Below are positions 1-64,000 of a DNA stretch of 64,000 nucleotides, piece after piece. Made by a program: the position numbers and the translations under genes. The DNA is from Alphaproteobacteria bacterium (lineage in GTDB: Bacteria; Pseudomonadota; Alphaproteobacteria; Micavibrionales; Micavibrionaceae), in the NCBI GenBank assembly GCA_009995595.1, contig JAACPE010000001.1, positions 124,001-188,000 of the forward strand. The letters are read 5' to 3'. Positions within the stretch are counted from its first letter, which is position 1; each line of letters begins with the position of its first letter. Under the pieces are notes generated by a model that did not search any database, was not told the DNA's origin, and worked only from the letters and a program-made list of their open reading frames with translations.

Positions 1-288
1 GAAAAAACAGGCGGATCGACTTTTGCAAATCCCTCCGTTGATGACTTAACGGCAGCAGGACTGCCAGAGGAAACAAAAGTCTGGAAGCTTATTGATTCTG
101 TTGGTGGCCGCGGTCTTATGGTGGGCGGTGCACAGATGAATGAAAAGCATTGTAATTTTATGATCAACACGGGAAATGCGACCTCCGCCGATTTAGAAAA
201 TCTAGGGGAAGAAATACGTGCCCGTGTTTTGGAAAAACATGGAATCACCCTACGCTGGGAAATAAGAAGGATGGGCGAAAGCCTATAA
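1..288 (+). CDS. murB: UDP-N-acetylenolpyruvoylglucosamine reductase MurB, C-terminal part (5' end outside window)
   Basis: Reads in frame 1 from the window edge to the TAA at 286-288, about 95 residues. MurB reduces UDP-GlcNAc-enolpyruvate to UDP-MurNAc with NADPH and FAD in the cytoplasm, the second committed step of peptidoglycan precursor synthesis. The fragment carries the C-terminal substrate-binding region: the [10 protein letters not shown] motif near its start, the [16 protein letters not shown] block, and the terminal [10 protein letters not shown], whose Glu is the conserved general acid region of the family. ddlB starts five bases after the stop, so the two are surely co-transcribed as part of the dcw cluster. 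Confidence 0.93.
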
Positions 289-293
289 AAGAT

Positions 294-1271
294 ATGAGCA
301 AAAAAGTAGCATTATTGGTGGGCGGCTGGTCTGCAGAACGTGAAGTTTCGCTGATGAAAGGCGTCCATATTGAAAAAGCCCTAAATGATGCAGGGTATGA
401 CGTCACTCTTATTGATGTGACAAGTGATATCCCTAAATTAATCAAAGATTTAACCCCTAAGCCTGATGTTGTTTTTAACAATCTTTATGGTCGCGGCGGT
501 GAAGATGGTGTTATTCAAGGTATCCTTGAGGCGCTTGAAATTCCTTATACACATTCAGGCGTTGAGGCGTCGGCGATTGGTATGAACAAACCGATGGCAA
601 AACGTATAGCCTCAAGTGCAGGCGTGCCAAGTCCGATGGGCGTTGTCGCGAGCAAACAAGATGTTCTTGATGAAAAGGTTATGCCGCGTCCTTATGTTGT
701 AAAGCCTCTCAATGAAGGCTCAAGCGTTGGCGTGCGGATTATTATGGATGGTGAGAATCAAAAGCCCCTTGATGAAGCTCATTGGACCTTTGGTGAGCAA
801 GTTCTGGTGGAGAAATTCATTCCGGGGCGAGAAATTCATGTTGCTGTTTTAGATGGAAAAGCCCAAGGCGTTACGGAAATTAAATTCCCGGGACGTTTTT
901 TTGATTATGAGGCAAAATACAGTGATCAACGAACTCAGCTTGTCACTCCTGCCGATGTGCCTGCTGATGTGGCTAGAGCGGCAATGGGTTACGCAGAGGC
1001 AGTTTTTAATGAATTGGGCTGTCGCGGCCTTTCTCGTTGTGATTTTCGATATGATGATTCCAAAAGCGGAATAGATGGGGTATACTTTTTGGAAATTAAT
1101 ACCATGCCGGGTTTGGCCCCCGGATCAGTCGCCCTGATCCAGCCAGAACATAATGGCATGACCTTTGTTCAATTATGTTCCCATTTAGTAGAGACCGCAA
1201 CATGTCAGGCTGGCGCAAAAAATCGAAAAAATCCATCATCAAGCGAAAAAGAAAATCGCCTGAGCGCATAA
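294..1271 (+). CDS. ddlB: D-alanine--D-alanine ligase
   Basis: ATP-grasp enzyme of 325 residues that joins two D-alanines for the peptidoglycan pentapeptide. Visible family marks: the N-terminal VALLVGGWSAEREVSL nucleotide-fold motif, the NEGSSVGV loop in the central ATP-grasp domain, the KFIPGREIHVAVL strand, and the metal-binding LEINTMPG near residue 270. The C-terminal ~35 residues (lysine- and serine-rich) run past the usual family end because the frame continues through the start of ftsQ. Sits between murB and ftsQ, overlapping ftsQ by about 70 bases, which implies translational coupling. Confidence 0.95.
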   Translation: MSKKVALLVGGWSAEREVSLMKGVHIEKALNDAGYDVTLIDVTSDIPKLIKDLTPKPDVVFNNLYGRGGEDGVIQGILEALEIPYTHSGVEASAIGMNKPMAKRIASSAGVPSPMGVVASKQDVLDEKVMPRPYVVKPLNEGSSVGVRIIMDGENQKPLDEAHWTFGEQVLVEKFIPGREIHVAVLDGKAQGVTEIKFPGRFFDYEAKYSDQRTQLVTPADVPADVARAAMGYAEAVFNELGCRGLSRCDFRYDDSKSGIDGVYFLEINTMPGLAPGSVALIQPEHNGMTFVQLCSHLVETATCQAGAKNRKNPSSSEKENRLSA

Positions 1272-2080
1272 TTTTTTTGGTTAGAAAATTTGGTCTTGTG
1301 CTAGGCGTTTTTGTCTTGATTGGCTGGCTTGGGTCTTGGTTTTTCTTATCCGATGCGGATTATCATACCAAAACATGGGCGCATGAAAAGACGCTGGGTT
1401 TTACAGCCGATTTAGGATTTACAGTCAAAGACCTTCTGGTGGAGGGGCGTCATTATACAGATGCAGACGCCGTGATGGCGATTGTGAATGTGCGTAAGGG
1501 CGATCCACTTTTTTCTTTCGATACAAAATCTGCCCAGGATATGTTGAACAAGCTTTCATGGGTAAAATCTGCGCATGTCGAACGCCGGCTGCCTGATACA
1601 ATTTATATTGGACTCACGGAGCGCGAACCTTTTGCCCTATGGCAGAATAACAAGCAAATAAAATTGATTGATGAGGACGGTGTTTTTTTAACAGATCATA
1701 AGCTCGATCGTTTTAAAGATTACATCATGGTTGTTGGTGATGAGGCGCCAGAACATAGTGGGGATTTTCTGAAAATTCTGAATGTTGAAACGATTGTGCG
1801 CGATAAAGTTGAAAGCGCCCAATATGTGGGCGATCGTCGTTGGGATTTGGTATTAAAAAATGGCATCACTGTTAAATTGCCTGAAAATGATGTGTCACTC
1901 GCCCTAAGTCGATTATCATTGGCGCAAACAGAAGAAGCTTTACTTGATAAAGATATAAAAATGATTGATATGCGCGAAGTCGACCGTATAGTCATTCGAA
2001 CAAAACCTGGCGCCGTTCAGGATTATCAAGAATATAAAGCAAGTTACAAATCAAACACCGCCTCAGGCGATTCAATTTAA
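1202..2080 (+). CDS. ftsQ: Cell division protein FtsQ
   Basis: Bitopic inner-membrane divisome protein of 292 residues that links FtsA/FtsZ-side assembly to the periplasmic FtsB/FtsL/FtsW/FtsI complex. A basic cytoplasmic N-terminus (KKSKK...KRKRK) is followed by one membrane segment at about residues 22-42, a POTRA-type domain (FTVKDLLVEGRHYT...) and the FtsQ beta domain (ERREPFALW-like region: LTEREPFALWQN). I chose ATG 1202; an in-frame ATG at 1175 would add nine residues. Both starts lie inside ddlB. Position between ddlB and ftsA is the standard dcw order. Confidence 0.92.
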   Translation: MSGWRKKSKKSIIKRKRKSPERIIFLVRKFGLVLGVFVLIGWLGSWFFLSDADYHTKTWAHEKTLGFTADLGFTVKDLLVEGRHYTDADAVMAIVNVRKGDPLFSFDTKSAQDMLNKLSWVKSAHVERRLPDTIYIGLTEREPFALWQNNKQIKLIDEDGVFLTDHKLDRFKDYIMVVGDEAPEHSGDFLKILNVETIVRDKVESAQYVGDRRWDLVLKNGITVKLPENDVSLALSRLSLAQTEEALLDKDIKMIDMREVDRIVIRTKPGAVQDYQEYKASYKSNTASGDSI

Positions 2081-2099
2081 TTCAGGTCTTAGGCATCGC

Positions 2100-3368
2100 A
2101 TGAAGCATAAAATTAAACCAAGAGGCTCTGTCATTGCCGCGCTTGATATTGGCACACACAAAATTGCATGCTTTATCGCGCAGGTAATTGATGATGAAGG
2201 GGGGCTAGAAGTCGTAGGTGTTGGCTATCAGGCCGCACAAGGAATCAAAAATGGCATCGTTGTTGATATCGACGCCGCCGATAAAGCTATCCGTCAGACT
2301 GTCCACACGGCGGAAGTCATGGCCGCAGAGGTTATGAAGGGTTACCCCCTTCGTGATGTAATAATAAATGTGCCAGGATCACAGGCCAAATCGCATAATC
2401 TATCAGCGGAAATACAAATCTCTGGCCAAGTCGTGACCGAGCAAGATATCCGCCGCGCCCTTGCTCGCGCGCAAGATCAAGTGCTGAGTGATAATTTAGA
2501 GCTTGTTCATACTATTCCCGTTTTATGCTCGATTGATGGAAATACGGGTATCATTGATCCGCGCGGCATGACGGGTGATAAGCTTGGTGTTGATATTCAT
2601 ATTGTGACAGGTGATTTAAGCGCCCTTCAAAATATGGCGACCTGCATTGATCGCTCTCATCTAGATATAATTGCGCTGGCCTCTAGCCCTTATGCGGCAG
2701 GTCTGGCGTCCTTGGTTGAGGATGAAATGGATTTGGGTTGTACCGTTATTGATATGGGGGCGGGGATGACGTCATTTGCCGTGTTTCAATCAGGGCAAAT
2801 GATTTTTAGCGATTCTATTCCTGTTGGCGGCTGGCATGTAACAAATGATATTGCTCATGGTTTAACCTGTAGTAATGCCGACGCCGAACGTCTGAAAACA
2901 TTATATGGCAGCGCTATTGTCTCAAGCAGTGATGATGCAGAGCTTATCGATGTCACCCGTCTGGGTGAATCGGGTAGTGACGCTATTCAATCTGTTCAAC
3001 GCTCGCTCTTGATCGGTATTATTCAGCCCCGCCTTGAAGAAATTTTAGAGCTTATTAAATCCAAACTCGATAGAAGCGGTTTAGGCACGTCACTCGGGCG
3101 GCGCGTCGTTTTGACGGGCGGGGCAAGTCAGCTTCCGGGCCTGCGTGATTTAACGCAGCAAATTTTAGATAAGCAGGTGCGCCTTGGTCGTCCTATTCGT
3201 CTTAATGGCTTGCCTGACGCGGTTAGCGGTCCCGCTTTTTCCACAACGGCAGGGCTTTTAAACTATGTCGTGAGCAGGTCCCATGAAATGCCAGCTGAAA
3301 TCATGGCAAGTGTTGATTCGGGCTCGCTTTGGGATCGTTTTAAATACTGGTGGAAAGAAAACTGGTAG
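2100..3368 (+). CDS. ftsA: Cell division protein FtsA
   Basis: Actin-like ATPase of 422 residues that tethers FtsZ to the membrane and recruits later division proteins. The N-terminal phosphate-1 motif AALDIGTHKIACFIA, the phosphate-2 region VIDMGAGMTSFAVF and the adenosine motif VVLTGGASQLPGL are all present in order. The C-terminus ends with a short amphipathic stretch (WDRFKYWWKENW), which fits the known membrane-targeting helix. It starts 19 bases after ftsQ. Confidence 0.96.
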   Translation: MKHKIKPRGSVIAALDIGTHKIACFIAQVIDDEGGLEVVGVGYQAAQGIKNGIVVDIDAADKAIRQTVHTAEVMAAEVMKGYPLRDVIINVPGSQAKSHNLSAEIQISGQVVTEQDIRRALARAQDQVLSDNLELVHTIPVLCSIDGNTGIIDPRGMTGDKLGVDIHIVTGDLSALQNMATCIDRSHLDIIALASSPYAAGLASLVEDEMDLGCTVIDMGAGMTSFAVFQSGQMIFSDSIPVGGWHVTNDIAHGLTCSNADAERLKTLYGSAIVSSSDDAELIDVTRLGESGSDAIQSVQRSLLIGIIQPRLEEILELIKSKLDRSGLGTSLGRRVVLTGGASQLPGLRDLTQQILDKQVRLGRPIRLNGLPDAVSGPAFSTTAGLLNYVVSRSHEMPAEIMASVDSGSLWDRFKYWWKENW

Positions 3369-3643
3369 TTATTTTTTATTATTCAGTGGATATCCCTGAC
3401 TTATCCACAAGCAAAACGATATCCTATCTTGGCGCATTATAATAAGCGTGACACAATCTCTTTATCGATTCATTAGAGTCACTTAGGCGCATTTGCTGAG
3501 GTTTCAATTTGGATAGATAAAGGGGAAATTAACAATAAATCTTGCCGTGTTCCAAGGCCTTGCGAAAATTCTTTGTTTTGCTTCTTGGAAAACACACATA
3601 GAATCAAGAAAAAATAGACAGCCTGTTCAGGAGGTTTCACAAA
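3369..3643 (+). promoter_or_regulatory. ftsZ upstream control region with DnaA box and GANTC sites
   Basis: The 275-base gap before ftsZ holds a perfect DnaA box TTATCCACA at 3401-3409, a TATAAT hexamer at 3438-3443 without a clear -35, and three GANTC sites (GATTC 3467-3471, GAGTC 3476-3480, GAATC 3601-3605). In Caulobacter, ftsZ is known to be controlled by DnaA and by CcrM methylation at GANTC; the same site classes here suggest cell-cycle control. An AGGAGG ribosome site lies just before the ftsZ ATG. Promoter use is inferred. Confidence 0.5.
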
Positions 3644-5452
3644 ATGATCAACGTTCGAATTAAAACACCAGAGGTACACAAATTGTCACCAAAAATTACA
3701 GTAGTAGGCGTCGGCGGCGCCGGCGGGAATGCCGTTAATAATATGATCTCATCTGGCCTTGAAGGCTGTGAGTTTTTAGTCTGTAACACAGATGCACAGG
3801 CACTGGAAGGATCGCTTTGCGATAACCAGATCCAGTTGGGAGCCAATGTGACAGGTGGACTAGGCGCTGGGGCAAAGCCAGAAATTGGTGCTAGCGCAGC
3901 CGAAGAGAGTATGGCGGAAGTCATGCAGTATCTTGAAGGCTCGAACATGGCTTTTATTACGGCTGGTATGGGCGGCGGCACAGGAACGGGCGCCGCACCG
4001 ATTATTGCCAAAGCATGTCGTGATAGTGGTATCTTAACTGTCGGTGTTGTCACAAAACCTTTCCACTTCGAAGGGACGCATCGTATGCGTCAGGCCGAAG
4101 CAGGGATTGAGGAAATGCAAGAGTATGTTGATACACTCATCGTTATTCCAAACCAAAATTTATTCCGCGTAGCAAATGAGAAGACGACTTTTGCAGAAGC
4201 TTTTAAAATGGCTGATGGTGTTCTTCAATCAGGCGTTCGTGGTGTGACCGACCTTATGGTTATGCCCGGTCTGATTAATCTCGATTTTGCTGATATTCGT
4301 TCTGCTATGCTTGAAATGGGTAAAGCCATGATGGGTAACGGTGAAGCCGAAGGTGAGCGCCGCGCGGTAGAAGCGGCAGAAGCTGCTATTAATAACCCAC
4401 TTCTTGACGATGTGTCGATGCAAGGTGCGCGCGGCGTCATCATTAACGTCACAGGCGGCCAAGACATGACGCTTTACGAAGTTGATGAAGCCTGTAATCG
4501 CATCCGTGATGAAGTTGATCCAAATGCAAACATCATCTTTGGGTCAACCTTTGATGATAAAATGGATGGTAAGATGCGTGTCTCTGTTGTTGCAACAGGC
4601 ATCGATATGGCTGATTCTGCGTCAAAAACACGCAGCGGCACATCAGGTGTTCGTATAACTTCTGTGGGTGGTTCTACAAAACCATCTGAACCCGCAAAGC
4701 CAGCTTTGGAGCGTGCAACACCGAATGCGTATAAGCCACAAACAGAAGTAGCCCGTGAAATGACATTAAATGCGCGCAGTAAAGCATCTTCTATGTCTTC
4801 TTATTCATCAGCGTCTTCTATGCAAACAGCTATGGCAGCAGAGCCAGAAGCAGATATGTTTGAGCAGCGTGAGTTTGTGACTGCCACACCAATGGCATCA
4901 CAATTGGCGTCTTCGACAGTCCGCGGCACTGTGCAAGGTGGACATTTTATTCCCCCTAGCCCTGTGATCCCTGAAAAGCCGGCAACAATTCCAACGGCGG
5001 CGCAAACCATGCAGGCTGCGCCAATGGTAAGACAATATGAAGAACCTGTTCAGCAGCAGCCACGTCAAGTTCAAATGCCGCAAACTCATTATCAAGACCG
5101 TGCTCCTGAAGTGGTTACAGCGCCGGCAGTGTCTTCTGGCCTTGTTCTTCGTCCGCCAGTGCCAGGTGCGCATGCGCATGAGCGTAAAAAGTCACCGTCA
5201 CTCTTTGAGCGTATTACAGGCGTAGGCCGTCCTGACCAGTCTTCTGAAACCCAATATCGTGATGATGAGGGCTCAAGTGACACTGGATCAGTTAATGCAG
5301 GTGGTTTTAATTCTGGTCTTCGTGCTAATAAAGCGCCAGACGCAGTCGCGCCCTCACAAGGTCAGCTCAACATAGATTCACCAGCAGCGCCAAGTCAAAA
5401 GCGTGATGAAGATCTTGATATACCTGCGTTTTTGCGCAGACAGGCCAATTAG
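3644..5452 (+). CDS. ftsZ: Cell division protein FtsZ with long C-terminal linker
   Basis: Tubulin-like GTPase that forms the Z-ring. The GGAGGN loop lies at residues 24-29, the tubulin signature GGGTGTG at 110-116 and the catalytic T7 loop NLDFAD at 212-217. The GTPase body ends around residue 320. It is followed by a roughly 260-residue linker rich in Ser, Ala, Gln, Pro and Met, then the conserved C-terminal peptide [13 protein letters not shown] that binds FtsA. The total of 602 residues is longer than the ~385 of E. coli FtsZ but typical of alphaproteobacteria. The start is supported by AGGAGG a few bases upstream. Confidence 0.97.
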
Positions 5453-5505
5453 GCTTTAAAGTTTACTAAAAGTTATCTGGTGTCCTCCAGATTATTTTCC
5501 TTGAT

Positions 5506-5540
5506 AGGGGCTCTCTTAGCAATAAGGAGCCCCTCTTTTT
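5506..5540 (+). terminator. Rho-independent terminator after ftsZ
   Basis: AGGGGCTC (5506-5513) pairs perfectly with GAGCCCCT (5527-5534), with further TTA/TAA pairing inside the loop, and is followed by CTTTTT. It separates the ddl-ftsZ transcription unit from lpxC. Confidence 0.85.
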
Positions 5541-5613
5541 GATCGAGTCTGTATCATTTGTAACACACCGACATAAACAGTGATTTGAGGAATTGTAAGG
5601 CTTTGCGTATCTT

Positions 5614-6558
5614 ATGAGTATGCAACATACCCTTAAAAATAGCTTTACGATTACCGATATAGGCCTTCATTCAGGCCGTGATGTGACGATGACCGCGCAT
5701 CCTGCGGGCGTCGACCACGGTATTGTCTTTAAGCGTATTGATATGACAAACCTTTCACCAGCCGATCAAAGCGTGAAAGCGTTATGGAATAATGTTGTTG
5801 ATACGCGCCTTTGTACTGTGATCGCAAATGATAAGGGCGCGCATGTTGGTACAATCGAACATCTTATGGCTGCGTTACGCGCTTGCGGTGTTGATAACGC
5901 GCTGATTGAAATTAACGCTGCTGAAGTGCCTGTTATAGATGGCAGTTCCATTCGTTTTGTTGAAGAAATCGAAAAAGTTGGCCTCCACGTTCAGTCCGCG
6001 CCGCGCCGCGCTATTCGTATCCTTAAAGAGGTTAAAATCAAAGAAGGCGACAAAGTAATTACTTTATCCCCGTCAAATGTCCCTGTTTTCGAAGGACTTA
6101 TTGATTATTCATCTGTACCTGCGATTGGTGTACAGTCTTTTACCCTAAAACTTGTGAATGGTAACTTTAAGCATGACGTTGCTGATTGCCGTACTTTTGG
6201 CCTTCTGCAAGATGTCGAAGCCATGAAGGCGGCTGGTCTTGCCCTTGGCGGATCTATGGATAATGCCGTTGTTGTTGACGATGACCGCGTTCTCAATCCT
6301 GAAGGCCTTCGATGCCGCGATGAATTCATACGCCATAAAATCCTTGATGCTGTGGGCGATATTGCCTTGGCAGGCGGCTTGATGTTGGGACATTATAAAG
6401 GTCTTCGCGGTGGGCATGCTATGAACAACAAAGTGCTCCACGCGCTTTTTGCAGATCCTGACGCCTACGAAATTATAGATCTTTATCTTGATATTGCAGA
6501 GGCGGATATGGCTATTTACAACGATATCTCACCCAAACCCTCAGTTGCCGCGCTTTAA
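5614..6558 (+). CDS. lpxC: UDP-3-O-acyl-N-acetylglucosamine deacetylase LpxC
   Basis: Zinc amidase of 314 residues that catalyses the committed step of lipid A synthesis. The conserved IGLHSG motif lies near residue 16. The first zinc-ligand region (TIEHLMAALRACGVDNALIEI) and VIDGSS follow, then the second region RHKILDAVGDIALAG and the late GGHAMNN catalytic His. It stands alone after the ftsZ terminator and probably has its own promoter in 5541-5613. ATG 5614 is used; ATG 5620 is an alternative two codons later. Confidence 0.96.
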   Translation: MSMQHTLKNSFTITDIGLHSGRDVTMTAHPAGVDHGIVFKRIDMTNLSPADQSVKALWNNVVDTRLCTVIANDKGAHVGTIEHLMAALRACGVDNALIEINAAEVPVIDGSSIRFVEEIEKVGLHVQSAPRRAIRILKEVKIKEGDKVITLSPSNVPVFEGLIDYSSVPAIGVQSFTLKLVNGNFKHDVADCRTFGLLQDVEAMKAAGLALGGSMDNAVVVDDDRVLNPEGLRCRDEFIRHKILDAVGDIALAGGLMLGHYKGLRGGHAMNNKVLHALFADPDAYEIIDLYLDIAEADMAIYNDISPKPSVAAL

Positions 6559-6651
6559 AGACACTCATCCCTCTTTTTATATCGTGAATAATATCGCCGA
6601 TTATGGTGAAAACCCCTTTATTTTAGCGCGATAGCACGCTATTTATAGGCT

Positions 6652-7503
6652 ATGCAGAAAATGAAATATACAGGCTTATGGGTTGCTGTTCTTGCGCTGT
6701 TTTTAACGGCGTGTAGTGGTAATAAAGATAAATCTCAACAGACAGATGCTGACGGTGCGCCTCTAGAGGTTCAAGTCCCTGTGGAAGATTTATACAATCA
6801 GGCCGCTGATGCGCTTGATCGTAAACAATATCTTGAAGCCAAACGTTTATTCGAAGAGGTAGAGCGTCAGTACCCTTATTCCAAATGGGCTACAAAATCA
6901 AAATTGATGGCCTCCTATGCTGCTTATGAAGCGGATCGTTATGACGAAGCCATTCTCGGCCTTGACCGCTTTATCGAACTGCACCCTGGTAACGAAGATA
7001 TTGATTACGCGCATTACCTCAAGGCCCTTGCGTATTACGAGCAAATATCAGATGTCGCCCGTGATCAGAAAATGACAGAGCTGTCATTAAAAGCTTTTGA
7101 TACACTCATCACACGCTTTCCCAATAGTGATTATACACGTGATGCAAAGTTAAAACGCGATCTAACGCTTGACCATTTGGCAGGTAAAGAAATGGAAATC
7201 GGGCGATATTACCTAAACCGTGGTCAGGTCAATGGCGGGCTCAATCGTTTTCGCACAGTGATTGAAGATTATCAAACAACGACACACGTGCCAGAGGCAT
7301 TACATCGCCTTGTTGAATCATATCTTATATTGGGTCTTGAGAGCGAAGCGGTACGTGTTGCCGCCGTATTGGGACATAACTACCCTGGGTCAGAGTGGTA
7401 TGCGGATAGTTATAAAATTCTAAAACCTGAATCACGTCAGCAATTGATAGAAGACCGCTCCTTTGTTGATAAAACAATCGATTCTCTTTTTAAACCAGAC
7501 TAG
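6652..7503 (+). CDS. bamD: Outer membrane assembly lipoprotein BamD
   Basis: Essential TPR lipoprotein (283 residues) of the BAM complex, which inserts beta-barrels into the outer membrane. A signal peptide ends in the lipobox LTAC with Cys near residue 21. It is followed by tetratricopeptide-like helices, e.g. YNQAADALDRKQYLEAKRLF and YPYSKWATKSKLMASYAAYE, which match the YfiO/ComL signature. It sits between lpxC and recN, a frequent alphaproteobacterial order, and recN follows after 16 bases. Confidence 0.93.
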   Translation: MQKMKYTGLWVAVLALFLTACSGNKDKSQQTDADGAPLEVQVPVEDLYNQAADALDRKQYLEAKRLFEEVERQYPYSKWATKSKLMASYAAYEADRYDEAILGLDRFIELHPGNEDIDYAHYLKALAYYEQISDVARDQKMTELSLKAFDTLITRFPNSDYTRDAKLKRDLTLDHLAGKEMEIGRYYLNRGQVNGGLNRFRTVIEDYQTTTHVPEALHRLVESYLILGLESEAVRVAAVLGHNYPGSEWYADSYKILKPESRQQLIEDRSFVDKTIDSLFKPD

Positions 7504-7519
7504 AGAAGGGCCGCGTTAA

Positions 7520-11265
<3,746 letters not shown>

Positions 11266-11267
11266 AC

Positions 11268-12233
11268 CTACCACTCGATTTTCTTTAAAAAACCATAGAG
11301 AAGCGCATCACGAAACGGGTCAAGCTCATGCAATATTTCATGCTTACAGCCTTCCATCAAGATGAACGAGGTTGTAGCCGGGAGAGCAGGAATAATGTCG
11401 CGCACAGCCTGTGAATGAACAATGGTATCATGACCCGCAAGGGCAAAAAAACACGGTGTTTTTATTTTCCCAAGATGATACGTTTTTTTCAAAAACGCCA
11501 TCGACTTATACGCATGGTAAAGCCACCCCAAAGTGGGCGCGCCGCCTTGTAAGCTGGGATCAGCTAAATACCATTTATTCGTAATAGCATCACGAAAGGG
11601 ATCACTTGAGAATTTGTCTGTTCCATCACTTTTACGTGCCGTTTCTTCCCAATTTTTTCCAAAAGGTACATAGAATTTATGAAAAGGTTTGAGCACAGTG
11701 AGTAACCCAATCATGATAAAATCAGGAATAAGATGGAGCCCATTAATACCCATTAGCGGCGCAGAAAAACCAGCTGCTTTGAAATCATCAGGATATTCAA
11801 TCATGTACCGCAAGGCGATATTACCGCCCGTTGAGTGTGATAGAGCATAGAGCGGTAAATCGGGATAGAGCGGTTTGATGCAGTTATCAATGAGTGTTTT
11901 TAAATCGGTCACATCCTTGTCAAATCCATCAGAATGACGTTTATGCGGATTACTTTTTAACCGCCCAGAGCGTCCCTGATAGTGCCAATCAAAAAGAACA
12001 ACGGCAAAGCCTTGGGTTATAAAAAACTGGGCCGTTTCATAATATTTTTCAGTAAATTCTTGAAGCCCTTGAAGGAGGATAATCACGCCTTTAGGGTCTT
12101 TGCGGATGGGCGAACCATATCCATAATGGATATGATGTCCTGTTTCCTTGATACTAATCTCCGCTGTTGTCCAACCCTCTGGCGCTAAAAAGCGCTCTTT
12201 AAGATCGGGAATAGTCAGGGACGTTTCGCTCAT
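11268..12233 (-). CDS. Alpha/beta hydrolase, lysophospholipase (PldB-like)
   Basis: Cytoplasmic or peripheral serine hydrolase of 321 residues. It has an oxyanion-side motif (VIILLQGLQEFTEKY), the nucleophile elbow SHSTGG around residue 130, a likely catalytic Asp in LAGHDTIVHS and a His in EGCKHEILHE, as in the Hydrolase_4/monoacylglycerol lipase family. The natural substrate cannot be named. It is convergent with ligA (two bases apart) and lies three bases downstream of the pntB stop, so it is probably read from the pnt transcript. Confidence 0.8.
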   Translation of the reverse strand: MSETSLTIPDLKERFLAPEGWTTAEISIKETGHHIHYGYGSPIRKDPKGVIILLQGLQEFTEKYYETAQFFITQGFAVVLFDWHYQGRSGRLKSNPHKRHSDGFDKDVTDLKTLIDNCIKPLYPDLPLYALSHSTGGNIALRYMIEYPDDFKAAGFSAPLMGINGLHLIPDFIMIGLLTVLKPFHKFYVPFGKNWEETARKSDGTDKFSSDPFRDAITNKWYLADPSLQGGAPTLGWLYHAYKSMAFLKKTYHLGKIKTPCFFALAGHDTIVHSQAVRDIIPALPATTSFILMEGCKHEILHELDPFRDALLYGFLKKIEW

Positions 12234-12236
12234 GGA

Positions 12237-13616
12237 TTAATCAAGAGCCTTTACGATATTTTCTGTCATCTTTTTTGCATCATCAAGAAGCATATAGGTG
12301 TTGTCAGCGTAAAATAAAGGGTTCTCAATACCCGCATAACCTGAGCCCATAGAGCGTTTTACGAATAAAACAGTCTTAGCGCGTTCAACATCCAAAATAG
12401 GCATGCCATAGATAGGTGAAGTTGTATCATTTTTTGCGGCCGGATTCGTGATGTCATTGGCGCCAATAACATAGGCGACATCTGCTTGTGCAAAATCACG
12501 GTTGATATCTTCAAGCTCATGGACATCGTCATAAGGCACGTTTGCTTCGGCCAATAGCACGTTCATGTGTCCGGGCATCCGTCCAGCAACAGGGTGAATA
12601 GCATAACTGACCTCGACGCCTTCTTTTTTAAGGGTATCGGCAAGTTCTTTTACGACGTGTTGCGCCTGCGCCACCGCCATACCGTACCCTGGTACGATAA
12701 TCACTTTTGACGCATTTTTCATGATAAAAGCGGCATCTTCGGCAGAGCCAATTTTCGCCTGACGATCTCCATAATCATGCGCTGCGCCTGCAGTTTCCCC
12801 GCCAAGTCCCCCAAGGATAACGCTGATGAAAGAGCGATTCATTGCCTTACACATAATATAAGACAAGATCGCACCAGATGAGCCCACGAGCGCGCCTGTA
12901 ATAATCAAAAGGTTGTTTTGAAGTGTAAAACCAATACCTGCAGCAGCCCACCCTGAATAAGAGTTTAACATTGAGACAATGACGGGCATGTCGGCGCCGC
13001 CGATTGGAATAATAATTAAAACACCGATTAATAAGGAGAATAGTACGAGCGCCCAAAAGAAAAACGGGCTTTGTGTGGCACATAGCATAACAATCAAAAA
13101 GATAATGACGCCACCAAGTCCTGCATTAATCGCATGCTGGCTTGGATAGGTGACAGGTTTACCTGATACAATCCCTTGGAGTTTACCAAAGGCAATAATT
13201 GAGCCTGTAAATGTAATCGCGCCAATAGCAAGGCCCAAAGATAGCTCAACTAAGCTTGATGTATGAATATCGTTTTCAAAACCGATACTGAATGCTTCGG
13301 GGTTATAAAAGGCTGAGGCTGCAACAAATACCGCCGCCAAACCAACGAGTGAGTGGAACGCCGCAACCAGTTGGGGCAATGCAGTCATTTCTATTTTTTT
13401 GGCTATAACAGTTCCGATTGTTCCGCCGATAAGCACGCCCAAAATAATCAGCCCCCAACTTTCGACCATAAATAAAGTTGTGATAATCGCAATCGCCATC
13501 CCTGCAATACCATAAGTGACACCGCGCTGCGCCGTATCAGGGCCAGACAATCCCCGAAGGGCAAGGATAAAGCAAATAGAAGAAACTAAATATGCAAGTG
13601 TTGAGAGTGTTTCCAT
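12237..13616 (-). CDS. pntB: NAD(P) transhydrogenase subunit beta
   Basis: Integral membrane subunit of 459 residues of the proton-translocating transhydrogenase, which makes NADPH from NADH using the proton gradient. Eight or nine hydrophobic segments fill the first ~260 residues. The C-terminal dIII NADP(H)-binding domain follows with VIIVPGYGMAVAQAQH, HPVAGRMPGHMNVLLAEA and YVIGANDITNPAA, all hallmark motifs. It follows the other two subunits on the minus strand with five bases between genes. Confidence 0.96.
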   Translation of the reverse strand: METLSTLAYLVSSICFILALRGLSGPDTAQRGVTYGIAGMAIAIITTLFMVESWGLIILGVLIGGTIGTVIAKKIEMTALPQLVAAFHSLVGLAAVFVAASAFYNPEAFSIGFENDIHTSSLVELSLGLAIGAITFTGSIIAFGKLQGIVSGKPVTYPSQHAINAGLGGVIIFLIVMLCATQSPFFFWALVLFSLLIGVLIIIPIGGADMPVIVSMLNSYSGWAAAGIGFTLQNNLLIITGALVGSSGAILSYIMCKAMNRSFISVILGGLGGETAGAAHDYGDRQAKIGSAEDAAFIMKNASKVIIVPGYGMAVAQAQHVVKELADTLKKEGVEVSYAIHPVAGRMPGHMNVLLAEANVPYDDVHELEDINRDFAQADVAYVIGANDITNPAAKNDTTSPIYGMPILDVERAKTVLFVKRSMGSGYAGIENPLFYADNTYMLLDDAKKMTENIVKALD

Positions 13617-13621
13617 TATCT

Positions 13622-14032
13622 TTATGCCTTTTTCTTACTGAACATGTGGAGCATACGCTTGGTGACGATAAAACCGCCAAAAATATTAATAGAGGCGAGG
13701 ATAACCGCCAAAAACCCCATAAATTTCGAAAAGCTCATATCCATGGGGCCGGCGGCTACAAGTGCGCCGACGATAATCACGCTTGAAATCGCATTGGTCA
13801 CGCCCATAAGCGGGGAGTGAAGTGCAGGAGTTACGCGCCAAACAACATAATAGCCAACAAAGCAAGCCAAAATAAAAACGGTTAATCCGTTTAAAAAGAA
13901 CGAAGCTTCATGCCCACCCATTGTTGCTGATGTCTCAATCGCAAGCTCTTTGGCTTGAGTTGCCAGTGTTTCAAGTTGTACGGCAAAATCATTTGCCTTA
14001 ATGGTGATATCATTTGGAGTATCAGTTGTCAT
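13622..14032 (-). CDS. pntAB: NAD(P) transhydrogenase subunit alpha part 2
   Basis: Small membrane subunit of 136 residues with three hydrophobic segments ([20 protein letters not shown], then [19 protein letters not shown], then [17 protein letters not shown]). The split of the alpha subunit into a soluble and a membrane gene is the known alphaproteobacterial (Rhodospirillum-type) arrangement. It lies two bases after pntAA and five before pntB. Confidence 0.93.
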
Positions 14033-14034
14033 GA

Positions 14035-15285
14035 TTAGGCTTCCTTAACAGATTTCTTCGTGGTCGTTTTTACTGCAGTTTTTTGAGCAGGTGACTTTTT
14101 AACAGCTGTTTTCTTGACGGCTTTTTTAGCTGGCGACTTTTTCACGTCTTCTTTTTTTGTAATAAAATTTGGATGAATAATGGTGCCATCTTTAGTCAAG
14201 GCAACACCTTTAACAATCTCGTCTTCCCAATCAATGATGAGCTCTTTTTTATCTTTATCAATGATCAGGTTTAAAAAGTTAAAAAGGTTTTTTGCATAAA
14301 GGGCTGAGGCATCACTCGCAAGGCGGCTGGGAATATTGTAATGGGCCACGATGGACACGCCATGTTTTTTGATGGCTTTTCCGCCTTCGGATAAATCACA
14401 ATTACCGCCCATATCAACCGCCATATCAACAATAACAGAGCCCGCCTTCATGGATTTAACCATAGCCTCGGTTACCAATTTTGGCGCGGGGCGACCCGGA
14501 ATAAGGGCGGTTGTGATAACAATGTCTTGCTTGGCAATTGTGTCTTCAACCAATTGGGCCTGTTTTTTCTTATAAGCCTCTGACATTTCTTTGGCATAGC
14601 CACCGCTTGTTTCAGCTTCTTTAAATTCATCATCTTCAACCGCAATAAAAGTTGCGCCCAAAGATTGGACTTGTTCTTTTGCGGCGGGGCGCACATCTGT
14701 TGCCGATACGACTGCTCCGAGGCGTTTGGCTGTGGCAATCGCCTGAAGGCCAGCAACGCCTGCGCCCATTACAAATACTTTTGCAGGGGGAACTGTGCCC
14801 GCTGCGGTCATCATCATGGGAAAGGCGCTCGCAAAATGCTCTGCCCCATCAAGGACGGATTTATACCCTGCCAGATTTGATTGTGATGACAAGACATCCA
14901 TGCTTTGTGCGCGGCTAATACGCGGCACCATTTCCATGGCATAAAGATAAGCACCTTTTAACGCCGCCTCTTTAATAAGGGCGTCATTTTGGTAAGGGTT
15001 TACAAGTCCAATTAAATGCGCGCCTTTTTTAGCCGCCTTGATATCTGCCGAAGTAATTTGAACTTTAAGGATAATGTCCGCATTGGCAGCATGATCTGTC
15101 CCATTTACAATTTTTGCGCCCGCTGTTTTATAGCAATCATCAGTGAAATTGGCATGCTCGCCTGCGCCCGCTTCAATCGTCAGCGAACAACCCATCGCCG
15201 TTAATTTTTTAACAGTTTCAGCGGAGGCCGCGACGCGGCGTTCATGATTTGTGGTTTCTTTTAGTATCGAAATTGTTAGAGGCAC
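14035..15285 (-). CDS. pntAA: NAD(P) transhydrogenase subunit alpha part 1, with Lys/Ala-rich tail
   Basis: Soluble NAD(H)-binding dI subunit of 416 residues. It has the alanine dehydrogenase/PNT fold, with [22 protein letters not shown] near residue 170 as the Rossmann motif, and [17 protein letters not shown]. The body ends near residue 375. The last ~40 residues are a Lys/Ala/Thr/Pro-rich tail built of KKSPAKKA-like repeats, resembling a histone H1 or AlgP tail. I do not know this from ordinary PntA proteins. First gene of the minus-strand pnt operon; the promoter should lie in 15286-15429. Confidence 0.93.
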
Positions 15286-15429
15286 AGCTCAATTCCTTTA
15301 TTTATAGCTTTATGAAGTATAAGACAGTGACTCATAATCTGCACTTTGTGAAGGGGCTACAGAAAGTCTCGAACAGGTTTTTTGACTTTTTTGCAGTCAG
15401 GGTGCGTATTTTGGAGTATAACGCGCACT

Positions 15430-15792
15430 ATGACAAAACAAACTCTAGAACAACTATATGCGCTTGATTTACTTGTATTTACAGATAAATGTGATTTGCC
15501 GGACCAAGGAACCTTTATAGAAGTAATAGCAACAAAAGGAATTGATGTTTCAGGTCGTTTATTCGCCCTTGTCTCTCATGATGATTTAAAAAATGATAAA
15601 TCCTTCAAACAATTTCAGGCGGCGCATCAGGCTATGCTTGCGGCCTATAGAATCAAAGACTATACCTGCGCAGCCCAAGACCTTAAAGAGGCGCGCGATT
15701 TTGCTGGTAATTTAGGGTTTGAGGTATTGTCACCCTTTTATGACATTATAAAAATCGATATAATTCGGGGATTAACGGGAAAAGCGGAATAA
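15430..15792 (+). CDS. Uncharacterised small protein
   Basis: 120 residues from ATG 15430; the frame is open from 15382 but the shorter start follows a GGAG-like site. No signal peptide or membrane segment. The C-terminal half (AAYRIKDYTCAAQDLKEARDF) looks like a TPR-type helical hairpin, as found at the C-terminus of some class III cyclases, but no catalytic domain is present. It is divergent from the pnt operon and ends 83 bases before rpmJ, which has its own promoter. Confidence 0.6.
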   Translation: MTKQTLEQLYALDLLVFTDKCDLPDQGTFIEVIATKGIDVSGRLFALVSHDDLKNDKSFKQFQAAHQAMLAAYRIKDYTCAAQDLKEARDFAGNLGFEVLSPFYDIIKIDIIRGLTGKAE

Positions 15793-15808
15793 AATCGCGA
15801 TACAGCGC

Positions 15809-15838
15809 TTGACAAAAGGCGCTTTTGAACGGTATTGT
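15809..15838 (+). promoter_or_regulatory. Sigma-70-type promoter of rpmJ
   Basis: A perfect -35 TTGACA (15809-15814) is followed after 18 bases by TATTGT (15833-15838). It lies 38 bases before the rpmJ ATG and directly after the preceding gene. Confidence 0.6.
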
Positions 15839-15875
15839 CCGCCCATCATTCAATACGGGATCGAAAGTAAGAGCC

Positions 15876-16001
15876 ATGAAAGTTGTTAACTCATTGAAAA
15901 CATTGAAAAAGCGTGACAGAAACTGTCGCGTTGTTCGCCGTAAAGGCCGTGTTTACGTTATTAATAAAATCAATAAGCGCTATAAAGCGCGTCAAGGCTA
16001 A
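15876..16001 (+). CDS. rpmJ: 50S ribosomal protein L36
   Basis: A 41-residue basic protein beginning [17 protein letters not shown], with the [11 protein letters not shown] core of L36. It is the longer, zinc-ligand-poor form: only one Cys is visible, so the C4/CCCH zinc ribbon of the short form is lost. This form is common in alpha- and gammaproteobacteria. It stands as a single-gene unit between its own promoter and a double terminator. Confidence 0.93.
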
Positions 16002-16009
16002 GTCTTCAC

Positions 16010-16030
16010 AGGCTCATGAAGCCTATTTTT
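16010..16030 (+). terminator. First terminator after rpmJ
   Basis: AGGCT (16010-16014) and AGCCT (16020-16024) enclose a five-base loop and are followed by ATTTTTT. Confidence 0.6.
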
Positions 16031-16045
16031 TACAATAATTCGATC

Positions 16046-16078
16046 AAAACCTTTCTTGGAAACAAGGGAGGTTTTTTT
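16046..16078 (+). terminator. Strong terminator with GAAA tetraloop after rpmJ
   Basis: A 13-bp stem, AAAACCTTTCTTG (16046-16058) with CAAGGGAGGTTTT (16063-16075) including two G-U pairs, is capped by GAAA (16059-16062) and runs into more T residues. It isolates rpmJ from mreB. Confidence 0.85.
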
Positions 16079-16116
16079 AATACAGTGTTTTATTGCCTAA
16101 GTTGTATAAATCATGA

Positions 16117-17232
<1,116 letters not shown>

Positions 17233-17332
17233 GTCGTTATTAACAATGCTTAAAATTGCATTAGGCGTTGAAACCTAACCCTTAATGCCATAAAATCATT
17301 GCGTATCGTATTTTTAATTTAGCGCAGATTAA

Positions 17333-18238
17333 GTGGTAAAAGTGAAACCAAGATTGAAACAAAGATCATTTTCAAAAGGAGCGCTTTCAAATGTGTTGCC
17401 TTTTGATGTCTTGAATGGGCGCTCTGCGATTATTGCACTTTTGGCTTTATCAGGCTTACTCTTGTTTTCTTCGATTATTAATCCAAGCTTTATGCAAGGG
17501 GCGCGAACAGGTCTTGTGGACATAACAGCGCCCGTTTTAAAGGCAATTAATACCCCATTTGATATGGCGGCCAATTTTGTCGGCGGTGTTTCAGGCCTCA
17601 CTAATTTACGTGCAGAAAACGCACAATTGGAAGCAGAAAACAAGCGCCTTCGGGAATGGTATCAAACCGCCCTTATGCTTCAGGCGGAAAATCAATCCTT
17701 ACAAGAACTTTTAAACGTTAAAGTAGATGCACCGCATAAATATATCACCGCCAAGGTGATTGCTGATTCAGGCAACTCATTTGTAAAAACAGTTTTAGTT
17801 GGTGTTGGACAAATAGATGGCGTTCAAAAAAATCAAGCTGTCCTAGGTGAAGAAGGCTTAATTGGCCGTGTCATTGAGGTAGGAAAAACATCTTCACGCA
17901 TCATGTTGCTTACTGATTTAAACTCCCGCGTTCCTATCATTCTTGAAGGAACACGTCAAAAAGCCATGCTTACTGGTAGTAACGCCCCCTTGCTTGATTT
18001 GAAATACATCCCCGATGATAGTGCAATTACAACTGGCATCCGCGTTGTGACCTCTGGTGATGGCGGTGTTTTTCCCTCTGGACTTCCTATTGGGCGCGTA
18101 TCGTCTATAGAAAACAAAAGCATAAAAGTGAAACCTTTCGCGGATATCAACCACGTCAGCAATGTCCGTATCGTTAATACAAGCATTAATCCTAATCTCA
18201 TGTCTATCGACCTTGATACTTTTAAAGACATTCATTAG
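17333..18238 (+). CDS. mreC: Rod shape-determining protein MreC
   Basis: Bitopic inner-membrane scaffold of 301 residues that couples MreB to the periplasmic elongasome. One membrane segment lies at about residues 30-50. A coiled coil follows (LTNLRAENAQLEAENKRLREW), then the beta-barrel domains with VIADSGNSFVKTVLVGVGQ and GEEGLIGRVIEVG. A GTG start at 17333 is used; GTG 17342 is possible. It follows mreB after 100 bases and precedes mreD. Confidence 0.93.
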   Translation: MVKVKPRLKQRSFSKGALSNVLPFDVLNGRSAIIALLALSGLLLFSSIINPSFMQGARTGLVDITAPVLKAINTPFDMAANFVGGVSGLTNLRAENAQLEAENKRLREWYQTALMLQAENQSLQELLNVKVDAPHKYITAKVIADSGNSFVKTVLVGVGQIDGVQKNQAVLGEEGLIGRVIEVGKTSSRIMLLTDLNSRVPIILEGTRQKAMLTGSNAPLLDLKYIPDDSAITTGIRVVTSGDGGVFPSGLPIGRVSSIENKSIKVKPFADINHVSNVRIVNTSINPNLMSIDLDTFKDIH

Positions 18239-18255
18239 GACGCGGCGCTTTATAC

Positions 18256-18786
18256 ATGCGTAACGCTTTTTTTACTTCAGAAAATTTAGATTGGATTTGG
18301 CGTTTAGGGATAGCGCAGGGTTTTGTTGGTCTTATGCTTCTTCTGAGTCTTGTTAGTTTTTCTATCCCTTATAGCGATAGTATTCGTCCATTTTTTGTTT
18401 TAATGCCGCTTTATTATTGGAGCATTTATAGGCCGTCACTTGTTCCTGTTATCATCCTTTTTGCGCTTGGCCTTATTGTGGATTTTGTCTCCGGGTTTCC
18501 TATTGGTCTGCACGCGGCGCTTTTTGTCATTGTACATTTAATCGTTAAAAGGCAGCGTCTATTTTTGATGGGACAGCCTTACCCAATGTTTTGGATGGGT
18601 TTTGCGATTGTGACAACGTTCGTTTTTGTGGCCCAGTGGCTTTTCTTTTCTCTTATTAACCTTCAGTTGATGGCGCTTAATGAAATTATCGCGAGTAATT
18701 TTATTACGATCTTGTTTTTCCCTTTTATTGCCATGATTATGGCGTTTATTCAAAAAATATTGCCGCGCCCGCCAAAAGGTTATTGA
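18256..18786 (+). CDS. mreD: Rod shape-determining protein MreD
   Basis: Polytopic membrane protein of 176 residues with five or six hydrophobic segments, e.g. SIRPFFVLMPLYYWSIYRPS and LVPVIILFALGLIVDFVSG, which carry the family's conserved core. It partners MreC and PBP2. It begins 17 bases after mreC. Confidence 0.9.
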   Translation: MRNAFFTSENLDWIWRLGIAQGFVGLMLLLSLVSFSIPYSDSIRPFFVLMPLYYWSIYRPSLVPVIILFALGLIVDFVSGFPIGLHAALFVIVHLIVKRQRLFLMGQPYPMFWMGFAIVTTFVFVAQWLFFSLINLQLMALNEIIASNFITILFFPFIAMIMAFIQKILPRPPKGY

Positions 18787-18836
18787 TTGCTACTTGATTG
18801 CGCCGTACTTATTGGTGATAAAGAATACCTACCATG

Positions 18837-20678
18837 ATGGATGAAAATTTTGACCGCTCCAAAAGCTTTACGCGCCGTGCCTTTGTGGTTGGCGCGGTAC
18901 AGGGCGCTGTCTTGGCTGTCTTAGGCGGGCGCCTTGCGTGGTTGCAAATCGTAGAGGGGCAAAAATACAAGACACTCGCCGATAGAAACCGCATTAATGT
19001 GAAAATGACTGTGCCCTCACGCGGTGAGGTTGTGGACCGTTTTGGTGTACCGCTTGCTCTGAATAATCAAAATTTCCGCGTGCTGATGATTCCTGAACAA
19101 TCGGAGGACCTTGAAAAAGCCCTCAAAGAATTATCGAATTACATCGAACTCGATCAAAATGCGATTGATAAAGTTCTCAAACGCGCCAAACGCGCTGCAT
19201 CATTTGCTCCTGTTGAGGTTACAGATAATCTGAGCTGGGAAGATGTCGCCAAAGTGGAGGTAAACCTGCCTGACTTACCTGGTATGAGCATAGATGTTGG
19301 TGAGATCAGAACATATCCGCTCGCCGAGGCGACAGCGCATATTGTTGGTTATGTTGGCGCGGTCACGCAATCCGATTTAGAGAGCAGCGATCAACAGGTT
19401 CTAAAACTTCCTGATTTTCGTATTGGCAAAACAGGGATTGAGCGCTCATATGATGAAGCCATTCGCGGACGTGAAGGCACGGCGCATATGGAGGTGAATG
19501 TACGCGGTCGCGAAGTACGCGAGCTTCAAAAAAATGAAAGCTTGTCGGGAAAACGCCTTGTCTTAAGTATAGATGCAGAACTTCAGCGCTTTGTTCAAAC
19601 GCGCCTAGGGTATGAGCGCAGCGCTTCTGCGGTTATTATGGATGCTCATACAGGCGCGGTTTACGCTCTTAGCTCGTTTCCTTCATTTGACCCTAATTTA
19701 TTTGTTAAAGGGATCGATCAAGGGCGTTATCAAGAATTATCAAACAATCCTGCTTTTCCTTTTAATAATAAAGCGATAAGCGGGCAATATCCGCCGGGAT
19801 CAACATTTAAAATGATCACGGCACTTGCCGCCCTTGAGTCTGGTGTGGCGAAAGAACGCACTGTTGTTCATTGCCCCGGTCATTTTGAGTATGGCACAGA
19901 TAAATTTCATTGCTGGAAACGCAACGGTCACGGCAATGTTGATATTGTTGAAGCGTTAATGAAGTCATGTGACACTTATTTTTATAAGCTCTCTCTCGAT
20001 ATTGGTATTGATCGTATCGCCAAAACAGCGCGGCGTTTTGGTTTAGGACAAACTTATAATTTTGATCTACCCGAAGAGCGCGATGGTCTTATCCCTGATA
20101 AAGACTGGAAAATGGCCAAATTAGGTCAGTCTTGGCAGCCTGGGGAAACGATTGTCGCCAGTATTGGCCAAAGTTATACCCAAACAACGCCTTTGCAATT
20201 GGCGGTGATGACAAGCCGTTTCGTGAATGGCGGTTTTGCCGTTGAGCCATGGCTTGTTGGGTATGAGGGATCTAAGCTATTGCATAATAAGCAATGGCCT
20301 TCGATGAATGTGAATACAGAGTATTTGAGGTTAATAAAAGATGGGATGGATAAAGTCGTTGATGATAAAGACGGGACGGCTTACGCATCCCAAATGAGAG
20401 AACCTGAATGGCGCTTTGGTGGTAAAACGGGGACGGCGCAGGTTAAACGTATTTCCGCGCGTGAGCGTGCCTTAAATATTCGCGCTGGTGATGATGAATG
20501 GAAATATCGCCACCACGCACTTTTTGTGGGCTACGCGCCTATAGATAACCCGCGTTATGTTTGTTCAGTCGTTATTGAACATGGTGGAAGCGGATCAGGA
20601 GCAGCTGCGCCTTTGGCAAGAGATCTGCTCCGTTTTACACAAGAGCGCGACCCTGCAAAAACGGAAATGAAGGTTTAA
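18837..20678 (+). CDS. mrdA: Penicillin-binding protein 2 (elongasome transpeptidase)
   Basis: Class B PBP of about 613 residues. An N-terminal membrane anchor (RAFVVGAVQGAVLAVLGGRL) is followed by the dimerisation/pedestal domain and the transpeptidase domain. The active-site motifs are in order: STFK in YPPGSTFKMIT (about residue 322), SCD in LMKSCDTYFYK (about 380) and KTGTAQ (about 530). It works with RodA in lateral wall growth. An ATG three bases earlier is also possible. The anchor has twin arginines, but that is not evidence for Tat export here. Confidence 0.96.
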   Translation: MDENFDRSKSFTRRAFVVGAVQGAVLAVLGGRLAWLQIVEGQKYKTLADRNRINVKMTVPSRGEVVDRFGVPLALNNQNFRVLMIPEQSEDLEKALKELSNYIELDQNAIDKVLKRAKRAASFAPVEVTDNLSWEDVAKVEVNLPDLPGMSIDVGEIRTYPLAEATAHIVGYVGAVTQSDLESSDQQVLKLPDFRIGKTGIERSYDEAIRGREGTAHMEVNVRGREVRELQKNESLSGKRLVLSIDAELQRFVQTRLGYERSASAVIMDAHTGAVYALSSFPSFDPNLFVKGIDQGRYQELSNNPAFPFNNKAISGQYPPGSTFKMITALAALESGVAKERTVVHCPGHFEYGTDKFHCWKRNGHGNVDIVEALMKSCDTYFYKLSLDIGIDRIAKTARRFGLGQTYNFDLPEERDGLIPDKDWKMAKLGQSWQPGETIVASIGQSYTQTTPLQLAVMTSRFVNGGFAVEPWLVGYEGSKLLHNKQWPSMNVNTEYLRLIKDGMDKVVDDKDGTAYASQMREPEWRFGGKTGTAQVKRISARERALNIRAGDDEWKYRHHALFVGYAPIDNPRYVCSVVIEHGGSGSGAAAPLARDLLRFTQERDPAKTEMKV

Positions 20679-20682
20679 GGCT

Positions 20683-21816
20683 ATGATAAAAGCCGTCCCT
20701 ACTTTAGATAATAATCTGAACTTCTTGACCAAGATTCAACGCCTCAGCTGGGCGCTGATTTTGTTTATTATTATCTCTGCTGGCATTGGCTTTACTGCGC
20801 TTTATTCCGCCGCTGAGGGGAATTTAGACCCGTGGGCATCAAAACAAATTATTCGTTTTTGTGTGGGTATGGGCGCGCTTTTTTTTATCGCCTTTGTTGA
20901 TATTCGGTGGTGGTATCGTTTGGCATATCCATTATATTTTTTAGGGCTTATCTTGCTTGTGGTCGTTGAGATTAAAGGGCATATCGGTATGGGGGCGCAG
21001 CGCTGGATTAATTTGGGTTTTATTAATCTTCAACCCTCTGAATCCATGAAAATCGTCGTTGTGCTTGCCCTTGCGCGATATTTTCATACGGCTACGCCTG
21101 ATGATATGCGAAATATCCGCTTTCTTTTTCCTGCCGCGATGCTCATTTTAACGCCAGTGGCACTTGTCTTGTTGCAACCTGATTTGGGGACATCGTTGAT
21201 GATTGTTATGGCGGGTATTACAATGTTTTTCCTTTCAGGGGCGCCGATTTTATATTTTATTATTGGCGGTGTGCTGGTGGCGCTCTCTCTACCTGTTGCA
21301 TGGGGCTTTATGCATGATTACCAAAAACAGCGCGTGCTAACTTTTCTTAATCCTGAATCCGACCCGCTTGGATCTGGCTATCATATTATTCAATCGAAGA
21401 TTGCCATTGGCTCTGGCGGGATTGAGGGGAGAGGTTTTCTTGAAGGCACACAAAGCCGACTAAATTTCCTGCCTGAAAAACAAACAGATTTTATCTTTAC
21501 GCTTTGGGTTGAAGAATGGGGGTTTTTAGGCGGCTTATTTCTGCTCGGCATTATGGGCGGTATATTTCTGTTTGGACAATTGATGGCACAAAAAATCCGC
21601 TATTCTTTTGGTCGTCTTTTGACGATTGGGATTACGGTCAACTTCTCCCTCTACGTTTTCATCAATACGGCGATGGTCATGGGTCTTATCCCTGTTGTGG
21701 GCGCACCTTTACCACTCATATCTTATGGCGGTACGTCAATGTTAATGGTGCTTGTTGGATTTGGCCTGATGTTATCGGCCTATGTACACCGCGACGCAAA
21801 ATTGCCAAGGATGTAG
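20683..21816 (+). CDS. rodA: Peptidoglycan glycosyltransferase RodA
   Basis: SEDS-family polymerase of 377 residues with about ten membrane segments. Family motifs include GAQRWINLGFINLQPSE, FLPEKQTDFIFT..EEWGFLGG and PLPLISYGGTSMLMVLVG. It polymerises lipid II together with PBP2. It starts four bases after mrdA, so the two are coupled. It is the last gene of the mre operon and is convergent with grxD (five bases). Confidence 0.96.
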   Translation: MIKAVPTLDNNLNFLTKIQRLSWALILFIIISAGIGFTALYSAAEGNLDPWASKQIIRFCVGMGALFFIAFVDIRWWYRLAYPLYFLGLILLVVVEIKGHIGMGAQRWINLGFINLQPSESMKIVVVLALARYFHTATPDDMRNIRFLFPAAMLILTPVALVLLQPDLGTSLMIVMAGITMFFLSGAPILYFIIGGVLVALSLPVAWGFMHDYQKQRVLTFLNPESDPLGSGYHIIQSKIAIGSGGIEGRGFLEGTQSRLNFLPEKQTDFIFTLWVEEWGFLGGLFLLGIMGGIFLFGQLMAQKIRYSFGRLLTIGITVNFSLYVFINTAMVMGLIPVVGAPLPLISYGGTSMLMVLVGFGLMLSAYVHRDAKLPRM

Positions 21817-21821
21817 AGGAC

Positions 21822-22160
21822 TTATGCCGCTTTAGAGTGGCTTATCCCTTTTGCATCAAACATCTGCGCTAGCTCACCTGTTTCGGCCATTTCGCGAACG
21901 ATATCACACCCGCCAACAAATTCACCTTTAACATAGAGCTGCGGTATTGTTGGCCATTGGCTAAAATCTTTAATGGCTTGTCGCATTGTCTGATCTTCGA
22001 GGATGTTAATATCCTTAAAAGAGACACCCATCTCAGACAGCGTCTGCACAACAGCGGCAGAAAAGCCGCACTGCGGGAAAACGCCTGTGCCCTTCATGAA
22101 TAAAACAACATCATGGCTTGCGATTTCTTTTTTAATTTGGTCAAAAACAATATTTTCCAT
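21822..22160 (-). CDS. grxD: Monothiol glutaredoxin, Grx4/GrxD family
   Basis: 112-residue iron-sulfur carrier with the CGFS active site (FPQCGFS, near residue 33) and the TIPQLYVKGEFVGGCDI glutathione-binding segment. CGFS glutaredoxins bind a bridging [2Fe-2S] cluster with BolA partners, and bolA is the adjacent upstream gene here. Last gene of the DUF1476-bolA-grxD run on the minus strand. Confidence 0.95.
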   Translation of the reverse strand: MENIVFDQIKKEIASHDVVLFMKGTGVFPQCGFSAAVVQTLSEMGVSFKDINILEDQTMRQAIKDFSQWPTIPQLYVKGEFVGGCDIVREMAETGELAQMFDAKGISHSKAA

Positions 22161-22178
22161 TTTACTCTCTTTTACATT

Positions 22179-22412
22179 TTACTCTGGTGTTGCAGTTTGT
22201 ATGGCAAGGGCGTGAAGCTCATTACCCATACGGCCTTGAAGAGCCTGATAAACTCTCTGGTGCTGCTGAACACGCGATAATCCCTCAAAGGAGGCAGAGA
22301 TAATATGCGCCGCATAGTGGTCCCCATCACCGCGTAAATCAGTAATTTCAACTTTTGCGTCAGGAATTCCCTGAACGATGAGCGCCTGAATATGCTCCGC
22401 ATCCATCCCCAT
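22179..22412 (-). CDS. bolA: BolA family protein
   Basis: 77 residues with the BolA fold: KVEITDLRGDGDHYAAHIIS followed by the helical LSRVQQHQRVYQAL and the C-terminal HALAIQT strand. The conserved His before ALAIQT is the expected cluster ligand with GrxD. Start ATG 22412 or 22406. It lies three bases after the DUF1476 gene, consistent with one transcript for iron-sulfur handling. Confidence 0.92.
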   Translation of the reverse strand: MGMDAEHIQALIVQGIPDAKVEITDLRGDGDHYAAHIISASFEGLSRVQQHQRVYQALQGRMGNELHALAIQTATPE

Positions 22413-22415
22413 GGT

Positions 22416-22742
22416 TTAGGCGCTTTCTGTTTTGATCTGCTTTTGTGCCTCAACAAAGAATTCTTGCAGTTTGGCGTCAATCATATCATCACTAATTGTG
22501 GCGTCTTGCTTAATCATGACGGGGATAATCGCACGTTTGACGTCATCAAATCCGGCTTCTTCAAGGTTTGCACCTACTAAATCAGCGGCCAGAGCTTGCG
22601 ATTCGGCCTCAGAAAGGCCAATTTCTTTACCGAGCCACAGGCCAAAAAGCTTACAACAGCGCGCTTCTGCCTTGAACATGAGGGCTTCATCTAGGGCGAA
22701 TTTGTTCTCAAATGCGTTCTTACGATCGTCTAAACCTGACAT
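22416..22742 (-). CDS. DUF1476 protein, ATP synthase zeta-type inhibitor
   Basis: 108 residues from ATG 22742, chosen because it gives the family's MSGLDDRKNAFENKFALDEA start; the frame is open 16 codons earlier. DUF1476 proteins are the alphaproteobacterial F1-ATPase zeta subunit described in Paracoccus, where the N-terminal helix blocks reverse rotation. The body (ARCCKLFGLWLGKEIGLS) and a helical C-terminus match. It sits next to purC, a recurrent neighbour in this class. Inhibitory activity is assumed from the family and not tested. Confidence 0.85.
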   Translation of the reverse strand: MSGLDDRKNAFENKFALDEALMFKAEARCCKLFGLWLGKEIGLSEAESQALAADLVGANLEEAGFDDVKRAIIPVMIKQDATISDDMIDAKLQEFFVEAQKQIKTESA

Positions 22743-22893
22743 TTTAGTACCTTTTCCTGTAAAACAATTAAATCCTATGTAAGGTATCATTTGAATCTTT
22801 TGAAATCCATGGTTATATACTGATATTACGCAAATTTAAGACATATGCTGGGTCATAATAAGGCCTTTGCGCTTAAAAAGTTAAAGGACGATT

Positions 22894-23751
22894 ATGAGCA
22901 GAAAAAAACTATATGACGGTAAAGCAAAAACAATCTTTGAAGGACCAGAGCCAGGTACGGTCATTCAGTATTTCAAAGATGACGCCACGGCCTTTAACGC
23001 AGTAAAGCATGCTGTTATTGCTGGCAAAGGAGTTTTAAATAACCGTATTTCATCCCATATCATGAGCAAGTTAGAAGCGATTGGTGTGCCAACGCATTTT
23101 ATCAAGCAAATTAATATGCGTGAACAGCTTGTCCGTGAAGTTGAGATTGTTCCGATTGAGCTTGTTATCCGTAACGTTGCCGCAGGATCCATTTGCAAGC
23201 GCCTTGGTATTAAAGAGGGGACAATCTTCCCGCAGCCTATCGTTGAATATTTTTACAAAAAAGACGAGCTTGGCGATCCGATGATTAGCGAAAGCCATAT
23301 TGTCAACTTTGGCTGGGCAGACCCTTATGAACTCGAAGAAATGGTTGGTCTTGCTTACCGTGTCAATGATTACCTTAATGGTTTATTCGAGGGGATTGGT
23401 CTACGCCTTATTGACTTTAAGCTAGAATTTGGACGCCTTTGGGGTGAGCATGGCGATCTTTACATTATCCTTGCGGATGAAATATCCCCTGATAACTGCC
23501 GCCTTTGGGATTCAAAAACGGGCGAGAAAATGGATAAAGACCGCTTTCGTCAAGACCTTGGTGATTTGGTTGAAGGCTATCAAGAAATTGCAAAACGTCT
23601 TGGCCTTATCCCTGAAAGTGTCATCATGGAAGATGGTGGTATTAACGAGGACGCCCTAAGAGATTTAAGCGGTATTGAAAATGAAGTCGGCAAACAACGT
23701 CGCCTGCGTTCTGTTAATAAAATATCCTCTAAAAATCCGCGGAAGGGCTGA
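22894..23751 (+). CDS. purC: Phosphoribosylaminoimidazole-succinocarboxamide synthase
   Basis: SAICAR synthetase of 285 residues in purine synthesis: joins aspartate to CAIR with ATP. N-terminal [12 protein letters not shown], the FKDDATAFN loop, the [11 protein letters not shown]-like stretch and [18 protein letters not shown] are all typical. About 30 extra residues at the C-terminus (ending in a basic [17 protein letters not shown]) exceed the usual ~255. AAAGGACG ribosome site before ATG 22894. The next purine genes are not adjacent, but purH lies near the window end. Confidence 0.95.
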
Positions 23752-23759
23752 GATTACTC

Positions 23760-24200
23760 ATGATATATCGTATCTTTATGAGCGCATTTATTTTTCTAGG
23801 TTTTAGTTATAGTGGAGTCAGTCATGCCTCTATCAGTATGGAGGCGCCAGTATGCAATTTTATTGGTGTAGTTCAGGATATTAATGTTCGTAAAGAAGAT
23901 GGTAAAGGCATCTCTGAAGGAAAGACGTTCACATACATAGATGTTACCGTGGATATTGTTAAAGGCGGCACACAAGATTCCACTGATTCAGCCTCAGAGT
24001 GCAATATAGAAGATGCAAGCAGACAAATTTTTCAGATGCGAAATTCTATTTTGGGTAAATATCACCCGCATATTCCAAAGCTGGGAGCGTGCATTAAAGG
24101 TTACTCCCAATTTATGGGGGACGGGAACTTTATGAGTGGACGATGGCTTACAGTTGAAGAAAATTTAGACGCTGCGTCTTGCTCTTTAAAAAATAACTAA
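23760..24200 (+). CDS. Small secreted protein of unknown function
   Basis: 146 residues. It begins with a clear signal peptide (MIYRIFMSAFIFLGFSYSGVSHA) and probable cleavage after SHA. The mature part has four Cys residues, suggesting disulfides in the periplasm, and the strand-like segment FTYIDVTVDIVKGG. No family recognised. It starts nine bases after purC and converges with nadK with a four-base overlap. Confidence 0.65.
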   Translation: MIYRIFMSAFIFLGFSYSGVSHASISMEAPVCNFIGVVQDINVRKEDGKGISEGKTFTYIDVTVDIVKGGTQDSTDSASECNIEDASRQIFQMRNSILGKYHPHIPKLGACIKGYSQFMGDGNFMSGRWLTVEENLDAASCSLKNN

Positions 24201-24967
24201 GACACAAATTGTTCTTTTAAAATACGCTCTTCTAGGTTGTGGTCAGGGTCAAACAAAAGCGTGCAGCTCTTTGTGGCCATTTGTTCGATCTCAACACGCA
24301 CAACATCACGAATTTCTGTAGAATCTGCCGTGGCACTGACGGGACGTTTATCAGGATTAATAATATCAATTTTAATTTTTAAGTGCGCAGGCAATAATGC
24401 GCCGCGCCAACGCCGCGGACGAAATGCCGAAATAGGGGTAAGCGCAAGCACATTTCCTGATAGCGGGATAATAGGCCCATGCGCCGACAAATTATACGCC
24501 GTGCTTCCTGCGGGTGTTGCTACCAAAATCCCATCGCAGACAAGCTCGGGGATGCGTTCAATCCCATCAACAGCAATATTCAGTTTTGCGGCCTGGCGTG
24601 TTTCACGCAAAAGAGAGACTTCGTTAAACGCCAGCCCTTCATGGTTTGTTCCATGAATATCCGTGGCGATCATTTTGAGCGGATAAATATCAACTTTATG
24701 AGCCTGTGTAATACGGTCTTTTAAATTTTCGGGGCGAAAAGGGTTGAGCAAAAATCCAACAGATCCCACATTAATCCCATAAACAGGAAGACCTCTTTCA
24801 TACGTTGTGTGAATTGTTTCCAACATGGTGCCATCCCCGCCAATTGCCACCGCTATATCAGCATCTTCAATATCGTGATGCTGATAATGTTCAAGCAGGT
24901 CATTGAGCGCAAGCGTTGCCTCTTGCGTATCGGCGGCGTTAAAGCTAATTTTTGGCGGCTGGCTCAT
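24197..24967 (-). CDS. nadK: NAD kinase
   Basis: Phosphorylates NAD to NADP; 256 residues, the compact proteobacterial length. It has the GGDGTML motif (VAIGGDGTMLETIH, near residue 43), NVGSVGFLLNPF, the catalytic-domain FNEVSL and TPAGSTAYNLSAHGPI. It is read from the pyrE side; pyrE ends four bases upstream. Confidence 0.95.
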   Translation of the reverse strand: MSQPPKISFNAADTQEATLALNDLLEHYQHHDIEDADIAVAIGGDGTMLETIHTTYERGLPVYGINVGSVGFLLNPFRPENLKDRITQAHKVDIYPLKMIATDIHGTNHEGLAFNEVSLLRETRQAAKLNIAVDGIERIPELVCDGILVATPAGSTAYNLSAHGPIIPLSGNVLALTPISAFRPRRWRGALLPAHLKIKIDIINPDKRPVSATADSTEIRDVVRVEIEQMATKSCTLLFDPDHNLEERILKEQFVS

Positions 24968-24970
24968 GGT

Positions 24971-25654
24971 TTATGCAGATTGCTCTTTGGGTTTTAAATG
25001 CGCATTTTGCGCCTGCCATGTTTCTGGCTCATTTAAAAACAGCTCAACTGACTCGATCGTTTTAGCATCAAAGTAATCTTTCTCTTTGGCAACCTCCAAT
25101 ACATCCCACCAATTACAAAGGCAATGGAGATTCATGGAGAGTTCTTTCATGCGTTCCTCACTTTTTGCGAATGTACCGTAATGAAACACAACAAAGCTGT
25201 CCTTTACTTGCGCGCCTGCCTGACGCAGTGCAGTGACGAACGGCACTTTTGACCCGCCGTCACGTTGTAAGTCCTCAACCAAAAGCACATTTGGATTTGA
25301 GCCCTCTTCGAAATGCCCTTCAATTTGCCCCATACGCCCAAAGCCTTTTGGTTTTTTTCGCACATACAGCATTGGCAAATTCATCCGCTCTGCCAAAAAA
25401 GCGGCATAGGGAATGCCAGCAGTTTCCCCACCAGCAACATAGTCAATACCCAAATCTTTAAGCATCTCTGTCGCAAAGCCCATTAACTGAGAACGCTCTT
25501 TTGCGAACGCAATCGGGCGGCGGCAATCCACATAAACAGGGCCAATCGCGCCAGACGTATAAACAAAAGGCTGCACGGCGTTAAAGCCAACACATTTTGT
25601 ATTAATGAGTATTTCCGCGCTTTGACGGGCGATATCTTTTTTGTCCATGGTCAT
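24971..25654 (-). CDS. pyrE: Orotate phosphoribosyltransferase
   Basis: Makes OMP from orotate and PRPP; 227 residues. The PRPP-binding motif is VLLVEDLQRDGGSKV, and the GGETAGIPYAA loop and YVRKKPKGFGRMGQIEG catalytic-loop segment are also present. The start is ATG 25654, or 25648 two codons in. Adjacent to nadK on the minus strand and likely co-transcribed. Confidence 0.93.
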   Translation of the reverse strand: MTMDKKDIARQSAEILINTKCVGFNAVQPFVYTSGAIGPVYVDCRRPIAFAKERSQLMGFATEMLKDLGIDYVAGGETAGIPYAAFLAERMNLPMLYVRKKPKGFGRMGQIEGHFEEGSNPNVLLVEDLQRDGGSKVPFVTALRQAGAQVKDSFVVFHYGTFAKSEERMKELSMNLHCLCNWWDVLEVAKEKDYFDAKTIESVELFLNEPETWQAQNAHLKPKEQSA

Positions 25655-25688
25655 GTCCTTATTTTTATATATCTTCTTATATCAAATT

Positions 25689-26339
25689 TTACTGACTAAC
25701 CCAGAGAATTCTGCCCATCCAGACGACATCATTACTCGCAAGCTTAATGTTATGATGCGCGGGGTTCAGGGAATCAAGCTCAATACCGCTCGCGTTTTGG
25801 CGCACCAAATGTTTTGCCATCACTTCGCCGCTGGTTGTTTTAACCACGACGCGATCCCCGCGCTTAATTTTTGCGTGTGGCGATACGATAAGAACATCAT
25901 CTTTACGATAAAGTGGCTCCATTGAATCGCCCGTAATTTTTAGGGCATAGATTTTACTATCGCTGAGTTTATTGACTTGCGGAAATTGAACCTCGTCCCA
26001 ACTATCGCCTGCGGGATAACCATCTTCGTCAAAATATCCTTTTGCGCCCGCTTGGGCAAAGCCGATGACGGGGATGGTAAGGGTTTGTTCTTTATACGGC
26101 GCAGAAACATTGTCATCAACAAGTCCAATAAAATCAGACATCGTCGCGCCCGTAGCGGCCAAAATACGCGAGATACTCTCAGTAGACGGCCAGCGTGGTT
26201 TGCCATCAGGGCCAAAACGCTTGCTCTTGTTAAACGATGTCGGATCAAGCCCAGCCTGCTTGGCAAGGCCAGAGGCGCTATAGCCAAATAATGTGCCGAG
26301 GCGGTCAATCGCTTGCCAGATTTTATCATGCGTCAACAT
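25689..26339 (-). CDS. XRE/S24 (LexA-like) transcriptional repressor
   Basis: 216 residues. An N-terminal helix-turn-helix (GYSASGLAKQAGLDPTSFNKS) with the PRWPSTESISRILAATG segment is followed by an Ala-Gly site in GFAQAGAKG near residue 112. The S24 autoprotease domain follows, with the Ser of TGDSMEPLY and the Lys of GDRVVVKTT. Proteins of this shape are annotated as phage repressors but are also common as ordinary alphaproteobacterial chromosomal genes. It is divergent from the phage-derived locus at 26564, with GAACA-containing repeats between them, so it may control that locus. That link is inferred. Confidence 0.85.
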   Translation of the reverse strand: MLTHDKIWQAIDRLGTLFGYSASGLAKQAGLDPTSFNKSKRFGPDGKPRWPSTESISRILAATGATMSDFIGLVDDNVSAPYKEQTLTIPVIGFAQAGAKGYFDEDGYPAGDSWDEVQFPQVNKLSDSKIYALKITGDSMEPLYRKDDVLIVSPHAKIKRGDRVVVKTTSGEVMAKHLVRQNASGIELDSLNPAHHNIKLASNDVVWMGRILWVSQ

Positions 26340-26457
26340 TGTCTGTTTTCTTTCTGCTCTTGCTCATAAGTCTTTGTAATCATTGAATAGGATTAAACTC
26401 CCATTTTATCGCCGTAAAGTAAACCAAAATAAATAGGAAAATATTCTTAAATTTATC

Positions 26458-26514
26458 TTGACATGAGAACATAATCCTATCATAAGTAAGAACATAAAGC
26501 GAACAAATGTGTTC
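26458..26514 (+). promoter_or_regulatory. Promoter and GAACA repeat operators at the left end of the phage-derived cluster
   Basis: A TTGACA -35 (26458-26463) is followed by TCATAA at 26480-26485 (16-base spacing, weak -10). GAACA half-sites occur at 26467, 26490 and 26501, spaced 23 and 11 bases. The last forms an inverted repeat GAACA-N4-TGTTC at 26501-26514. Helical spacing and position between repressor and structural genes suggest an operator. Confidence 0.5.
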
Positions 26515-26563
26515 AAAAACAGGAAAAAAGATAAAAACGAAATAAAAAGAAAGAACAAACGCC

Positions 26564-27046
26564 ATGCCTTCCGATAAATATAAAACACCAAAAACCAGCA
26601 ATGATCGTGACTATGTACTGTTTTCAGACGCGGTCGAGGCGTGGTTTTGGTTTATTCAGGCGCAAGAGGCCAAAAACGAAGGGGCGCGCTTTACAGCAGG
26701 GCAATCGTTAAACCCGCGCCCATGTGAGCCGACGGATATTTTAAAGATCCTTGATACGCTCTATCGTAATCGTCGCCTTATGCGCGAGCATTTGTTGGTC
26801 TTGCGTCATTATGGCCGCCGCCAACTCGCCCCCGATGCGCGGCGTGTGAAGGAGATGCGGGCGCATTCCCTTTGGGCCGAAGCGATGGATCGGATAGAGC
26901 CTATTTTAATTCGAAAAGGCATCGTAAAAGAACAAGCATTTTTAAAACTGCCCGAAAAAATAGAACAAAAAAAACTGACTTGTCCTCATCCGAATAAATA
27001 TTGGGTGCACGGCGCCGTTGTCCATCAGGGGCGTTTGTCATGTTAA
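26564..27046 (+). CDS. Phage-cluster protein of unknown function
   Basis: 160 residues, basic, mostly helical, no membrane segment. The centre (DILKILDTLYRNRRLMREHLLVLRHYGRRQLAPD) has many Arg residues and could bind nucleic acid. The tail has one HPNKYWVHG stretch. Not recognised. It is the first gene after the promoter at 26458 and overlaps the next gene by seven bases. Confidence 0.6.
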   Translation: MPSDKYKTPKTSNDRDYVLFSDAVEAWFWFIQAQEAKNEGARFTAGQSLNPRPCEPTDILKILDTLYRNRRLMREHLLVLRHYGRRQLAPDARRVKEMRAHSLWAEAMDRIEPILIRKGIVKEQAFLKLPEKIEQKKLTCPHPNKYWVHGAVVHQGRLSC

Positions 27047-27498
27047 AAACAGGTGAATTAAACACAGATGAGCGCCCTAACGTCGCGCAAGACGCATGGG
27101 TGGTTTTTAGCGGTGAGACGGATATACCGTGGCTTAAGATATTAAAACCCGGTTTTCGTCATTGCTTTGTTTTGATTAATGACGGGGTACGCTGGATGAG
27201 TATTGATCCGCTGTCATCTTATACAGAGGTGCTAATTTATCATCACATTACGCCGTGCTTTGACTTGCCGCATTGGTTGCAAGGGCGCGGTTATAAAGTG
27301 ATGAAAACTAACATTACCCGCGATCATAAAAAGGCCGCGCCCGTTATGATTTTTTCATGCGTGGAGGCGATTAAACGCCTTTTAGGTATCCACAAGCATT
27401 TTGTTTTTACGCCTCATCAGCTTTATCAGTTTTTAAAATCAAACACAAAAACACACAACACTATACCACAACAAAATAAGGAGATTTCCTATGGGTAG
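27040..27498 (+). CDS. Phage-cluster protein of unknown function
   Basis: 152 residues from ATG 27040 (overlapping the previous stop). The segment GFRHCFVLINDGVRWMSIDPLSS pairs Cys and His with an Asp further on, and a second Cys-containing helix is FSCVEAIKRLLGIHKHFVFTPHQLY. This layout resembles a small cysteine-peptidase-like fold, but I cannot assign a family. The next gene overlaps its 3' end by eight bases. Confidence 0.6.
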   Translation: MLKTGELNTDERPNVAQDAWVVFSGETDIPWLKILKPGFRHCFVLINDGVRWMSIDPLSSYTEVLIYHHITPCFDLPHWLQGRGYKVMKTNITRDHKKAAPVMIFSCVEAIKRLLGIHKHFVFTPHQLYQFLKSNTKTHNTIPQQNKEISYG

Positions 27499-27736
27499 TT
27501 TAACCAAACGGCCAAAAGTACCAACTGCGCCGCAGCCTGTCGTGATAGCGCCAAGTGTCCAAGCGCCCGTTGATACGGGGCTAAGTGAAGATGACGAGCG
27601 CGCCCAAGTTCGCCAAGAAAGTTTGCTACGCCGCTCACGCGGACGCTTAGGCACTGTGTTCACTGGCTTTCAAGGGCTGCTCTCTGAGGTGAGTACAGCA
27701 GATACAACGGCGCGTAAAACGCTACTAGGAGAATAA
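27491..27736 (+). CDS. Small protein upstream of portal
   Basis: 81 residues: a Pro-rich N-terminus, then RQESLLRRSRGRLGTVFTGFQGLL and a C-terminal ARKTLLGE. Short proteins with this Arg-rich core and a KTLLGE-type ending are familiar just before portal genes in podovirus-like prophages of this class. The function is unknown. A good AAGGAG ribosome site precedes it. Confidence 0.65.
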   Translation: MGSLTKRPKVPTAPQPVVIAPSVQAPVDTGLSEDDERAQVRQESLLRRSRGRLGTVFTGFQGLLSEVSTADTTARKTLLGE

Positions 27737-27737
27737 A

Positions 27738-29267
27738 ATGGAATTAGCAAACAATAAAAACGAAACCGCCGATCTAACGCGTTTTATTCGTGGTTTTGAA
27801 ACGGCGAGAAATCATCGCATGAATTGGGAAAGTCATTGGCAAGAGTGTTATGATTTTGCCTTGCCACAACGCGGTACAATTACGCGTTCATTTATCCCAG
27901 GTGGCAAACGTATTAATAGCCTTTACGATGCCACGGCGATGGATAGCGTCGATCAGCTCGCCGCTAGCTTGCTTGGTCATTTAACGCCGCCATGGTCACA
28001 GTGGTTTGGATTTAAACCAGGACCAGATTTAAATGAAGCAGAGGCACAAGCGATTGCGCCACTGCTTGAAAAAGCGGCCAAAACAATTCAGGCGCATTTT
28101 GATCGCTCTAACTTTGCGGTTGAAATTCATCAATGCTTTTTAGATTTAGCAGTGGGCGGAACATCCACTCTTTATTTTGAAGAAACGGCGCCAGGGTCAG
28201 ATTCTGCCTTTAAATTTTCTGCTGTCCCTTTAAGTGATATTGTTTTGGAAGAGGGCGAGCATGGTTTTTTGGATACATCCTATCGCCAGCTTTCGCTCAA
28301 TTTATCTAAGCTTTTTGTGCGTTATCCTGATGCGGAATTACCGCTTTCAATTTTACGACAAGGGGATCAAAACCCTGATCATAAATTTGATGTGCTGGAG
28401 GGGGTTATACCAAATAAAGGGGTGTATGAATTTATCGCGGTTTTCGCTGATGATGCAAACCCTGTTTTATTAAAACGTGGTCGTTTTGATACCTCACCTG
28501 CTATCTCTTTTCGCTAGACAAAATCACCGGGGGAAGTGTATGGCAGATCGCCTGTGATGAAGGCTCTCCCTGATATTAAAACAGCGAACAAAGTCGTGGA
28601 GCTTATTTTGAAAAATGCATCAATTGCGGTCACAGGCATTTGGCAAGCGGATGACGATGGGGTTTTAAATCCCGCCAATATTGAGCTTGTTCCAGGCGCC
28701 ATTATCCCCAAAGCTGTTGGCTCGCAAGGCCTGAAGCCGCTAGAGATGCCGGGGCGCTTTGATGTATCTGAATTAATCCTTAGTGATCTTCGCAGCCGCA
28801 TTAAACATGCGCTCTTAACCGATAAGCTTGGGGCAGTAAATGGCACGCGTATGAGCGCAACAGAAGTATTGGAGCGCGCCAATGAAATGGCGATGTTACT
28901 TGGTGCAACCTATGGGCGTTTACAATCAGAACTTTTAACGCCGCTGGTCAAGCGTGCGTTTACAATCCTTAAACGCCGCGGCGAAATTCCCGATATGATG
29001 TTAGATGGGCGCACAATTGCGCTTGAATATCGCTCACCCCTTGCACGGGCGCAGGCGCAAAAGGGTATTCAAAACACACTCACATGGATTGAAACAGTTT
29101 TATCCATGGGCGGGCAAGCGGCAGAGAGCGTTGATAAAGCCCGCGCGGCGCAGTATATCGGCGAAGCCCTTGGCGTGCCGAGTGATTTGATTAAACGTCA
29201 AATGGATACACCTCGTATTTCTTTGCCAATTGCAAATTTAGAAGAGGGAGCAACCGCAAATGTTTAA
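27738..29267 (+). pseudogene. Head-tail connector (portal) protein gene interrupted by an in-frame amber codon
   Basis: Two pieces in the same frame, 27738-28517 (259 residues) and from 28518 on, are separated only by TAG at 28515-28517. Joined, they make about 508 residues, near the size of T7-type portals. N-terminal marks: RNHRMNWESHWQECYDFALP, LYDATAMDSVDQLAASLLGHLTPPW. After the stop: TKSPGEVYGRSPVMKALPDIK, the portal block normally preceded by an Arg-Trp. TAG stands where that Trp (TGG) is expected, so one G-to-A change explains it. A GTG at 28536 and an ATG at 28557 could restart the second piece. It may be decay, a sequencing error or readthrough. Confidence 0.85.
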
Positions 29268-29541
29268 CCACTTATTTGATAAAACCCCTCACGCTTTTGG
29301 TGAGTCAGAAATAGTTTACACCAATCCCGCCTTGAATATAGAGCAAAAAGAGATGGAGCGAGTTTTCACGCGCCTATTTCATACCGAGGATGGAAAAAAA
29401 GCATTGGCGTATTTGCAAGTCATGACATTTCAACGCGCTCATGGCCCGATGGCAAGTGATGAGCAATTGCGCTACGCCGAAGGACAGCGCTCATTGGTTG
29501 CAACAATATTGCGGATGATTGACCGCGGCAAAGCTGGTTAA
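29260..29541 (+). CDS. Bbp19-like phage protein
   Basis: 93 residues. The core FTRLFHTEDGKKALAYLQVMTF and RYAEGQRSLVATILRMI resembles the Bbp19 family of small phage structural proteins found between portal and scaffold genes. It overlaps the portal stop by eight bases. Confidence 0.65.
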   Translation: MFNHLFDKTPHAFGESEIVYTNPALNIEQKEMERVFTRLFHTEDGKKALAYLQVMTFQRAHGPMASDEQLRYAEGQRSLVATILRMIDRGKAG

Positions 29542-29594
29542 GGCTGTTTATCAAAAGTTTATGAATACTTCATTTCTTAAAAAGGAGAAAAAAA

Positions 29595-30269
29595 ATGAAT
29601 ACAACTCAAACCTCAACACCAAACATGCAAAATGAAACATTGTTGGATAATGATATCCCTGCAAAATTCAAAGATCCGCAAACAGGTGCGGTAAAGATGG
29701 ATGCACTTGCAAAATCGTATAAGGAATTAGAAGCCAAGTTATCAAGCCTACCAAAATTGCCAAAAACGCCGGATGAATATGACGTGAAATGCGATCATGG
29801 TCTGTTTACTTCAGATGACGAAATCAATAAACGCCTTTATGAAAAGGGTTTTACGAATGACCAAGTGCAAATGGTTTATGATTTGGCCGCCGAAGTGATG
29901 GTGCCGATGATTGTGAATATGGCGGGTGATTTTCAAGCAGACCGCGAAGTTGAAAAATTGATTGAGCATTTTGGCGGCGTTGATAAATGGCAAGAAATGG
30001 CGCGTCAGCTTTTGGCGTTTGGTCAGAAAAATCTGCCTGCTGATGTTCTTGATACACTCTCAAGCTCATATGATGAGGTGCTTGCGCTTTATCGTATGAT
30101 GAATAATCAAGAGCCGATGATTGGTGTAAAATCAAGTGATAGTGCAGGCGGCGATCAAGGGCTTGATTTGCAAACCATGATGCGTGATCCAAAATATTGG
30201 CGTGAAAAAGATCCGTCTTTTGTTGCAAAAGTAACCGAAGGGTTTCAGCGTCTTTATACGGATAAATAA
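29595..30269 (+). CDS. Capsid assembly scaffolding protein (probable)
   Basis: 224 residues, acidic, predicted largely helical and without a signal. The N-terminus has DIPAKFKDPQTGAVKMDALAKSY followed by PKTPDEYDV, a pattern common in phage scaffold proteins of this class. The middle is helical (FTNDQVQMVYDLAAEVM) and the C-terminus basic. Place between portal and capsid fits T7 gp9. AAAGGAG ribosome site at about 29581. A terminator follows directly. Confidence 0.7.
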   Translation: MNTTQTSTPNMQNETLLDNDIPAKFKDPQTGAVKMDALAKSYKELEAKLSSLPKLPKTPDEYDVKCDHGLFTSDDEINKRLYEKGFTNDQVQMVYDLAAEVMVPMIVNMAGDFQADREVEKLIEHFGGVDKWQEMARQLLAFGQKNLPADVLDTLSSSYDEVLALYRMMNNQEPMIGVKSSDSAGGDQGLDLQTMMRDPKYWREKDPSFVAKVTEGFQRLYTDK

Positions 30270-30290
30270 TTTATACGTTTTAGAAAAGAA

Positions 30291-30320
30291 AAAAGCCCCA
30301 TTATGTGTGGGGCTTTTTTT
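30291..30320. terminator. Bidirectional terminator between scaffold and PilZ genes
   Basis: AAAAGCCCC (30291-30299) pairs with GGGGCTTTT (30309-30317), loop of nine, with T tracts on both strands. It serves the scaffold gene on the plus strand and the PilZ gene on the minus strand. Confidence 0.85.
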
Positions 30321-30337
30321 AATTTGTGTTTTTTAAA

Positions 30338-30742
30338 CTAGGCCTGTGAGTTAGCGAATTCTTGTGTCACGTAATCATCCATGACTTTTTTAAACGCTTG
30401 TTCTACATCGCGCGTTAAGGGTGCGAATTGAACAGCGAATTTATCTTGGGCACGGCGAAGGATTTTACCTTTGTGCTTAATATCCATGATTTTTTCGGCA
30501 AGTTTGAACTTTAGTGTGATTTCTTTTTCTTGGTTTTCTTCTAATGAGAAGTGCTCAAGACCTGTCATTAGAGCGCCACCTTGGCTCCAGTTTTTAACAG
30601 GATAGATTTTACCATCGATAATACCAACACAGCTATCCATGGCGCGGCGCGGATGGCTTCGCATATTATGTCGGTCGTCGTTACTTGCGCTTATACGCAT
30701 TGAGTCTAAAATTGTTGAAAGCATGGTGTTCCCCGTAGTCAT
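30338..30742 (-). CDS. PilZ domain protein
   Basis: 134 residues. The PilZ c-di-GMP motifs are visible: an Arg-rich box RSHPRRAM near residue 28 and NWSQGGALM near residue 53, followed by beta-strand segments (EKEITLKFKL, HKGKILRRAQDKFAVQF). It is soluble. It lies antisense between scaffold and capsid genes of the phage cluster, the only minus-strand gene there. Start 30742 is used; 30724 is possible. It could be a cargo gene or a host gene captured by the element. Binding of c-di-GMP is inferred from motifs. Confidence 0.8.
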   Translation of the reverse strand: MTTGNTMLSTILDSMRISASNDDRHNMRSHPRRAMDSCVGIIDGKIYPVKNWSQGGALMTGLEHFSLEENQEKEITLKFKLAEKIMDIKHKGKILRRAQDKFAVQFAPLTRDVEQAFKKVMDDYVTQEFANSQA

Positions 30743-30835
30743 TAATGTAAATTTTGCATATCTGGTATGCGTTTTAATAAAAATAACAATACAACATCAT
30801 AATATGAAAATAAAGAAAAAAAGTAATAATATTAC

Positions 30836-30864
30836 TTGACTTTATAGGAATATTTTCTTATATT
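30836..30864 (+). promoter_or_regulatory. Strong promoter for the capsid transcript
   Basis: TTGACT (30836-30841), a 17-base spacer and TATATT (30859-30864). It lies in an AT-rich block downstream of the terminator, so capsid and later genes probably have their own start. Confidence 0.65.
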
Positions 30865-31121
30865 GATAATATCAACGCTATATTTGTATCTATTTCGCAA
30901 GGATACAGGCGTTCGTTACAATAATCTCAAATAATATTAAGATTTTGTCATGGTTTGTGGATAACGGATTTTATGAAAAATTTCGCCCCATAATCATGCC
31001 AACGAGGCTCAAACGAGCCGCTTTGATAAGGATTTTTACGAATCATATCAAGCGAGAACTCGCGTTTGCGTTTTGCCCTCTTATCAAAATAATTACAACT
31101 TTAACGAGAAAGGGAAATGGT
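30865..31121 (+). promoter_or_regulatory. Structured capsid mRNA leader with a DnaA box
   Basis: A ~250-base leader precedes capsid. It holds a perfect DnaA box in reverse (TGTGGATAA, 30956-30964). It also has a GGCTC/GAGCC hairpin near 31010, and TTTGATAAG (31022-31030) with its complement CTTATCAAA (31080-31088), which encloses a GCGAG/CTCGC hairpin. The frame is open from 30945 but has no convincing coding start before 31122. Confidence 0.45.
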
Positions 31122-31955
31122 ATGTCTACAACCATTGATCAAGCTTTTATTAAACAATTCGAGCGAGAAGTCCACGAAGCCTATCAGCGTCAAGGATCAA
31201 AGCTCAGAAATACTGTCCGTGTTATAAACCAAGTAAAAGGCGCATCAACCGTCTTTCAAAAAGTGGGTAAAGGCACTGCCTCTACGAAGTCTACCCATGG
31301 CATGGTGCCGATTATGAATCTTGAACATTCCAATGTTGAATGTGTCCTTCAAGATTTTTATGCAGGTGACTGGATTGACCGTCTGGATGAACTCAAAACC
31401 AATATCGATGAACGTCAAGTGATTGCGAGCGCTGGGGCGAATGCACTGGGTCGTAAAACGGATGAGATGATCATTGATGCTCTTGCCAACGCATCTGCCA
31501 ATATAATCGGCGATTCAAATGTGGGTTTGACCAAAGACAAAGTGCTTGAGGCCTTTGAAACTTTTGGTGAACTTGATGTGCCTGATGATGGTCAGCGCTT
31601 TGCAGCGATTGGCTGGAAACAGTGGAGCGACTTGCTCAAAATCGAAGAATTCGTGAACGCGAATTATATCGGTGACGGGCCGCTTCCTTATACGTCAACG
31701 ACACAGGCTAAAATGTGGCTAGGTACGATTTGGATTCCACATTCAGGGCTACCTGTTGATGGGAATGATGTGCGTTCTTGCTATTTCTATCACAAAACGG
31801 CGATTGGTCATGCGGTGGGCTCTGATGTTCAAACGGATGTGAGCTGGCACGGTGATCGCGCGGCGCATTTTGTGAACAACATGATGTCGCAAGGGGCGTG
31901 TCTAGTCGATGATTCAGGTGTTGTTGTCATTAACTGTGACGAAACACCTGACTAA
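31122..31955 (+). CDS. Major capsid protein
   Basis: 277 residues. The N-terminus MSTTIDQAFIKQFEREVHEAYQRQGSKLRNTVR and the following KGASTVFQKVGKGTA, WIDRLDE and IASAGANALGRKTDEMIIDAL are typical of the phage capsid family found in podoviruses of alphaproteobacteria (HK97-like fold, T7-like position). I chose ATG 31122, preceded by AAAGGGAAA, rather than the open upstream frame. It follows its own promoter and leader. Confidence 0.85.
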   Translation: MSTTIDQAFIKQFEREVHEAYQRQGSKLRNTVRVINQVKGASTVFQKVGKGTASTKSTHGMVPIMNLEHSNVECVLQDFYAGDWIDRLDELKTNIDERQVIASAGANALGRKTDEMIIDALANASANIIGDSNVGLTKDKVLEAFETFGELDVPDDGQRFAAIGWKQWSDLLKIEEFVNANYIGDGPLPYTSTTQAKMWLGTIWIPHSGLPVDGNDVRSCYFYHKTAIGHAVGSDVQTDVSWHGDRAAHFVNNMMSQGACLVDDSGVVVINCDETPD

Positions 31956-31992
31956 TCAATTTCTATAGAGTTTTATATAAAGGATATCGACC

Positions 31993-32232
31993 ATGAGTTT
32001 GACACTTTCAGACCTAAGCGTTTTGGCATACGCCAACAACTTTACCCTGTGGCATTATAAAACCGAAGACAGCGCAGTTACTGGCGCCAATTACTTTGGT
32101 TTGGCCGCAGATATGATGAATGAGGGTGACCTCATCATCGCAAATATTGATACAGATGGCAGCCCATCGACACAATTTTACATTGTGACGAATGCGGCAA
32201 GCGGCAATGTATCCGTCGCGCTTTACGCTTAA
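31993..32232 (+). CDS. Small virion-associated protein (probable)
   Basis: 79 residues: LSVLAYANNFTLWHYKTED, then YFGLAADMMNEGDLIIANI and a beta-rich end (FYIVTNAASGNVSVALYA). Small proteins with the YF..AADM...GD pattern follow capsid genes in many tailed phages and may decorate the head. AAAGGA ribosome site. Confidence 0.65.
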   Translation: MSLTLSDLSVLAYANNFTLWHYKTEDSAVTGANYFGLAADMMNEGDLIIANIDTDGSPSTQFYIVTNAASGNVSVALYA

Positions 32233-32470
32233 TTCCTCCCACGTAAACGCGGCGGCTTAAAAGCTAGAGCGCGTTATTGGCGACAATAACTGCATAAAGA
32301 AAAGCGCTGTCCGTTCCTGATATCGCCCCTGATGTCATAGGGCGCGCATGCTCGCTTATGCCGGCTTTTAAAAGACCCGTATCAATTGGCTGTTCTCCCT
32401 CGCCCGTCAAAGGGCGGGGGAGAATAGTTTTATCCCTAAAAAAAATAATTTTACAAAAAGGAATATTAAA
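32233..32470. other. Intergenic stretch with an antisense protein-like remnant
   Basis: No plus-strand gene is visible. Read on the minus strand from about 32405 down to the TAG near 32270, one frame encodes a protein-like stretch including DTGLLKAGISEHARPMTS and then DSAFLYAVIVANNAL before a stop. There is no proper start codon at its head, so it may be a gene remnant. Confidence 0.35.
32393..32431 (+). terminator. Large GC-rich hairpin before tail tube gene
   Basis: TTCTCCCTCGCCC (32393-32405) pairs over 13 bp with GGGCGGGGGAGAA (32412-32424), with one G-U and a six-base loop, followed by TAGTTTTA. The T tract is weak, so it may act as an RNA stabiliser or processing site instead. Confidence 0.5.
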
Positions 32471-33040
32471 ATGGCTCTTAATGATATTGCGCTGTGTTCG
32501 CGCGCGCTGATACGACTAGGCGCGGCGCCGATTACTTCATTTAATGATGGCACAGCAGAATCTGAAATTGCGGGGGCGCTTTATGCGCCGATACGGGACG
32601 CCGTTTTATCGTCCTATCCATGGACATTTGCAAGCGGCGCATTAAATTTAACCCCGTTATCAACGCCGCCAAGCTCTGATTATTCAAAGGCTTTTCAATT
32701 GCCCAATGATTATTTACGCGCTATTTCGGCGGGATCATCGGTGCAAAGCCGCGGCGCGCGATACCGTATTTTCCGCGATCAGCTTCACAGCGATTACGAA
32801 ATCATTATGCTGAGCTATATTTTCCGCCCCGATGAAGCAGAATTTCCGCCGTTTTTTGATATGGCGCTTATTGCACGTTTATCGGCAGAATTTTGTATTC
32901 CTGTAACGGAAAATACATCGCGCAGCGAAACGCTCTATCGTCTCGCCGAGCAAGAGCTTCAAAAAGCGCGCCAAATTGACGCGCAGCAAGACACCCCAAA
33001 CCGTATCGAAAATTTCAACCTTATTGATGTGCGGGATTAA
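32471..33040 (+). CDS. Tail tubular protein A (T7 gp11-like head-tail adaptor)
   Basis: 189 residues. N-terminal MALNDIALCSRALIRLGAAPITSF, then IRDAVLSSYPWTFA and FQLPNDYLRA: the standard signature of the gatekeeper/adaptor family. It connects portal to nozzle. Five bases separate it from the nozzle gene. Confidence 0.85.
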   Translation: MALNDIALCSRALIRLGAAPITSFNDGTAESEIAGALYAPIRDAVLSSYPWTFASGALNLTPLSTPPSSDYSKAFQLPNDYLRAISAGSSVQSRGARYRIFRDQLHSDYEIIMLSYIFRPDEAEFPPFFDMALIARLSAEFCIPVTENTSRSETLYRLAEQELQKARQIDAQQDTPNRIENFNLIDVRD

Positions 33041-33045
33041 TTGAC

Positions 33046-34944
33046 ATGACACGAATAAGACAGACAAAAACGAATTTTACATCAGGCGAAGTGTCGGATG
33101 ACTTATTGGGACGGGGTGATTTGCGGGCCTATCAAAATGGTGCGCTGGCGCTTCGTAATTTATTTATCTTTCCGACAGGCGGCGTAACGCGCCGCGCCGG
33201 CCTTCGGTATATTGATACGGCGGCGGGTGATGGGCGCCTTATACCGTTTGAATTTAATACGCAGCAAACATATTTGCTTGTGCTTACCGCAAACCAGATT
33301 GCGGTTTATTTGGAGGGGGCGCTGGCACAGACACTTATTGCGCCGTGGCCTTTAAATGATATTAACCAAGTAACATGGACACAAAGTGCGGATACGTTGC
33401 TAATGGTGCATCCTGATTATAGCCCCAAACGTCTTATCCGCAATGCGCTGGGGCAGTTTGTATTAGAGGATTGGGTGTTTTTCACAGATGGTAATATTTC
33501 ATACCAGCCATTTTATAAATTTGCCAAAAGTGATGTAACAATAACGCCAAGCGGTGTGAGCGGTAATATTACCCTCACAACCTCAACAAATATTTTTACC
33601 CCTTATCATGCGGGGACGCGCCTTCGTGTATCGGGCAAGCAGGTGGAGATTACAAGTTATGACTCGCCGACTGTTGTGAGCGTTACCGTGATCGAAGAGT
33701 TAGGAAATACGGACGCGACGATTGATTGGGAAGAACAGGCGTTTTCGCAGGCGCGGGGTTATCCCTCAAGCGTGGCGTTTCATCAGGATCGATTGGTGAT
33801 TGGGGGATCAAGGGATCTACCCAACCGTCTTTGGTTTTCGCGCTCTGGTGATTTGTTTAATTTTGATTTGGGCACGGGCCTTGATGATGAGGCAATTGAG
33901 TTTGCGATTTTATCCGACCAAGTCAACGCAATACGCGGTATTTTTTCAGGCCGTCATTTGCAAGTGTTTACAAGCGGGGCGGAATGGATGGTGACGGGCG
34001 ATCCGCTCACCCCTGAAACGGTGCAGTTAAACCGCCAAACCCGCGTGGGGTCAGTGATAGAGCGCTATATTCCGCCCGTCACGGTGGATGGTGCGACGTT
34101 ATTTGTGGCGCGGAACAAAAAAGAAATGCGCGAGTTTCTTTATACGGATATCGAACAAGCGTATCAGGCAACAGACATTGCATTGCTTTCACGGCATATA
34201 ATTAAAGAGCCGATTGATCAGGATTTTGATACCTCTCGGCGTTTGCTCTTTATTGTTCGTGAGGATGGGCGCTTTGCCACGCTCACGATGTACCGCGCCG
34301 AGCAAGTGGCGGCGTGGACGTTGCATGACACGCTGGGCAAAGTGCGCTCAGTTTCCGTGGTGGGTGACAATGTCTTTATGTTAATTGAACGTAATGGCAA
34401 TTACCAAGTGGAATTGTTTGATGATGCGCTTAATTTAGACTCTGCGCTGGATGGTCAGGTGGCAATCCCAACAAGCACATGGTCGGGGTTAGATCATTTG
34501 GAAGGGCAGAGCGTGTCCATAATTGCCGATGGCGTCGTGCAAGATGATCAAAACGTTTTAAATGGTGCGGTGACTTTAAATGCACCCGCAAGCGCAGTTG
34601 AAATTGGGTTGCCCTATACGCATGTCATTAAACCGTTACCACCAAGCGCAGTGGGGCAAGGCGTTACGGGGCGTAAGCTTCGTTTAATAGAGGTCTTATT
34701 TCGGCTGCAAGAGACGCAGGCGCTTCGCCTTGATGTGGGGCGTGGGCTTAAAGATGTGCCGCTAAAACAAATTGGGCAGACGCCTGTTTTGAATGCACCG
34801 CCGCCAAGTGTCAGTAAAGACATTCGCGTACGGGCATTAGGCTGGCAACAAGACAATACGGATTCATTATGGCGGATTGAACAATCTTTGCCCTATCCGT
34901 TCACGTTATTGTCAGTCACTGAAGAAATAAAAATTAACGATTAA
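33046..34944 (+). CDS. Tail tubular protein B / nozzle protein (T7 gp12-like)
   Basis: 632 residues, beta-rich. The N-terminal TKTNFTSGEVSDDLLGRGDL..YQNGALALRNLFIFPTGGVTRRAGLRYI is the diagnostic opening of podovirus nozzle proteins. Later blocks include GYPSSVAFHQDRLVIGGS and the GAEWMVTGDPLTPETVQL region. It forms the distal tail tube. Confidence 0.88.
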   Translation: MTRIRQTKTNFTSGEVSDDLLGRGDLRAYQNGALALRNLFIFPTGGVTRRAGLRYIDTAAGDGRLIPFEFNTQQTYLLVLTANQIAVYLEGALAQTLIAPWPLNDINQVTWTQSADTLLMVHPDYSPKRLIRNALGQFVLEDWVFFTDGNISYQPFYKFAKSDVTITPSGVSGNITLTTSTNIFTPYHAGTRLRVSGKQVEITSYDSPTVVSVTVIEELGNTDATIDWEEQAFSQARGYPSSVAFHQDRLVIGGSRDLPNRLWFSRSGDLFNFDLGTGLDDEAIEFAILSDQVNAIRGIFSGRHLQVFTSGAEWMVTGDPLTPETVQLNRQTRVGSVIERYIPPVTVDGATLFVARNKKEMREFLYTDIEQAYQATDIALLSRHIIKEPIDQDFDTSRRLLFIVREDGRFATLTMYRAEQVAAWTLHDTLGKVRSVSVVGDNVFMLIERNGNYQVELFDDALNLDSALDGQVAIPTSTWSGLDHLEGQSVSIIADGVVQDDQNVLNGAVTLNAPASAVEIGLPYTHVIKPLPPSAVGQGVTGRKLRLIEVLFRLQETQALRLDVGRGLKDVPLKQIGQTPVLNAPPPSVSKDIRVRALGWQQDNTDSLWRIEQSLPYPFTLLSVTEEIKIND

Positions 34945-34965
34945 GCAAGGATAGGAGAGTTTATC

Positions 34966-35517
34966 ATGGGCGGCATTTTACCAATTGCGACAACTGCAAT
35001 TCAGGCCTTTCAGACAGTAGGACAAGCGGCGGCGGCGATTGCACCCGTAGCGGGTGTTGTGACGCGCGGCGCCAATTTTTTAAGCGGTGATAATACATCG
35101 CAGCGTGTTGATACAAGGCAGCTTAACCAAAATCAACAATTACAAGAACAGATTGCAGCAGAAAAAGCGGCCTTAGAAAAACAGGAATTATCCCTTAAGG
35201 CAGGGGCGGCCGAAAAGGCGCGGCGTGAGGCGTTAAAGCGAGCCGTAGCAAGGCAGCGCGCCAATTTTGGATCAAGCGGCGTGAGTGTGAATGATGGCTC
35301 GTCCGAGGCGGTTTTACTTGGGCTTTTTGATGAATCAGAATTTGATAAAACCGAACGTGAGCGTCTTGATAGTTTAAAAGTCGCGGCGATTGACCAAGGC
35401 CTTAATCAGCAAAAGCGGGTGAATACTTTACAACGCGCACAATTACAACAAACACAAAAATTAAAAAGCCAAATCAACCCGTTTGACGCAGCAAAAGAAT
35501 TTTTGGAAATATTTTAA
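34966..35517 (+). CDS. Internal virion protein (T7 gp14-like, probable)
   Basis: 183 residues. A small Ala-rich N-terminal hydrophobic stretch (GQAAAAIAPVAGVV) is followed by a long Gln/Glu/Lys-rich coiled coil and the ARQRANFGSSGVSVNDGSSEAVLLG motif typical of these ejection-type proteins. It is the only internal core protein in the cluster; the gp15 and gp16 counterparts are absent. Confidence 0.7.
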   Translation: MGGILPIATTAIQAFQTVGQAAAAIAPVAGVVTRGANFLSGDNTSQRVDTRQLNQNQQLQEQIAAEKAALEKQELSLKAGAAEKARREALKRAVARQRANFGSSGVSVNDGSSEAVLLGLFDESEFDKTERERLDSLKVAAIDQGLNQQKRVNTLQRAQLQQTQKLKSQINPFDAAKEFLEIF

Positions 35518-35528
35518 AGGATAAAAAA

Positions 35529-37556
35529 ATGCACGATACAACCCATATTAAAATGCCAGCGGTTGAGCCGCTCGTCCGTTATGTTGCCGATGGGGTGCAA
35601 ACAGTTTTTCAATATCCCTTCCCGATTTTTGCCAGTGAAGACATGGCGGTTTATTTTGATGGGGCGCGTCAATATGCAGGATTTGATGTATCGGACGCAG
35701 GAATGACGCAAGGTGGATATGTCACATTTGACATCCCGCCGTTAAATGGCAGAGTGATCACGTTAGAGCGTGTGTTACCGTTAGAGCGTGTGACGGATTT
35801 TCTTGAAGGGGGGGATTTTTCGGCTAAAGCGATTAATAATGAACTGGATTATCTTATGGCCTCGCTGCAGCAAATTCAGCGCGGGGATAATGTCACGCTT
35901 AAATACTCAGATCATGAAGTGCCAAGCCGAACAACGATGCCACCGCGCGGGGATCGCGCCAATAAAGCGTTGGGGTTTGATGGCAATGGTGACCCGATAG
36001 CAGTGAGCCTTGAGGGGGCGATTGCCGCGTCAGGTTTTATGCCCTTAGGAATTGGCGCGGTCAATCGCACGGCGCAGGATAAATATGCCGAGAGCATTTC
36101 TGTGAAAGATTTTGGTGCAAAGGGTGATGGGTTAACCGATGATACGCTCGCGTTTCAGCAGGCTTTAACCGCGTATGACAGTATATTTATTCCGCAAGGG
36201 AATTATTTGATTTCCAGTACAATTACAATTGGTCATCGCCAGACTTTGATTGGCGCGGGGCAAACAAGTTTGATCACGTGTCAAAATAAAAATTTTAATG
36301 CGATTGAGGTTGTGTCGGATTATGCACAAATTGCCAATTTACGGATTGATGGGGGTGATATCGGGATCAAGCTTTATGGGCGGGATCGCCCCTGCGTTCA
36401 AACGGCAGTGCGCGATGTGGTCCTGCGTCAGCAAAATATTGGTGTGCAATTGGATGGGTTTAATGACACGAACAAGCCGACCTATTGGAATAATTTTGAC
36501 CGTGTCTTGGTGGAGCAACCCGCCGTGCATGGTTTTCATTTAACGCGCAGTGGGGGCGGTGATACGCCCAATGCGAATAAGTTTTATGCATGCCGTTCCT
36601 ATTCCCTCAGCGCGCCAATGAGCGGGGCGGGGTTTTATATTGAGGCGGGGCAGTTTAATAATGCGTTTATTGATTGTGAGGCTAATGTTGATGGCACCGC
36701 GCAGGGGTGTTTTATTGTGGGATCGCAGTGTAACAAAACGCTGTTTATTAATCCCTATGCCGAGAGTTTTAACCAAGTGCCCAATATTAAATTAGAGGCA
36801 GGGTCGATTGAAACGGCGATTTATAACTTATTGTCTGTTTCTGATGGGTCAGCGATTTGGGATTTATCGGGCGGGGAATATACGGCGTATAATGCGGGCT
36901 TTCCGTTTAAAAACAGATTACAAAAAACAACTGTGACCGATTTAAATGCAACGCTGCAGCGTTATGATACAGAGTATCTGGATGCGAGCGGCAGTGTCAC
37001 ATTAGATACGTCGCATTCAGTGCATTTGGTGTCGTCTTTTGGTGGGGCGCTCACTGTTCACCTCCCTAAGGCCAGCGACGCTGTTGGCGCGATGATGGTG
37101 GTGAAGAAGATTGATAGCTCTAAAAACGTGATCACCGTGTCCGAAGATAATGGCGCAGGGCCTGATAGTCGAAATTATTATCTGGGGTCTGAAAATGATT
37201 ATGTGTCGATGATATCAAACGGCACAGAATGGTTTGTGATTGCCTCAAACAGATCAGCGGGCAATACGCGGTTTTACGATGGCAATGGCATTTACGATAT
37301 TGATATGGCGGTTGATACGTATTTGTTGTCCTCCTTTGGCGGCGCATTAGAGGCGCGGCTTCCCCCTGCTAATGCGCCCGAAGCGGTAGGGCGGACGGTC
37401 ACGATTAAAAAGACCGATGTGTCGAGCAATGTGATCACCGTGAGTGAGTTAGGCGGCGCAGGGCCCGATGGGTTTGCACAGCCTTTAACTAGTCAACACA
37501 AGGCGATCACTTGTGTGTCTGATGGTGGGCAGTGGTATATCATTTCAAAATTCTAA
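35529..37556 (+). CDS. Tail spike/fibre with T7-like adaptor and pectate-lyase-like beta helix
   Basis: 675 residues. Residues 1-165 form the T7 tail-fibre N-terminal adaptor (VRYVADGVQTVFQYPFPIF, VITLERVLPLERVTDF, NNELDYLMASLQQIQRG). Residues ~195-460 form a right-handed beta helix beginning with KDFGAKGDGLTDDTLAFQQAL, the pectate lyase-like opening seen in capsule-degrading spikes. The C-terminus has two tandem copies of a ~90-residue module (SSFGGAL, KK-D-SSNVITVSE, GAGPD, W-I-S). The receptor is unknown. Confidence 0.82.
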   Translation: MHDTTHIKMPAVEPLVRYVADGVQTVFQYPFPIFASEDMAVYFDGARQYAGFDVSDAGMTQGGYVTFDIPPLNGRVITLERVLPLERVTDFLEGGDFSAKAINNELDYLMASLQQIQRGDNVTLKYSDHEVPSRTTMPPRGDRANKALGFDGNGDPIAVSLEGAIAASGFMPLGIGAVNRTAQDKYAESISVKDFGAKGDGLTDDTLAFQQALTAYDSIFIPQGNYLISSTITIGHRQTLIGAGQTSLITCQNKNFNAIEVVSDYAQIANLRIDGGDIGIKLYGRDRPCVQTAVRDVVLRQQNIGVQLDGFNDTNKPTYWNNFDRVLVEQPAVHGFHLTRSGGGDTPNANKFYACRSYSLSAPMSGAGFYIEAGQFNNAFIDCEANVDGTAQGCFIVGSQCNKTLFINPYAESFNQVPNIKLEAGSIETAIYNLLSVSDGSAIWDLSGGEYTAYNAGFPFKNRLQKTTVTDLNATLQRYDTEYLDASGSVTLDTSHSVHLVSSFGGALTVHLPKASDAVGAMMVVKKIDSSKNVITVSEDNGAGPDSRNYYLGSENDYVSMISNGTEWFVIASNRSAGNTRFYDGNGIYDIDMAVDTYLLSSFGGALEARLPPANAPEAVGRTVTIKKTDVSSNVITVSELGGAGPDGFAQPLTSQHKAITCVSDGGQWYIISKF

Positions 37557-37578
37557 AAATAATTTCACAAACAGGGAC

Positions 37579-37941
37579 ATGATGATGTCAGAAGATTTTA
37601 ATGCCTGCGTGAAGGCGCAGTTGCTGACCTATTTGCCTATGGCATTTGAAACGGTTTTGCAAAAACACGAAGACGTGATCACGCAAGATTGCACGATCCG
37701 CGACAAAGCGGGCGCGGTGGATGTTCCTGCGACAATGAAGGCCACGTATGAGCAGCAAAAAACGGCCAAAGCGGTTATCGCGCATTTAGAGGCGTTGATT
37801 AAATTAGCGCGGATGGTGATTGATGATACGGATATTAATGAAACGGCGGACGATGATAAGCAGCGCCTTATTGATATCATCCATAAAGCGCAAGAGCGGA
37901 TTAATATGACCCGCGCGCAGATGGAGGGGTGCGATGAATAA
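37579..37941 (+). CDS. Probable small terminase subunit (by position)
   Basis: 120 residues, helical and acidic, with a likely coiled coil (TMKATYEQQKTAKAVIAHLEALIKLA) and no membrane segment. It overlaps the large terminase start by eight bases and follows the tail spike, the place of T7 gp18. No sequence motif proves the role. Starts 37579, 37582 and 37585 are equivalent Met codons after AGGGA. Confidence 0.5.
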   Translation: MMMSEDFNACVKAQLLTYLPMAFETVLQKHEDVITQDCTIRDKAGAVDVPATMKATYEQQKTAKAVIAHLEALIKLARMVIDDTDINETADDDKQRLIDIIHKAQERINMTRAQMEGCDE

Positions 37942-39427
37942 GGCACAAAGCCCTGCGCTTGATTTTGCGGTTTTTCTTGAAACTTGGAACGCGATACAAA
38001 ATATGCAAACGCCGCAAGTGCATTGCCGCATTGCTGATTGGTTGCAGGCGTGTTGGGATCATGGCGATACAAAAATGTTACTCATGGCGTTTCGGTCATG
38101 TGGTAAATCAACGTTGGTGGGTTTGTTTTGTGCATGGTTGTTATGGCGTGACCAGAATTTACGGATTTTGGTTTTGGCCGCTGAGAGTAATTTGGCGGGC
38201 AAGATGGTGCGAAATATTAAAAAGATTATTGAGCGCCATCCGTTTACAAAAAACCTGAAGCCGAATAACCCCGACCAATGGGCGGCAGATCGTTTTACGA
38301 TTAAGCGGGAGGCTGAATTGCGTGATCCGTCTGTTTTGGGGGCGGGCATAGCGGGAAATATTACTGGCAGCCGCGCAGATTTAATTATTTATGATGATGT
38401 TGAAGTTCCCAATACATCGCGCAGTAGCGATTTGCGTCAAGATTTGAGAGAACGTGTCACTGAAAGCCAGTTTGTTTTAACGGCAGGCGGGCGGCAGATT
38501 TTTGTTGGCACGCCGCATACGTATTTTTCAATTTATGCCGATGTACCGCGTATGGAATTGGATGAGGAGACGGAATTTTTAACGGGTTTTAAACGCCTTG
38601 AAGTTCCCATTATTGATGATAAAGGGCAATCGGCATGGCCTGAGCGTTATCCTATCGAAGCGATTGATGCGATTAAGGCAGAGCGCGGGCCAAATAAGTT
38701 TCAATCACAAATGATGTTACAACCGATAAACGTGGTTGAATCGCGTTTAAACACAGGCCTGTTACAATTTTATGAGGAGGATATAAGCGAGCATATCGCG
38801 CAAAATACGCTGCAGATAAAAATTGGTGAAACAAAAATGGTGTCGTGCTCTGCGTGGTGGGATCCCGCTTTTGGGGCGGCGAAGGGTGACAGTAGTGTAC
38901 TGGCGATTGTTTTTTCTGATGATAAAAATCGGCGGTATTTACATCATTTAGAATATATTACGGTTCATAAGACCAATGAAAAAGATGAGGCATCACAGCA
39001 ATGTGACATTATTGCCAATCTTGTCATGCGTTATTTCGTGCCGCGTCTTGCGATTGAGACCAATGGTATTGGGACGTTTTTACCAGGGACGTTAAAGCAA
39101 GTTTTTAAAAAGCTGAAAGTGCCGTGCGCGATTTTACCGCAACATAATAAAGATAAAAAATCGACCCGTATTTTAGAGGCTTATGATGCGCTTATGGCGG
39201 CAAAATCGCTTTATGTGCATCGCAGTGTGAGGGCGACGCCGTATCTCATGGAGATGGCGGAATGGCAAGAAGCCAAAACGAATAATAAAGACGATGGCCT
39301 TGACGCGGTTGCGGGAGCGTTATCGTTAGAGCCAATGCGGTTTCACCGCATTCCGCATACGGTCAAAACGATTGCATTTTCAGGCGGTGGGCGGGCGCAT
39401 CGTGCGAGTGCAGATTTTGACGTTTAA
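37934..39427 (+). CDS. Terminase large subunit
   Basis: 497 residues; packages DNA into proheads. The ATPase domain has Walker A FRSCGKST near residue 52 and Walker B LIIYDDVE near 150. The nuclease domain has its acidic residues in WWDPAFGAAKGDSSVLA, AIETNGIG and DDGLDAVAG. It is the T7/T3 gp19-like type with no frameshift or stop. It shows that packaging capacity is intact at sequence level. Confidence 0.9.
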   Translation: MNKAQSPALDFAVFLETWNAIQNMQTPQVHCRIADWLQACWDHGDTKMLLMAFRSCGKSTLVGLFCAWLLWRDQNLRILVLAAESNLAGKMVRNIKKIIERHPFTKNLKPNNPDQWAADRFTIKREAELRDPSVLGAGIAGNITGSRADLIIYDDVEVPNTSRSSDLRQDLRERVTESQFVLTAGGRQIFVGTPHTYFSIYADVPRMELDEETEFLTGFKRLEVPIIDDKGQSAWPERYPIEAIDAIKAERGPNKFQSQMMLQPINVVESRLNTGLLQFYEEDISEHIAQNTLQIKIGETKMVSCSAWWDPAFGAAKGDSSVLAIVFSDDKNRRYLHHLEYITVHKTNEKDEASQQCDIIANLVMRYFVPRLAIETNGIGTFLPGTLKQVFKKLKVPCAILPQHNKDKKSTRILEAYDALMAAKSLYVHRSVRATPYLMEMAEWQEAKTNNKDDGLDAVAGALSLEPMRFHRIPHTVKTIAFSGGGRAHRASADFDV

Positions 39428-39460
39428 ATCATAAGACACATTTTTAAAGGAACTAAGGAG

Positions 39461-39781
39461 ATGGAAACAATACTCGATAGCGGTTTGTTGTGGTGGATTA
39501 CGGTGATTGATATCCCCGCGATGAGTGCGCTCTTTTGGCTGATCATGCGGCACAAGCGTGATAATGACGCGGCGCTTAAACAAAGCCGGGAGGTTTTAGA
39601 GGTGCGGTGTAACCAACTACGCGAGGGGTTGTTGGGGTTTAAGTTAGAGGTCGCAAAGACCTATGCCTCGATCATGGAAATGAAAGATGTCGAGGGACGC
39701 ATTGTCACGCATCTTTTACGCATTGAATCAAAACTGGATAAGACGGCGCTTAAAACTGAGGCGCTTTCTGCCAGAGAATAA
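39461..39781 (+). CDS. Small membrane protein with coiled coil (spanin/holin-like)
   Basis: 106 residues. One membrane segment lies near residues 9-29 (LLWWITVIDIPAMSALFWLI), followed by a charged helical tail (AALKQSREVLEVRCNQLREG...). The shape fits an i-spanin (Rz-like) or a lysis accessory protein. It lies between terminase and endolysin. AAGGAG ribosome site. Confidence 0.5.
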   Translation: METILDSGLLWWITVIDIPAMSALFWLIMRHKRDNDAALKQSREVLEVRCNQLREGLLGFKLEVAKTYASIMEMKDVEGRIVTHLLRIESKLDKTALKTEALSARE

Positions 39782-39792
39782 AAGGAAAAATC

Positions 39793-40290
39793 ATGTTTAA
39801 AAATATTCTTATTCCCATTTTTAATAAAAAACAAAAATCTGTGCCCCAAACCTCCAGTGAGGAAGAGTTTAAGCAGGCGCTTGAAATTGATGTGCTGGCG
39901 CGCACAATTTTTGGTGAGGCGCGCGGTGAGCCGATTGAGGGCATGGAGGCTGTGGCCTGTGTGGTGATGAACCGCGTGCGTATCTCTGATATAAAAGGGC
40001 AGTACTGGTGGGGGAGCGGCGTGATTGGTGTGTGTCAAAAGCCGTATCAGTTTTCGTGCTGGAACAGGTCTGACCCATCGTATCAGCGCCTGATGAATGT
40101 GACCGATAGCAATATTCATTTTGCAACGTGCCTTCGCATTGCAAGGCGGGCGGTGATTGGGGCGCTTAGGGATAATACCAATGGCGCAACGCATTATCAC
40201 GCGGATTATGTGTCGCCGTATTGGGCAAAGGGGGGGCAGCCTGTTAAGACAATAGGGGCGCATATTTTTTACAAGTTAGTGGAGGCTTAG
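39793..40290 (+). CDS. Cell wall hydrolase, SleB-like endolysin
   Basis: 165 residues. The catalytic Glu lies in ARTIFGEARGEP near residue 40; VACVVMNRV, CQKPYQFSCWN and GATHYHADYVSPYWA are hallmark Hydrolase_2 (SleB/CwlJ) segments. It cuts peptidoglycan glycan strands. No signal peptide, so release needs a holin. It ends directly before the holin gene. Confidence 0.88.
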   Translation: MFKNILIPIFNKKQKSVPQTSSEEEFKQALEIDVLARTIFGEARGEPIEGMEAVACVVMNRVRISDIKGQYWWGSGVIGVCQKPYQFSCWNRSDPSYQRLMNVTDSNIHFATCLRIARRAVIGALRDNTNGATHYHADYVSPYWAKGGQPVKTIGAHIFYKLVEA

Positions 40291-40881
40291 ATGTTGTCAT
40301 CAATTCTTAGTCAAATTGGCTTTTCGTTGCTTATTGAATTTGTGGCGCAGGGTTTGGGGCGGATCAAACATCCGGCGGCGACAGTGGCGCGTGAAGCATT
40401 AAGCCAAGTCGAAGAAGCCATTAAAACAGGCGGTATTGATAGCGCGTCCGTGATGGAGGCCAATCGGCACGCCGAAGAAATGGCGCGGATTAATTTAAAA
40501 CAATATGAAACCAGCATGGTGCAAATTAATGAATCGATGCGCGCAGAAATTTTATCGCAAGATCAATATGTGCGCCGTATGCGCCCGACTTTTGGTTACC
40601 TTATGGCGATTACATGGGCGATGCAAATGGGTGGGCTTTCTTATGTGATTGTGTTTCATACCGAAAAAGCCGCGCAGTTAATGCATGGTATGGCATCCCT
40701 CAGCACGATTTGGGCAGTGGGGTTATCTGTCCTTGGGGTTTATATTTATAAACGCAGTGAGGATAAAAAATTAAGCCAGAATATTACGGATATGCTGACT
40801 ACGATTGATTTTAAGAAAAATATTGATCGGGAGGTTTTGCCGCCCGATATTATCAAGTCATCATTTAAAGTGAATGATTAA
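40291..40881 (+). CDS. Holin of the three-TM gene-transfer-agent family
   Basis: 196 residues with an N-terminal hydrophobic helix (ILSQIGFSLLIEFVAQGLG). A charged helical middle and the conserved QDQYVRRMRPTFGYLMAITWAMQ follow, then a last membrane pair ending in GVYIYKRSED. This matches the family described as a three-TM holin for gene-transfer release, found both in GTA-type loci and in prophages. It is the last gene of the cluster and overlaps the EamA stop by four bases. Confidence 0.75.
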   Translation: MLSSILSQIGFSLLIEFVAQGLGRIKHPAATVAREALSQVEEAIKTGGIDSASVMEANRHAEEMARINLKQYETSMVQINESMRAEILSQDQYVRRMRPTFGYLMAITWAMQMGGLSYVIVFHTEKAAQLMHGMASLSTIWAVGLSVLGVYIYKRSEDKKLSQNITDMLTTIDFKKNIDREVLPPDIIKSSFKVND

Positions 40882-41780
40882 ACCTTTTTTCTTAACTGTC
40901 TTTCCCGATAAATCATATACAGGCCTGCGCCGATGATGAGGGGCATGCCGATGAGGGCTTCGGGTTTGAGGATATCGCCGAAAACGAAATAGCCGAAAAT
41001 AACGCCCCAGATGATTTGGATGTAAACAAAGGGCGCGATACTGGCAGTTTCTCTGGCGGTGGCGGTAGCGTAAGATACGAAAATTTGCCCGCCCATAATG
41101 CCGCCAATTTGAAGGGCGAATTTCCAAAGATCGCCGCTTTCGGGCATAACATAGACAGGAAGCGCCAGAGGCGTCGTCACCAGAAAAATGGACACAATAG
41201 GGTAAAAGCCATATAGAGCGGGGGGGTCTGATTTTCCGACTTTACGCAGCGTAAAACTGCTTAGGCCGATAAAGATCATGGCGCCGAGGGCGAGGAGGTA
41301 GCCTGCGTTTAGCTCCTTGAATTGTGGCCCTGCCATAATGAGCACGCCGATGAAACCAACGACCACTGTTGCCCATCGTTGCCAGCCAACATGTTCTTTT
41401 AAAAACAGTGCGACCAAGATGAGCGTTAAGAACGGCGCGGCGAAGGTAATCCCGTAAACATCGGCAAGCGGCACGCGAGCAAATGCGTTGACGATGGACA
41501 GGGCAAGACATGTCACAATCAGGGTTCGCAAAGCCGTCCAGCCGATTTTTTCAGGGATGAAGCCCTTTATGCCGTATTTAAAACCAAGCCATAATCCCAA
41601 AAGCACCATGCTTGTGCCAGAGGCCGTGTTCATTATTTGCCATATTGAATAATCTGCCGAGAGAAGTTTGACCGACACATCGGCCATGGAATAACTCGTC
41701 CAGCCCAAAAGCACCATGATAATCACCGACCAGCTCTCTCCGCTGGGTTTGAGGCTTATATGGTGGTGGTTTTCTGTCAT
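40878..41780 (-). CDS. EamA-family (DMT) transporter
   Basis: 300 residues with about ten membrane segments in two repeated EamA halves; the first half ends with LADVYGITFAAPFLTLILVALFLKEHVGWQRW, a typical EamA stretch. Probably a metabolite exporter; the substrate is unknown. It is convergent with the phage holin gene and divergent from nhaA. Confidence 0.88.
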   Translation of the reverse strand: MTENHHHISLKPSGESWSVIIMVLLGWTSYSMADVSVKLLSADYSIWQIMNTASGTSMVLLGLWLGFKYGIKGFIPEKIGWTALRTLIVTCLALSIVNAFARVPLADVYGITFAAPFLTLILVALFLKEHVGWQRWATVVVGFIGVLIMAGPQFKELNAGYLLALGAMIFIGLSSFTLRKVGKSDPPALYGFYPIVSIFLVTTPLALPVYVMPESGDLWKFALQIGGIMGGQIFVSYATATARETASIAPFVYIQIIWGVIFGYFVFGDILKPEALIGMPLIIGAGLYMIYRERQLRKKV

Positions 41781-41887
41781 TTAGTTTACTTTTCTTTTGC
41801 GGCAAGTTTGTTTATGATGTCGTTTCAATACCTTAAATCAGTTCTGATTTACAGTCTTAATGCCAAAACCAAGGAAATTTCAAAGCG

Positions 41888-43159
41888 ATGCCAAGCGATA
41901 TCAGTAAAATCCCAGAAAAAGTTGAAGAAGTTGTGGAAGTCGCAGCAGAAGTCGCTAAAAAACCGTTAAGTGCGGCGGCGCAGTTTTTTAAAATGGAAGC
42001 GGCAGGCGGTATATTGCTTGTTATTGCGGCGGCGGCGGCGCTTATTATTGCGAACTCCCCGTTTTATGAATTTTATGATTATATTTTAAACCAAGTGAAA
42101 TTTGGCATCGGGTTTAATGATGCGGGTGGTACTGATTTTTCGATTAAAAAGCCGCTCTTGCTTTGGATTAATGACGGCTTGATGGCGATCTTCTTTTTCC
42201 TTGTGGGATTAGAGATCAAGCGGGAAATTATTAGTGGGGAGTTATCATCGCGCGATAAAATTATTCTGCCTGCTATTGCAGCGATTGGCGGTATTTTAGC
42301 GCCAGCGCTCATTTATTATTTCTTTAATGCGGAAAACCCCGAGGCGCTTCGGGGCTGGGCCATTCCTGCGGCGACAGATATTGCGTTTGCGCTCGGGATT
42401 TTGAGCCTTGTGGGAAGCCGCGTTCCTGTGTCTTTAAAAGCGTTCTTGCTTGCTGTTGCTGTTATAGATGACATCGCGGCCATTTTGATTATTGCGATTT
42501 TCTTTTCGGGCGAGATTAGTTTTGGTGCGCTGTATTTTGCGGGGGCTTGTATTGCGGTGCTTGCGTTTATGAACTGGCGTCACGTGAGCAGTATTGCACC
42601 TTATATTTTTGTGACCATTATCCTTTGGATTGCCGTTTTGGAATCAGGTATTCACGCGACGATTGCGGGGGTGATTGCAGCGTTGTTTATTCCGATAACG
42701 CATAGAGAGTATAAAAAAGATAAGAGCAAATCACCGTTAAAGGGGCTTGAACATGACCTTCATTATCTCGTGGCGTTTGCGATTTTACCGATATTTGGAT
42801 TTGCCAATGCGGGCGTGCCGTTTGCGGGGATGGGGCTTGATGCCCTGCTGAACCCTGTGACCTTGGGGATTGCGCTGGGCTTATTTGTGGGCAAGCAGGT
42901 AGGTGTTTTTGGGTTTATGTCGCTGGCGGTTTTATTAAAAATTTCACCCAAACCCAAGGGTGCAAACTGGGTACAATTATATGCTGTATCGCTTTTATGC
43001 GGGGTTGGATTTACCATGTCCTTGTTTATTGGGGGCCTTGCGTTTGATGGTATTGAGATGCAGGCTTCTGTGCGTTTAGGCGTTTTAATGGGGTCGATTA
43101 TATCGGCGGTGATGGCGTATAGCTTGCTTCGATATGGGCCAACGAACAAGCAGATTTAA
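41888..43159 (+). CDS. nhaA: Na+/H+ antiporter NhaA
   Basis: 423 residues with about 12 membrane segments. It has GLEIKREIISGELSS, ATDIAFALGIL and VAVIDDIAAILIIAIFF, whose paired Asp residues form the ion site. An N-terminal ~35-residue charged helix precedes the first membrane segment. It expels Na+ using the proton gradient. It lies 18 bases before the isocitrate dehydrogenase gene. Confidence 0.95.
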   Translation: MPSDISKIPEKVEEVVEVAAEVAKKPLSAAAQFFKMEAAGGILLVIAAAAALIIANSPFYEFYDYILNQVKFGIGFNDAGGTDFSIKKPLLLWINDGLMAIFFFLVGLEIKREIISGELSSRDKIILPAIAAIGGILAPALIYYFFNAENPEALRGWAIPAATDIAFALGILSLVGSRVPVSLKAFLLAVAVIDDIAAILIIAIFFSGEISFGALYFAGACIAVLAFMNWRHVSSIAPYIFVTIILWIAVLESGIHATIAGVIAALFIPITHREYKKDKSKSPLKGLEHDLHYLVAFAILPIFGFANAGVPFAGMGLDALLNPVTLGIALGLFVGKQVGVFGFMSLAVLLKISPKPKGANWVQLYAVSLLCGVGFTMSLFIGGLAFDGIEMQASVRLGVLMGSIISAVMAYSLLRYGPTNKQI

Positions 43160-43177
43160 CAATAGGGGACTTAACAC

Positions 43178-44620
43178 ATGGCTAAAACACCAATTACGAT
43201 GGCGCGCGGGGATGGTATTGGCCCTGAGATTATGGACTCGACCTTGCAGGTTTTGGAGGCCGCAGGCGCGCAGCTTGATATCGAGGAGATCGAAATTGGC
43301 AAGGCCGTTTATGAGCGCGGAATTCCATCAGGGATTGAAGATAGTTCCTGGGATAGCCTGCGCCGTACAAAAGTTTTTTTGAAAGCACCGATTACCACGC
43401 CGCAAGGGGGCGGTTTTAAATCGCTTAACGTCACGGTAAGAAAATCACTGTCGCTTTTTGCCAATGTGCGCCCGTGTATTTCGTATCACCCGTTTGTGGA
43501 AACAGATCACCCCGGCATGGATTTGGTGATTATTCGTGAGAACGAAGAAGACCTTTATGGCGGAATTGAGTATCGTCAATCGCAAGATGTGATGGCGAGC
43601 CTTAAGATTATTTCGCGCCCCGGCTGCGAGCGTATTGCGCGGTATGCGTTTGAATATGCCAAGGCCAATGGCCGCAAAAAAGTCACCTGCATGACCAAAG
43701 ACAACATCATGAAAATGTCTGATGGTCTGTTTCATAAAGTTTTTGATGAAATTGGCGAGGAATACCCCGAGCTTGAGCAAGATCATATGATTATTGATAT
43801 TGGCGCGGCCAAGGTGGCGAGTGATCCATCGCGTTTTGATGTTATTTTATTGCCCAATTTGTATGGCGATATTGTATCGGATATTGCCGCCGAAGTGACG
43901 GGCTCTGTCGGTCTTGGTGGGTCATCGAATGTGGGTGCAGATTTTGGTATGTTTGAGGCGGTGCATGGCTCTGCCCCTGATATTGCGGGCATGGGGGTTG
44001 CTAATCCATCGGGGCTTATTCTTGGCTCTGTTATGATGCTTGTGCATATTGGGCAAGGGGATGTAGCGAGCAAGATTCATAATGCATGGCTTAAAACGAT
44101 TGAAGATGGATTTCATACAGGCGAGATTTTCCGGCAAGGCGTGAGCAAGCATAAAGTGGGATCGCAAGATTTCACCAAGGCCGTGATTGAGCGCCTTGGC
44201 TCTGTGCCTGAAACGCTGGCTGTTCAAAAATATGCGGCGGGATCGGGGGCGATGGTGATGCCGCCACTTAAGCCCGTTGTGCAGGAAAAGATTGAGCGCG
44301 TTGGCGTTGATTTAAACCTCACATGGCATGGCACAGCCGATGAGTTAGCGGCAAAAGTGCAGGCCTGCGTGAATGATAATTTGGCTCTTCAGATGATTTC
44401 AAATCGCGGGGTAAAGGTTTGGCCCAATGGTCAGCCTGATACGTTCTGCGCGGATAATTATCGTCTGCGTTTTATGGGTGTTGATGGATCAACGGTGAAA
44501 ACATCGCAAGTGATTGCGCTGATGGATCGTATGAATAAGGCCGATATGAATTTTACAAAATCGGTCATGCTCAATATGTTTGATGGCAAAGCCGGCTTTA
44601 CGAAAGCGCAGGGCGAGTAG
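43178..44620 (+). CDS. icd: Isocitrate dehydrogenase, long Rickettsia-type form
   Basis: 480 residues. TCA-cycle enzyme converting isocitrate to 2-oxoglutarate. The motifs TMARGDGIGPEIMD, VIIRENEEDLYGGIEYRQ, LPNLYGDIVSDIAAEVTGSVGLGGSSN and EAVHGSAPDIAGMGVANP define the family. The ~150-residue C-terminal extension (from about 335) is shared with the longer rickettsial/alphaproteobacterial type. Whether it uses NAD or NADP cannot be settled by eye; NADP is the usual annotation. Confidence 0.92.
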   Translation: MAKTPITMARGDGIGPEIMDSTLQVLEAAGAQLDIEEIEIGKAVYERGIPSGIEDSSWDSLRRTKVFLKAPITTPQGGGFKSLNVTVRKSLSLFANVRPCISYHPFVETDHPGMDLVIIRENEEDLYGGIEYRQSQDVMASLKIISRPGCERIARYAFEYAKANGRKKVTCMTKDNIMKMSDGLFHKVFDEIGEEYPELEQDHMIIDIGAAKVASDPSRFDVILLPNLYGDIVSDIAAEVTGSVGLGGSSNVGADFGMFEAVHGSAPDIAGMGVANPSGLILGSVMMLVHIGQGDVASKIHNAWLKTIEDGFHTGEIFRQGVSKHKVGSQDFTKAVIERLGSVPETLAVQKYAAGSGAMVMPPLKPVVQEKIERVGVDLNLTWHGTADELAAKVQACVNDNLALQMISNRGVKVWPNGQPDTFCADNYRLRFMGVDGSTVKTSQVIALMDRMNKADMNFTKSVMLNMFDGKAGFTKAQGE

Positions 44621-44635
44621 GGTCTTCGCTAATTG

Positions 44636-45643
44636 TTAAAGGAGCGAAAGTCTTGGTTTTGATTTCTGGCGTTCAATAAAATTTGTGACAACTTCTCTGG
44701 CGACTAGCCCGGTAAGTTGAGCCACTGTCTCAACGGATTGTTTTTCATAGGCGGAATATAGCCGTGGAGAAATATAGCCTTTGTTACGATGCATTGATTC
44801 TATGAGGGCTGCATCTTTGGTAAATTCCTCGTGCACAAAACCGGCGTGGTGGTTAAAGGTAAAACCAAAGATACCTTCTGCAATGTGTGCGCTTTCATGG
44901 CCAATCAACTCTGCAGCATTGGGTGCGGTATCAAGCATGGAGTCAGGGTGGGTGTTTGCATAAATTTTGTATCCGTTCGGCAGGCTTGTAATATCAGTCT
45001 TGGCAATGCCGTGAACTATTGTGCTTCTGCGGCCATCGGATAATAAAGCGGGTTTCAAATGCACGGGTTCTATAGTGGCGGGAACCACGGCATAAAGAAA
45101 ATCAAGGCTGGCGCCGATTGTCTGCATGTTTTGATGAAGAAATTCTATAAAGAGCCAGTGAAACTCTCTCAAGAAATAAAAATTTTCACTATCCTGTGCT
45201 TCGGGATTGGACTGTGCGCTAAAGCCTGTATTTATTGGCTTCCATTCAAGAATGGCACGAGTATTACGTGTGGATTCGATGAGTTCATATGCAGCCTGTC
45301 TGCTGACGTTAACCATAAAATTTCTATAAAAATCTGATAGCTTTAAAGATCGGCTGACGCGGTCTATGGCCTCCATCTCTGGTTTAAATTGGTTTTCGTC
45401 TATTGGCTCATGCGGGTGTTGAGGAGATGGATCGGGTGCATCGGCCAGAATCCCCTTTTGAATGGAATGTATGAGTTGAAATCGTTGATCGAAAGATAAC
45501 CCTCGAATGTCAGAGTCGCTTGATGATCTGACAACCTCAAACGCTTTTTCGGCTTTTACAACAAGAAGTCCGCGCGCGATAGTATCAAAATCACTGTTGG
45601 AGTTATGATTTATTCTCGGTTCATCTAAAGACACAGCGCACAC
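44636..45643 (-). CDS. HExxH zinc-metalloprotease-like protein of unknown function
   Basis: 335 residues, no signal peptide or membrane segment. An HESAH motif (LIGHESAHIAEGIFG, near residue 245) matches the HExxH zinc site. A downstream Glu in HEEFTKDAALIE could be the third ligand. The N-terminal ~200 residues are helical without recognisable family. Cytoplasmic location is inferred. It stands alone between icd and folD on the minus strand. Confidence 0.65.
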   Translation of the reverse strand: MCAVSLDEPRINHNSNSDFDTIARGLLVVKAEKAFEVVRSSSDSDIRGLSFDQRFQLIHSIQKGILADAPDPSPQHPHEPIDENQFKPEMEAIDRVSRSLKLSDFYRNFMVNVSRQAAYELIESTRNTRAILEWKPINTGFSAQSNPEAQDSENFYFLREFHWLFIEFLHQNMQTIGASLDFLYAVVPATIEPVHLKPALLSDGRRSTIVHGIAKTDITSLPNGYKIYANTHPDSMLDTAPNAAELIGHESAHIAEGIFGFTFNHHAGFVHEEFTKDAALIESMHRNKGYISPRLYSAYEKQSVETVAQLTGLVAREVVTNFIERQKSKPRLSLL

Positions 45644-45702
45644 CTTATTATTTTTTAAGGCACAATATCCCAGTTTTAATTATTATGTCAATAAGAAGAT
45701 AA

Positions 45703-46566
45703 TCAAGAGGCTGATTTGACGGTGTTTCCTAAAAGGCAGGCGATGGTCATGGGGCCGACGCCGCCAGGGACAGGGGTTATGGCACTTGCTCTATCTTTTA
45801 CAGCGTCAAAATCAACATCACCGCAGAGTTTGGATATGCCTTTCGTGTCAGGGGGCAGGCGGTTAATACCGACATCAATCACGATGGCACCATCCTTGAC
45901 CCAATCGGCCTGTACCATTTTGGGGCGGCCAACGGCAGCGACCAAGATATCGGCGGTTTTACAAACGCCAGCGAGGTCTTGGGTGCGGGAATGGGCGATG
46001 GTAACGGTGCAGTTTTCCTGTAACAAAAGCTGCGCCATCGGTTTACCGAACAAATTAGAGCGGCCAATGACAACGGCGTGTTTTCCGCTTAGGTTTTGTT
46101 CAACAGATTTTATGAGGAGCATGGACCCTTGGGGGGTGCAGGGCACAAGGCCGTCATCCATCCCTAAAAAAAGCTTGCCAGCATTCATAGTGGTCAGGCC
46201 ATCGACGTCTTTTTGGGGGGCGATCATCTGCACAAGGTCCTCTTGCATATCGCTTAAATGCTTAGGCAGGGGGAGTTGGAGCAAGATGCCGTGAACGGTA
46301 TCGTCATTGTTCAGATTTTCAATTGTTTTGGCAATTGTATCAAAAGTGGTGTCTTCGGGCAGGCGTGCCTCTGTGCTTATAACACCCACTTCTTCGCAGG
46401 CTTTTATTTTATTGCCAACATAAACATGGCTGGCGGGGTCATCACCGACCAAAATCACGGCAAGGCCAACGTCTATGCCCTTACCCTTAAGGGCGGTCAC
46501 TTGGGTTTTAATGGACTCACGCGTTTGTGCGGCGATGGCTTTGCCGTCGATGATATGGGCGGTCAT
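45703..46566 (-). CDS. folD: Methylenetetrahydrofolate dehydrogenase/cyclohydrolase FolD
   Basis: 287 residues; two steps of one-carbon metabolism giving 10-formyl-THF used by purH in this window. The catalytic YVGNKIKACEEVG Lys region, GILLQLPLP, QKDVDGLT and the NADP-site VIGRSNLFGKPMAQLL are present, plus PVPGGVGPMTIA near the end. Confidence 0.96.
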   Translation of the reverse strand: MTAHIIDGKAIAAQTRESIKTQVTALKGKGIDVGLAVILVGDDPASHVYVGNKIKACEEVGVISTEARLPEDTTFDTIAKTIENLNNDDTVHGILLQLPLPKHLSDMQEDLVQMIAPQKDVDGLTTMNAGKLFLGMDDGLVPCTPQGSMLLIKSVEQNLSGKHAVVIGRSNLFGKPMAQLLLQENCTVTIAHSRTQDLAGVCKTADILVAAVGRPKMVQADWVKDGAIVIDVGINRLPPDTKGISKLCGDVDFDAVKDRASAITPVPGGVGPMTIACLLGNTVKSAS

Positions 46567-46587
46567 TTATGTGATCCTGCGTCTAAA

Positions 46588-46899
46588 TTAATTATAAAGC
46601 ACGGCGCTTGAGAAGAATAATCCTGCCACAAGGCGCTGGAGGAGGAAAATCCCGAAAATGACAACAATCGGCGTAATATCAATTCCACCAATGGGGGGGA
46701 CGTATTTACGAAGGGGTTTAAAAACGGGATCTGTCACTTTATTGAGCAAATCAATGAAGTTACGCGCAGAAGGGTTTGACGTGTTGACTACGTTAAAGGC
46801 GATCAGCCAGCTGAGGGCGACCTGAATCACAATAATCCAGAAATAGACATTGAGTAGAAATATTAATAACTGGCCAGCGGCGGAGATCATGGGCGTCAT
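46588..46899 (-). CDS. YggT family membrane protein
   Basis: 103 residues with two hydrophobic segments around the FIDLLNKVTDPVFKPLRKYVPPIGGIDITPIV block that defines the YggT family. The role is unclear; often encoded near division or osmotic genes. 21 bases separate it from folD, so co-transcription is likely. Confidence 0.88.
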   Translation of the reverse strand: MTPMISAAGQLLIFLLNVYFWIIVIQVALSWLIAFNVVNTSNPSARNFIDLLNKVTDPVFKPLRKYVPPIGGIDITPIVVIFGIFLLQRLVAGLFFSSAVLYN

Positions 46900-46998
46900 C
46901 CTTTTGTGTTATTTGATTTTTAGCGTGCAAAAGCTTTAGTCTTTTTTAACACGCTCGGGCTATAATGTAAGAAAAAAAGCGGCGGCGTAAAGGATAAA

Positions 46999-47670
46999 GT
47001 GTTGTTTGGTTTAGATATTATTATGGCAGGGGCGCTGCAATTGGCATCATTTGATATTCAGTGTCAGCACAATATCGCGCCAAAAATCAAGGTTAGTCCG
47101 CAGCAATCAGCCATTCAATACGATTTCACCAAATCAAAGGATGATTTGGGGGAGTTTGATATTGATACGATTTCCCCTTATGGGCCGCAGCATAAAACCC
47201 ATGTGGGCGGCCTTATGGCGGGTGAAATTTCGATTGAACAGCGTGTTGAGTTCACCAGTGAAGTTTATGAGCGCCAGGGGGTTGGTTGCGTTCATATCAA
47301 GGCGATTGATGTTAAAATTAAAATTGACCCGACAATCTACATTGCCAGCGAGTTTAAAAAAGGCAGCTGTAAGTTTAATGCGATTATGACGCATGAAAAG
47401 AAGCATGTTCTGGTGGATAAAAAGATTGTCAATAAATATGCCAGTTTAATTGGTAATGATTTAAAAAAGACTATTCAAAACAAGGGGGTACGGTTTGGTC
47501 CCATGCGAGAATCTGAGATAGAGACGGTGCAGGCGGATATTCAAAAAGCCTTGGGGGATGCGCTAACACGTCGGCGTGACCAAATGAATGAAGAACGCAG
47601 TTGGGATCAGCAAGCCATTGATACAAAAGAAGAATATGACTCTATTGCCGCGCAATGCCCGAATGAGTAA
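46999..47670 (+). CDS. Putative zinc-protease-like protein, first of a tandem paralogous pair
   Basis: 223 residues from GTG 46999 (AAAGGA upstream); ATG 47023 is an alternative that would leave a short hydrophobic N-terminus. It shares with the next gene an order of motifs: YDFT, ISPYGPQHKTHVGGL, a beta-rich middle, PTIYIASEFKKGSC and an HExxH-type site in MTHEKKHVLVD near residue 133. It is probably exported. The function is unknown. Confidence 0.65.
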   Translation: MLFGLDIIMAGALQLASFDIQCQHNIAPKIKVSPQQSAIQYDFTKSKDDLGEFDIDTISPYGPQHKTHVGGLMAGEISIEQRVEFTSEVYERQGVGCVHIKAIDVKIKIDPTIYIASEFKKGSCKFNAIMTHEKKHVLVDKKIVNKYASLIGNDLKKTIQNKGVRFGPMRESEIETVQADIQKALGDALTRRRDQMNEERSWDQQAIDTKEEYDSIAAQCPNE

Positions 47671-47680
47671 AGTTTAATTT

Positions 47681-48388
47681 ATGTTTTTCAAAACCATCCC
47701 TATCATATTGATATTGTTTCTTTTTCATCCCTCAAGCGCCTTGGCGGCGACGTGTCAGCGTAATACGCCTGTTTCTATTGAGGTGGTGAATGACATACAG
47801 CCCACAGAATATGATTTTACGCAAAATACGCGGATGCTGGATCGTATTGGCCGCGGGGCTTACTCGCCTTATGGGGAGGGGCATAAGACGTATTTACGGG
47901 GGCTGACCGTCGGGCGGCAATCGCTCACCTATGAAATACGGATTGAGGAGCAAAAGACGCATGCGGATATGATGTGTCTTTATGTAGGGCGTATTAAAGT
48001 TTTGATGCGCTATAACCCGACTGTTTACGTGAGTAATGAGTTTCCCGAAGGGAGCCCTATTTTTTACCGTGTTTTAGCGCATGAGCAGACCCATGTGGGG
48101 ATTACGACCGATGTTTTGCGCCATTATGCGCCAATTTTGAGGGAACGCCTTAAAGCGGCGCCGATTGGAAATGATATTTTTGGCCCGTATTTTCAAGGGG
48201 AGCGAGAGATTGCTAAAGCGGAGCTCCATGAGGGCGTAAAGGCCACCGTGAGCGCGCTCCATCAGGAAATGCAGTTAGAAAGCCAGCGGCGGCATAATCG
48301 GTATGATGATGAAGAGCTGCAAGAGGGGTTGTCTTATAACCGTGATGTGGCAAAGCGTTTGGAAGACATTTTCAAAATTCACAATTAG
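47681..48388 (+). CDS. Putative secreted zinc-protease-like protein, second of the pair
   Basis: 235 residues with a clear signal peptide (FKTIPIILILFLFHPSSALAA). It is paralogous to the gene ten bases upstream: YDFTQN, YSPYGEGHKTYLRGL, NPTVYVSNEFPEGS and LAHEQTHVGI with an HExxH site near residue 142. The C-terminal third is helical and charged. It resembles the DUF922-type secreted Zn-proteases in layout, but I do not claim that family. A terminator follows. Confidence 0.7.
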   Translation: MFFKTIPIILILFLFHPSSALAATCQRNTPVSIEVVNDIQPTEYDFTQNTRMLDRIGRGAYSPYGEGHKTYLRGLTVGRQSLTYEIRIEEQKTHADMMCLYVGRIKVLMRYNPTVYVSNEFPEGSPIFYRVLAHEQTHVGITTDVLRHYAPILRERLKAAPIGNDIFGPYFQGEREIAKAELHEGVKATVSALHQEMQLESQRRHNRYDDEELQEGLSYNRDVAKRLEDIFKIHN

Positions 48389-48413
48389 AGCTGTTAAATG
48401 CGCCTGAAATAGA

Positions 48414-48439
48414 AAAAACCGCTGAAATCAGCGGTTTTT
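48414..48439 (+). terminator. Terminator after the HExxH pair
   Basis: AAAAACCGCTG (48414-48424) pairs with CAGCGGTTTTT (48429-48439) around a four-base loop. Perfect 11-bp stem with T run. Confidence 0.85.
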
Positions 48440-48671
48440 AATGTAACAAAATTTTTAACGCAGAGTGTTTTTTTATGAGATAACTAAATTCTATTCTTAG
48501 TATCTCTTACAATTGTGACACAATTATGGCTATTTTCAATAATTCATCATTTTTTTTTGATGTGCAGGCGTATTTTTACGAAATCCCCTATTTTTTCAGA
48601 TAGTTATGCGTGGTAAGATACAGGTGAAATTTTCATTTTTCACTTCATTTTCTCAATTTAAGGATATTTTT
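48440..48671 (+). promoter_or_regulatory. AT-rich upstream region of acnA
   Basis: No gene is visible between the terminator and acnA. The stretch is AT-rich and must hold the acnA promoter; I do not see a convincing hexamer pair. AAGGA lies just before ATG 48672. Confidence 0.35.
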
Positions 48672-51341
48672 ATGACACGCACAGGCCACGATACGCTCGA
48701 AACCCGCTCTACTTTGTCGGTTGATGGGAAGGAATATGACTATTTCAGCCTGAAAAAAGCGCAAGCGAAGATTGGTGATATCTCAAAACTGCCTTTTTCT
48801 CTCAAAGTGTTGCTTGAAAACCTGCTTCGTTATGAAGATTGCCGCTCTGTTAAGCCAGAGGATATACAGGCGATTGCCGATTGGTTGAAAGAAAAGAAAT
48901 CAACAAAGGAAATTGCATTCCGTCCGGGGCGTGTTTTGTTGCAAGATTTTACAGGTGTGCCGGCTGTGGTGGACTTGGCGGCGATGCGTGAAGCGATGAA
49001 GGCATTGGGCGGGGATGTTAAAAAAATTAATCCGCTTTCGGCCGTTGATCTTGTGATTGACCATTCGGTGATGGTTGATGAGTTTGGGACAGCGCGAGCG
49101 TTTGAGCATAATGTCGAGCGTGAGTTTGAACGCAATGGCGAGCGGTATGAGTTTTTAAAATGGGGGCAAGGCGCGTTTGATAATTTCCGCGTTGTGCCGC
49201 CGGGCACGGGCATTTGTCACCAAGTGAATTTGGAATATCTGGGGCAGACCGTTTGGATGGAAGAAGACCAAAACGGCAAGAACGTGATTTACCCTGACAC
49301 ACTTGTTGGGACAGACTCGCATACGACCATGATTAACGGCCTTGCCATTTTAGGATGGGGCGTAGGCGGTATTGAAGCCGAGGCGGCGATGCTCGGTCAG
49401 CCCGTATCCATGCTTATCCCCGAAGTGGTTGGATTTAAGTTAGATGGTGCGTTGAGAGAAGGCGCAACGGCGACTGATCTTGTGCTCACGGTTGTTGAGA
49501 TGCTGCGTCAGCACGGCGTGGTTGGCAAATTTGTTGAATTTTATGGTGATGGCTTGGATAACTTGTCGCTTGCTGATCGGGCGACAATTGCGAATATGGC
49601 GCCTGAATATGGTGCGACATGCGGGTTCTTCCCGATTGATGATGAGGTTTTACGCTACCTAAGATTTACAGGGCGCGACGAGGCGCGGGTGAAAATTGTT
49701 GAAGCCTATGCCAAAGAGCAAGGCATGTGGCGCGAGCCGGGGCATGAGCCATCTTTTACCGCAACGCTCTCGCTTAAACTTGATGATGTCGTACCAAGTA
49801 TTGCGGGGCCAAAGCGTCCGCAAGACAGGATCGCACTGACGCAGGCAGCGGCGGCATTTAAGAGCTTGCCTGACGTGATAGGGAAATCTGTGCCAGTTGA
49901 GGGTAAGGACTTTGATTTGGTTGAGGGGCATGTTGTGATCGCTGCGATTACAAGTTGTACCAACACTTCCAATCCCTCTGTCATGGTGGGTGCGGGGTTA
50001 TTGGCGCGTAATGCGCTTGCAAAAGGGTTAAGTGTTAAGCCATGGGTTAAAACATCCCTTGCCCCTGGGTCACAAGTGGTGACGGAGTATCTTGAAAAGG
50101 CAAACCTACAAGATGATTTGGATGCACTTGGTTTTAACCTTGTGGGCTATGGTTGTACAACCTGTATCGGGAACTCTGGCCCGCTTGATGCGCCGATTGC
50201 GAAGGCGATTGAGGAGGGTGATCTAACCGTTTGCGGCGTGCTTTCGGGCAACCGTAATTTTGAAGGGCGTATTTCGCCACAAGTGCAGGCCAATTACTTG
50301 GCTTCCCCCCCGCTTGTTGTGGCCTATGCGATTGCGGGTTCAATGCATGTTGATTTGTATAATGATCCATTGGGACAAGACCAAGACGGCAATGATGTTT
50401 ACATGAAAGACATCTGGCCGAGCAATAAAGAAATTAGCGACACCGTGGAGAGTTGTTTGACACCTGCCATGTTTAAAGAGCGCTACGCCGATGTGTTTAA
50501 AGGCACAGAGCAATGGCAAGAAATTGGCGGCGAAGTTTCAGGTCAAACATTTAAGTGGTCAGAAAGTTCGACCTATATTCAAAACCCGCCATTTTTTGAT
50601 GGCATGGGTAAAGATGTTGATGAGACGCAAGATATTCATGGGGCGCGTTTGCTCGCCATATTAGGTAAGAGCACGACGACAGACCATATTTCACCAGCAG
50701 GCGCGATTAAGGGCGATAGCCCGGCAGGAGATTATCTCAAATCTCATAATGTGGAGCGTAAAGATTTTAACTCATACGGATCACGGCGCGGTAATCATGA
50801 GGTGATGATGCGCGGTACGTTTGCGAATATTCGGATTAAAAACCTGATGCTTGATGGGGTTGAAGGCGGCATGACGCGCTATATCCCTACAGGTGAAGAA
50901 ATGCCGATTTATGACGCATCAATGAAATATCAAGAAGATGGTACGCCATTAATTGTTATTGCGGGCGCGGAATATGGCACGGGATCATCGCGGGACTGGG
51001 CGGCGAAAGGCACAAGGTTACTGGGTGTGAAAGCGGTTATCGCCGAGAGCTTTGAGCGTATTCACAGATCAAATCTGATTGGTATGGGTGTTTTACCGCT
51101 TCAATTTAAAGAGGGCGTGAGCGCACAAAGTCTTGGTATTAATGGGACAGAAACATTTGATATTACGGGCGTATCAGGCCGTGTGAAGCCAGGGCAAGAA
51201 GCCACGCTTAAGATCATGCGCGCCGATGGATCAAGTGACAATGTCAAATTGATCTGTCGTATAGACACAGAAGACGAAGCCGATTACTACAAAAACGGCG
51301 GTATTCTTCATTATGTGTTGAGAGATTTGGCGGCGGCATAA
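48672..51341 (+). CDS. acnA: Aconitate hydratase A
   Basis: 889 residues; converts citrate to isocitrate with a [4Fe-4S] cluster. Cluster ligands are visible in [11 protein letters not shown] and [21 protein letters not shown] and the swivel-domain [42 protein letters not shown] are also diagnostic. ATG 48672 chosen over the open frame from 48606 because it gives the usual N-terminus and has AAGGA upstream. Together with icd, it covers two consecutive TCA steps. Confidence 0.97.
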
Positions 51342-51360
51342 AAGCCAATAAATAGAAGCC

Positions 51361-52314
51361 TTAAATAACCCAGTCTTTATTATCAAGCTCGCCATCTTCG
51401 ATCATTTTTTTGATCTGGGGTTCAAGGATTTTAAGGGCGAGGTTTTCGGCGGCGTCCACCATCTTTTTAAACTCTGGTCGGTCGGGACGGTATTGCACAA
51501 TATAGTATTGCTCAAAGCTGGTGATAGCGCGATTAAGATTCGCAAGGCGTTCTTCGGAGCGTTTGCCTTTTTTGTAATCATCAGAGAAGGCTTCGATCAT
51601 GTTGAGCTCTTGCTTTTTCATGAAGAGGCCAACCTGAAAGGCGAGCTGGATGCCTTCTAAAAAAGCGGCGGCTGTTGAGAGCAGAGTAAAGTTATATAGA
51701 ATACGCCCGTTTTCTTTTTGTTTGGCGGTCAGGTTAAATGTTGTTGCGCCCGTGGCAGAGCGTACAATCACACCGCATTTTGCCTGCACGGCGTCAACGG
51801 CAGTGACAAGAGCGATATTTGATTCATGGTCAATTTTCACCGTTTTACCAGCCTGTTTAAAGGCGGTTTCGGCAAACACAACGCTTTGCGTGTATTCCCC
51901 CTCATTGACGGCGTCGCATTGTTCAATAATATCTAAAAACGGATGATGTTTTCCTGACTCAAAAACAAGGCGCCCTTTATAGTACACTGTGCACCAGATA
52001 TCGGGATTCCATTCTTTTTCATAGCCTTTGGTGACGTCATACCAAAGATCGTCCCATTTGAATTTTTTAACGCGGTTTGCAATTGTGCCGTTATCGTGAA
52101 ATTCTTTTAAAATGGCGGCGGCAAATCGCGCGCAGGAATGCATGTTTTGGGTGCGGATAACGAATGTTTCAATGTCTATTTTGTCTTTACTTATCAGGGG
52201 AACAACAAGCCGGTTGCTGAGAGCGAGAATAGGTGCTTGCGCGTCAGGGTCTGGCGATTCCAGATCCGTGATCGTGAATTTTTCCCGTAGTAATGATGTG
52301 CGAAAATCCCCCAT
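51361..52314 (-). CDS. Conserved-looking protein of unknown function
   Basis: 317 residues, soluble, no signal peptide. The C-terminal half is helical and charged (FMKKQELNMIEAFSDDYKKGKRSEERLANL...). The N-terminal half is mixed with several Trp residues (KFKWDDLWYDVTKGYEKEWNPDIW). No catalytic motif seen. It converges on acnA (19 bases). The next gene upstream on the same strand is the DUF455 gene. Confidence 0.6.
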   Translation of the reverse strand: MGDFRTSLLREKFTITDLESPDPDAQAPILALSNRLVVPLISKDKIDIETFVIRTQNMHSCARFAAAILKEFHDNGTIANRVKKFKWDDLWYDVTKGYEKEWNPDIWCTVYYKGRLVFESGKHHPFLDIIEQCDAVNEGEYTQSVVFAETAFKQAGKTVKIDHESNIALVTAVDAVQAKCGVIVRSATGATTFNLTAKQKENGRILYNFTLLSTAAAFLEGIQLAFQVGLFMKKQELNMIEAFSDDYKKGKRSEERLANLNRAITSFEQYYIVQYRPDRPEFKKMVDAAENLALKILEPQIKKMIEDGELDNKDWVI

Positions 52315-52372
52315 AATAGACCCATGATATCACAACACGCTTCATCGCAAAGAATTTTGTTTTATCAAGGGG

Positions 52373-53236
52373 TTAAGTGGCGGCCTTTTTAGCGTTGCGG
52401 GGTTCTTCTTCCATTAATGGCTCATACCATTGACGCAAAAGCCCTGCCTCTGATCGGCTGGGGTGATTAAAAGGAGGTTTGAGTGTTTTGTAGAAATATT
52501 TTTGGACAAGGTCTTGCCATGTTATTTCGATATCAAGATTGTGATATGCGCACCAACTTTCAAACCAGACTGTGCCCGCGCGGACATGGGTGATTTCATC
52601 ATCGTGGATGATTTGCAACAAATCGGCGGAAATATCATCATCAAATTTCTTCATGGATTCAATCATGTGGGGCGTGACGTCTAGGCCGCGTGCCTCAAGC
52701 ACCATGGGGACAACGGCAAGGCGCGCGGCGAAATCATCGGCGGTTTTGATAGAAGACTCCCAAAGCCCATCATGCGCAGGGAGGTCGCCATAGGCGCAAT
52801 CAAAATCATTCATGCGGCCATTGAGCATGAGAAAATGTTTGGCTTCGTCATCGGCGACCTTGGCCCAATCATCGAAAAATTCGCGGGGCAGGGTAAATCC
52901 CTCACTTGCGTTTTCATCAGACAGATAGGAAAACCGAGCCATGATATCCCATGCCAGATCAATCGCGTTCAGCTCTATATGGGCGAGGGCATGGAGGAGG
53001 GCTTTTTTAGATTTGAGTGAGCCAGCCTTTCCGCGTTTGGGCATATCGCGGGGATCACACAGTATCGGCGCATCGGGGCGGGCGGGGCGCATGGGTGTTT
53101 CATTCGTCAAACCAACTTTTGCGAGTGTACCATCACGCCAGAGTTCAACCATGGCGCGGGAGTGGTGCGCCTTTTGGCTGGCGTCTTTTGTATTCAGAAC
53201 GCTTAAGGCGGCATCGCACAGGGTTTTTATCATCAT
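52373..53236 (-). CDS. DUF455 ferritin-like protein
   Basis: 287 residues from ATG 53236, which overlaps the stop of the upstream methyltransferase gene (ATGA). Ferritin-like helices with paired carboxylate/His motifs: AHIELNAIDLAWDI, DDEAKHFLML and IHDDEITHV, which should bind a di-metal centre. The N-terminus contains RPARPDAPILCDPRDMPKR, typical of DUF455. It may be an oxidase or hydroxylase; the substrate is unknown. Coupled to the homocysteine methyltransferase gene. Confidence 0.85.
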   Translation of the reverse strand: MMIKTLCDAALSVLNTKDASQKAHHSRAMVELWRDGTLAKVGLTNETPMRPARPDAPILCDPRDMPKRGKAGSLKSKKALLHALAHIELNAIDLAWDIMARFSYLSDENASEGFTLPREFFDDWAKVADDEAKHFLMLNGRMNDFDCAYGDLPAHDGLWESSIKTADDFAARLAVVPMVLEARGLDVTPHMIESMKKFDDDISADLLQIIHDDEITHVRAGTVWFESWCAYHNLDIEITWQDLVQKYFYKTLKPPFNHPSRSEAGLLRQWYEPLMEEEPRNAKKAAT

Positions 53237-54153
53237 GATAAATTCTCTTTGAGATATTGAATATAATGAGGGCCAATGCCGCAGCATCCGCCAATGATAT
53301 TTGAGCCAAGGGTGCGCCATTCAACGGCGTAATCATAGTAATCTTGTGGGGTTAATTCATCATTGAGCGGGGTGATTTGTTCGTTGGCCAAATGCCCTTT
53401 TTTCATACTTTTCTTAAAGTTATTGGCATAGGCGCCCAGATGAATTGTATCGGGGATAAGGGTTGCGGCGATTGATAAAGCGTCGGCCATTTCCTCGGGG
53501 CGCGAGCAGTTGAATAATATCCCTTCAATATTCGCCCATGTGAGCGTAGCCTTAACCGCGTTCTCCACGGTGTTTTCAGAGCGGATTGTGGGAGGGTCGT
53601 TTTTATCCTCGCGGTCGGTCAATGTGAAAGACGCCCAGAGAGGCTTGCCTGTTTTGGCGAGTTCGCGGGCGACAAATTCCCCTTCTTTGAGTGATGAAAT
53701 TGTTTCCATGAGCCAGATATCAATATGATCGGCTTGTGCCTCGATGAGCGGGATTAAGATGGCGAGTGCTTTATCTTCGCAAAAGGCATCGGGGTTGTAG
53801 GAGCCAAAAAGCGGCGGGATGGACGCGGCAACGGTTACTTTATGGGGGGCCTTATCCGCGCAGTCACGGGCGCGGGTTGCGGCGATACGGATCAGATCAC
53901 GCCCTTGGGTATCAAAAACGGCTTGCCCGACATGAAAAGGCACAACGGCGTAGGCGTTGGTAATGATAATTTCTGCGCCAGCCTTGATAAAGTTATCATG
54001 CGCCTGTGAGACGCTTTGCGGTGCTTGCATGAGGGCGAGAGCCGACCATTCGGGCTGTCTGAAGGGGGCGCCCATGCGTTCCAGCTCGCGGCCCATGCCA
54101 CCATCCATAATCATTACAGGTTTTTTAGCTCGTTTTGCTTTTGATTGTTCCAT
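53233..54153 (-). CDS. Homocysteine S-methyltransferase family protein
   Basis: 306 residues. Zinc-thiolate motifs: NCSRPEEM near residue 210 and IGGCCGIGPHYI near the end. The start is DGGMGRELER. Such enzymes move a methyl group to homocysteine or related thiols; the methyl donor here is unknown. Start ATG 54153 is chosen; the frame is open 11 codons earlier but would run into the divergent sodC leader. Confidence 0.9.
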   Translation of the reverse strand: MEQSKAKRAKKPVMIMDGGMGRELERMGAPFRQPEWSALALMQAPQSVSQAHDNFIKAGAEIIITNAYAVVPFHVGQAVFDTQGRDLIRIAATRARDCADKAPHKVTVAASIPPLFGSYNPDAFCEDKALAILIPLIEAQADHIDIWLMETISSLKEGEFVARELAKTGKPLWASFTLTDREDKNDPPTIRSENTVENAVKATLTWANIEGILFNCSRPEEMADALSIAATLIPDTIHLGAYANNFKKSMKKGHLANEQITPLNDELTPQDYYDYAVEWRTLGSNIIGGCCGIGPHYIQYLKENLS

Positions 54154-54210
54154 AGATGATTTATAGTGTCTTTTAAGCCCATTCACAATGTTTTAACAGG
54201 AGCCTTCCTT

Positions 54211-54912
54211 ATGAAATTTCGTCATTTTTGCCTTTCTCTTTCGATTCTTGCGCTTTCAAGCTTGCCAGTTTTGGCCCATGAAACGGCGGATGATCACTGG
54301 CACTATAATGACGCCAAAGTAAAACATTATCTGGCTGTGTTGATTAATGACAAGGGCGAACAAACAGGATCTGCGGTTTTGATAGAGACACCCAAAGGCG
54401 TGTTGATGACCCTTAAAGTTGAGGGATTTGAAGGCGGCGGAGAGCACGCTATCCATTTTCATGAGAAGGCAGATTGCACGCCGCTTGCTGGGGATGCCAA
54501 AGGAGCATTTACAAATTCAGGCGGGCATTATAACCCCGATGGTCATAATCATGGATATCATGACCCACAAGGCGCACATGCGGGGGACATGCCGAATTTG
54601 ATTGCCCATTCGGACGGCACAGTGCATGTGAAGATGTTAAATACTTTTGTGACCTTGGGCGACAAAGCCGTTGATGGGCGCGCGCCGTTATTTGACGCCG
54701 ATGGCTCTGCGCTTATTATCCATCATGGCGCCGATGATTATCACTCTCAGCCAACTGGGGACGCGGGCGGGCGTTTTGCCTGCGGTGTAATCACAAACCA
54801 AGAACACGCGCAGCCCATGGCACAAAAGCATGACGGCGCCCACGACCACGGCGCAGGCCATGAAGGCGATAAAGACAAGTCCTATATGCAAGTGCCGATG
54901 AGTATTGAGTAG
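54211..54912 (+). CDS. sodC: Superoxide dismutase [Cu-Zn], periplasmic, His-rich
   Basis: 233 residues with signal peptide (FCLSLSILALSSLPVLA). Metal ligands: HAIHFHEKADC, GGHYNPDGHNHGYHD, LIIHHGADDYHS; the disulfide Cys pair is in ADC and FACGV. An N-terminal His-rich segment (HETADDHWHYND) and a C-terminal one (HAQPMAQKHDGAHDHGAGHEGD) probably help acquire copper or zinc. AGGAG site before ATG 54211. Its TAG stop is part of a TAGATCTA palindrome. Confidence 0.94.
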   Translation: MKFRHFCLSLSILALSSLPVLAHETADDHWHYNDAKVKHYLAVLINDKGEQTGSAVLIETPKGVLMTLKVEGFEGGGEHAIHFHEKADCTPLAGDAKGAFTNSGGHYNPDGHNHGYHDPQGAHAGDMPNLIAHSDGTVHVKMLNTFVTLGDKAVDGRAPLFDADGSALIIHHGADDYHSQPTGDAGGRFACGVITNQEHAQPMAQKHDGAHDHGAGHEGDKDKSYMQVPMSIE

Positions 54913-54983
54913 ATCTACAATATTTAATTAAATTTTAGATCTAAAAAATAGATCCTTGACTTAGATCTATTTTATGCTATTAT
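54910..54983 (+). promoter_or_regulatory. Promoter with AGATCT operator array for the DGQHR gene
   Basis: -35 TTGACT (54956-54961), 16-base spacer, -10 TATTAT (54978-54983). A 14-bp palindrome TTTTAGATCTAAAA spans 54933-54946. A 10-bp inverted repeat AAAATAGATC (54945-54954) / GATCTATTTT (54964-54973) encloses the -35. TAGATCTA also lies at 54910-54917. Three AGATC centres are exactly 13 bases apart. Confidence 0.7.
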
Positions 54984-55007
54984 TCATTGTTATTAATGGA
55001 GAAGACA

Positions 55008-56117
55008 ATGCCGCTACAAGTCGTAAAAGCTCAAAATATGCAAGGAAATGTACCCACTGTCGTAGGTGTTATAAATGCAGGCAGACTCGTAAGTTCTTTT
55101 TATGTTCCAAAACGTGACACAAAAAAGAAAGAGGGCTATCAGAGAGAGGTGTCTCAAGCTAGGGTTAACAAACTTAAAAATGATTTATTAAAGAAGCGAG
55201 TTGATTTACCGACGGCTATTTTACTTAATTTGCGCGGTGTTACATTTGAACAGATTGTTAAGAAAGAAAATGGTTCGTTTTACTTAGACGATTTTATTGA
55301 TAAGAAGACTCCTTTTTATGTTGTAGATGGACAGCACAGAGTAGTAGCGCTGTCTCAGTTGTACCAAGATGACCCAGAAAGATGGTCAAATTTTTCTATA
55401 CCATTTGTTTGTATGATTGGTGCTGATGAAAATCAAGAAATGGAACAGTTTTACATTGTTAATTCTAACGCTAAATCTGTTAGAACGGACTTGGCATTGG
55501 ATCTTTTAAAACAACGAGCTGAGAGTAGTGAGTTACTGCAGCAAGGGTTAATTGAGAAAGGCGAAATTTGGAAGGTTTCTGGACAAAATGTTGTAGAGAG
55601 CTTATCTATGAACTCTCCTGTCTGGAAATATAGAATAAGATTTCCAAATGAACCTAAAGCCGATACCATGATTACATCTTCATCTATGGTTACTTCTTTA
55701 AAGCCTTTATTAAACACTCCTTATTTTGAAAATATAAAAACGAACGATCAGATATCTATTTTAGATGCATATTGGCGAGCTATAAAAAACATTCTACCTG
55801 AGGCGTTTGAAGAATTTTCTGGATTTACAATTCAAAAAGGAATTGGAGTTACGGTGTTTCATAATGTTCTTATTTTGGTTTTAGAGCATGTGCGTTCTAA
55901 CGGTGATTCTGTGTCTGAAGTTTCTTCGTATGAAAAAGTTATAAAAAACTCTTTAGAAAGTCTTCAAGGTGAAAATTCTAAAAATGCTCCTGTTGATGGT
56001 GTCGACTTTTGGAGGACTGCACCTGACGGGGCTGCAGGATCTTACAGTAGTAGTGCGGGACAGAGAGTCTTAATTTCGAAGATTAAGTCACTTTTGCCAC
56101 AGATAGAGGTAGAATAG
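55008..56117 (+). CDS. DGQHR-domain protein (DndB-like family)
   Basis: 369 residues from ATG 55008 (GGAGAAG upstream); upstream starts at 54987 or 54996 are too close to the promoter. Motifs: YQREVSQARVNKLKNDLL, the diagnostic VVDGQHRVVALSQLY near residue 108, EQFYIVNSNAKSVRTDLALDLL, and DFWRTAPDGAAGSYSSSAGQRVL near the end. DGQHR proteins include DndB, a regulator of DNA phosphorothioation, but no dnd genes are near. Codon use is AT-rich with AGA/AGG, unlike neighbours, indicating transfer. It lies directly before a tRNA-like gene. Confidence 0.82.
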   Translation: MPLQVVKAQNMQGNVPTVVGVINAGRLVSSFYVPKRDTKKKEGYQREVSQARVNKLKNDLLKKRVDLPTAILLNLRGVTFEQIVKKENGSFYLDDFIDKKTPFYVVDGQHRVVALSQLYQDDPERWSNFSIPFVCMIGADENQEMEQFYIVNSNAKSVRTDLALDLLKQRAESSELLQQGLIEKGEIWKVSGQNVVESLSMNSPVWKYRIRFPNEPKADTMITSSSMVTSLKPLLNTPYFENIKTNDQISILDAYWRAIKNILPEAFEEFSGFTIQKGIGVTVFHNVLILVLEHVRSNGDSVSEVSSYEKVIKNSLESLQGENSKNAPVDGVDFWRTAPDGAAGSYSSSAGQRVLISKIKSLLPQIEVE

Positions 56118-56123
56118 TTTTTT

Positions 56124-56233
56124 AGTCGAGTAGCTCAATGGATAGAGCGCCTGTGGGTTCTAAGTATACTCTAAGTCACCTTTTTAGTATACACCTAAGG
56201 AGGATATTGGTTCAAGTCCAATCTCGACTGCCA
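56124..56233 (+). tRNA. tRNA-like gene (Arg-type) with an expanded, non-canonical anticodon arm
   Basis: The acceptor stem AGTCGAG (56124-56130) pairs perfectly with CTCGACT (56223-56229), then G and an encoded CCA. The D arm is GCTC/GAGC with an AATGGATA loop, as in Arg tRNAs. The T arm ATTGG-TTCAAGT-CCAAT is perfect. Between D and T arms there are about 57 bases instead of about 23. No 5-bp anticodon stem with a U33 loop can be drawn. The region instead folds as CCT/AGG, GGGT/ACCT and GTATACT/AGTATAC (56164-56170 and 56186-56192). CTAAG occurs at 56160, 56171 and 56195. It may be a disrupted tRNA-Arg(UCU) or a tRNA-like RNA. Confidence 0.55.
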
Positions 56234-56234
56234 C

Positions 56235-58070
56235 CTACTTATCATCACCCATTTTCAATGCATTGATGAAGGCGCTTTGGGGGATTTCGACGTTGCCGTA
56301 TTGGCGCATTTTCTTCTTACCCTTTTTCTGCTTTTCGAGGAGCTTTTTCTTACGGGAGATATCACCGCCATAACATTTGGCGGTCACGTCTTTACGCATG
56401 GCGGAGATGTGCTCAGCCGCGATGATTTTTCCGCCCAAGGCCGCCTGCACAGCGATTTTAAACATCTGGCGCGGAATAAGCTCTTTAAGGCGTTCACAAA
56501 GTTGACGCCCGCGTGTTTCGGCAGCGTCTTTGTGGACGATCATGGAAAGCGCGTCCACTGGCTCTTGGTTGACGCGGATATCCAGTTTCACAAGGCTGTT
56601 TTCGGCGTAGCCATCAAGCGCATAATCAAAAGACGCATAACCGCGTGAGATTGATTTTAAACGGTCATAAAAATCAAAGACCACTTCATTAAGGGGCAGG
56701 CGATACACCATCATCGCGCGTGAGCCAGCATAGGTTAGCTCAACTTGTTGTCCGCGGCGGTCTTGGCAGAGTTGCAAGATGCCACCTAAATATTCATCGG
56801 GTACTAAAATCGTGGCCTTGATCCATGGCTCTTCGATCGATTTTATTTTCACAATATCAGGCATATCGACAGGGTTATACAGCTCGATCTGTGTGCCATT
56901 GGTGAGGTTGACTTTATAAACCACGCTGGGCGCGGTGGGGATGAGGTCGAGGTCAAATTCACGCTCTAAACGCTCTTGGATAATTTCCATGTGGAGCAAT
57001 CCCAAAAACCCGCAGCGAAAACCAAGGCCAAGAGCTTGTGATGTTTCGGCCTCATAATGAAGGGAGGCATCATTCAGCGCGAGCTTACCCAAACTATCGC
57101 GTAGTTTTTCGTAATCGCCCGCGTCCGCAGGAAAGAGCGAGCAAAACACCATCGGGATCGACGGTTTAAAGCCCGCCAATTTTTCAGCGCAAGGTTTTTT
57201 CTCATCGGTAATGGTATCGCCAACTTTGGTTTCAGAGATATCCTTGATCGAGGCCGTGATAAAGCCCATTTCACCCGGGCCCAGCACATCCGTTTGAAGG
57301 AGTTTGGGGGTAAAGACCCCAACGCGGTCAAGCTCACGCGCGGCGCCAGTTGCCATAAATTTGATTTTTTGCCCTTTACGCAAATAACCATCAATGACAC
57401 GCACAAGGACGACAACGCCCAGATAGGTGTCATACCAGCTATCGACCAGTAAGGCCTTTGTCGGTGCCTCTGTGTCGCCCTCATGGGGCGGGGGCAGGCG
57501 GGTGACGATGGCTTCAAGAAGACCATCAATGTTTATGCCTGTTTTACCCGACACGGCAATAGCGTCATCAGCAGGCAGGCCAATCACATCTTCGATCTGT
57601 TTTTTTGCCTTTTCGACGTCGGCGGCGGGCAGGTCGATTTTGTTAATAACGGGTACGATTTCGTGGTTGTTCTCAATCGCCTGATAGACGTTGGCCAGTG
57701 TTTGCGCCTCGACCCCTTGGGTTGAATCGACAATCAAGAGCGAGCCCTCGCAAGACGCCAGCGAGCGTGACACTTCATAGGCAAAATCCACGTGGCCCGG
57801 CGTATCCATCAAATTGAGCTGATAGGTGATGCCGTCCTTAGCCTCATAGCTGAGGCGGACAGTTTGCGCCTTGATCGTGATGCCGCGCTCTTGCTCTAGC
57901 TCCATGCTGTCGAGGACTTGCTCTTTCATCTCACGCTCGGTAAGGCCGCCGCAAGTTTGGATTAAACGATCCGCCAGCGTGCTTTTTCCATGGTCAATAT
58001 GCGCGATAATCGCAAAATTGCGAATATGCGCTAAAGGCTTAGTTGTGGTATTATTATTAGATGTGCTCAT
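56235..58070 (-). CDS. lepA: Elongation factor 4 (LepA)
   Basis: 611 residues. Translational GTPase with G1 [10 protein letters not shown]3 DTPGHVDF and G4 NKIDLPAAD, domains II-V, and the LepA-specific C-terminal domain with [27 protein letters not shown] 58070 is chosen for the usual short N-terminus; the frame is open 71 codons further upstream. Its stop lies one base from the tRNA-like gene on the other strand. Confidence 0.96.
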
Positions 58071-58166
58071 AACCCCCAGACAATAAGGGTCTTGCGGGAA
58101 AACGCAAGCTGGAATAAGAGTATAAGAGTGGTTATTGACGAAATTTAATGAACAGGAGTATTGGCG

Positions 58167-58772
58167 ATGAATTTTGATAAGAAAAAGGGTCTTAAAATTG
58201 CGAGTTTTGCAGGATTTGGCGCGCTGGCTGTTGCCGGTTTGGTTGCGGCGAGCCAAGGCGGGATGATGAATCTTCATGGACAATCTTTAATCGCGCAAGA
58301 CACGACAATAAGCCAGATTGCCCCCGCTGGCGGGGAAGAAGTTCAAGAACCCGTTTTGGACAGTATGGGCGCGGTTGAGCCTTTAGAAAATGATTCTTTC
58401 GGTGCGGATGAGCAGAGCGCAGATAATAGCGACCATGCCCATAGCCATGACGGTGAGCATGACCATGCCAAAGAGACAGACGGGGAAAGCCCCGAAAGCG
58501 CTGAGAGCATCGAAGCAACGCCCGAGGCCTATAACGATCACGGTCATTCGCATGATGATGATGAGGAATGGGTCGAAGATGTTAAAGACACAACCTGCGG
58601 CGTCTATGATGAATGGGTTAATAAGCCCCTCGATGAAGAAGCGGTGAAAGCCGTCGGGCGTGAATACCGTATCCTAAAACCAGATTCAGTGATGACCATG
58701 GACCACAACCCAGAACGCATGAACGTTTACATTAATAATAATGAAATCGTTCTAAGCGTTATGTGTGGGTAG
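58167..58772 (+). CDS. His-rich exported protein with I78-type inhibitor domain
   Basis: 201 residues from ATG 58167 (AGGAG upstream). An N-terminal hydrophobic segment ([19 protein letters not shown]) is either a signal or an anchor. An acidic, His-rich linker ([22 protein letters not shown]) could bind metal. The C-terminal ~65 residues, from [20 protein letters not shown] to the final VMCG, match the peptidase inhibitor I78 pattern with its two Cys residues and the [12 protein letters not shown] block. Probably a periplasmic protease inhibitor. Confidence 0.75.
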
Positions 58773-58781
58773 GAATTATCC

Positions 58782-59930
58782 TTAGAGTTGCATTGCAGGC
58801 GCTTGCGCTGTTACGCCCTGTTGAGGGATAACTGGCGCGGTGTCTCTCACGGTTGGAGGCGGCGTTGTAGCATCTCTAAAAGTACCGTTTGCAGAAAGTT
58901 CTGATGTTTCTGTCTCGACAGCAGCAGCGCGCTCTGGATTTCTTTCTGTGGTAGGAATTTCGAAAAGTACACGATCATTTTCGCCACCACCAATGGCAGT
59001 AATCAAATTCTCTCCTCGCTCCATAAGGCCGGGAATAGCAGGTGAATATTGCTGATAAAGTTCAGCGTAAGGCTGCATGACAGCCTGAATAATACCTGCG
59101 ATCGGGCCCATGACAGCCATGAAATCTGAGAGTTCTTGACCACTTAAGCCGAGTTGGCCGCCTACGTTTGTAAGGATTCCATTGATGTCACCGCCGTTAA
59201 GAATATCGCCTAAAACAGCGAGCATCATTTCTGGGCGCATGCTAGCAATTTGAGGAACGTTTCCGCCAGCATTGCGAACATCTTCAATAAGTTGCTGTCC
59301 TGCTGCGTCGATAATAGCTTGCTGCGCTGCAATCGCCTCAGCGTTATTTGCCGCACGAGCTGCTTCAAGAGCGGTCTGCGCGGTGTTCATTCTTCCCACT
59401 GTGGTCACAACGGCGTCTAAACGTGACATGTCGTAGTTTGGGTCACTTGCGATTGTGTTAAGCACGTCAGCGACATAAGGGGCGTGTGATGGATCCATGC
59501 TCTGGAGAACATCGAGCATGCTCGCCTGGTCGCCTTCTGCGGTTAAAGATTCTACGACGCGATCTGCAAAGGCGTCATTATAGGCAAAGGCGTTCCCTAG
59601 AGCGTTTTGAACAAGGGGGCCTGCTCTGTTTAAAGCTGTCACAATCTCAGTTTGGCCAGCAGATGTTAACGCGCCTTCTAATACATCGTAACGCGCAGCT
59701 TCTGATTCAGCGCCGCGCATTTCTGCGCGTACTTCAGGAATACGGGATGCAATGAGTTCTGCTGTATTACCAGTTACAGCAGAAGTAATATCTTGCCATA
59801 GTCTAGAGAAGAAACCTCTTTCCTCAGTAGCGGGAACACCACCTTCTTCTGCGAGGGCGCGTGCTGCAGCTACTTCATCAGGTGTTCCTGTTGCGGCTAC
59901 TCTCTCTTCAGCTACTAGACCTAATACCAT
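58782..59930 (-). CDS. Large Ala-rich protein of unknown function
   Basis: 382 residues, very rich in Ala, Gly, Glu and Asn, low in Lys and without Cys. No signal peptide. Helical repeats run through residues 60-260 (e.g. TALEAARAANNAEAIAAQQAIIDAAG), one hydrophobic block is FMAVMGPIAGIIQAVMQPY, and the C-terminus is Pro/Thr-rich. No family recognised. AAAGGAAGAG precedes ATG 59930. Style matches the next gene, so the pair may be functionally linked; secretion or effector roles are only speculative. Confidence 0.55.
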   Translation of the reverse strand: MVLGLVAEERVAATGTPDEVAAARALAEEGGVPATEERGFFSRLWQDITSAVTGNTAELIASRIPEVRAEMRGAESEAARYDVLEGALTSAGQTEIVTALNRAGPLVQNALGNAFAYNDAFADRVVESLTAEGDQASMLDVLQSMDPSHAPYVADVLNTIASDPNYDMSRLDAVVTTVGRMNTAQTALEAARAANNAEAIAAQQAIIDAAGQQLIEDVRNAGGNVPQIASMRPEMMLAVLGDILNGGDINGILTNVGGQLGLSGQELSDFMAVMGPIAGIIQAVMQPYAELYQQYSPAIPGLMERGENLITAIGGGENDRVLFEIPTTERNPERAAAVETETSELSANGTFRDATTPPPTVRDTAPVIPQQGVTAQAPAMQL

Positions 59931-60217
59931 TTGTTCTCTTCCTTTAACTTATATACATAGTATGCCAAAAGGGGTTAAGGAATTGCAAATTTGAGGGGGC
60001 TTTTTTGACAATTTTTTTTAAAAAAAAATATTTAATATCAATGGGTTAATATTTTTCTTCAAAAAACTTCGATATTTCTTATCTTTTTCTTAAGTTTATT
60101 GAACTAATAGGGTTTTGTTTTCATAAGCAAAGAAACGTTTCACCCTCAAAACGCCCAATCGCACCCAATAAAAAACCGCCTATCTGAAGGCGGTTTTTTG
60201 TGAATTCTTATTTTTTA
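59931..60217. other. AT-rich spacer between the two Ala-rich genes
   Basis: Contains poly-A/T runs, TTGACA-like words at about 60005 and the terminator at 60170. No gene seen. It should hold the promoter of the minus-strand gene at 58782-59930. Confidence 0.4.
60170..60199. terminator. Terminator downstream of the second Ala-rich gene
   Basis: AAAAAACCGCCT (60170-60181) pairs with AGGCGGTTTTTT (60188-60199) around a six-base loop. It works in the minus direction for the gene ending at 60218 and could also act on the plus strand. Confidence 0.85.
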
Positions 60218-61441
60218 TTAACCACCAAAACGGAAGTTATTCGCATATGTCGCAACCACAGGGGCTTGAGTATAAGCTGGTGATTCTGGAGCTGGGTCAG
60301 CGGCGTCATTAAAGAAGCTTGATACAGCCCATTCTCCAACTACAAAGCCAGCACCACCTATAATGGCTCCTGGTATCGCGCCAACACCACCAAATACAGC
60401 TCCTGCAGCAGCTCCTGCAAATACGGCACCCATCACACCGCCTGCGTCACTTACAGCACCTTCAAGAGTTTCTCTATCAACTTGGCCTGTTAAGACATCA
60501 CGTGCTTCGTTAGCAAAAGGAACAATATCAAGCACGCCTTCGTATGCAATTTCTCCAACGCTCTGTGGCTGTGCGGCTGCTTGAAATGCTTCTACAGGAA
60601 GCACTGAATTTGTCGTTGGGTCCACAACGTACTGTCCGCTTGCTGATATTAGGTTTTCTGGCATCTCTGCAATTTGCTCTGGCGACGCTGTTATCAACTG
60701 AGCGCCTTCAGGAGCACCTTCAGGAAGTTCCCCAGCTGTTGCAGAATCTGGTGACATAACTAAAGCGGCTGTTGCTACAGTTCCCACAACTGCTGCTGCA
60801 CGTCCCCATCTGCTTCCAGTAATACCAGACCACAAACCTCTTAACATACCTGGATTTCTGACACCCGCTGTTGCAGCGTCTTCAGCTACTTCTGTTGCGA
60901 CTCTACCCGCAGATCCTCCTAATATTTGTCTGCCAGCATAAAGTGTGCTTCCTGCAAGAGCAACTCCTCCAGCAATCTGTCTGCCTATACCATGATCGTT
61001 AGGTGTGACTGTGCGAGGATCGCCTGTAACATCTAAGCCTTGCCCTACTTGTGCTCTAGAAGTTTCACGCATATCGTTAATACGTCTTTCATTCCTAGTT
61101 TGAACCCCTGCTAAGTTATCAGCCCAACGTCCCAAGGTTTCGCTGCCTGTTAGCTCAGCTAGAGCGTCACAGATTGCTGCGAGTGTTCCTGCAAAGAAAG
61201 ATGTTACTCCAGCACGAGCTGTTCCAATGGCATCCCAAGCGGCATTTCTAGCTTGAACAGCACTTGTTTCAGAAACTGTCGCGTCTGCAACGTCTCGTCC
61301 AACACCAGTTACACCGCCACCTTGACCATTTCCGCGGTTAGAGATTGTTTCAAGTCCTAAAGCACCAGCTACGCCAGCTAACGCCCAGCCTCCGCCTTTT
61401 GATAATAATTGCCATGCTCCAGTTGCAATTCCACGTAACAT
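60218..61441 (-). CDS. Large Gly/Ala-rich protein with glycine-zipper segments, unknown function
   Basis: 407 residues, rich in Gly and Ala. Possible membrane stretches: GGGWALAGVAGALGL near the start, WGRAAAVVGTVATAALVMS in the middle and GAVFAGAAAGAVFGGVGAIPGAIIGGAGFVV near the end, the last a glycine-zipper type. One Cys. No signal peptide. Glycine-zipper proteins can insert into membranes, but no toxin family is recognised. It is the upstream member of the Ala-rich pair on the minus strand. Confidence 0.55.
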   Translation of the reverse strand: MLRGIATGAWQLLSKGGGWALAGVAGALGLETISNRGNGQGGGVTGVGRDVADATVSETSAVQARNAAWDAIGTARAGVTSFFAGTLAAICDALAELTGSETLGRWADNLAGVQTRNERRINDMRETSRAQVGQGLDVTGDPRTVTPNDHGIGRQIAGGVALAGSTLYAGRQILGGSAGRVATEVAEDAATAGVRNPGMLRGLWSGITGSRWGRAAAVVGTVATAALVMSPDSATAGELPEGAPEGAQLITASPEQIAEMPENLISASGQYVVDPTTNSVLPVEAFQAAAQPQSVGEIAYEGVLDIVPFANEARDVLTGQVDRETLEGAVSDAGGVMGAVFAGAAAGAVFGGVGAIPGAIIGGAGFVVGEWAVSSFFNDAADPAPESPAYTQAPVVATYANNFRFGG

Positions 61442-61674
61442 TATATTTTCTCCTACTTTACGTTTTATGCCCGTTCGGCGTTGTTCTTGTTACTTTTCTT
61501 AAGTTACCCCTAATATACCGAATCTGGGGTTGTAATTACAAATCAGGCTGAATTATTGTTTTATATCAATGCCTTATTTGGTTTTATGATTTTGGTCTTT
61601 TTTCCCATTTCTTTCATTTTGTCTTTGCGCGGCGCCTTTTTCGGGCGAGGTGGCAATCTATTGACTTGTTTTAG

Positions 61675-61696
61675 ATTGCTTCACTGCGTTCGCAAT
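61675..61696. repeat. Short interspersed palindrome, ATTGC-N12-GCAAT
   Basis: ATTGC (61675-61679) and GCAAT (61692-61696) flank TTCACTGCGTTC. The word pattern is familiar from dispersed extragenic repeats in proteobacterial genomes. Confidence 0.45.
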
Positions 61697-61846
61697 AACA
61701 TATATTGCTTGCCCCTATGATATGGAAAAAGTATTAACGGGGCGTTAAATCCATAATCAAAACTACGAAATATCGATAATAAAATGCAAATTTTGTGCGA
61801 AATGTGAGGGATATACGGGGTTTTACAGGGAAGAAAAGCAGGGGCA

Positions 61847-61880
61847 GAGAAGGAGATATCCCTGCCTTCTCAGGGATGAT
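61847..61880. repeat. REP-like palindrome (VIPAKAGIQ-type repeat)
   Basis: ATCCCTG (61858-61864) and CAGGGAT (61871-61877), with an alternative GAGAAGG/CCTTCTC pairing. Translated on the minus strand it reads IIPEKAGIS, the well-known spurious peptide from dispersed extragenic palindromes. Confidence 0.6.
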
Positions 61881-61950
61881 ACCATTTATACCGCATACCC
61901 TTATTAGGATAAATGATCGCCTGTTTGGTGTTATTTTTACGTAAATCCTT

Positions 61951-63585
61951 TTAATGCCAGAAATGACGCATGCCAGTATAAACCATCGCGAGGCCGCGGT
62001 CATTGGCGGCCTTGATGACTTCCTCATCGCGGATTGAGCCACCCGGCTGAATAACGGCGGTCACGCCGGCTTCGGCGGCGGCGATTAAACCATCGGCAAA
62101 GGGGAAAAACGCGTCAGAGGCCACAACAGAGCCTTTTGTCAGAGGCTCAGTCAGGCCAGCCGCTTCGGCGGCGTCCATGGATTTACGGGCGGCAATGCGT
62201 GAGGAATCAAGGCGGTTCATTTGCCCCGCACCAATGCCCACTGTGGCGCCGTTTTTGGCGTAGACAATCGCGTTTGATTTCACGTGCTTGGCGACTTTAA
62301 AGGCAAACAGCATATCGCGGAATTCTTCTTCGGTGGGCTCGCGCTCCGATACGACTTTGAGGTCGTCCATGGTGATTATACCGTTATCGCTGGTTTGTAC
62401 CAACAATCCACCTGCCACGCGGGTTACCATACGGCGGCTTTCATGGATATCAGGCATGCCACCTGTTGTCAGAACGCGAATATTTTTCTTTTCTTTTAAA
62501 AGATCGAGTGCGCCTGCTTCGGCGTCGGGGGCAATAATGACTTCGGAAAATGTGTTGATGATTTGCTCCGCCGCCGATTTGGTCAGTGTTCGGTTAAGGG
62601 CAATGATACCGCCAAAGGCCGACACAGGGTCGCACATAAGCGCGCGTTCATAGGCCTGATTAATATTGTCACCAATTGCAACGCCGCATGGGTTGGCGTG
62701 TTTGATGATTGCAACGGCGGGCTGATCGAACTCTGCCACTGTTTCAAAGGCGGCGTCAGTGTCATTTATGTTGTTATAGGAAAGCTCTTTTCCCTGCACC
62801 TGCGTGGCGTGGGCGGCGCCTGGGCGCGTTGAACCATCAATCATATAAAGAGCGGCTTGTTGATGTGGGTTTTCGCCATAACGCAAAGGTTGTTTAAGCG
62901 TGCCAGAAAAACTAATGCGGCGTGGCCAGTCTTGCTCGCCTTGCTGTTTTTTGAGCTGAGTTGAAAACCAACTCGCGATGTTTGAATCATAGGTCGCTGT
63001 CATTGCATAGGCGTTTGCCGCCAGTTTTTGGCGCGTGGCATAAGTTGTCGACCCTTCATGGTTTTCCATGTCTTTTAGTACGAGTTTGTAATCTTGGGGG
63101 TCGGTGATAATGGTTACAAATTCATGGTTTTTTGCCGCGGAGCGGATCATTGCAGGCCCGCCAATATCAATGTTTTCAATGCATTCGTCGTAATCGCCGC
63201 CCTTGGCAACGGTTTCAACAAAAGGGTAAAGATTGACAACAACAAGGTCGATATCGCCGATATTGTGGTCTTGTTGTGCTTTAACGTGCTCTGGCAGATC
63301 ACGGCGCGATAATATGCCGCCATGAACGGTTGGGTGTAATGTTTTAACACGACCATCCATCATTTCGGGAAAGCCGGTATGCTCTGATACATCTTTAACG
63401 GCAATCCCTGCGTCTTTGATTGCTTTGGCAGTGCCGCCTGTTGAAATAATTTCAACGCCATGCTCGCTGAGTTTTTTGGCAAACTCAACAAGGCCGCCTT
63501 TGTCAGAAACAGATAAAAGTGCGCGTTTGATTTTCACGGCCCTTGGATCACGGATTGTGTTTGTTTTTGAGGCGGGGTTGTTCAT
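61951..63585 (-). CDS. purH: Bifunctional AICAR formyltransferase/IMP cyclohydrolase
   Basis: 544 residues; the last two steps of IMP synthesis. The N-terminal IMP cyclohydrolase domain opens [21 protein letters not shown] with the STGGTAKAI loop and [12 protein letters not shown]. The C-terminal AICAR transformylase domain has [20 protein letters not shown] and the late [35 protein letters not shown] 63585 gives a usual N-terminus. It uses 10-formyl-THF, which FolD in this window supplies. Confidence 0.96.
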
Positions 63586-63648
63586 GGTTTTACCTTATTG
63601 TTGTCGTCTATATCGTCTATATGCAGTTTTTTAGAGATTGACTGTGGT

Positions 63649-64000
63649 TTAAGCGTCTGGTGCGGGGCAGTCAAGGGTGAACTCGACACGCTCTGGTGTT
63701 TGCTTTGTGATGGATAGATTGTAACCATAGCCTTTTGCCAAGACGCCAATGGCAAAGGGGTGTACAAGGCGCGGGTCGAGGTCATCTGTATTAATATCAC
63801 CTTTTAGGGCGTTCTCCACTTGGTCACGTACGGTAACGCCTTCACCCATGGCGATGATAATTGTTTGCGCTCCATCCCCAGGTTTAACCATAATGTCGCC
63901 GCCTTTGTGCAAGGTTTCTTGCGCCATCATTAAGGAGCACATGAGCATTTTACAATAGCCTGAAGGCAAGGGGGCTTCGGGGCCTAAATGGCCGTATGGA
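63649..64000 (-). CDS. Histidine phosphotransferase, ChpT-like, C-terminal part (5' end outside window)
   Basis: About 116 residues read in one frame from the window edge to the stop at 63649. The first codons (GHLGPEAPLPSGYCKMLMC) run to the edge, so the start lies outside. The segment LMMAQETLHKGGDIMVKPGD resembles the ChpT second subdomain that follows the phosphorylated-His helical hairpin. In Caulobacter, ChpT relays phosphate from CckA to CtrA and CpdR. The His-bearing helices are not in the window, so the call is by similarity of the C-terminal part only. Confidence 0.6.
   Translation of the reverse strand, partial: PYGHLGPEAPLPSGYCKMLMCSLMMAQETLHKGGDIMVKPGDGAQTIIIAMGEGVTVRDQVENALKGDINTDDLDPRLVHPFAIGVLAKGYGYNLSITKQTPERVEFTLDCPAPDA

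Follow-up and report, generated by a model that had tools for sequence, protein, structure and literature searches.

The region analysed here, referred to as the window, is a stretch of 64,000 nucleotides of an alphaproteobacterial genome assigned to the Micavibrionaceae (GenBank assembly GCA_009995595.1, contig JAACPE010000001.1, forward-strand positions 124,001 to 188,000), and all coordinates given below refer to it. It harbors at positions 26564-40881 a podovirus-type cluster, which comprises genes for portal, scaffold, capsid, gp11- and gp12-like tail proteins, tail spike, large terminase, endolysin and holin and is preceded by a set of control sites and a divergently oriented repressor gene (Table 1).

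Gene content and organization of the cluster

Table 1. Features of the cluster and of its control region, in window coordinates.
Position	Strand	Feature	Basis of assignment
25689..26339	-	divergent HTH + S24-peptidase repressor of the cluster	PF00717, phrog_4; beside the cluster in Micavibrionaceae, in 8 of 20 regions from other families and in Azospirillum
26388..26403	.	operator 1, TAGGA-N6-TCC(C/T)A type	>=1 such site (up to 2 mismatches) in 27 of 27 and >=2 in 26 of 27 homologous intergenic regions; shuffle expectation 0.09 per region
26434..26449	.	operator 2, 24 bp (first base to first base) before the TTGACA hexamer	same site search as operator 1
26458..26463	+	-35 hexamer TTGACA	TTGAC present in 25 of the 27 regions
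26490..26504	.	LexA-type box GAAC-N7-GAAC near the expected transcription start	20 of 27 regions; 43 matches in 973,503 bp overall, 23 of them in these regions
26564..27046	+	u1, conserved cluster protein, mostly helical model	no Pfam or PHROG match in 30 of 30 members; AF2 mean pLDDT 81, no PDB match with E <= 0.001
27040..27498	+	u2, conserved cluster protein with invariant H41-C42, D56-P57 and C107	no Pfam match in 29 of 29, no PHROG match for the window's protein; AF2 mean pLDDT 88, no PDB match with E <= 0.001
27491..27736	+	u3, small protein before the portal	phrog_831, E 3e-4
27738..29267	+	portal (head-tail connector) with an in-frame TAG at 28515-28517	PF12236; one 512-codon frame with 1 TAG, seen as two ORFs of one frame (27738-28517 and 28536-29267)
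29260..29541	+	Bbp19-like phage protein	PF25181
29595..30269	+	scaffold, T7 gp9-type	PF05396
30338..30742	-	embedded PilZ-domain gene	PF07238, E 4.7e-4, below cut-off; RxxxR...[DN]xSxxG in 30 of 30 homologues; not found by profile outside Micavibrionales
31122..31955	+	major capsid protein	PF19821, phrog_3437
31993..32232	+	u4, small protein behind the capsid	phrog_18004; also in phage OQ414635
32471..33040	+	gp11-like tail adaptor	phrog_394
33046..34944	+	gp12-like tail nozzle	phrog_376, E 9e-151
34966..35517	+	u5, at the place of gp14	phrog_6529, E 0.0015
35529..37556	+	tail spike with pectate-lyase-like domain	PF12708
37579..37941	+	candidate small terminase subunit, by position only	phrog_31793, function unknown
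37934..39427	+	large terminase (TerL)	PF17289, phrog_38
39461..39781	+	u6, small protein of unknown function	phrog_29007
39793..40290	+	endolysin (cell wall hydrolase, Hydrolase_2)	PF07486
40291..40881	+	holin, GTA_holin_3TM	PF11351

Among the 20 proteins scanned with Pfam and PHROGs no integrase, polymerase, recombinase or RNA polymerase family was matched. Furthermore, no tRNA is present in the window and no direct repeat flanks the cluster in the manner of att sites. An earlier note, made from the sequence alone, had described a T7-like virion and lysis cluster at 26458-40881 lacking integrase and replication genes, and all the parts it named were confirmed. The element is, however, larger than that span, as it also includes the divergent repressor, and a minus-strand PilZ gene is embedded between scaffold and capsid. 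The start of the capsid gene was chosen by eye, and part of the analyses, including the profile scans and the comparison of the capsid with phages, was carried out with a start 18 codons further upstream.

While portal, scaffold, gp11, gp12 and TerL of the T7-like virion are present, there is no gene of the size of T7 gp15/gp16. No ORF above 711 aa was found between gp12 and TerL in 21 of 21 Micavibrionales genomes, and the largest in each (674-711 aa) has the size and place of the spike. The cluster spans 13.3-22.4 kb in the 18 measured genomes other than G043, a relative with a large deletion.

The portal break, which the earlier note regarded as the main argument against function, is a single in-frame TAG and not a frameshift. 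The IMG/VR contig L031 carries the same bases (0 differences over 8061 bp), though it may originate from the same reads. No other gene of the cluster is interrupted, and 29 of 32 relatives' clusters show an unbroken portal frame. The two portal pieces are no more diverged than the same parts of the sister's unbroken portal (62.0 vs 62.3% and 76.2 vs 75.8% mean identity to six others), so the stop is young.

Control region and repressor

The paired operators, the LexA-type box and the divergent repressor are conserved. The recA promoter of the same genome has GTTC-N7-GTTC, whereas its lexA promoter has no exact copy of the box. Outside the order, exact boxes at a fitting place were found only before the first part of the cluster in two cases (L292 and L304), before the capsid in one (L294) and in A. 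soli (L178), so SOS control is claimed for Micavibrionales only. The repressor of the window has the GDSMEP and KT motifs of an active peptidase. In seven genera the DNA-binding domain of the repressor is fused to PyrE.

Conservation of position, descent and selection

The portal family occurs in 43 of 58 genomes of the order including the one studied here, and in 32 of 37 genomes of the family. At least the first part of the cluster is present in 33 of 34 examined regions. The gene pyrE stands upstream in 25 of 34 regions and EamA and/or NhaA downstream in 15 of 34, in the own family and in two further families, and in most relatives examined the cluster lies in the same order beside pyrE. 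In four relatives (G011, G026, G032 and G036) pyrE is not within the 7-9 kb upstream, and in G015 the cluster is split over two places. Losses are observed as well: three relatives (G004, G018 and G043) lack most or all of the capsid-to-terminase part, two (G007 and G018) have a broken portal, and three family genomes at 94% completeness or more (G012, G017 and G034) lack the portal.

The cluster tree of 19 genomes is congruent with that of rpoB, 12 of 16 splits being shared as compared to a maximum of 3 in 2000 permutations, with a Mantel r of 0.88 against a permutation maximum of 0.47. Four of the 16 splits differ from rpoB, one pair with support values of 0.97 and 0.98. The genes of the cluster are under purifying selection, with dN/dS medians of 0.07-0.35 (capsid 0.074, portal 0.122, gp12 0.127, terL 0.143, spike 0.086, lysin 0.109, holin 0.157) as compared to 0.076 for rpoB and 0.181 for pyrE, although dS is near saturation and these values are therefore rough. 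Neither absence from sister strains with att repeats nor a general decay of orthologues, which the earlier note had named as signs of a decaying prophage, was observed.

Distribution and comparison with known systems

A capsid at 50% identity or more occurs in 59 of 385 Alphaproteobacteria genomes, these 59 representing 35 families. None of these 59 genomes carries the marker of RcGTA, the tail protein PF13547, which is present in 36 of the 385 genomes and in 0 of 58 genomes of the order (Caulobacter as control was positive). RcGTA and its relatives (Rhodogtaviriformidae, the alphaproteobacterial type I GTAs), presumably of siphovirus-type origin, likewise have head-tail-lysis genes without replication or integration genes and descend vertically in Alphaproteobacteria, and the holin family of the cluster is named for gene-transfer release. 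No capsid match was found in a plasmid collection of 72,556 records.

The nearest phage, the Pelagibacter phage OQ414635, which is compared here together with the HTVC010P-type podoviruses, is an isolated phage of 34 kb that shares eight genes with the cluster, namely portal, Bbp19, scaffold, capsid (49.5% identical), u4, gp11 and gp12 in the same order and a lysin elsewhere. Contrary to the cluster, it has proteins of 783 and 1247 aa behind gp12, while the u1, u2, spike and TerL profiles had no match in the 23.7 of 34.2 kb scanned.

FpGTA of Faecalibacterium (PMC12946183) is a GTA-like element without replication genes for which a podovirus-like form is proposed; it resides in a Gram-positive host and consists of two operons of 10.5 and 5.5 kb. 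BaGTA of Bartonella (type II), a GTA of Alphaproteobacteria, has phage capsid, portal and terminase, and the word podovirus does not occur in its description (PMC3610622).

The portal was found in 9 of 9 Azospirillum genomes searched, and in 5 of these 9 the cluster is split over two places; no holin was found in the Azospirillum stretches. Mitomycin-induced particles containing random host DNA of ~10 kb are reported for A. lipoferum and strain B510 (Boyer 2008, as described in PMC3899980 section 2.8). Induction by mitomycin C would fit an SOS-controlled promoter, but the genes of these particles are not settled, the authors proposed other loci as the GTA, and strains 4B and B510 were not among the genomes examined; the link to the cluster is unproven.

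Proposed function

The cluster is probably the head-tail-lysis locus of a domesticated short-tailed virus that acts as a gene transfer agent in Micavibrionales and many other Alphaproteobacteria, a reading to which we assign a probability of roughly 0.72. It agrees with the earlier note, which had proposed a podovirus-type gene transfer agent or domesticated particle. Of the criteria for gene transfer agents in PMC9662315, caudoviricete-type genes for a particle, full endogenization in the host genome, often at several loci, and mostly vertical inheritance are fulfilled. However, no particle, packaged DNA or transfer has been shown for this cluster. In the mechanism inferred here, the divergent repressor holds the promoter through the paired operators and LexA covers the box near the start, until DNA damage (and, where the repressor is fused to PyrE, perhaps pyrimidine state) lifts repression in some cells. 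Heads would then form and be filled with host DNA by TerL, and endolysin plus holin would lyse the cell. The spike would bind relatives, and the DNA probably enters the periplasm and is taken in by ComEC and DprA, since the giant core proteins are missing. Both comEC and dprA are found in 46 of 46 well-assembled genomes of the order, but also in genomes without the cluster, and are thus no discriminating sign.

A search built on RcGTA genes reports no GTA in Azospirillales, Rhodospirillales or Acetobacterales (PMC6821227). A podovirus-derived system in such bacteria would greatly widen the reach of GTA-mediated exchange, could give the Azospirillum GTA its genes, and offers an independent capture to ask what every GTA must keep or lose, while the HTH-PyrE fusion gives a direct, testable link between metabolism and gene transfer. 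A more far-reaching hypothesis, about as likely as not, is that a single ancient capture of an HTVC010P-type podovirus founded a second great family of gene transfer agents in Alphaproteobacteria, found in at least 35 families, filling the place where RcGTA is absent and including the genes of the long-known but unassigned Azospirillum GTA. In part of Micavibrionaceae its phage repressor would have lost the self-cleaving domain and been fused to PyrE, so that pyrimidine synthesis itself, besides the SOS response and perhaps c-di-GMP through the embedded PilZ protein, sets when cells lyse to share DNA.

Alternative explanations

It is more likely than not that the system is a true GTA in relatives but has been lost in the window's own lineage, which is compatible with the reading above. 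Because its portal is cut by the stop codon, which is also present in the IMG/VR contig, the copy studied here probably makes no DNA-filled particle, although the stop could be a minority allele of the sampled population or be partly read through.

A domesticated particle with another task, such as killing competing cells or helping predation in a PBSX- or tailocin-like manner without delivering usable DNA, appears unlikely. The giant proteins behind gp12 of the nearest phage, perhaps needed to carry DNA across the envelope, are indeed missing, the host family appears to include predators, and conservation and control sites would fit any useful particle. Terminase, portal and scaffold, however, are kept under purifying selection, which a DNA-free killer would not need, and the cluster is also kept in Azospirillum, which does not appear to be a predator.

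A recently decaying prophage, as suggested by the portal stop and by the broken portals and partial deletions in some relatives, is very unlikely and is contradicted for the lineage by the same place in several families, the co-descent with rpoB, the purifying selection and the absence of an att repeat. Equally improbable is a living temperate phage or satellite that keeps entering the same site, since, although related phages exist and IMG/VR lists pieces of the cluster as viral, there is no integrase or replication gene among the proteins scanned and no att repeat, and the tree is host-like. In the capsid tree, from which two of 188 candidate sequences (L055 and the Vibrio phage L332) fell out by length, five phage records stand apart and OQ414635 is sister to all 186 others.

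Gene content of the cluster

The window belongs to a 1.99-Mb genome in 10 contigs, whose nearest named records in the genome collection are Micavibrio, Micavibrionaceae or unclassified alphaproteobacterial MAGs. One of these (record L111, 27,981 bases, 'Micavibrionaceae') has the length of the contig of G001, a genome of the window's genus. Between pyrE and an EamA transporter lies a 14.3-kb row of phage-type genes in the order u1, u2, u3, portal, Bbp19-like, scaffold, a PilZ gene on the other strand, capsid, u4, gp11, gp12, u5, spike, candidate TerS, TerL, u6, endolysin and holin. No integrase, replication, recombination or RNA polymerase family matched the 20 proteins scanned, and neither a tRNA nor an att-like flanking repeat was found.

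The portal is interrupted by a single in-frame TAG. IMG/VR contig L031, which may or may not represent an independent sample, is identical over 8061 bp including that codon. The two portal pieces are no more diverged from six relatives than the same parts of the unbroken portal of G001, so the stop is young.

Coordinates of the window and of individual features
Feature	Genome	Position	Remark
Window	G000 (window's genome)	C1:124001-188000
PilZ-domain gene	G000 (window's genome)	window 30338-30742	opposite strand, inside the cluster
Region with the insert splitting the portal gene	G446 (A. cavernae)	C2:1262476-1280769	integrase-like and phage-terminase-like ORF, read by eye
Region with the insert splitting the portal gene	G443 (A. 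griseum)	C1:433226-449683	integrase-like ORF, read by eye

Distribution and genomic context in Micavibrionales

The portal family was found in 43 of 58 genomes of the order including the own one, and in 32 of 37 in the family. Family genomes without it are G012, G017 and G034 (94% completeness or more) as well as G024 and G025 (84%). However, a portal match alone does not show the cluster, as that of genome G047 belongs to something else, and the matches of G038, G039, G050 and G053 are weak. Longer stretches were retrieved for 33 relatives and compared with the window's proteins, whereby 33 of 34 regions (window included) hold at least the first part of the cluster. Of the 32 relatives' regions with it, 29 show one open portal frame, while G007 and G018 are broken and that of G009 is cut by the contig end.

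Upstream of the cluster pyrE is found in 25 of 34 regions; of the other nine, four end too early (G003, G009, G027, G028), four have 7-9 kb upstream without it (G011, G026, G032, G036), and one is G047. EamA and/or NhaA is found downstream in 15 of 34, with several stretches ending earlier. The context also holds in two further families of the order (G037, G042; G043, G049). Losses are real, as G004, G018 and G043 lack most or all of the capsid-to-terminase part. In G015, G022 and G036 that part is not in the retrieved stretch, but for G015 a named contig of the same length (L135) carries capsid to spike some 76 kb away. Some clusters have taken up extra sequence and span over 20 kb (G013, G014). 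Furthermore, two contigs of one MAG, OFTM66 (JAJFGU010000022 and JAJFGU010000020; loci L139 and L146), each carry the purC-pyrE-cluster block, reflecting either a mixed MAG or a true second copy.

Descent and selection

For 19 genomes with rpoB and at least five of seven cluster proteins, the two trees share 12 of 16 splits (2000 label permutations: mean 0.26, maximum 3) and the distances correlate with r = 0.88 (permutation maximum 0.47). The cluster proteins evolve about twice as fast as rpoB. The unshared splits concern the deep order of a few lineages, with one conflict supported at 0.97 against 0.98. Within the genus, NG86 dN/dS medians for pairs with dS below 2 run from 0.07 to 0.35 for cluster genes and from 0.08 to 0.18 for rpoB, purC, NAD kinase and pyrE, although dS is close to saturation and only 1 to 13 pairs qualify per cluster gene.

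Occurrence in Alphaproteobacteria

The capsid was sought in 385 evenly drawn Alphaproteobacteria, of which 84 match at E <= 1e-10. Of these, 59 genomes in 35 families have 50% identity or more, whereas the other 25 lie at 27-34% (phage-like), leaving a clear gap. Five of the 59 have a stop counted within the match (G072, G231, G257, G326, G371) and two matches are partial (G072, G398). The RcGTA marker PF13547 is in 36 of the same 385, and none of the 59 has it (expected 5.5; hypergeometric P 0.0018, not corrected for kinship); one family (f100) contains both kinds, its RcGTA match being weak. In the order itself the marker is in 0 of 58. Twenty of these regions were retrieved and scanned with profiles. 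All 20 carry at least four cluster genes, mostly in the same order, while some are split or rearranged (regions L297, L300, L301, L302). The capsid is also kept in three very small genomes of 0.9 Mb from one genus (G125, G244, G414); in the two retrieved (L300, L301) the gene order is rearranged, which might mean a GTA in reduced, possibly symbiotic bacteria.

In a capsid tree of 192 sequences five phage records stand apart, phage OQ414635 is sister to all 186 others (0.996 with it, 0.70 without it), and the nine Azospirillum loci tested fall in one clade of 27 (0.965). The 67 MAG loci taken as Micavibrionales (by name or as 'unclassified alphaproteobacterium', without individual verification) form with 16 further sequences one clade (0.65) without Azospirillum, and G049, of the same order, falls just outside it. 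The 186 include IMG/VR and faecal pieces whose place in a chromosome is not shown. Among the phage-filed records, a 5-kb human faecal scaffold (MT838907, locus L333) carries a capsid that falls inside the clade of the cluster's capsids, so GTA pieces may be filed as phages in databases.

Relation to a Pelagibacter phage

Phage OQ414635 (34 kb, Pelagibacter host) shares portal, Bbp19, scaffold, capsid, u4, gp11 and gp12 in the same order, and a lysin, with 23.7 of 34.2 kb scanned. Locus tags seem to be swapped between the GenBank records of the two Pelagibacter phages OQ414635 and OQ414636 (Baldr tags under Hodr and the reverse). Behind gp12 OQ414635 has unannotated proteins of 159, 783 and 1247 aa. 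In 21 of 21 Micavibrionales clusters the stretch from gp12 to TerL holds no ORF above 711 aa, the largest being of the spike's size (674-711 aa). So the cluster has u5 at the place of gp14 and has lost, or never had, the giant proteins. If these carry DNA across the envelope, as gp15 and gp16 appear to do in T7, delivery would end in the periplasm and uptake would need ComEC and DprA, as is probably the case for RcGTA. Both are in 46 of 46 genomes of the order with good assemblies (54 and 56 of all 58), with or without the cluster.

Control region and embedded PilZ gene

Between the divergent repressor and u1, sites of the form TAGGA-N6-TCCTA (up to 2 mismatches) occur at least once in 27 of 27 and twice in 26 of 27 genomes, against 0.09 expected per shuffled region, and a TTGAC hexamer is in 25; for the two or so regions longer than 400 bp the 300 bp before u1 were used. 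A GAAC-N7-GAAC box stands near the expected start in 20 of 27 regions (23 boxes), while all 34 regions together have 43 in 973,503 bp. The recA promoter of the same genome carries the reverse form, whereas its lexA promoter has no exact copy. The embedded PilZ gene keeps the motif RxxxR...[DN]xSxxG, most likely the c-di-GMP-binding signature, in 30 of 30 relatives, but was not found by profile in the 20 far regions or the Azospirillum stretches.

Fusion of the regulator to PyrE

In 7 of the 27 genomes with a regulator hit (G010, G013-G016, G019, G020; seven genera) the regulator ORF is the same HTH domain continued in frame by a complete PyrE, with no peptidase domain. The profile count gives 7 HTH+PyrE, 19 HTH+peptidase and 1 HTH alone; among the 80 named loci 21 (such as L121, L142 and L176) show HTH+PyrE and 28 HTH+peptidase, the two sets overlapping in organisms. 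The fused ORF is by far the best PyrE match of each of the seven genomes (85-118 bits; the next are 32 bits or less), although the family cut-off of 106.8 bits is reached by three of the seven; the window's own separate pyrE scores 88. The operators stay in all seven. This suggests a trigger enzyme that joins pyrimidine synthesis to control of the particle, with binding and effect as yet untested.

Relation to known gene transfer agents

The locus is a domesticated podovirus-derived particle cluster with high confidence and a gene transfer agent with good but unproven likelihood, whereas this particular copy is probably inactive. The criteria for a gene transfer agent were taken from PMC9662315. 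No paper describing a podovirus-type GTA in Alphaproteobacteria or a GTA in Micavibrio was seen in the literature searched, which lacks subscription papers and most preprints; PMC10883770, PMC13236601, PMC10783043 and PMC3245306 were searched by terms only. PMC6821227 lists no RcGTA-like cluster in Azospirillales, Rhodospirillales, Acetobacterales and several other orders.

The cluster in Azospirillum

All 9 Azospirillum genomes searched have the portal. Section 2.8 of PMC3899980 states that A. lipoferum strains and Azospirillum sp. B510 release mitomycin-C-induced particles with about 10 kb DNA that are rather GTAs, and points tentatively to other regions as source; strains 4B and B510 are not among the genomes examined here. 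In five of the nine genomes, including A. lipoferum Sp59b, the repressor-to-scaffold part and the capsid-to-terminase part lie at two places or on two contigs, while in four they are adjacent. No holin, and in several no endolysin, was found in the stretches read. In A. cavernae and A. griseum the portal is split at the same profile position (about 300) by an insert of about 15-17 kb that begins with the integrase-like ORF (loci L321-L324). A prophage-like element thus seems to use the GTA portal as its site.
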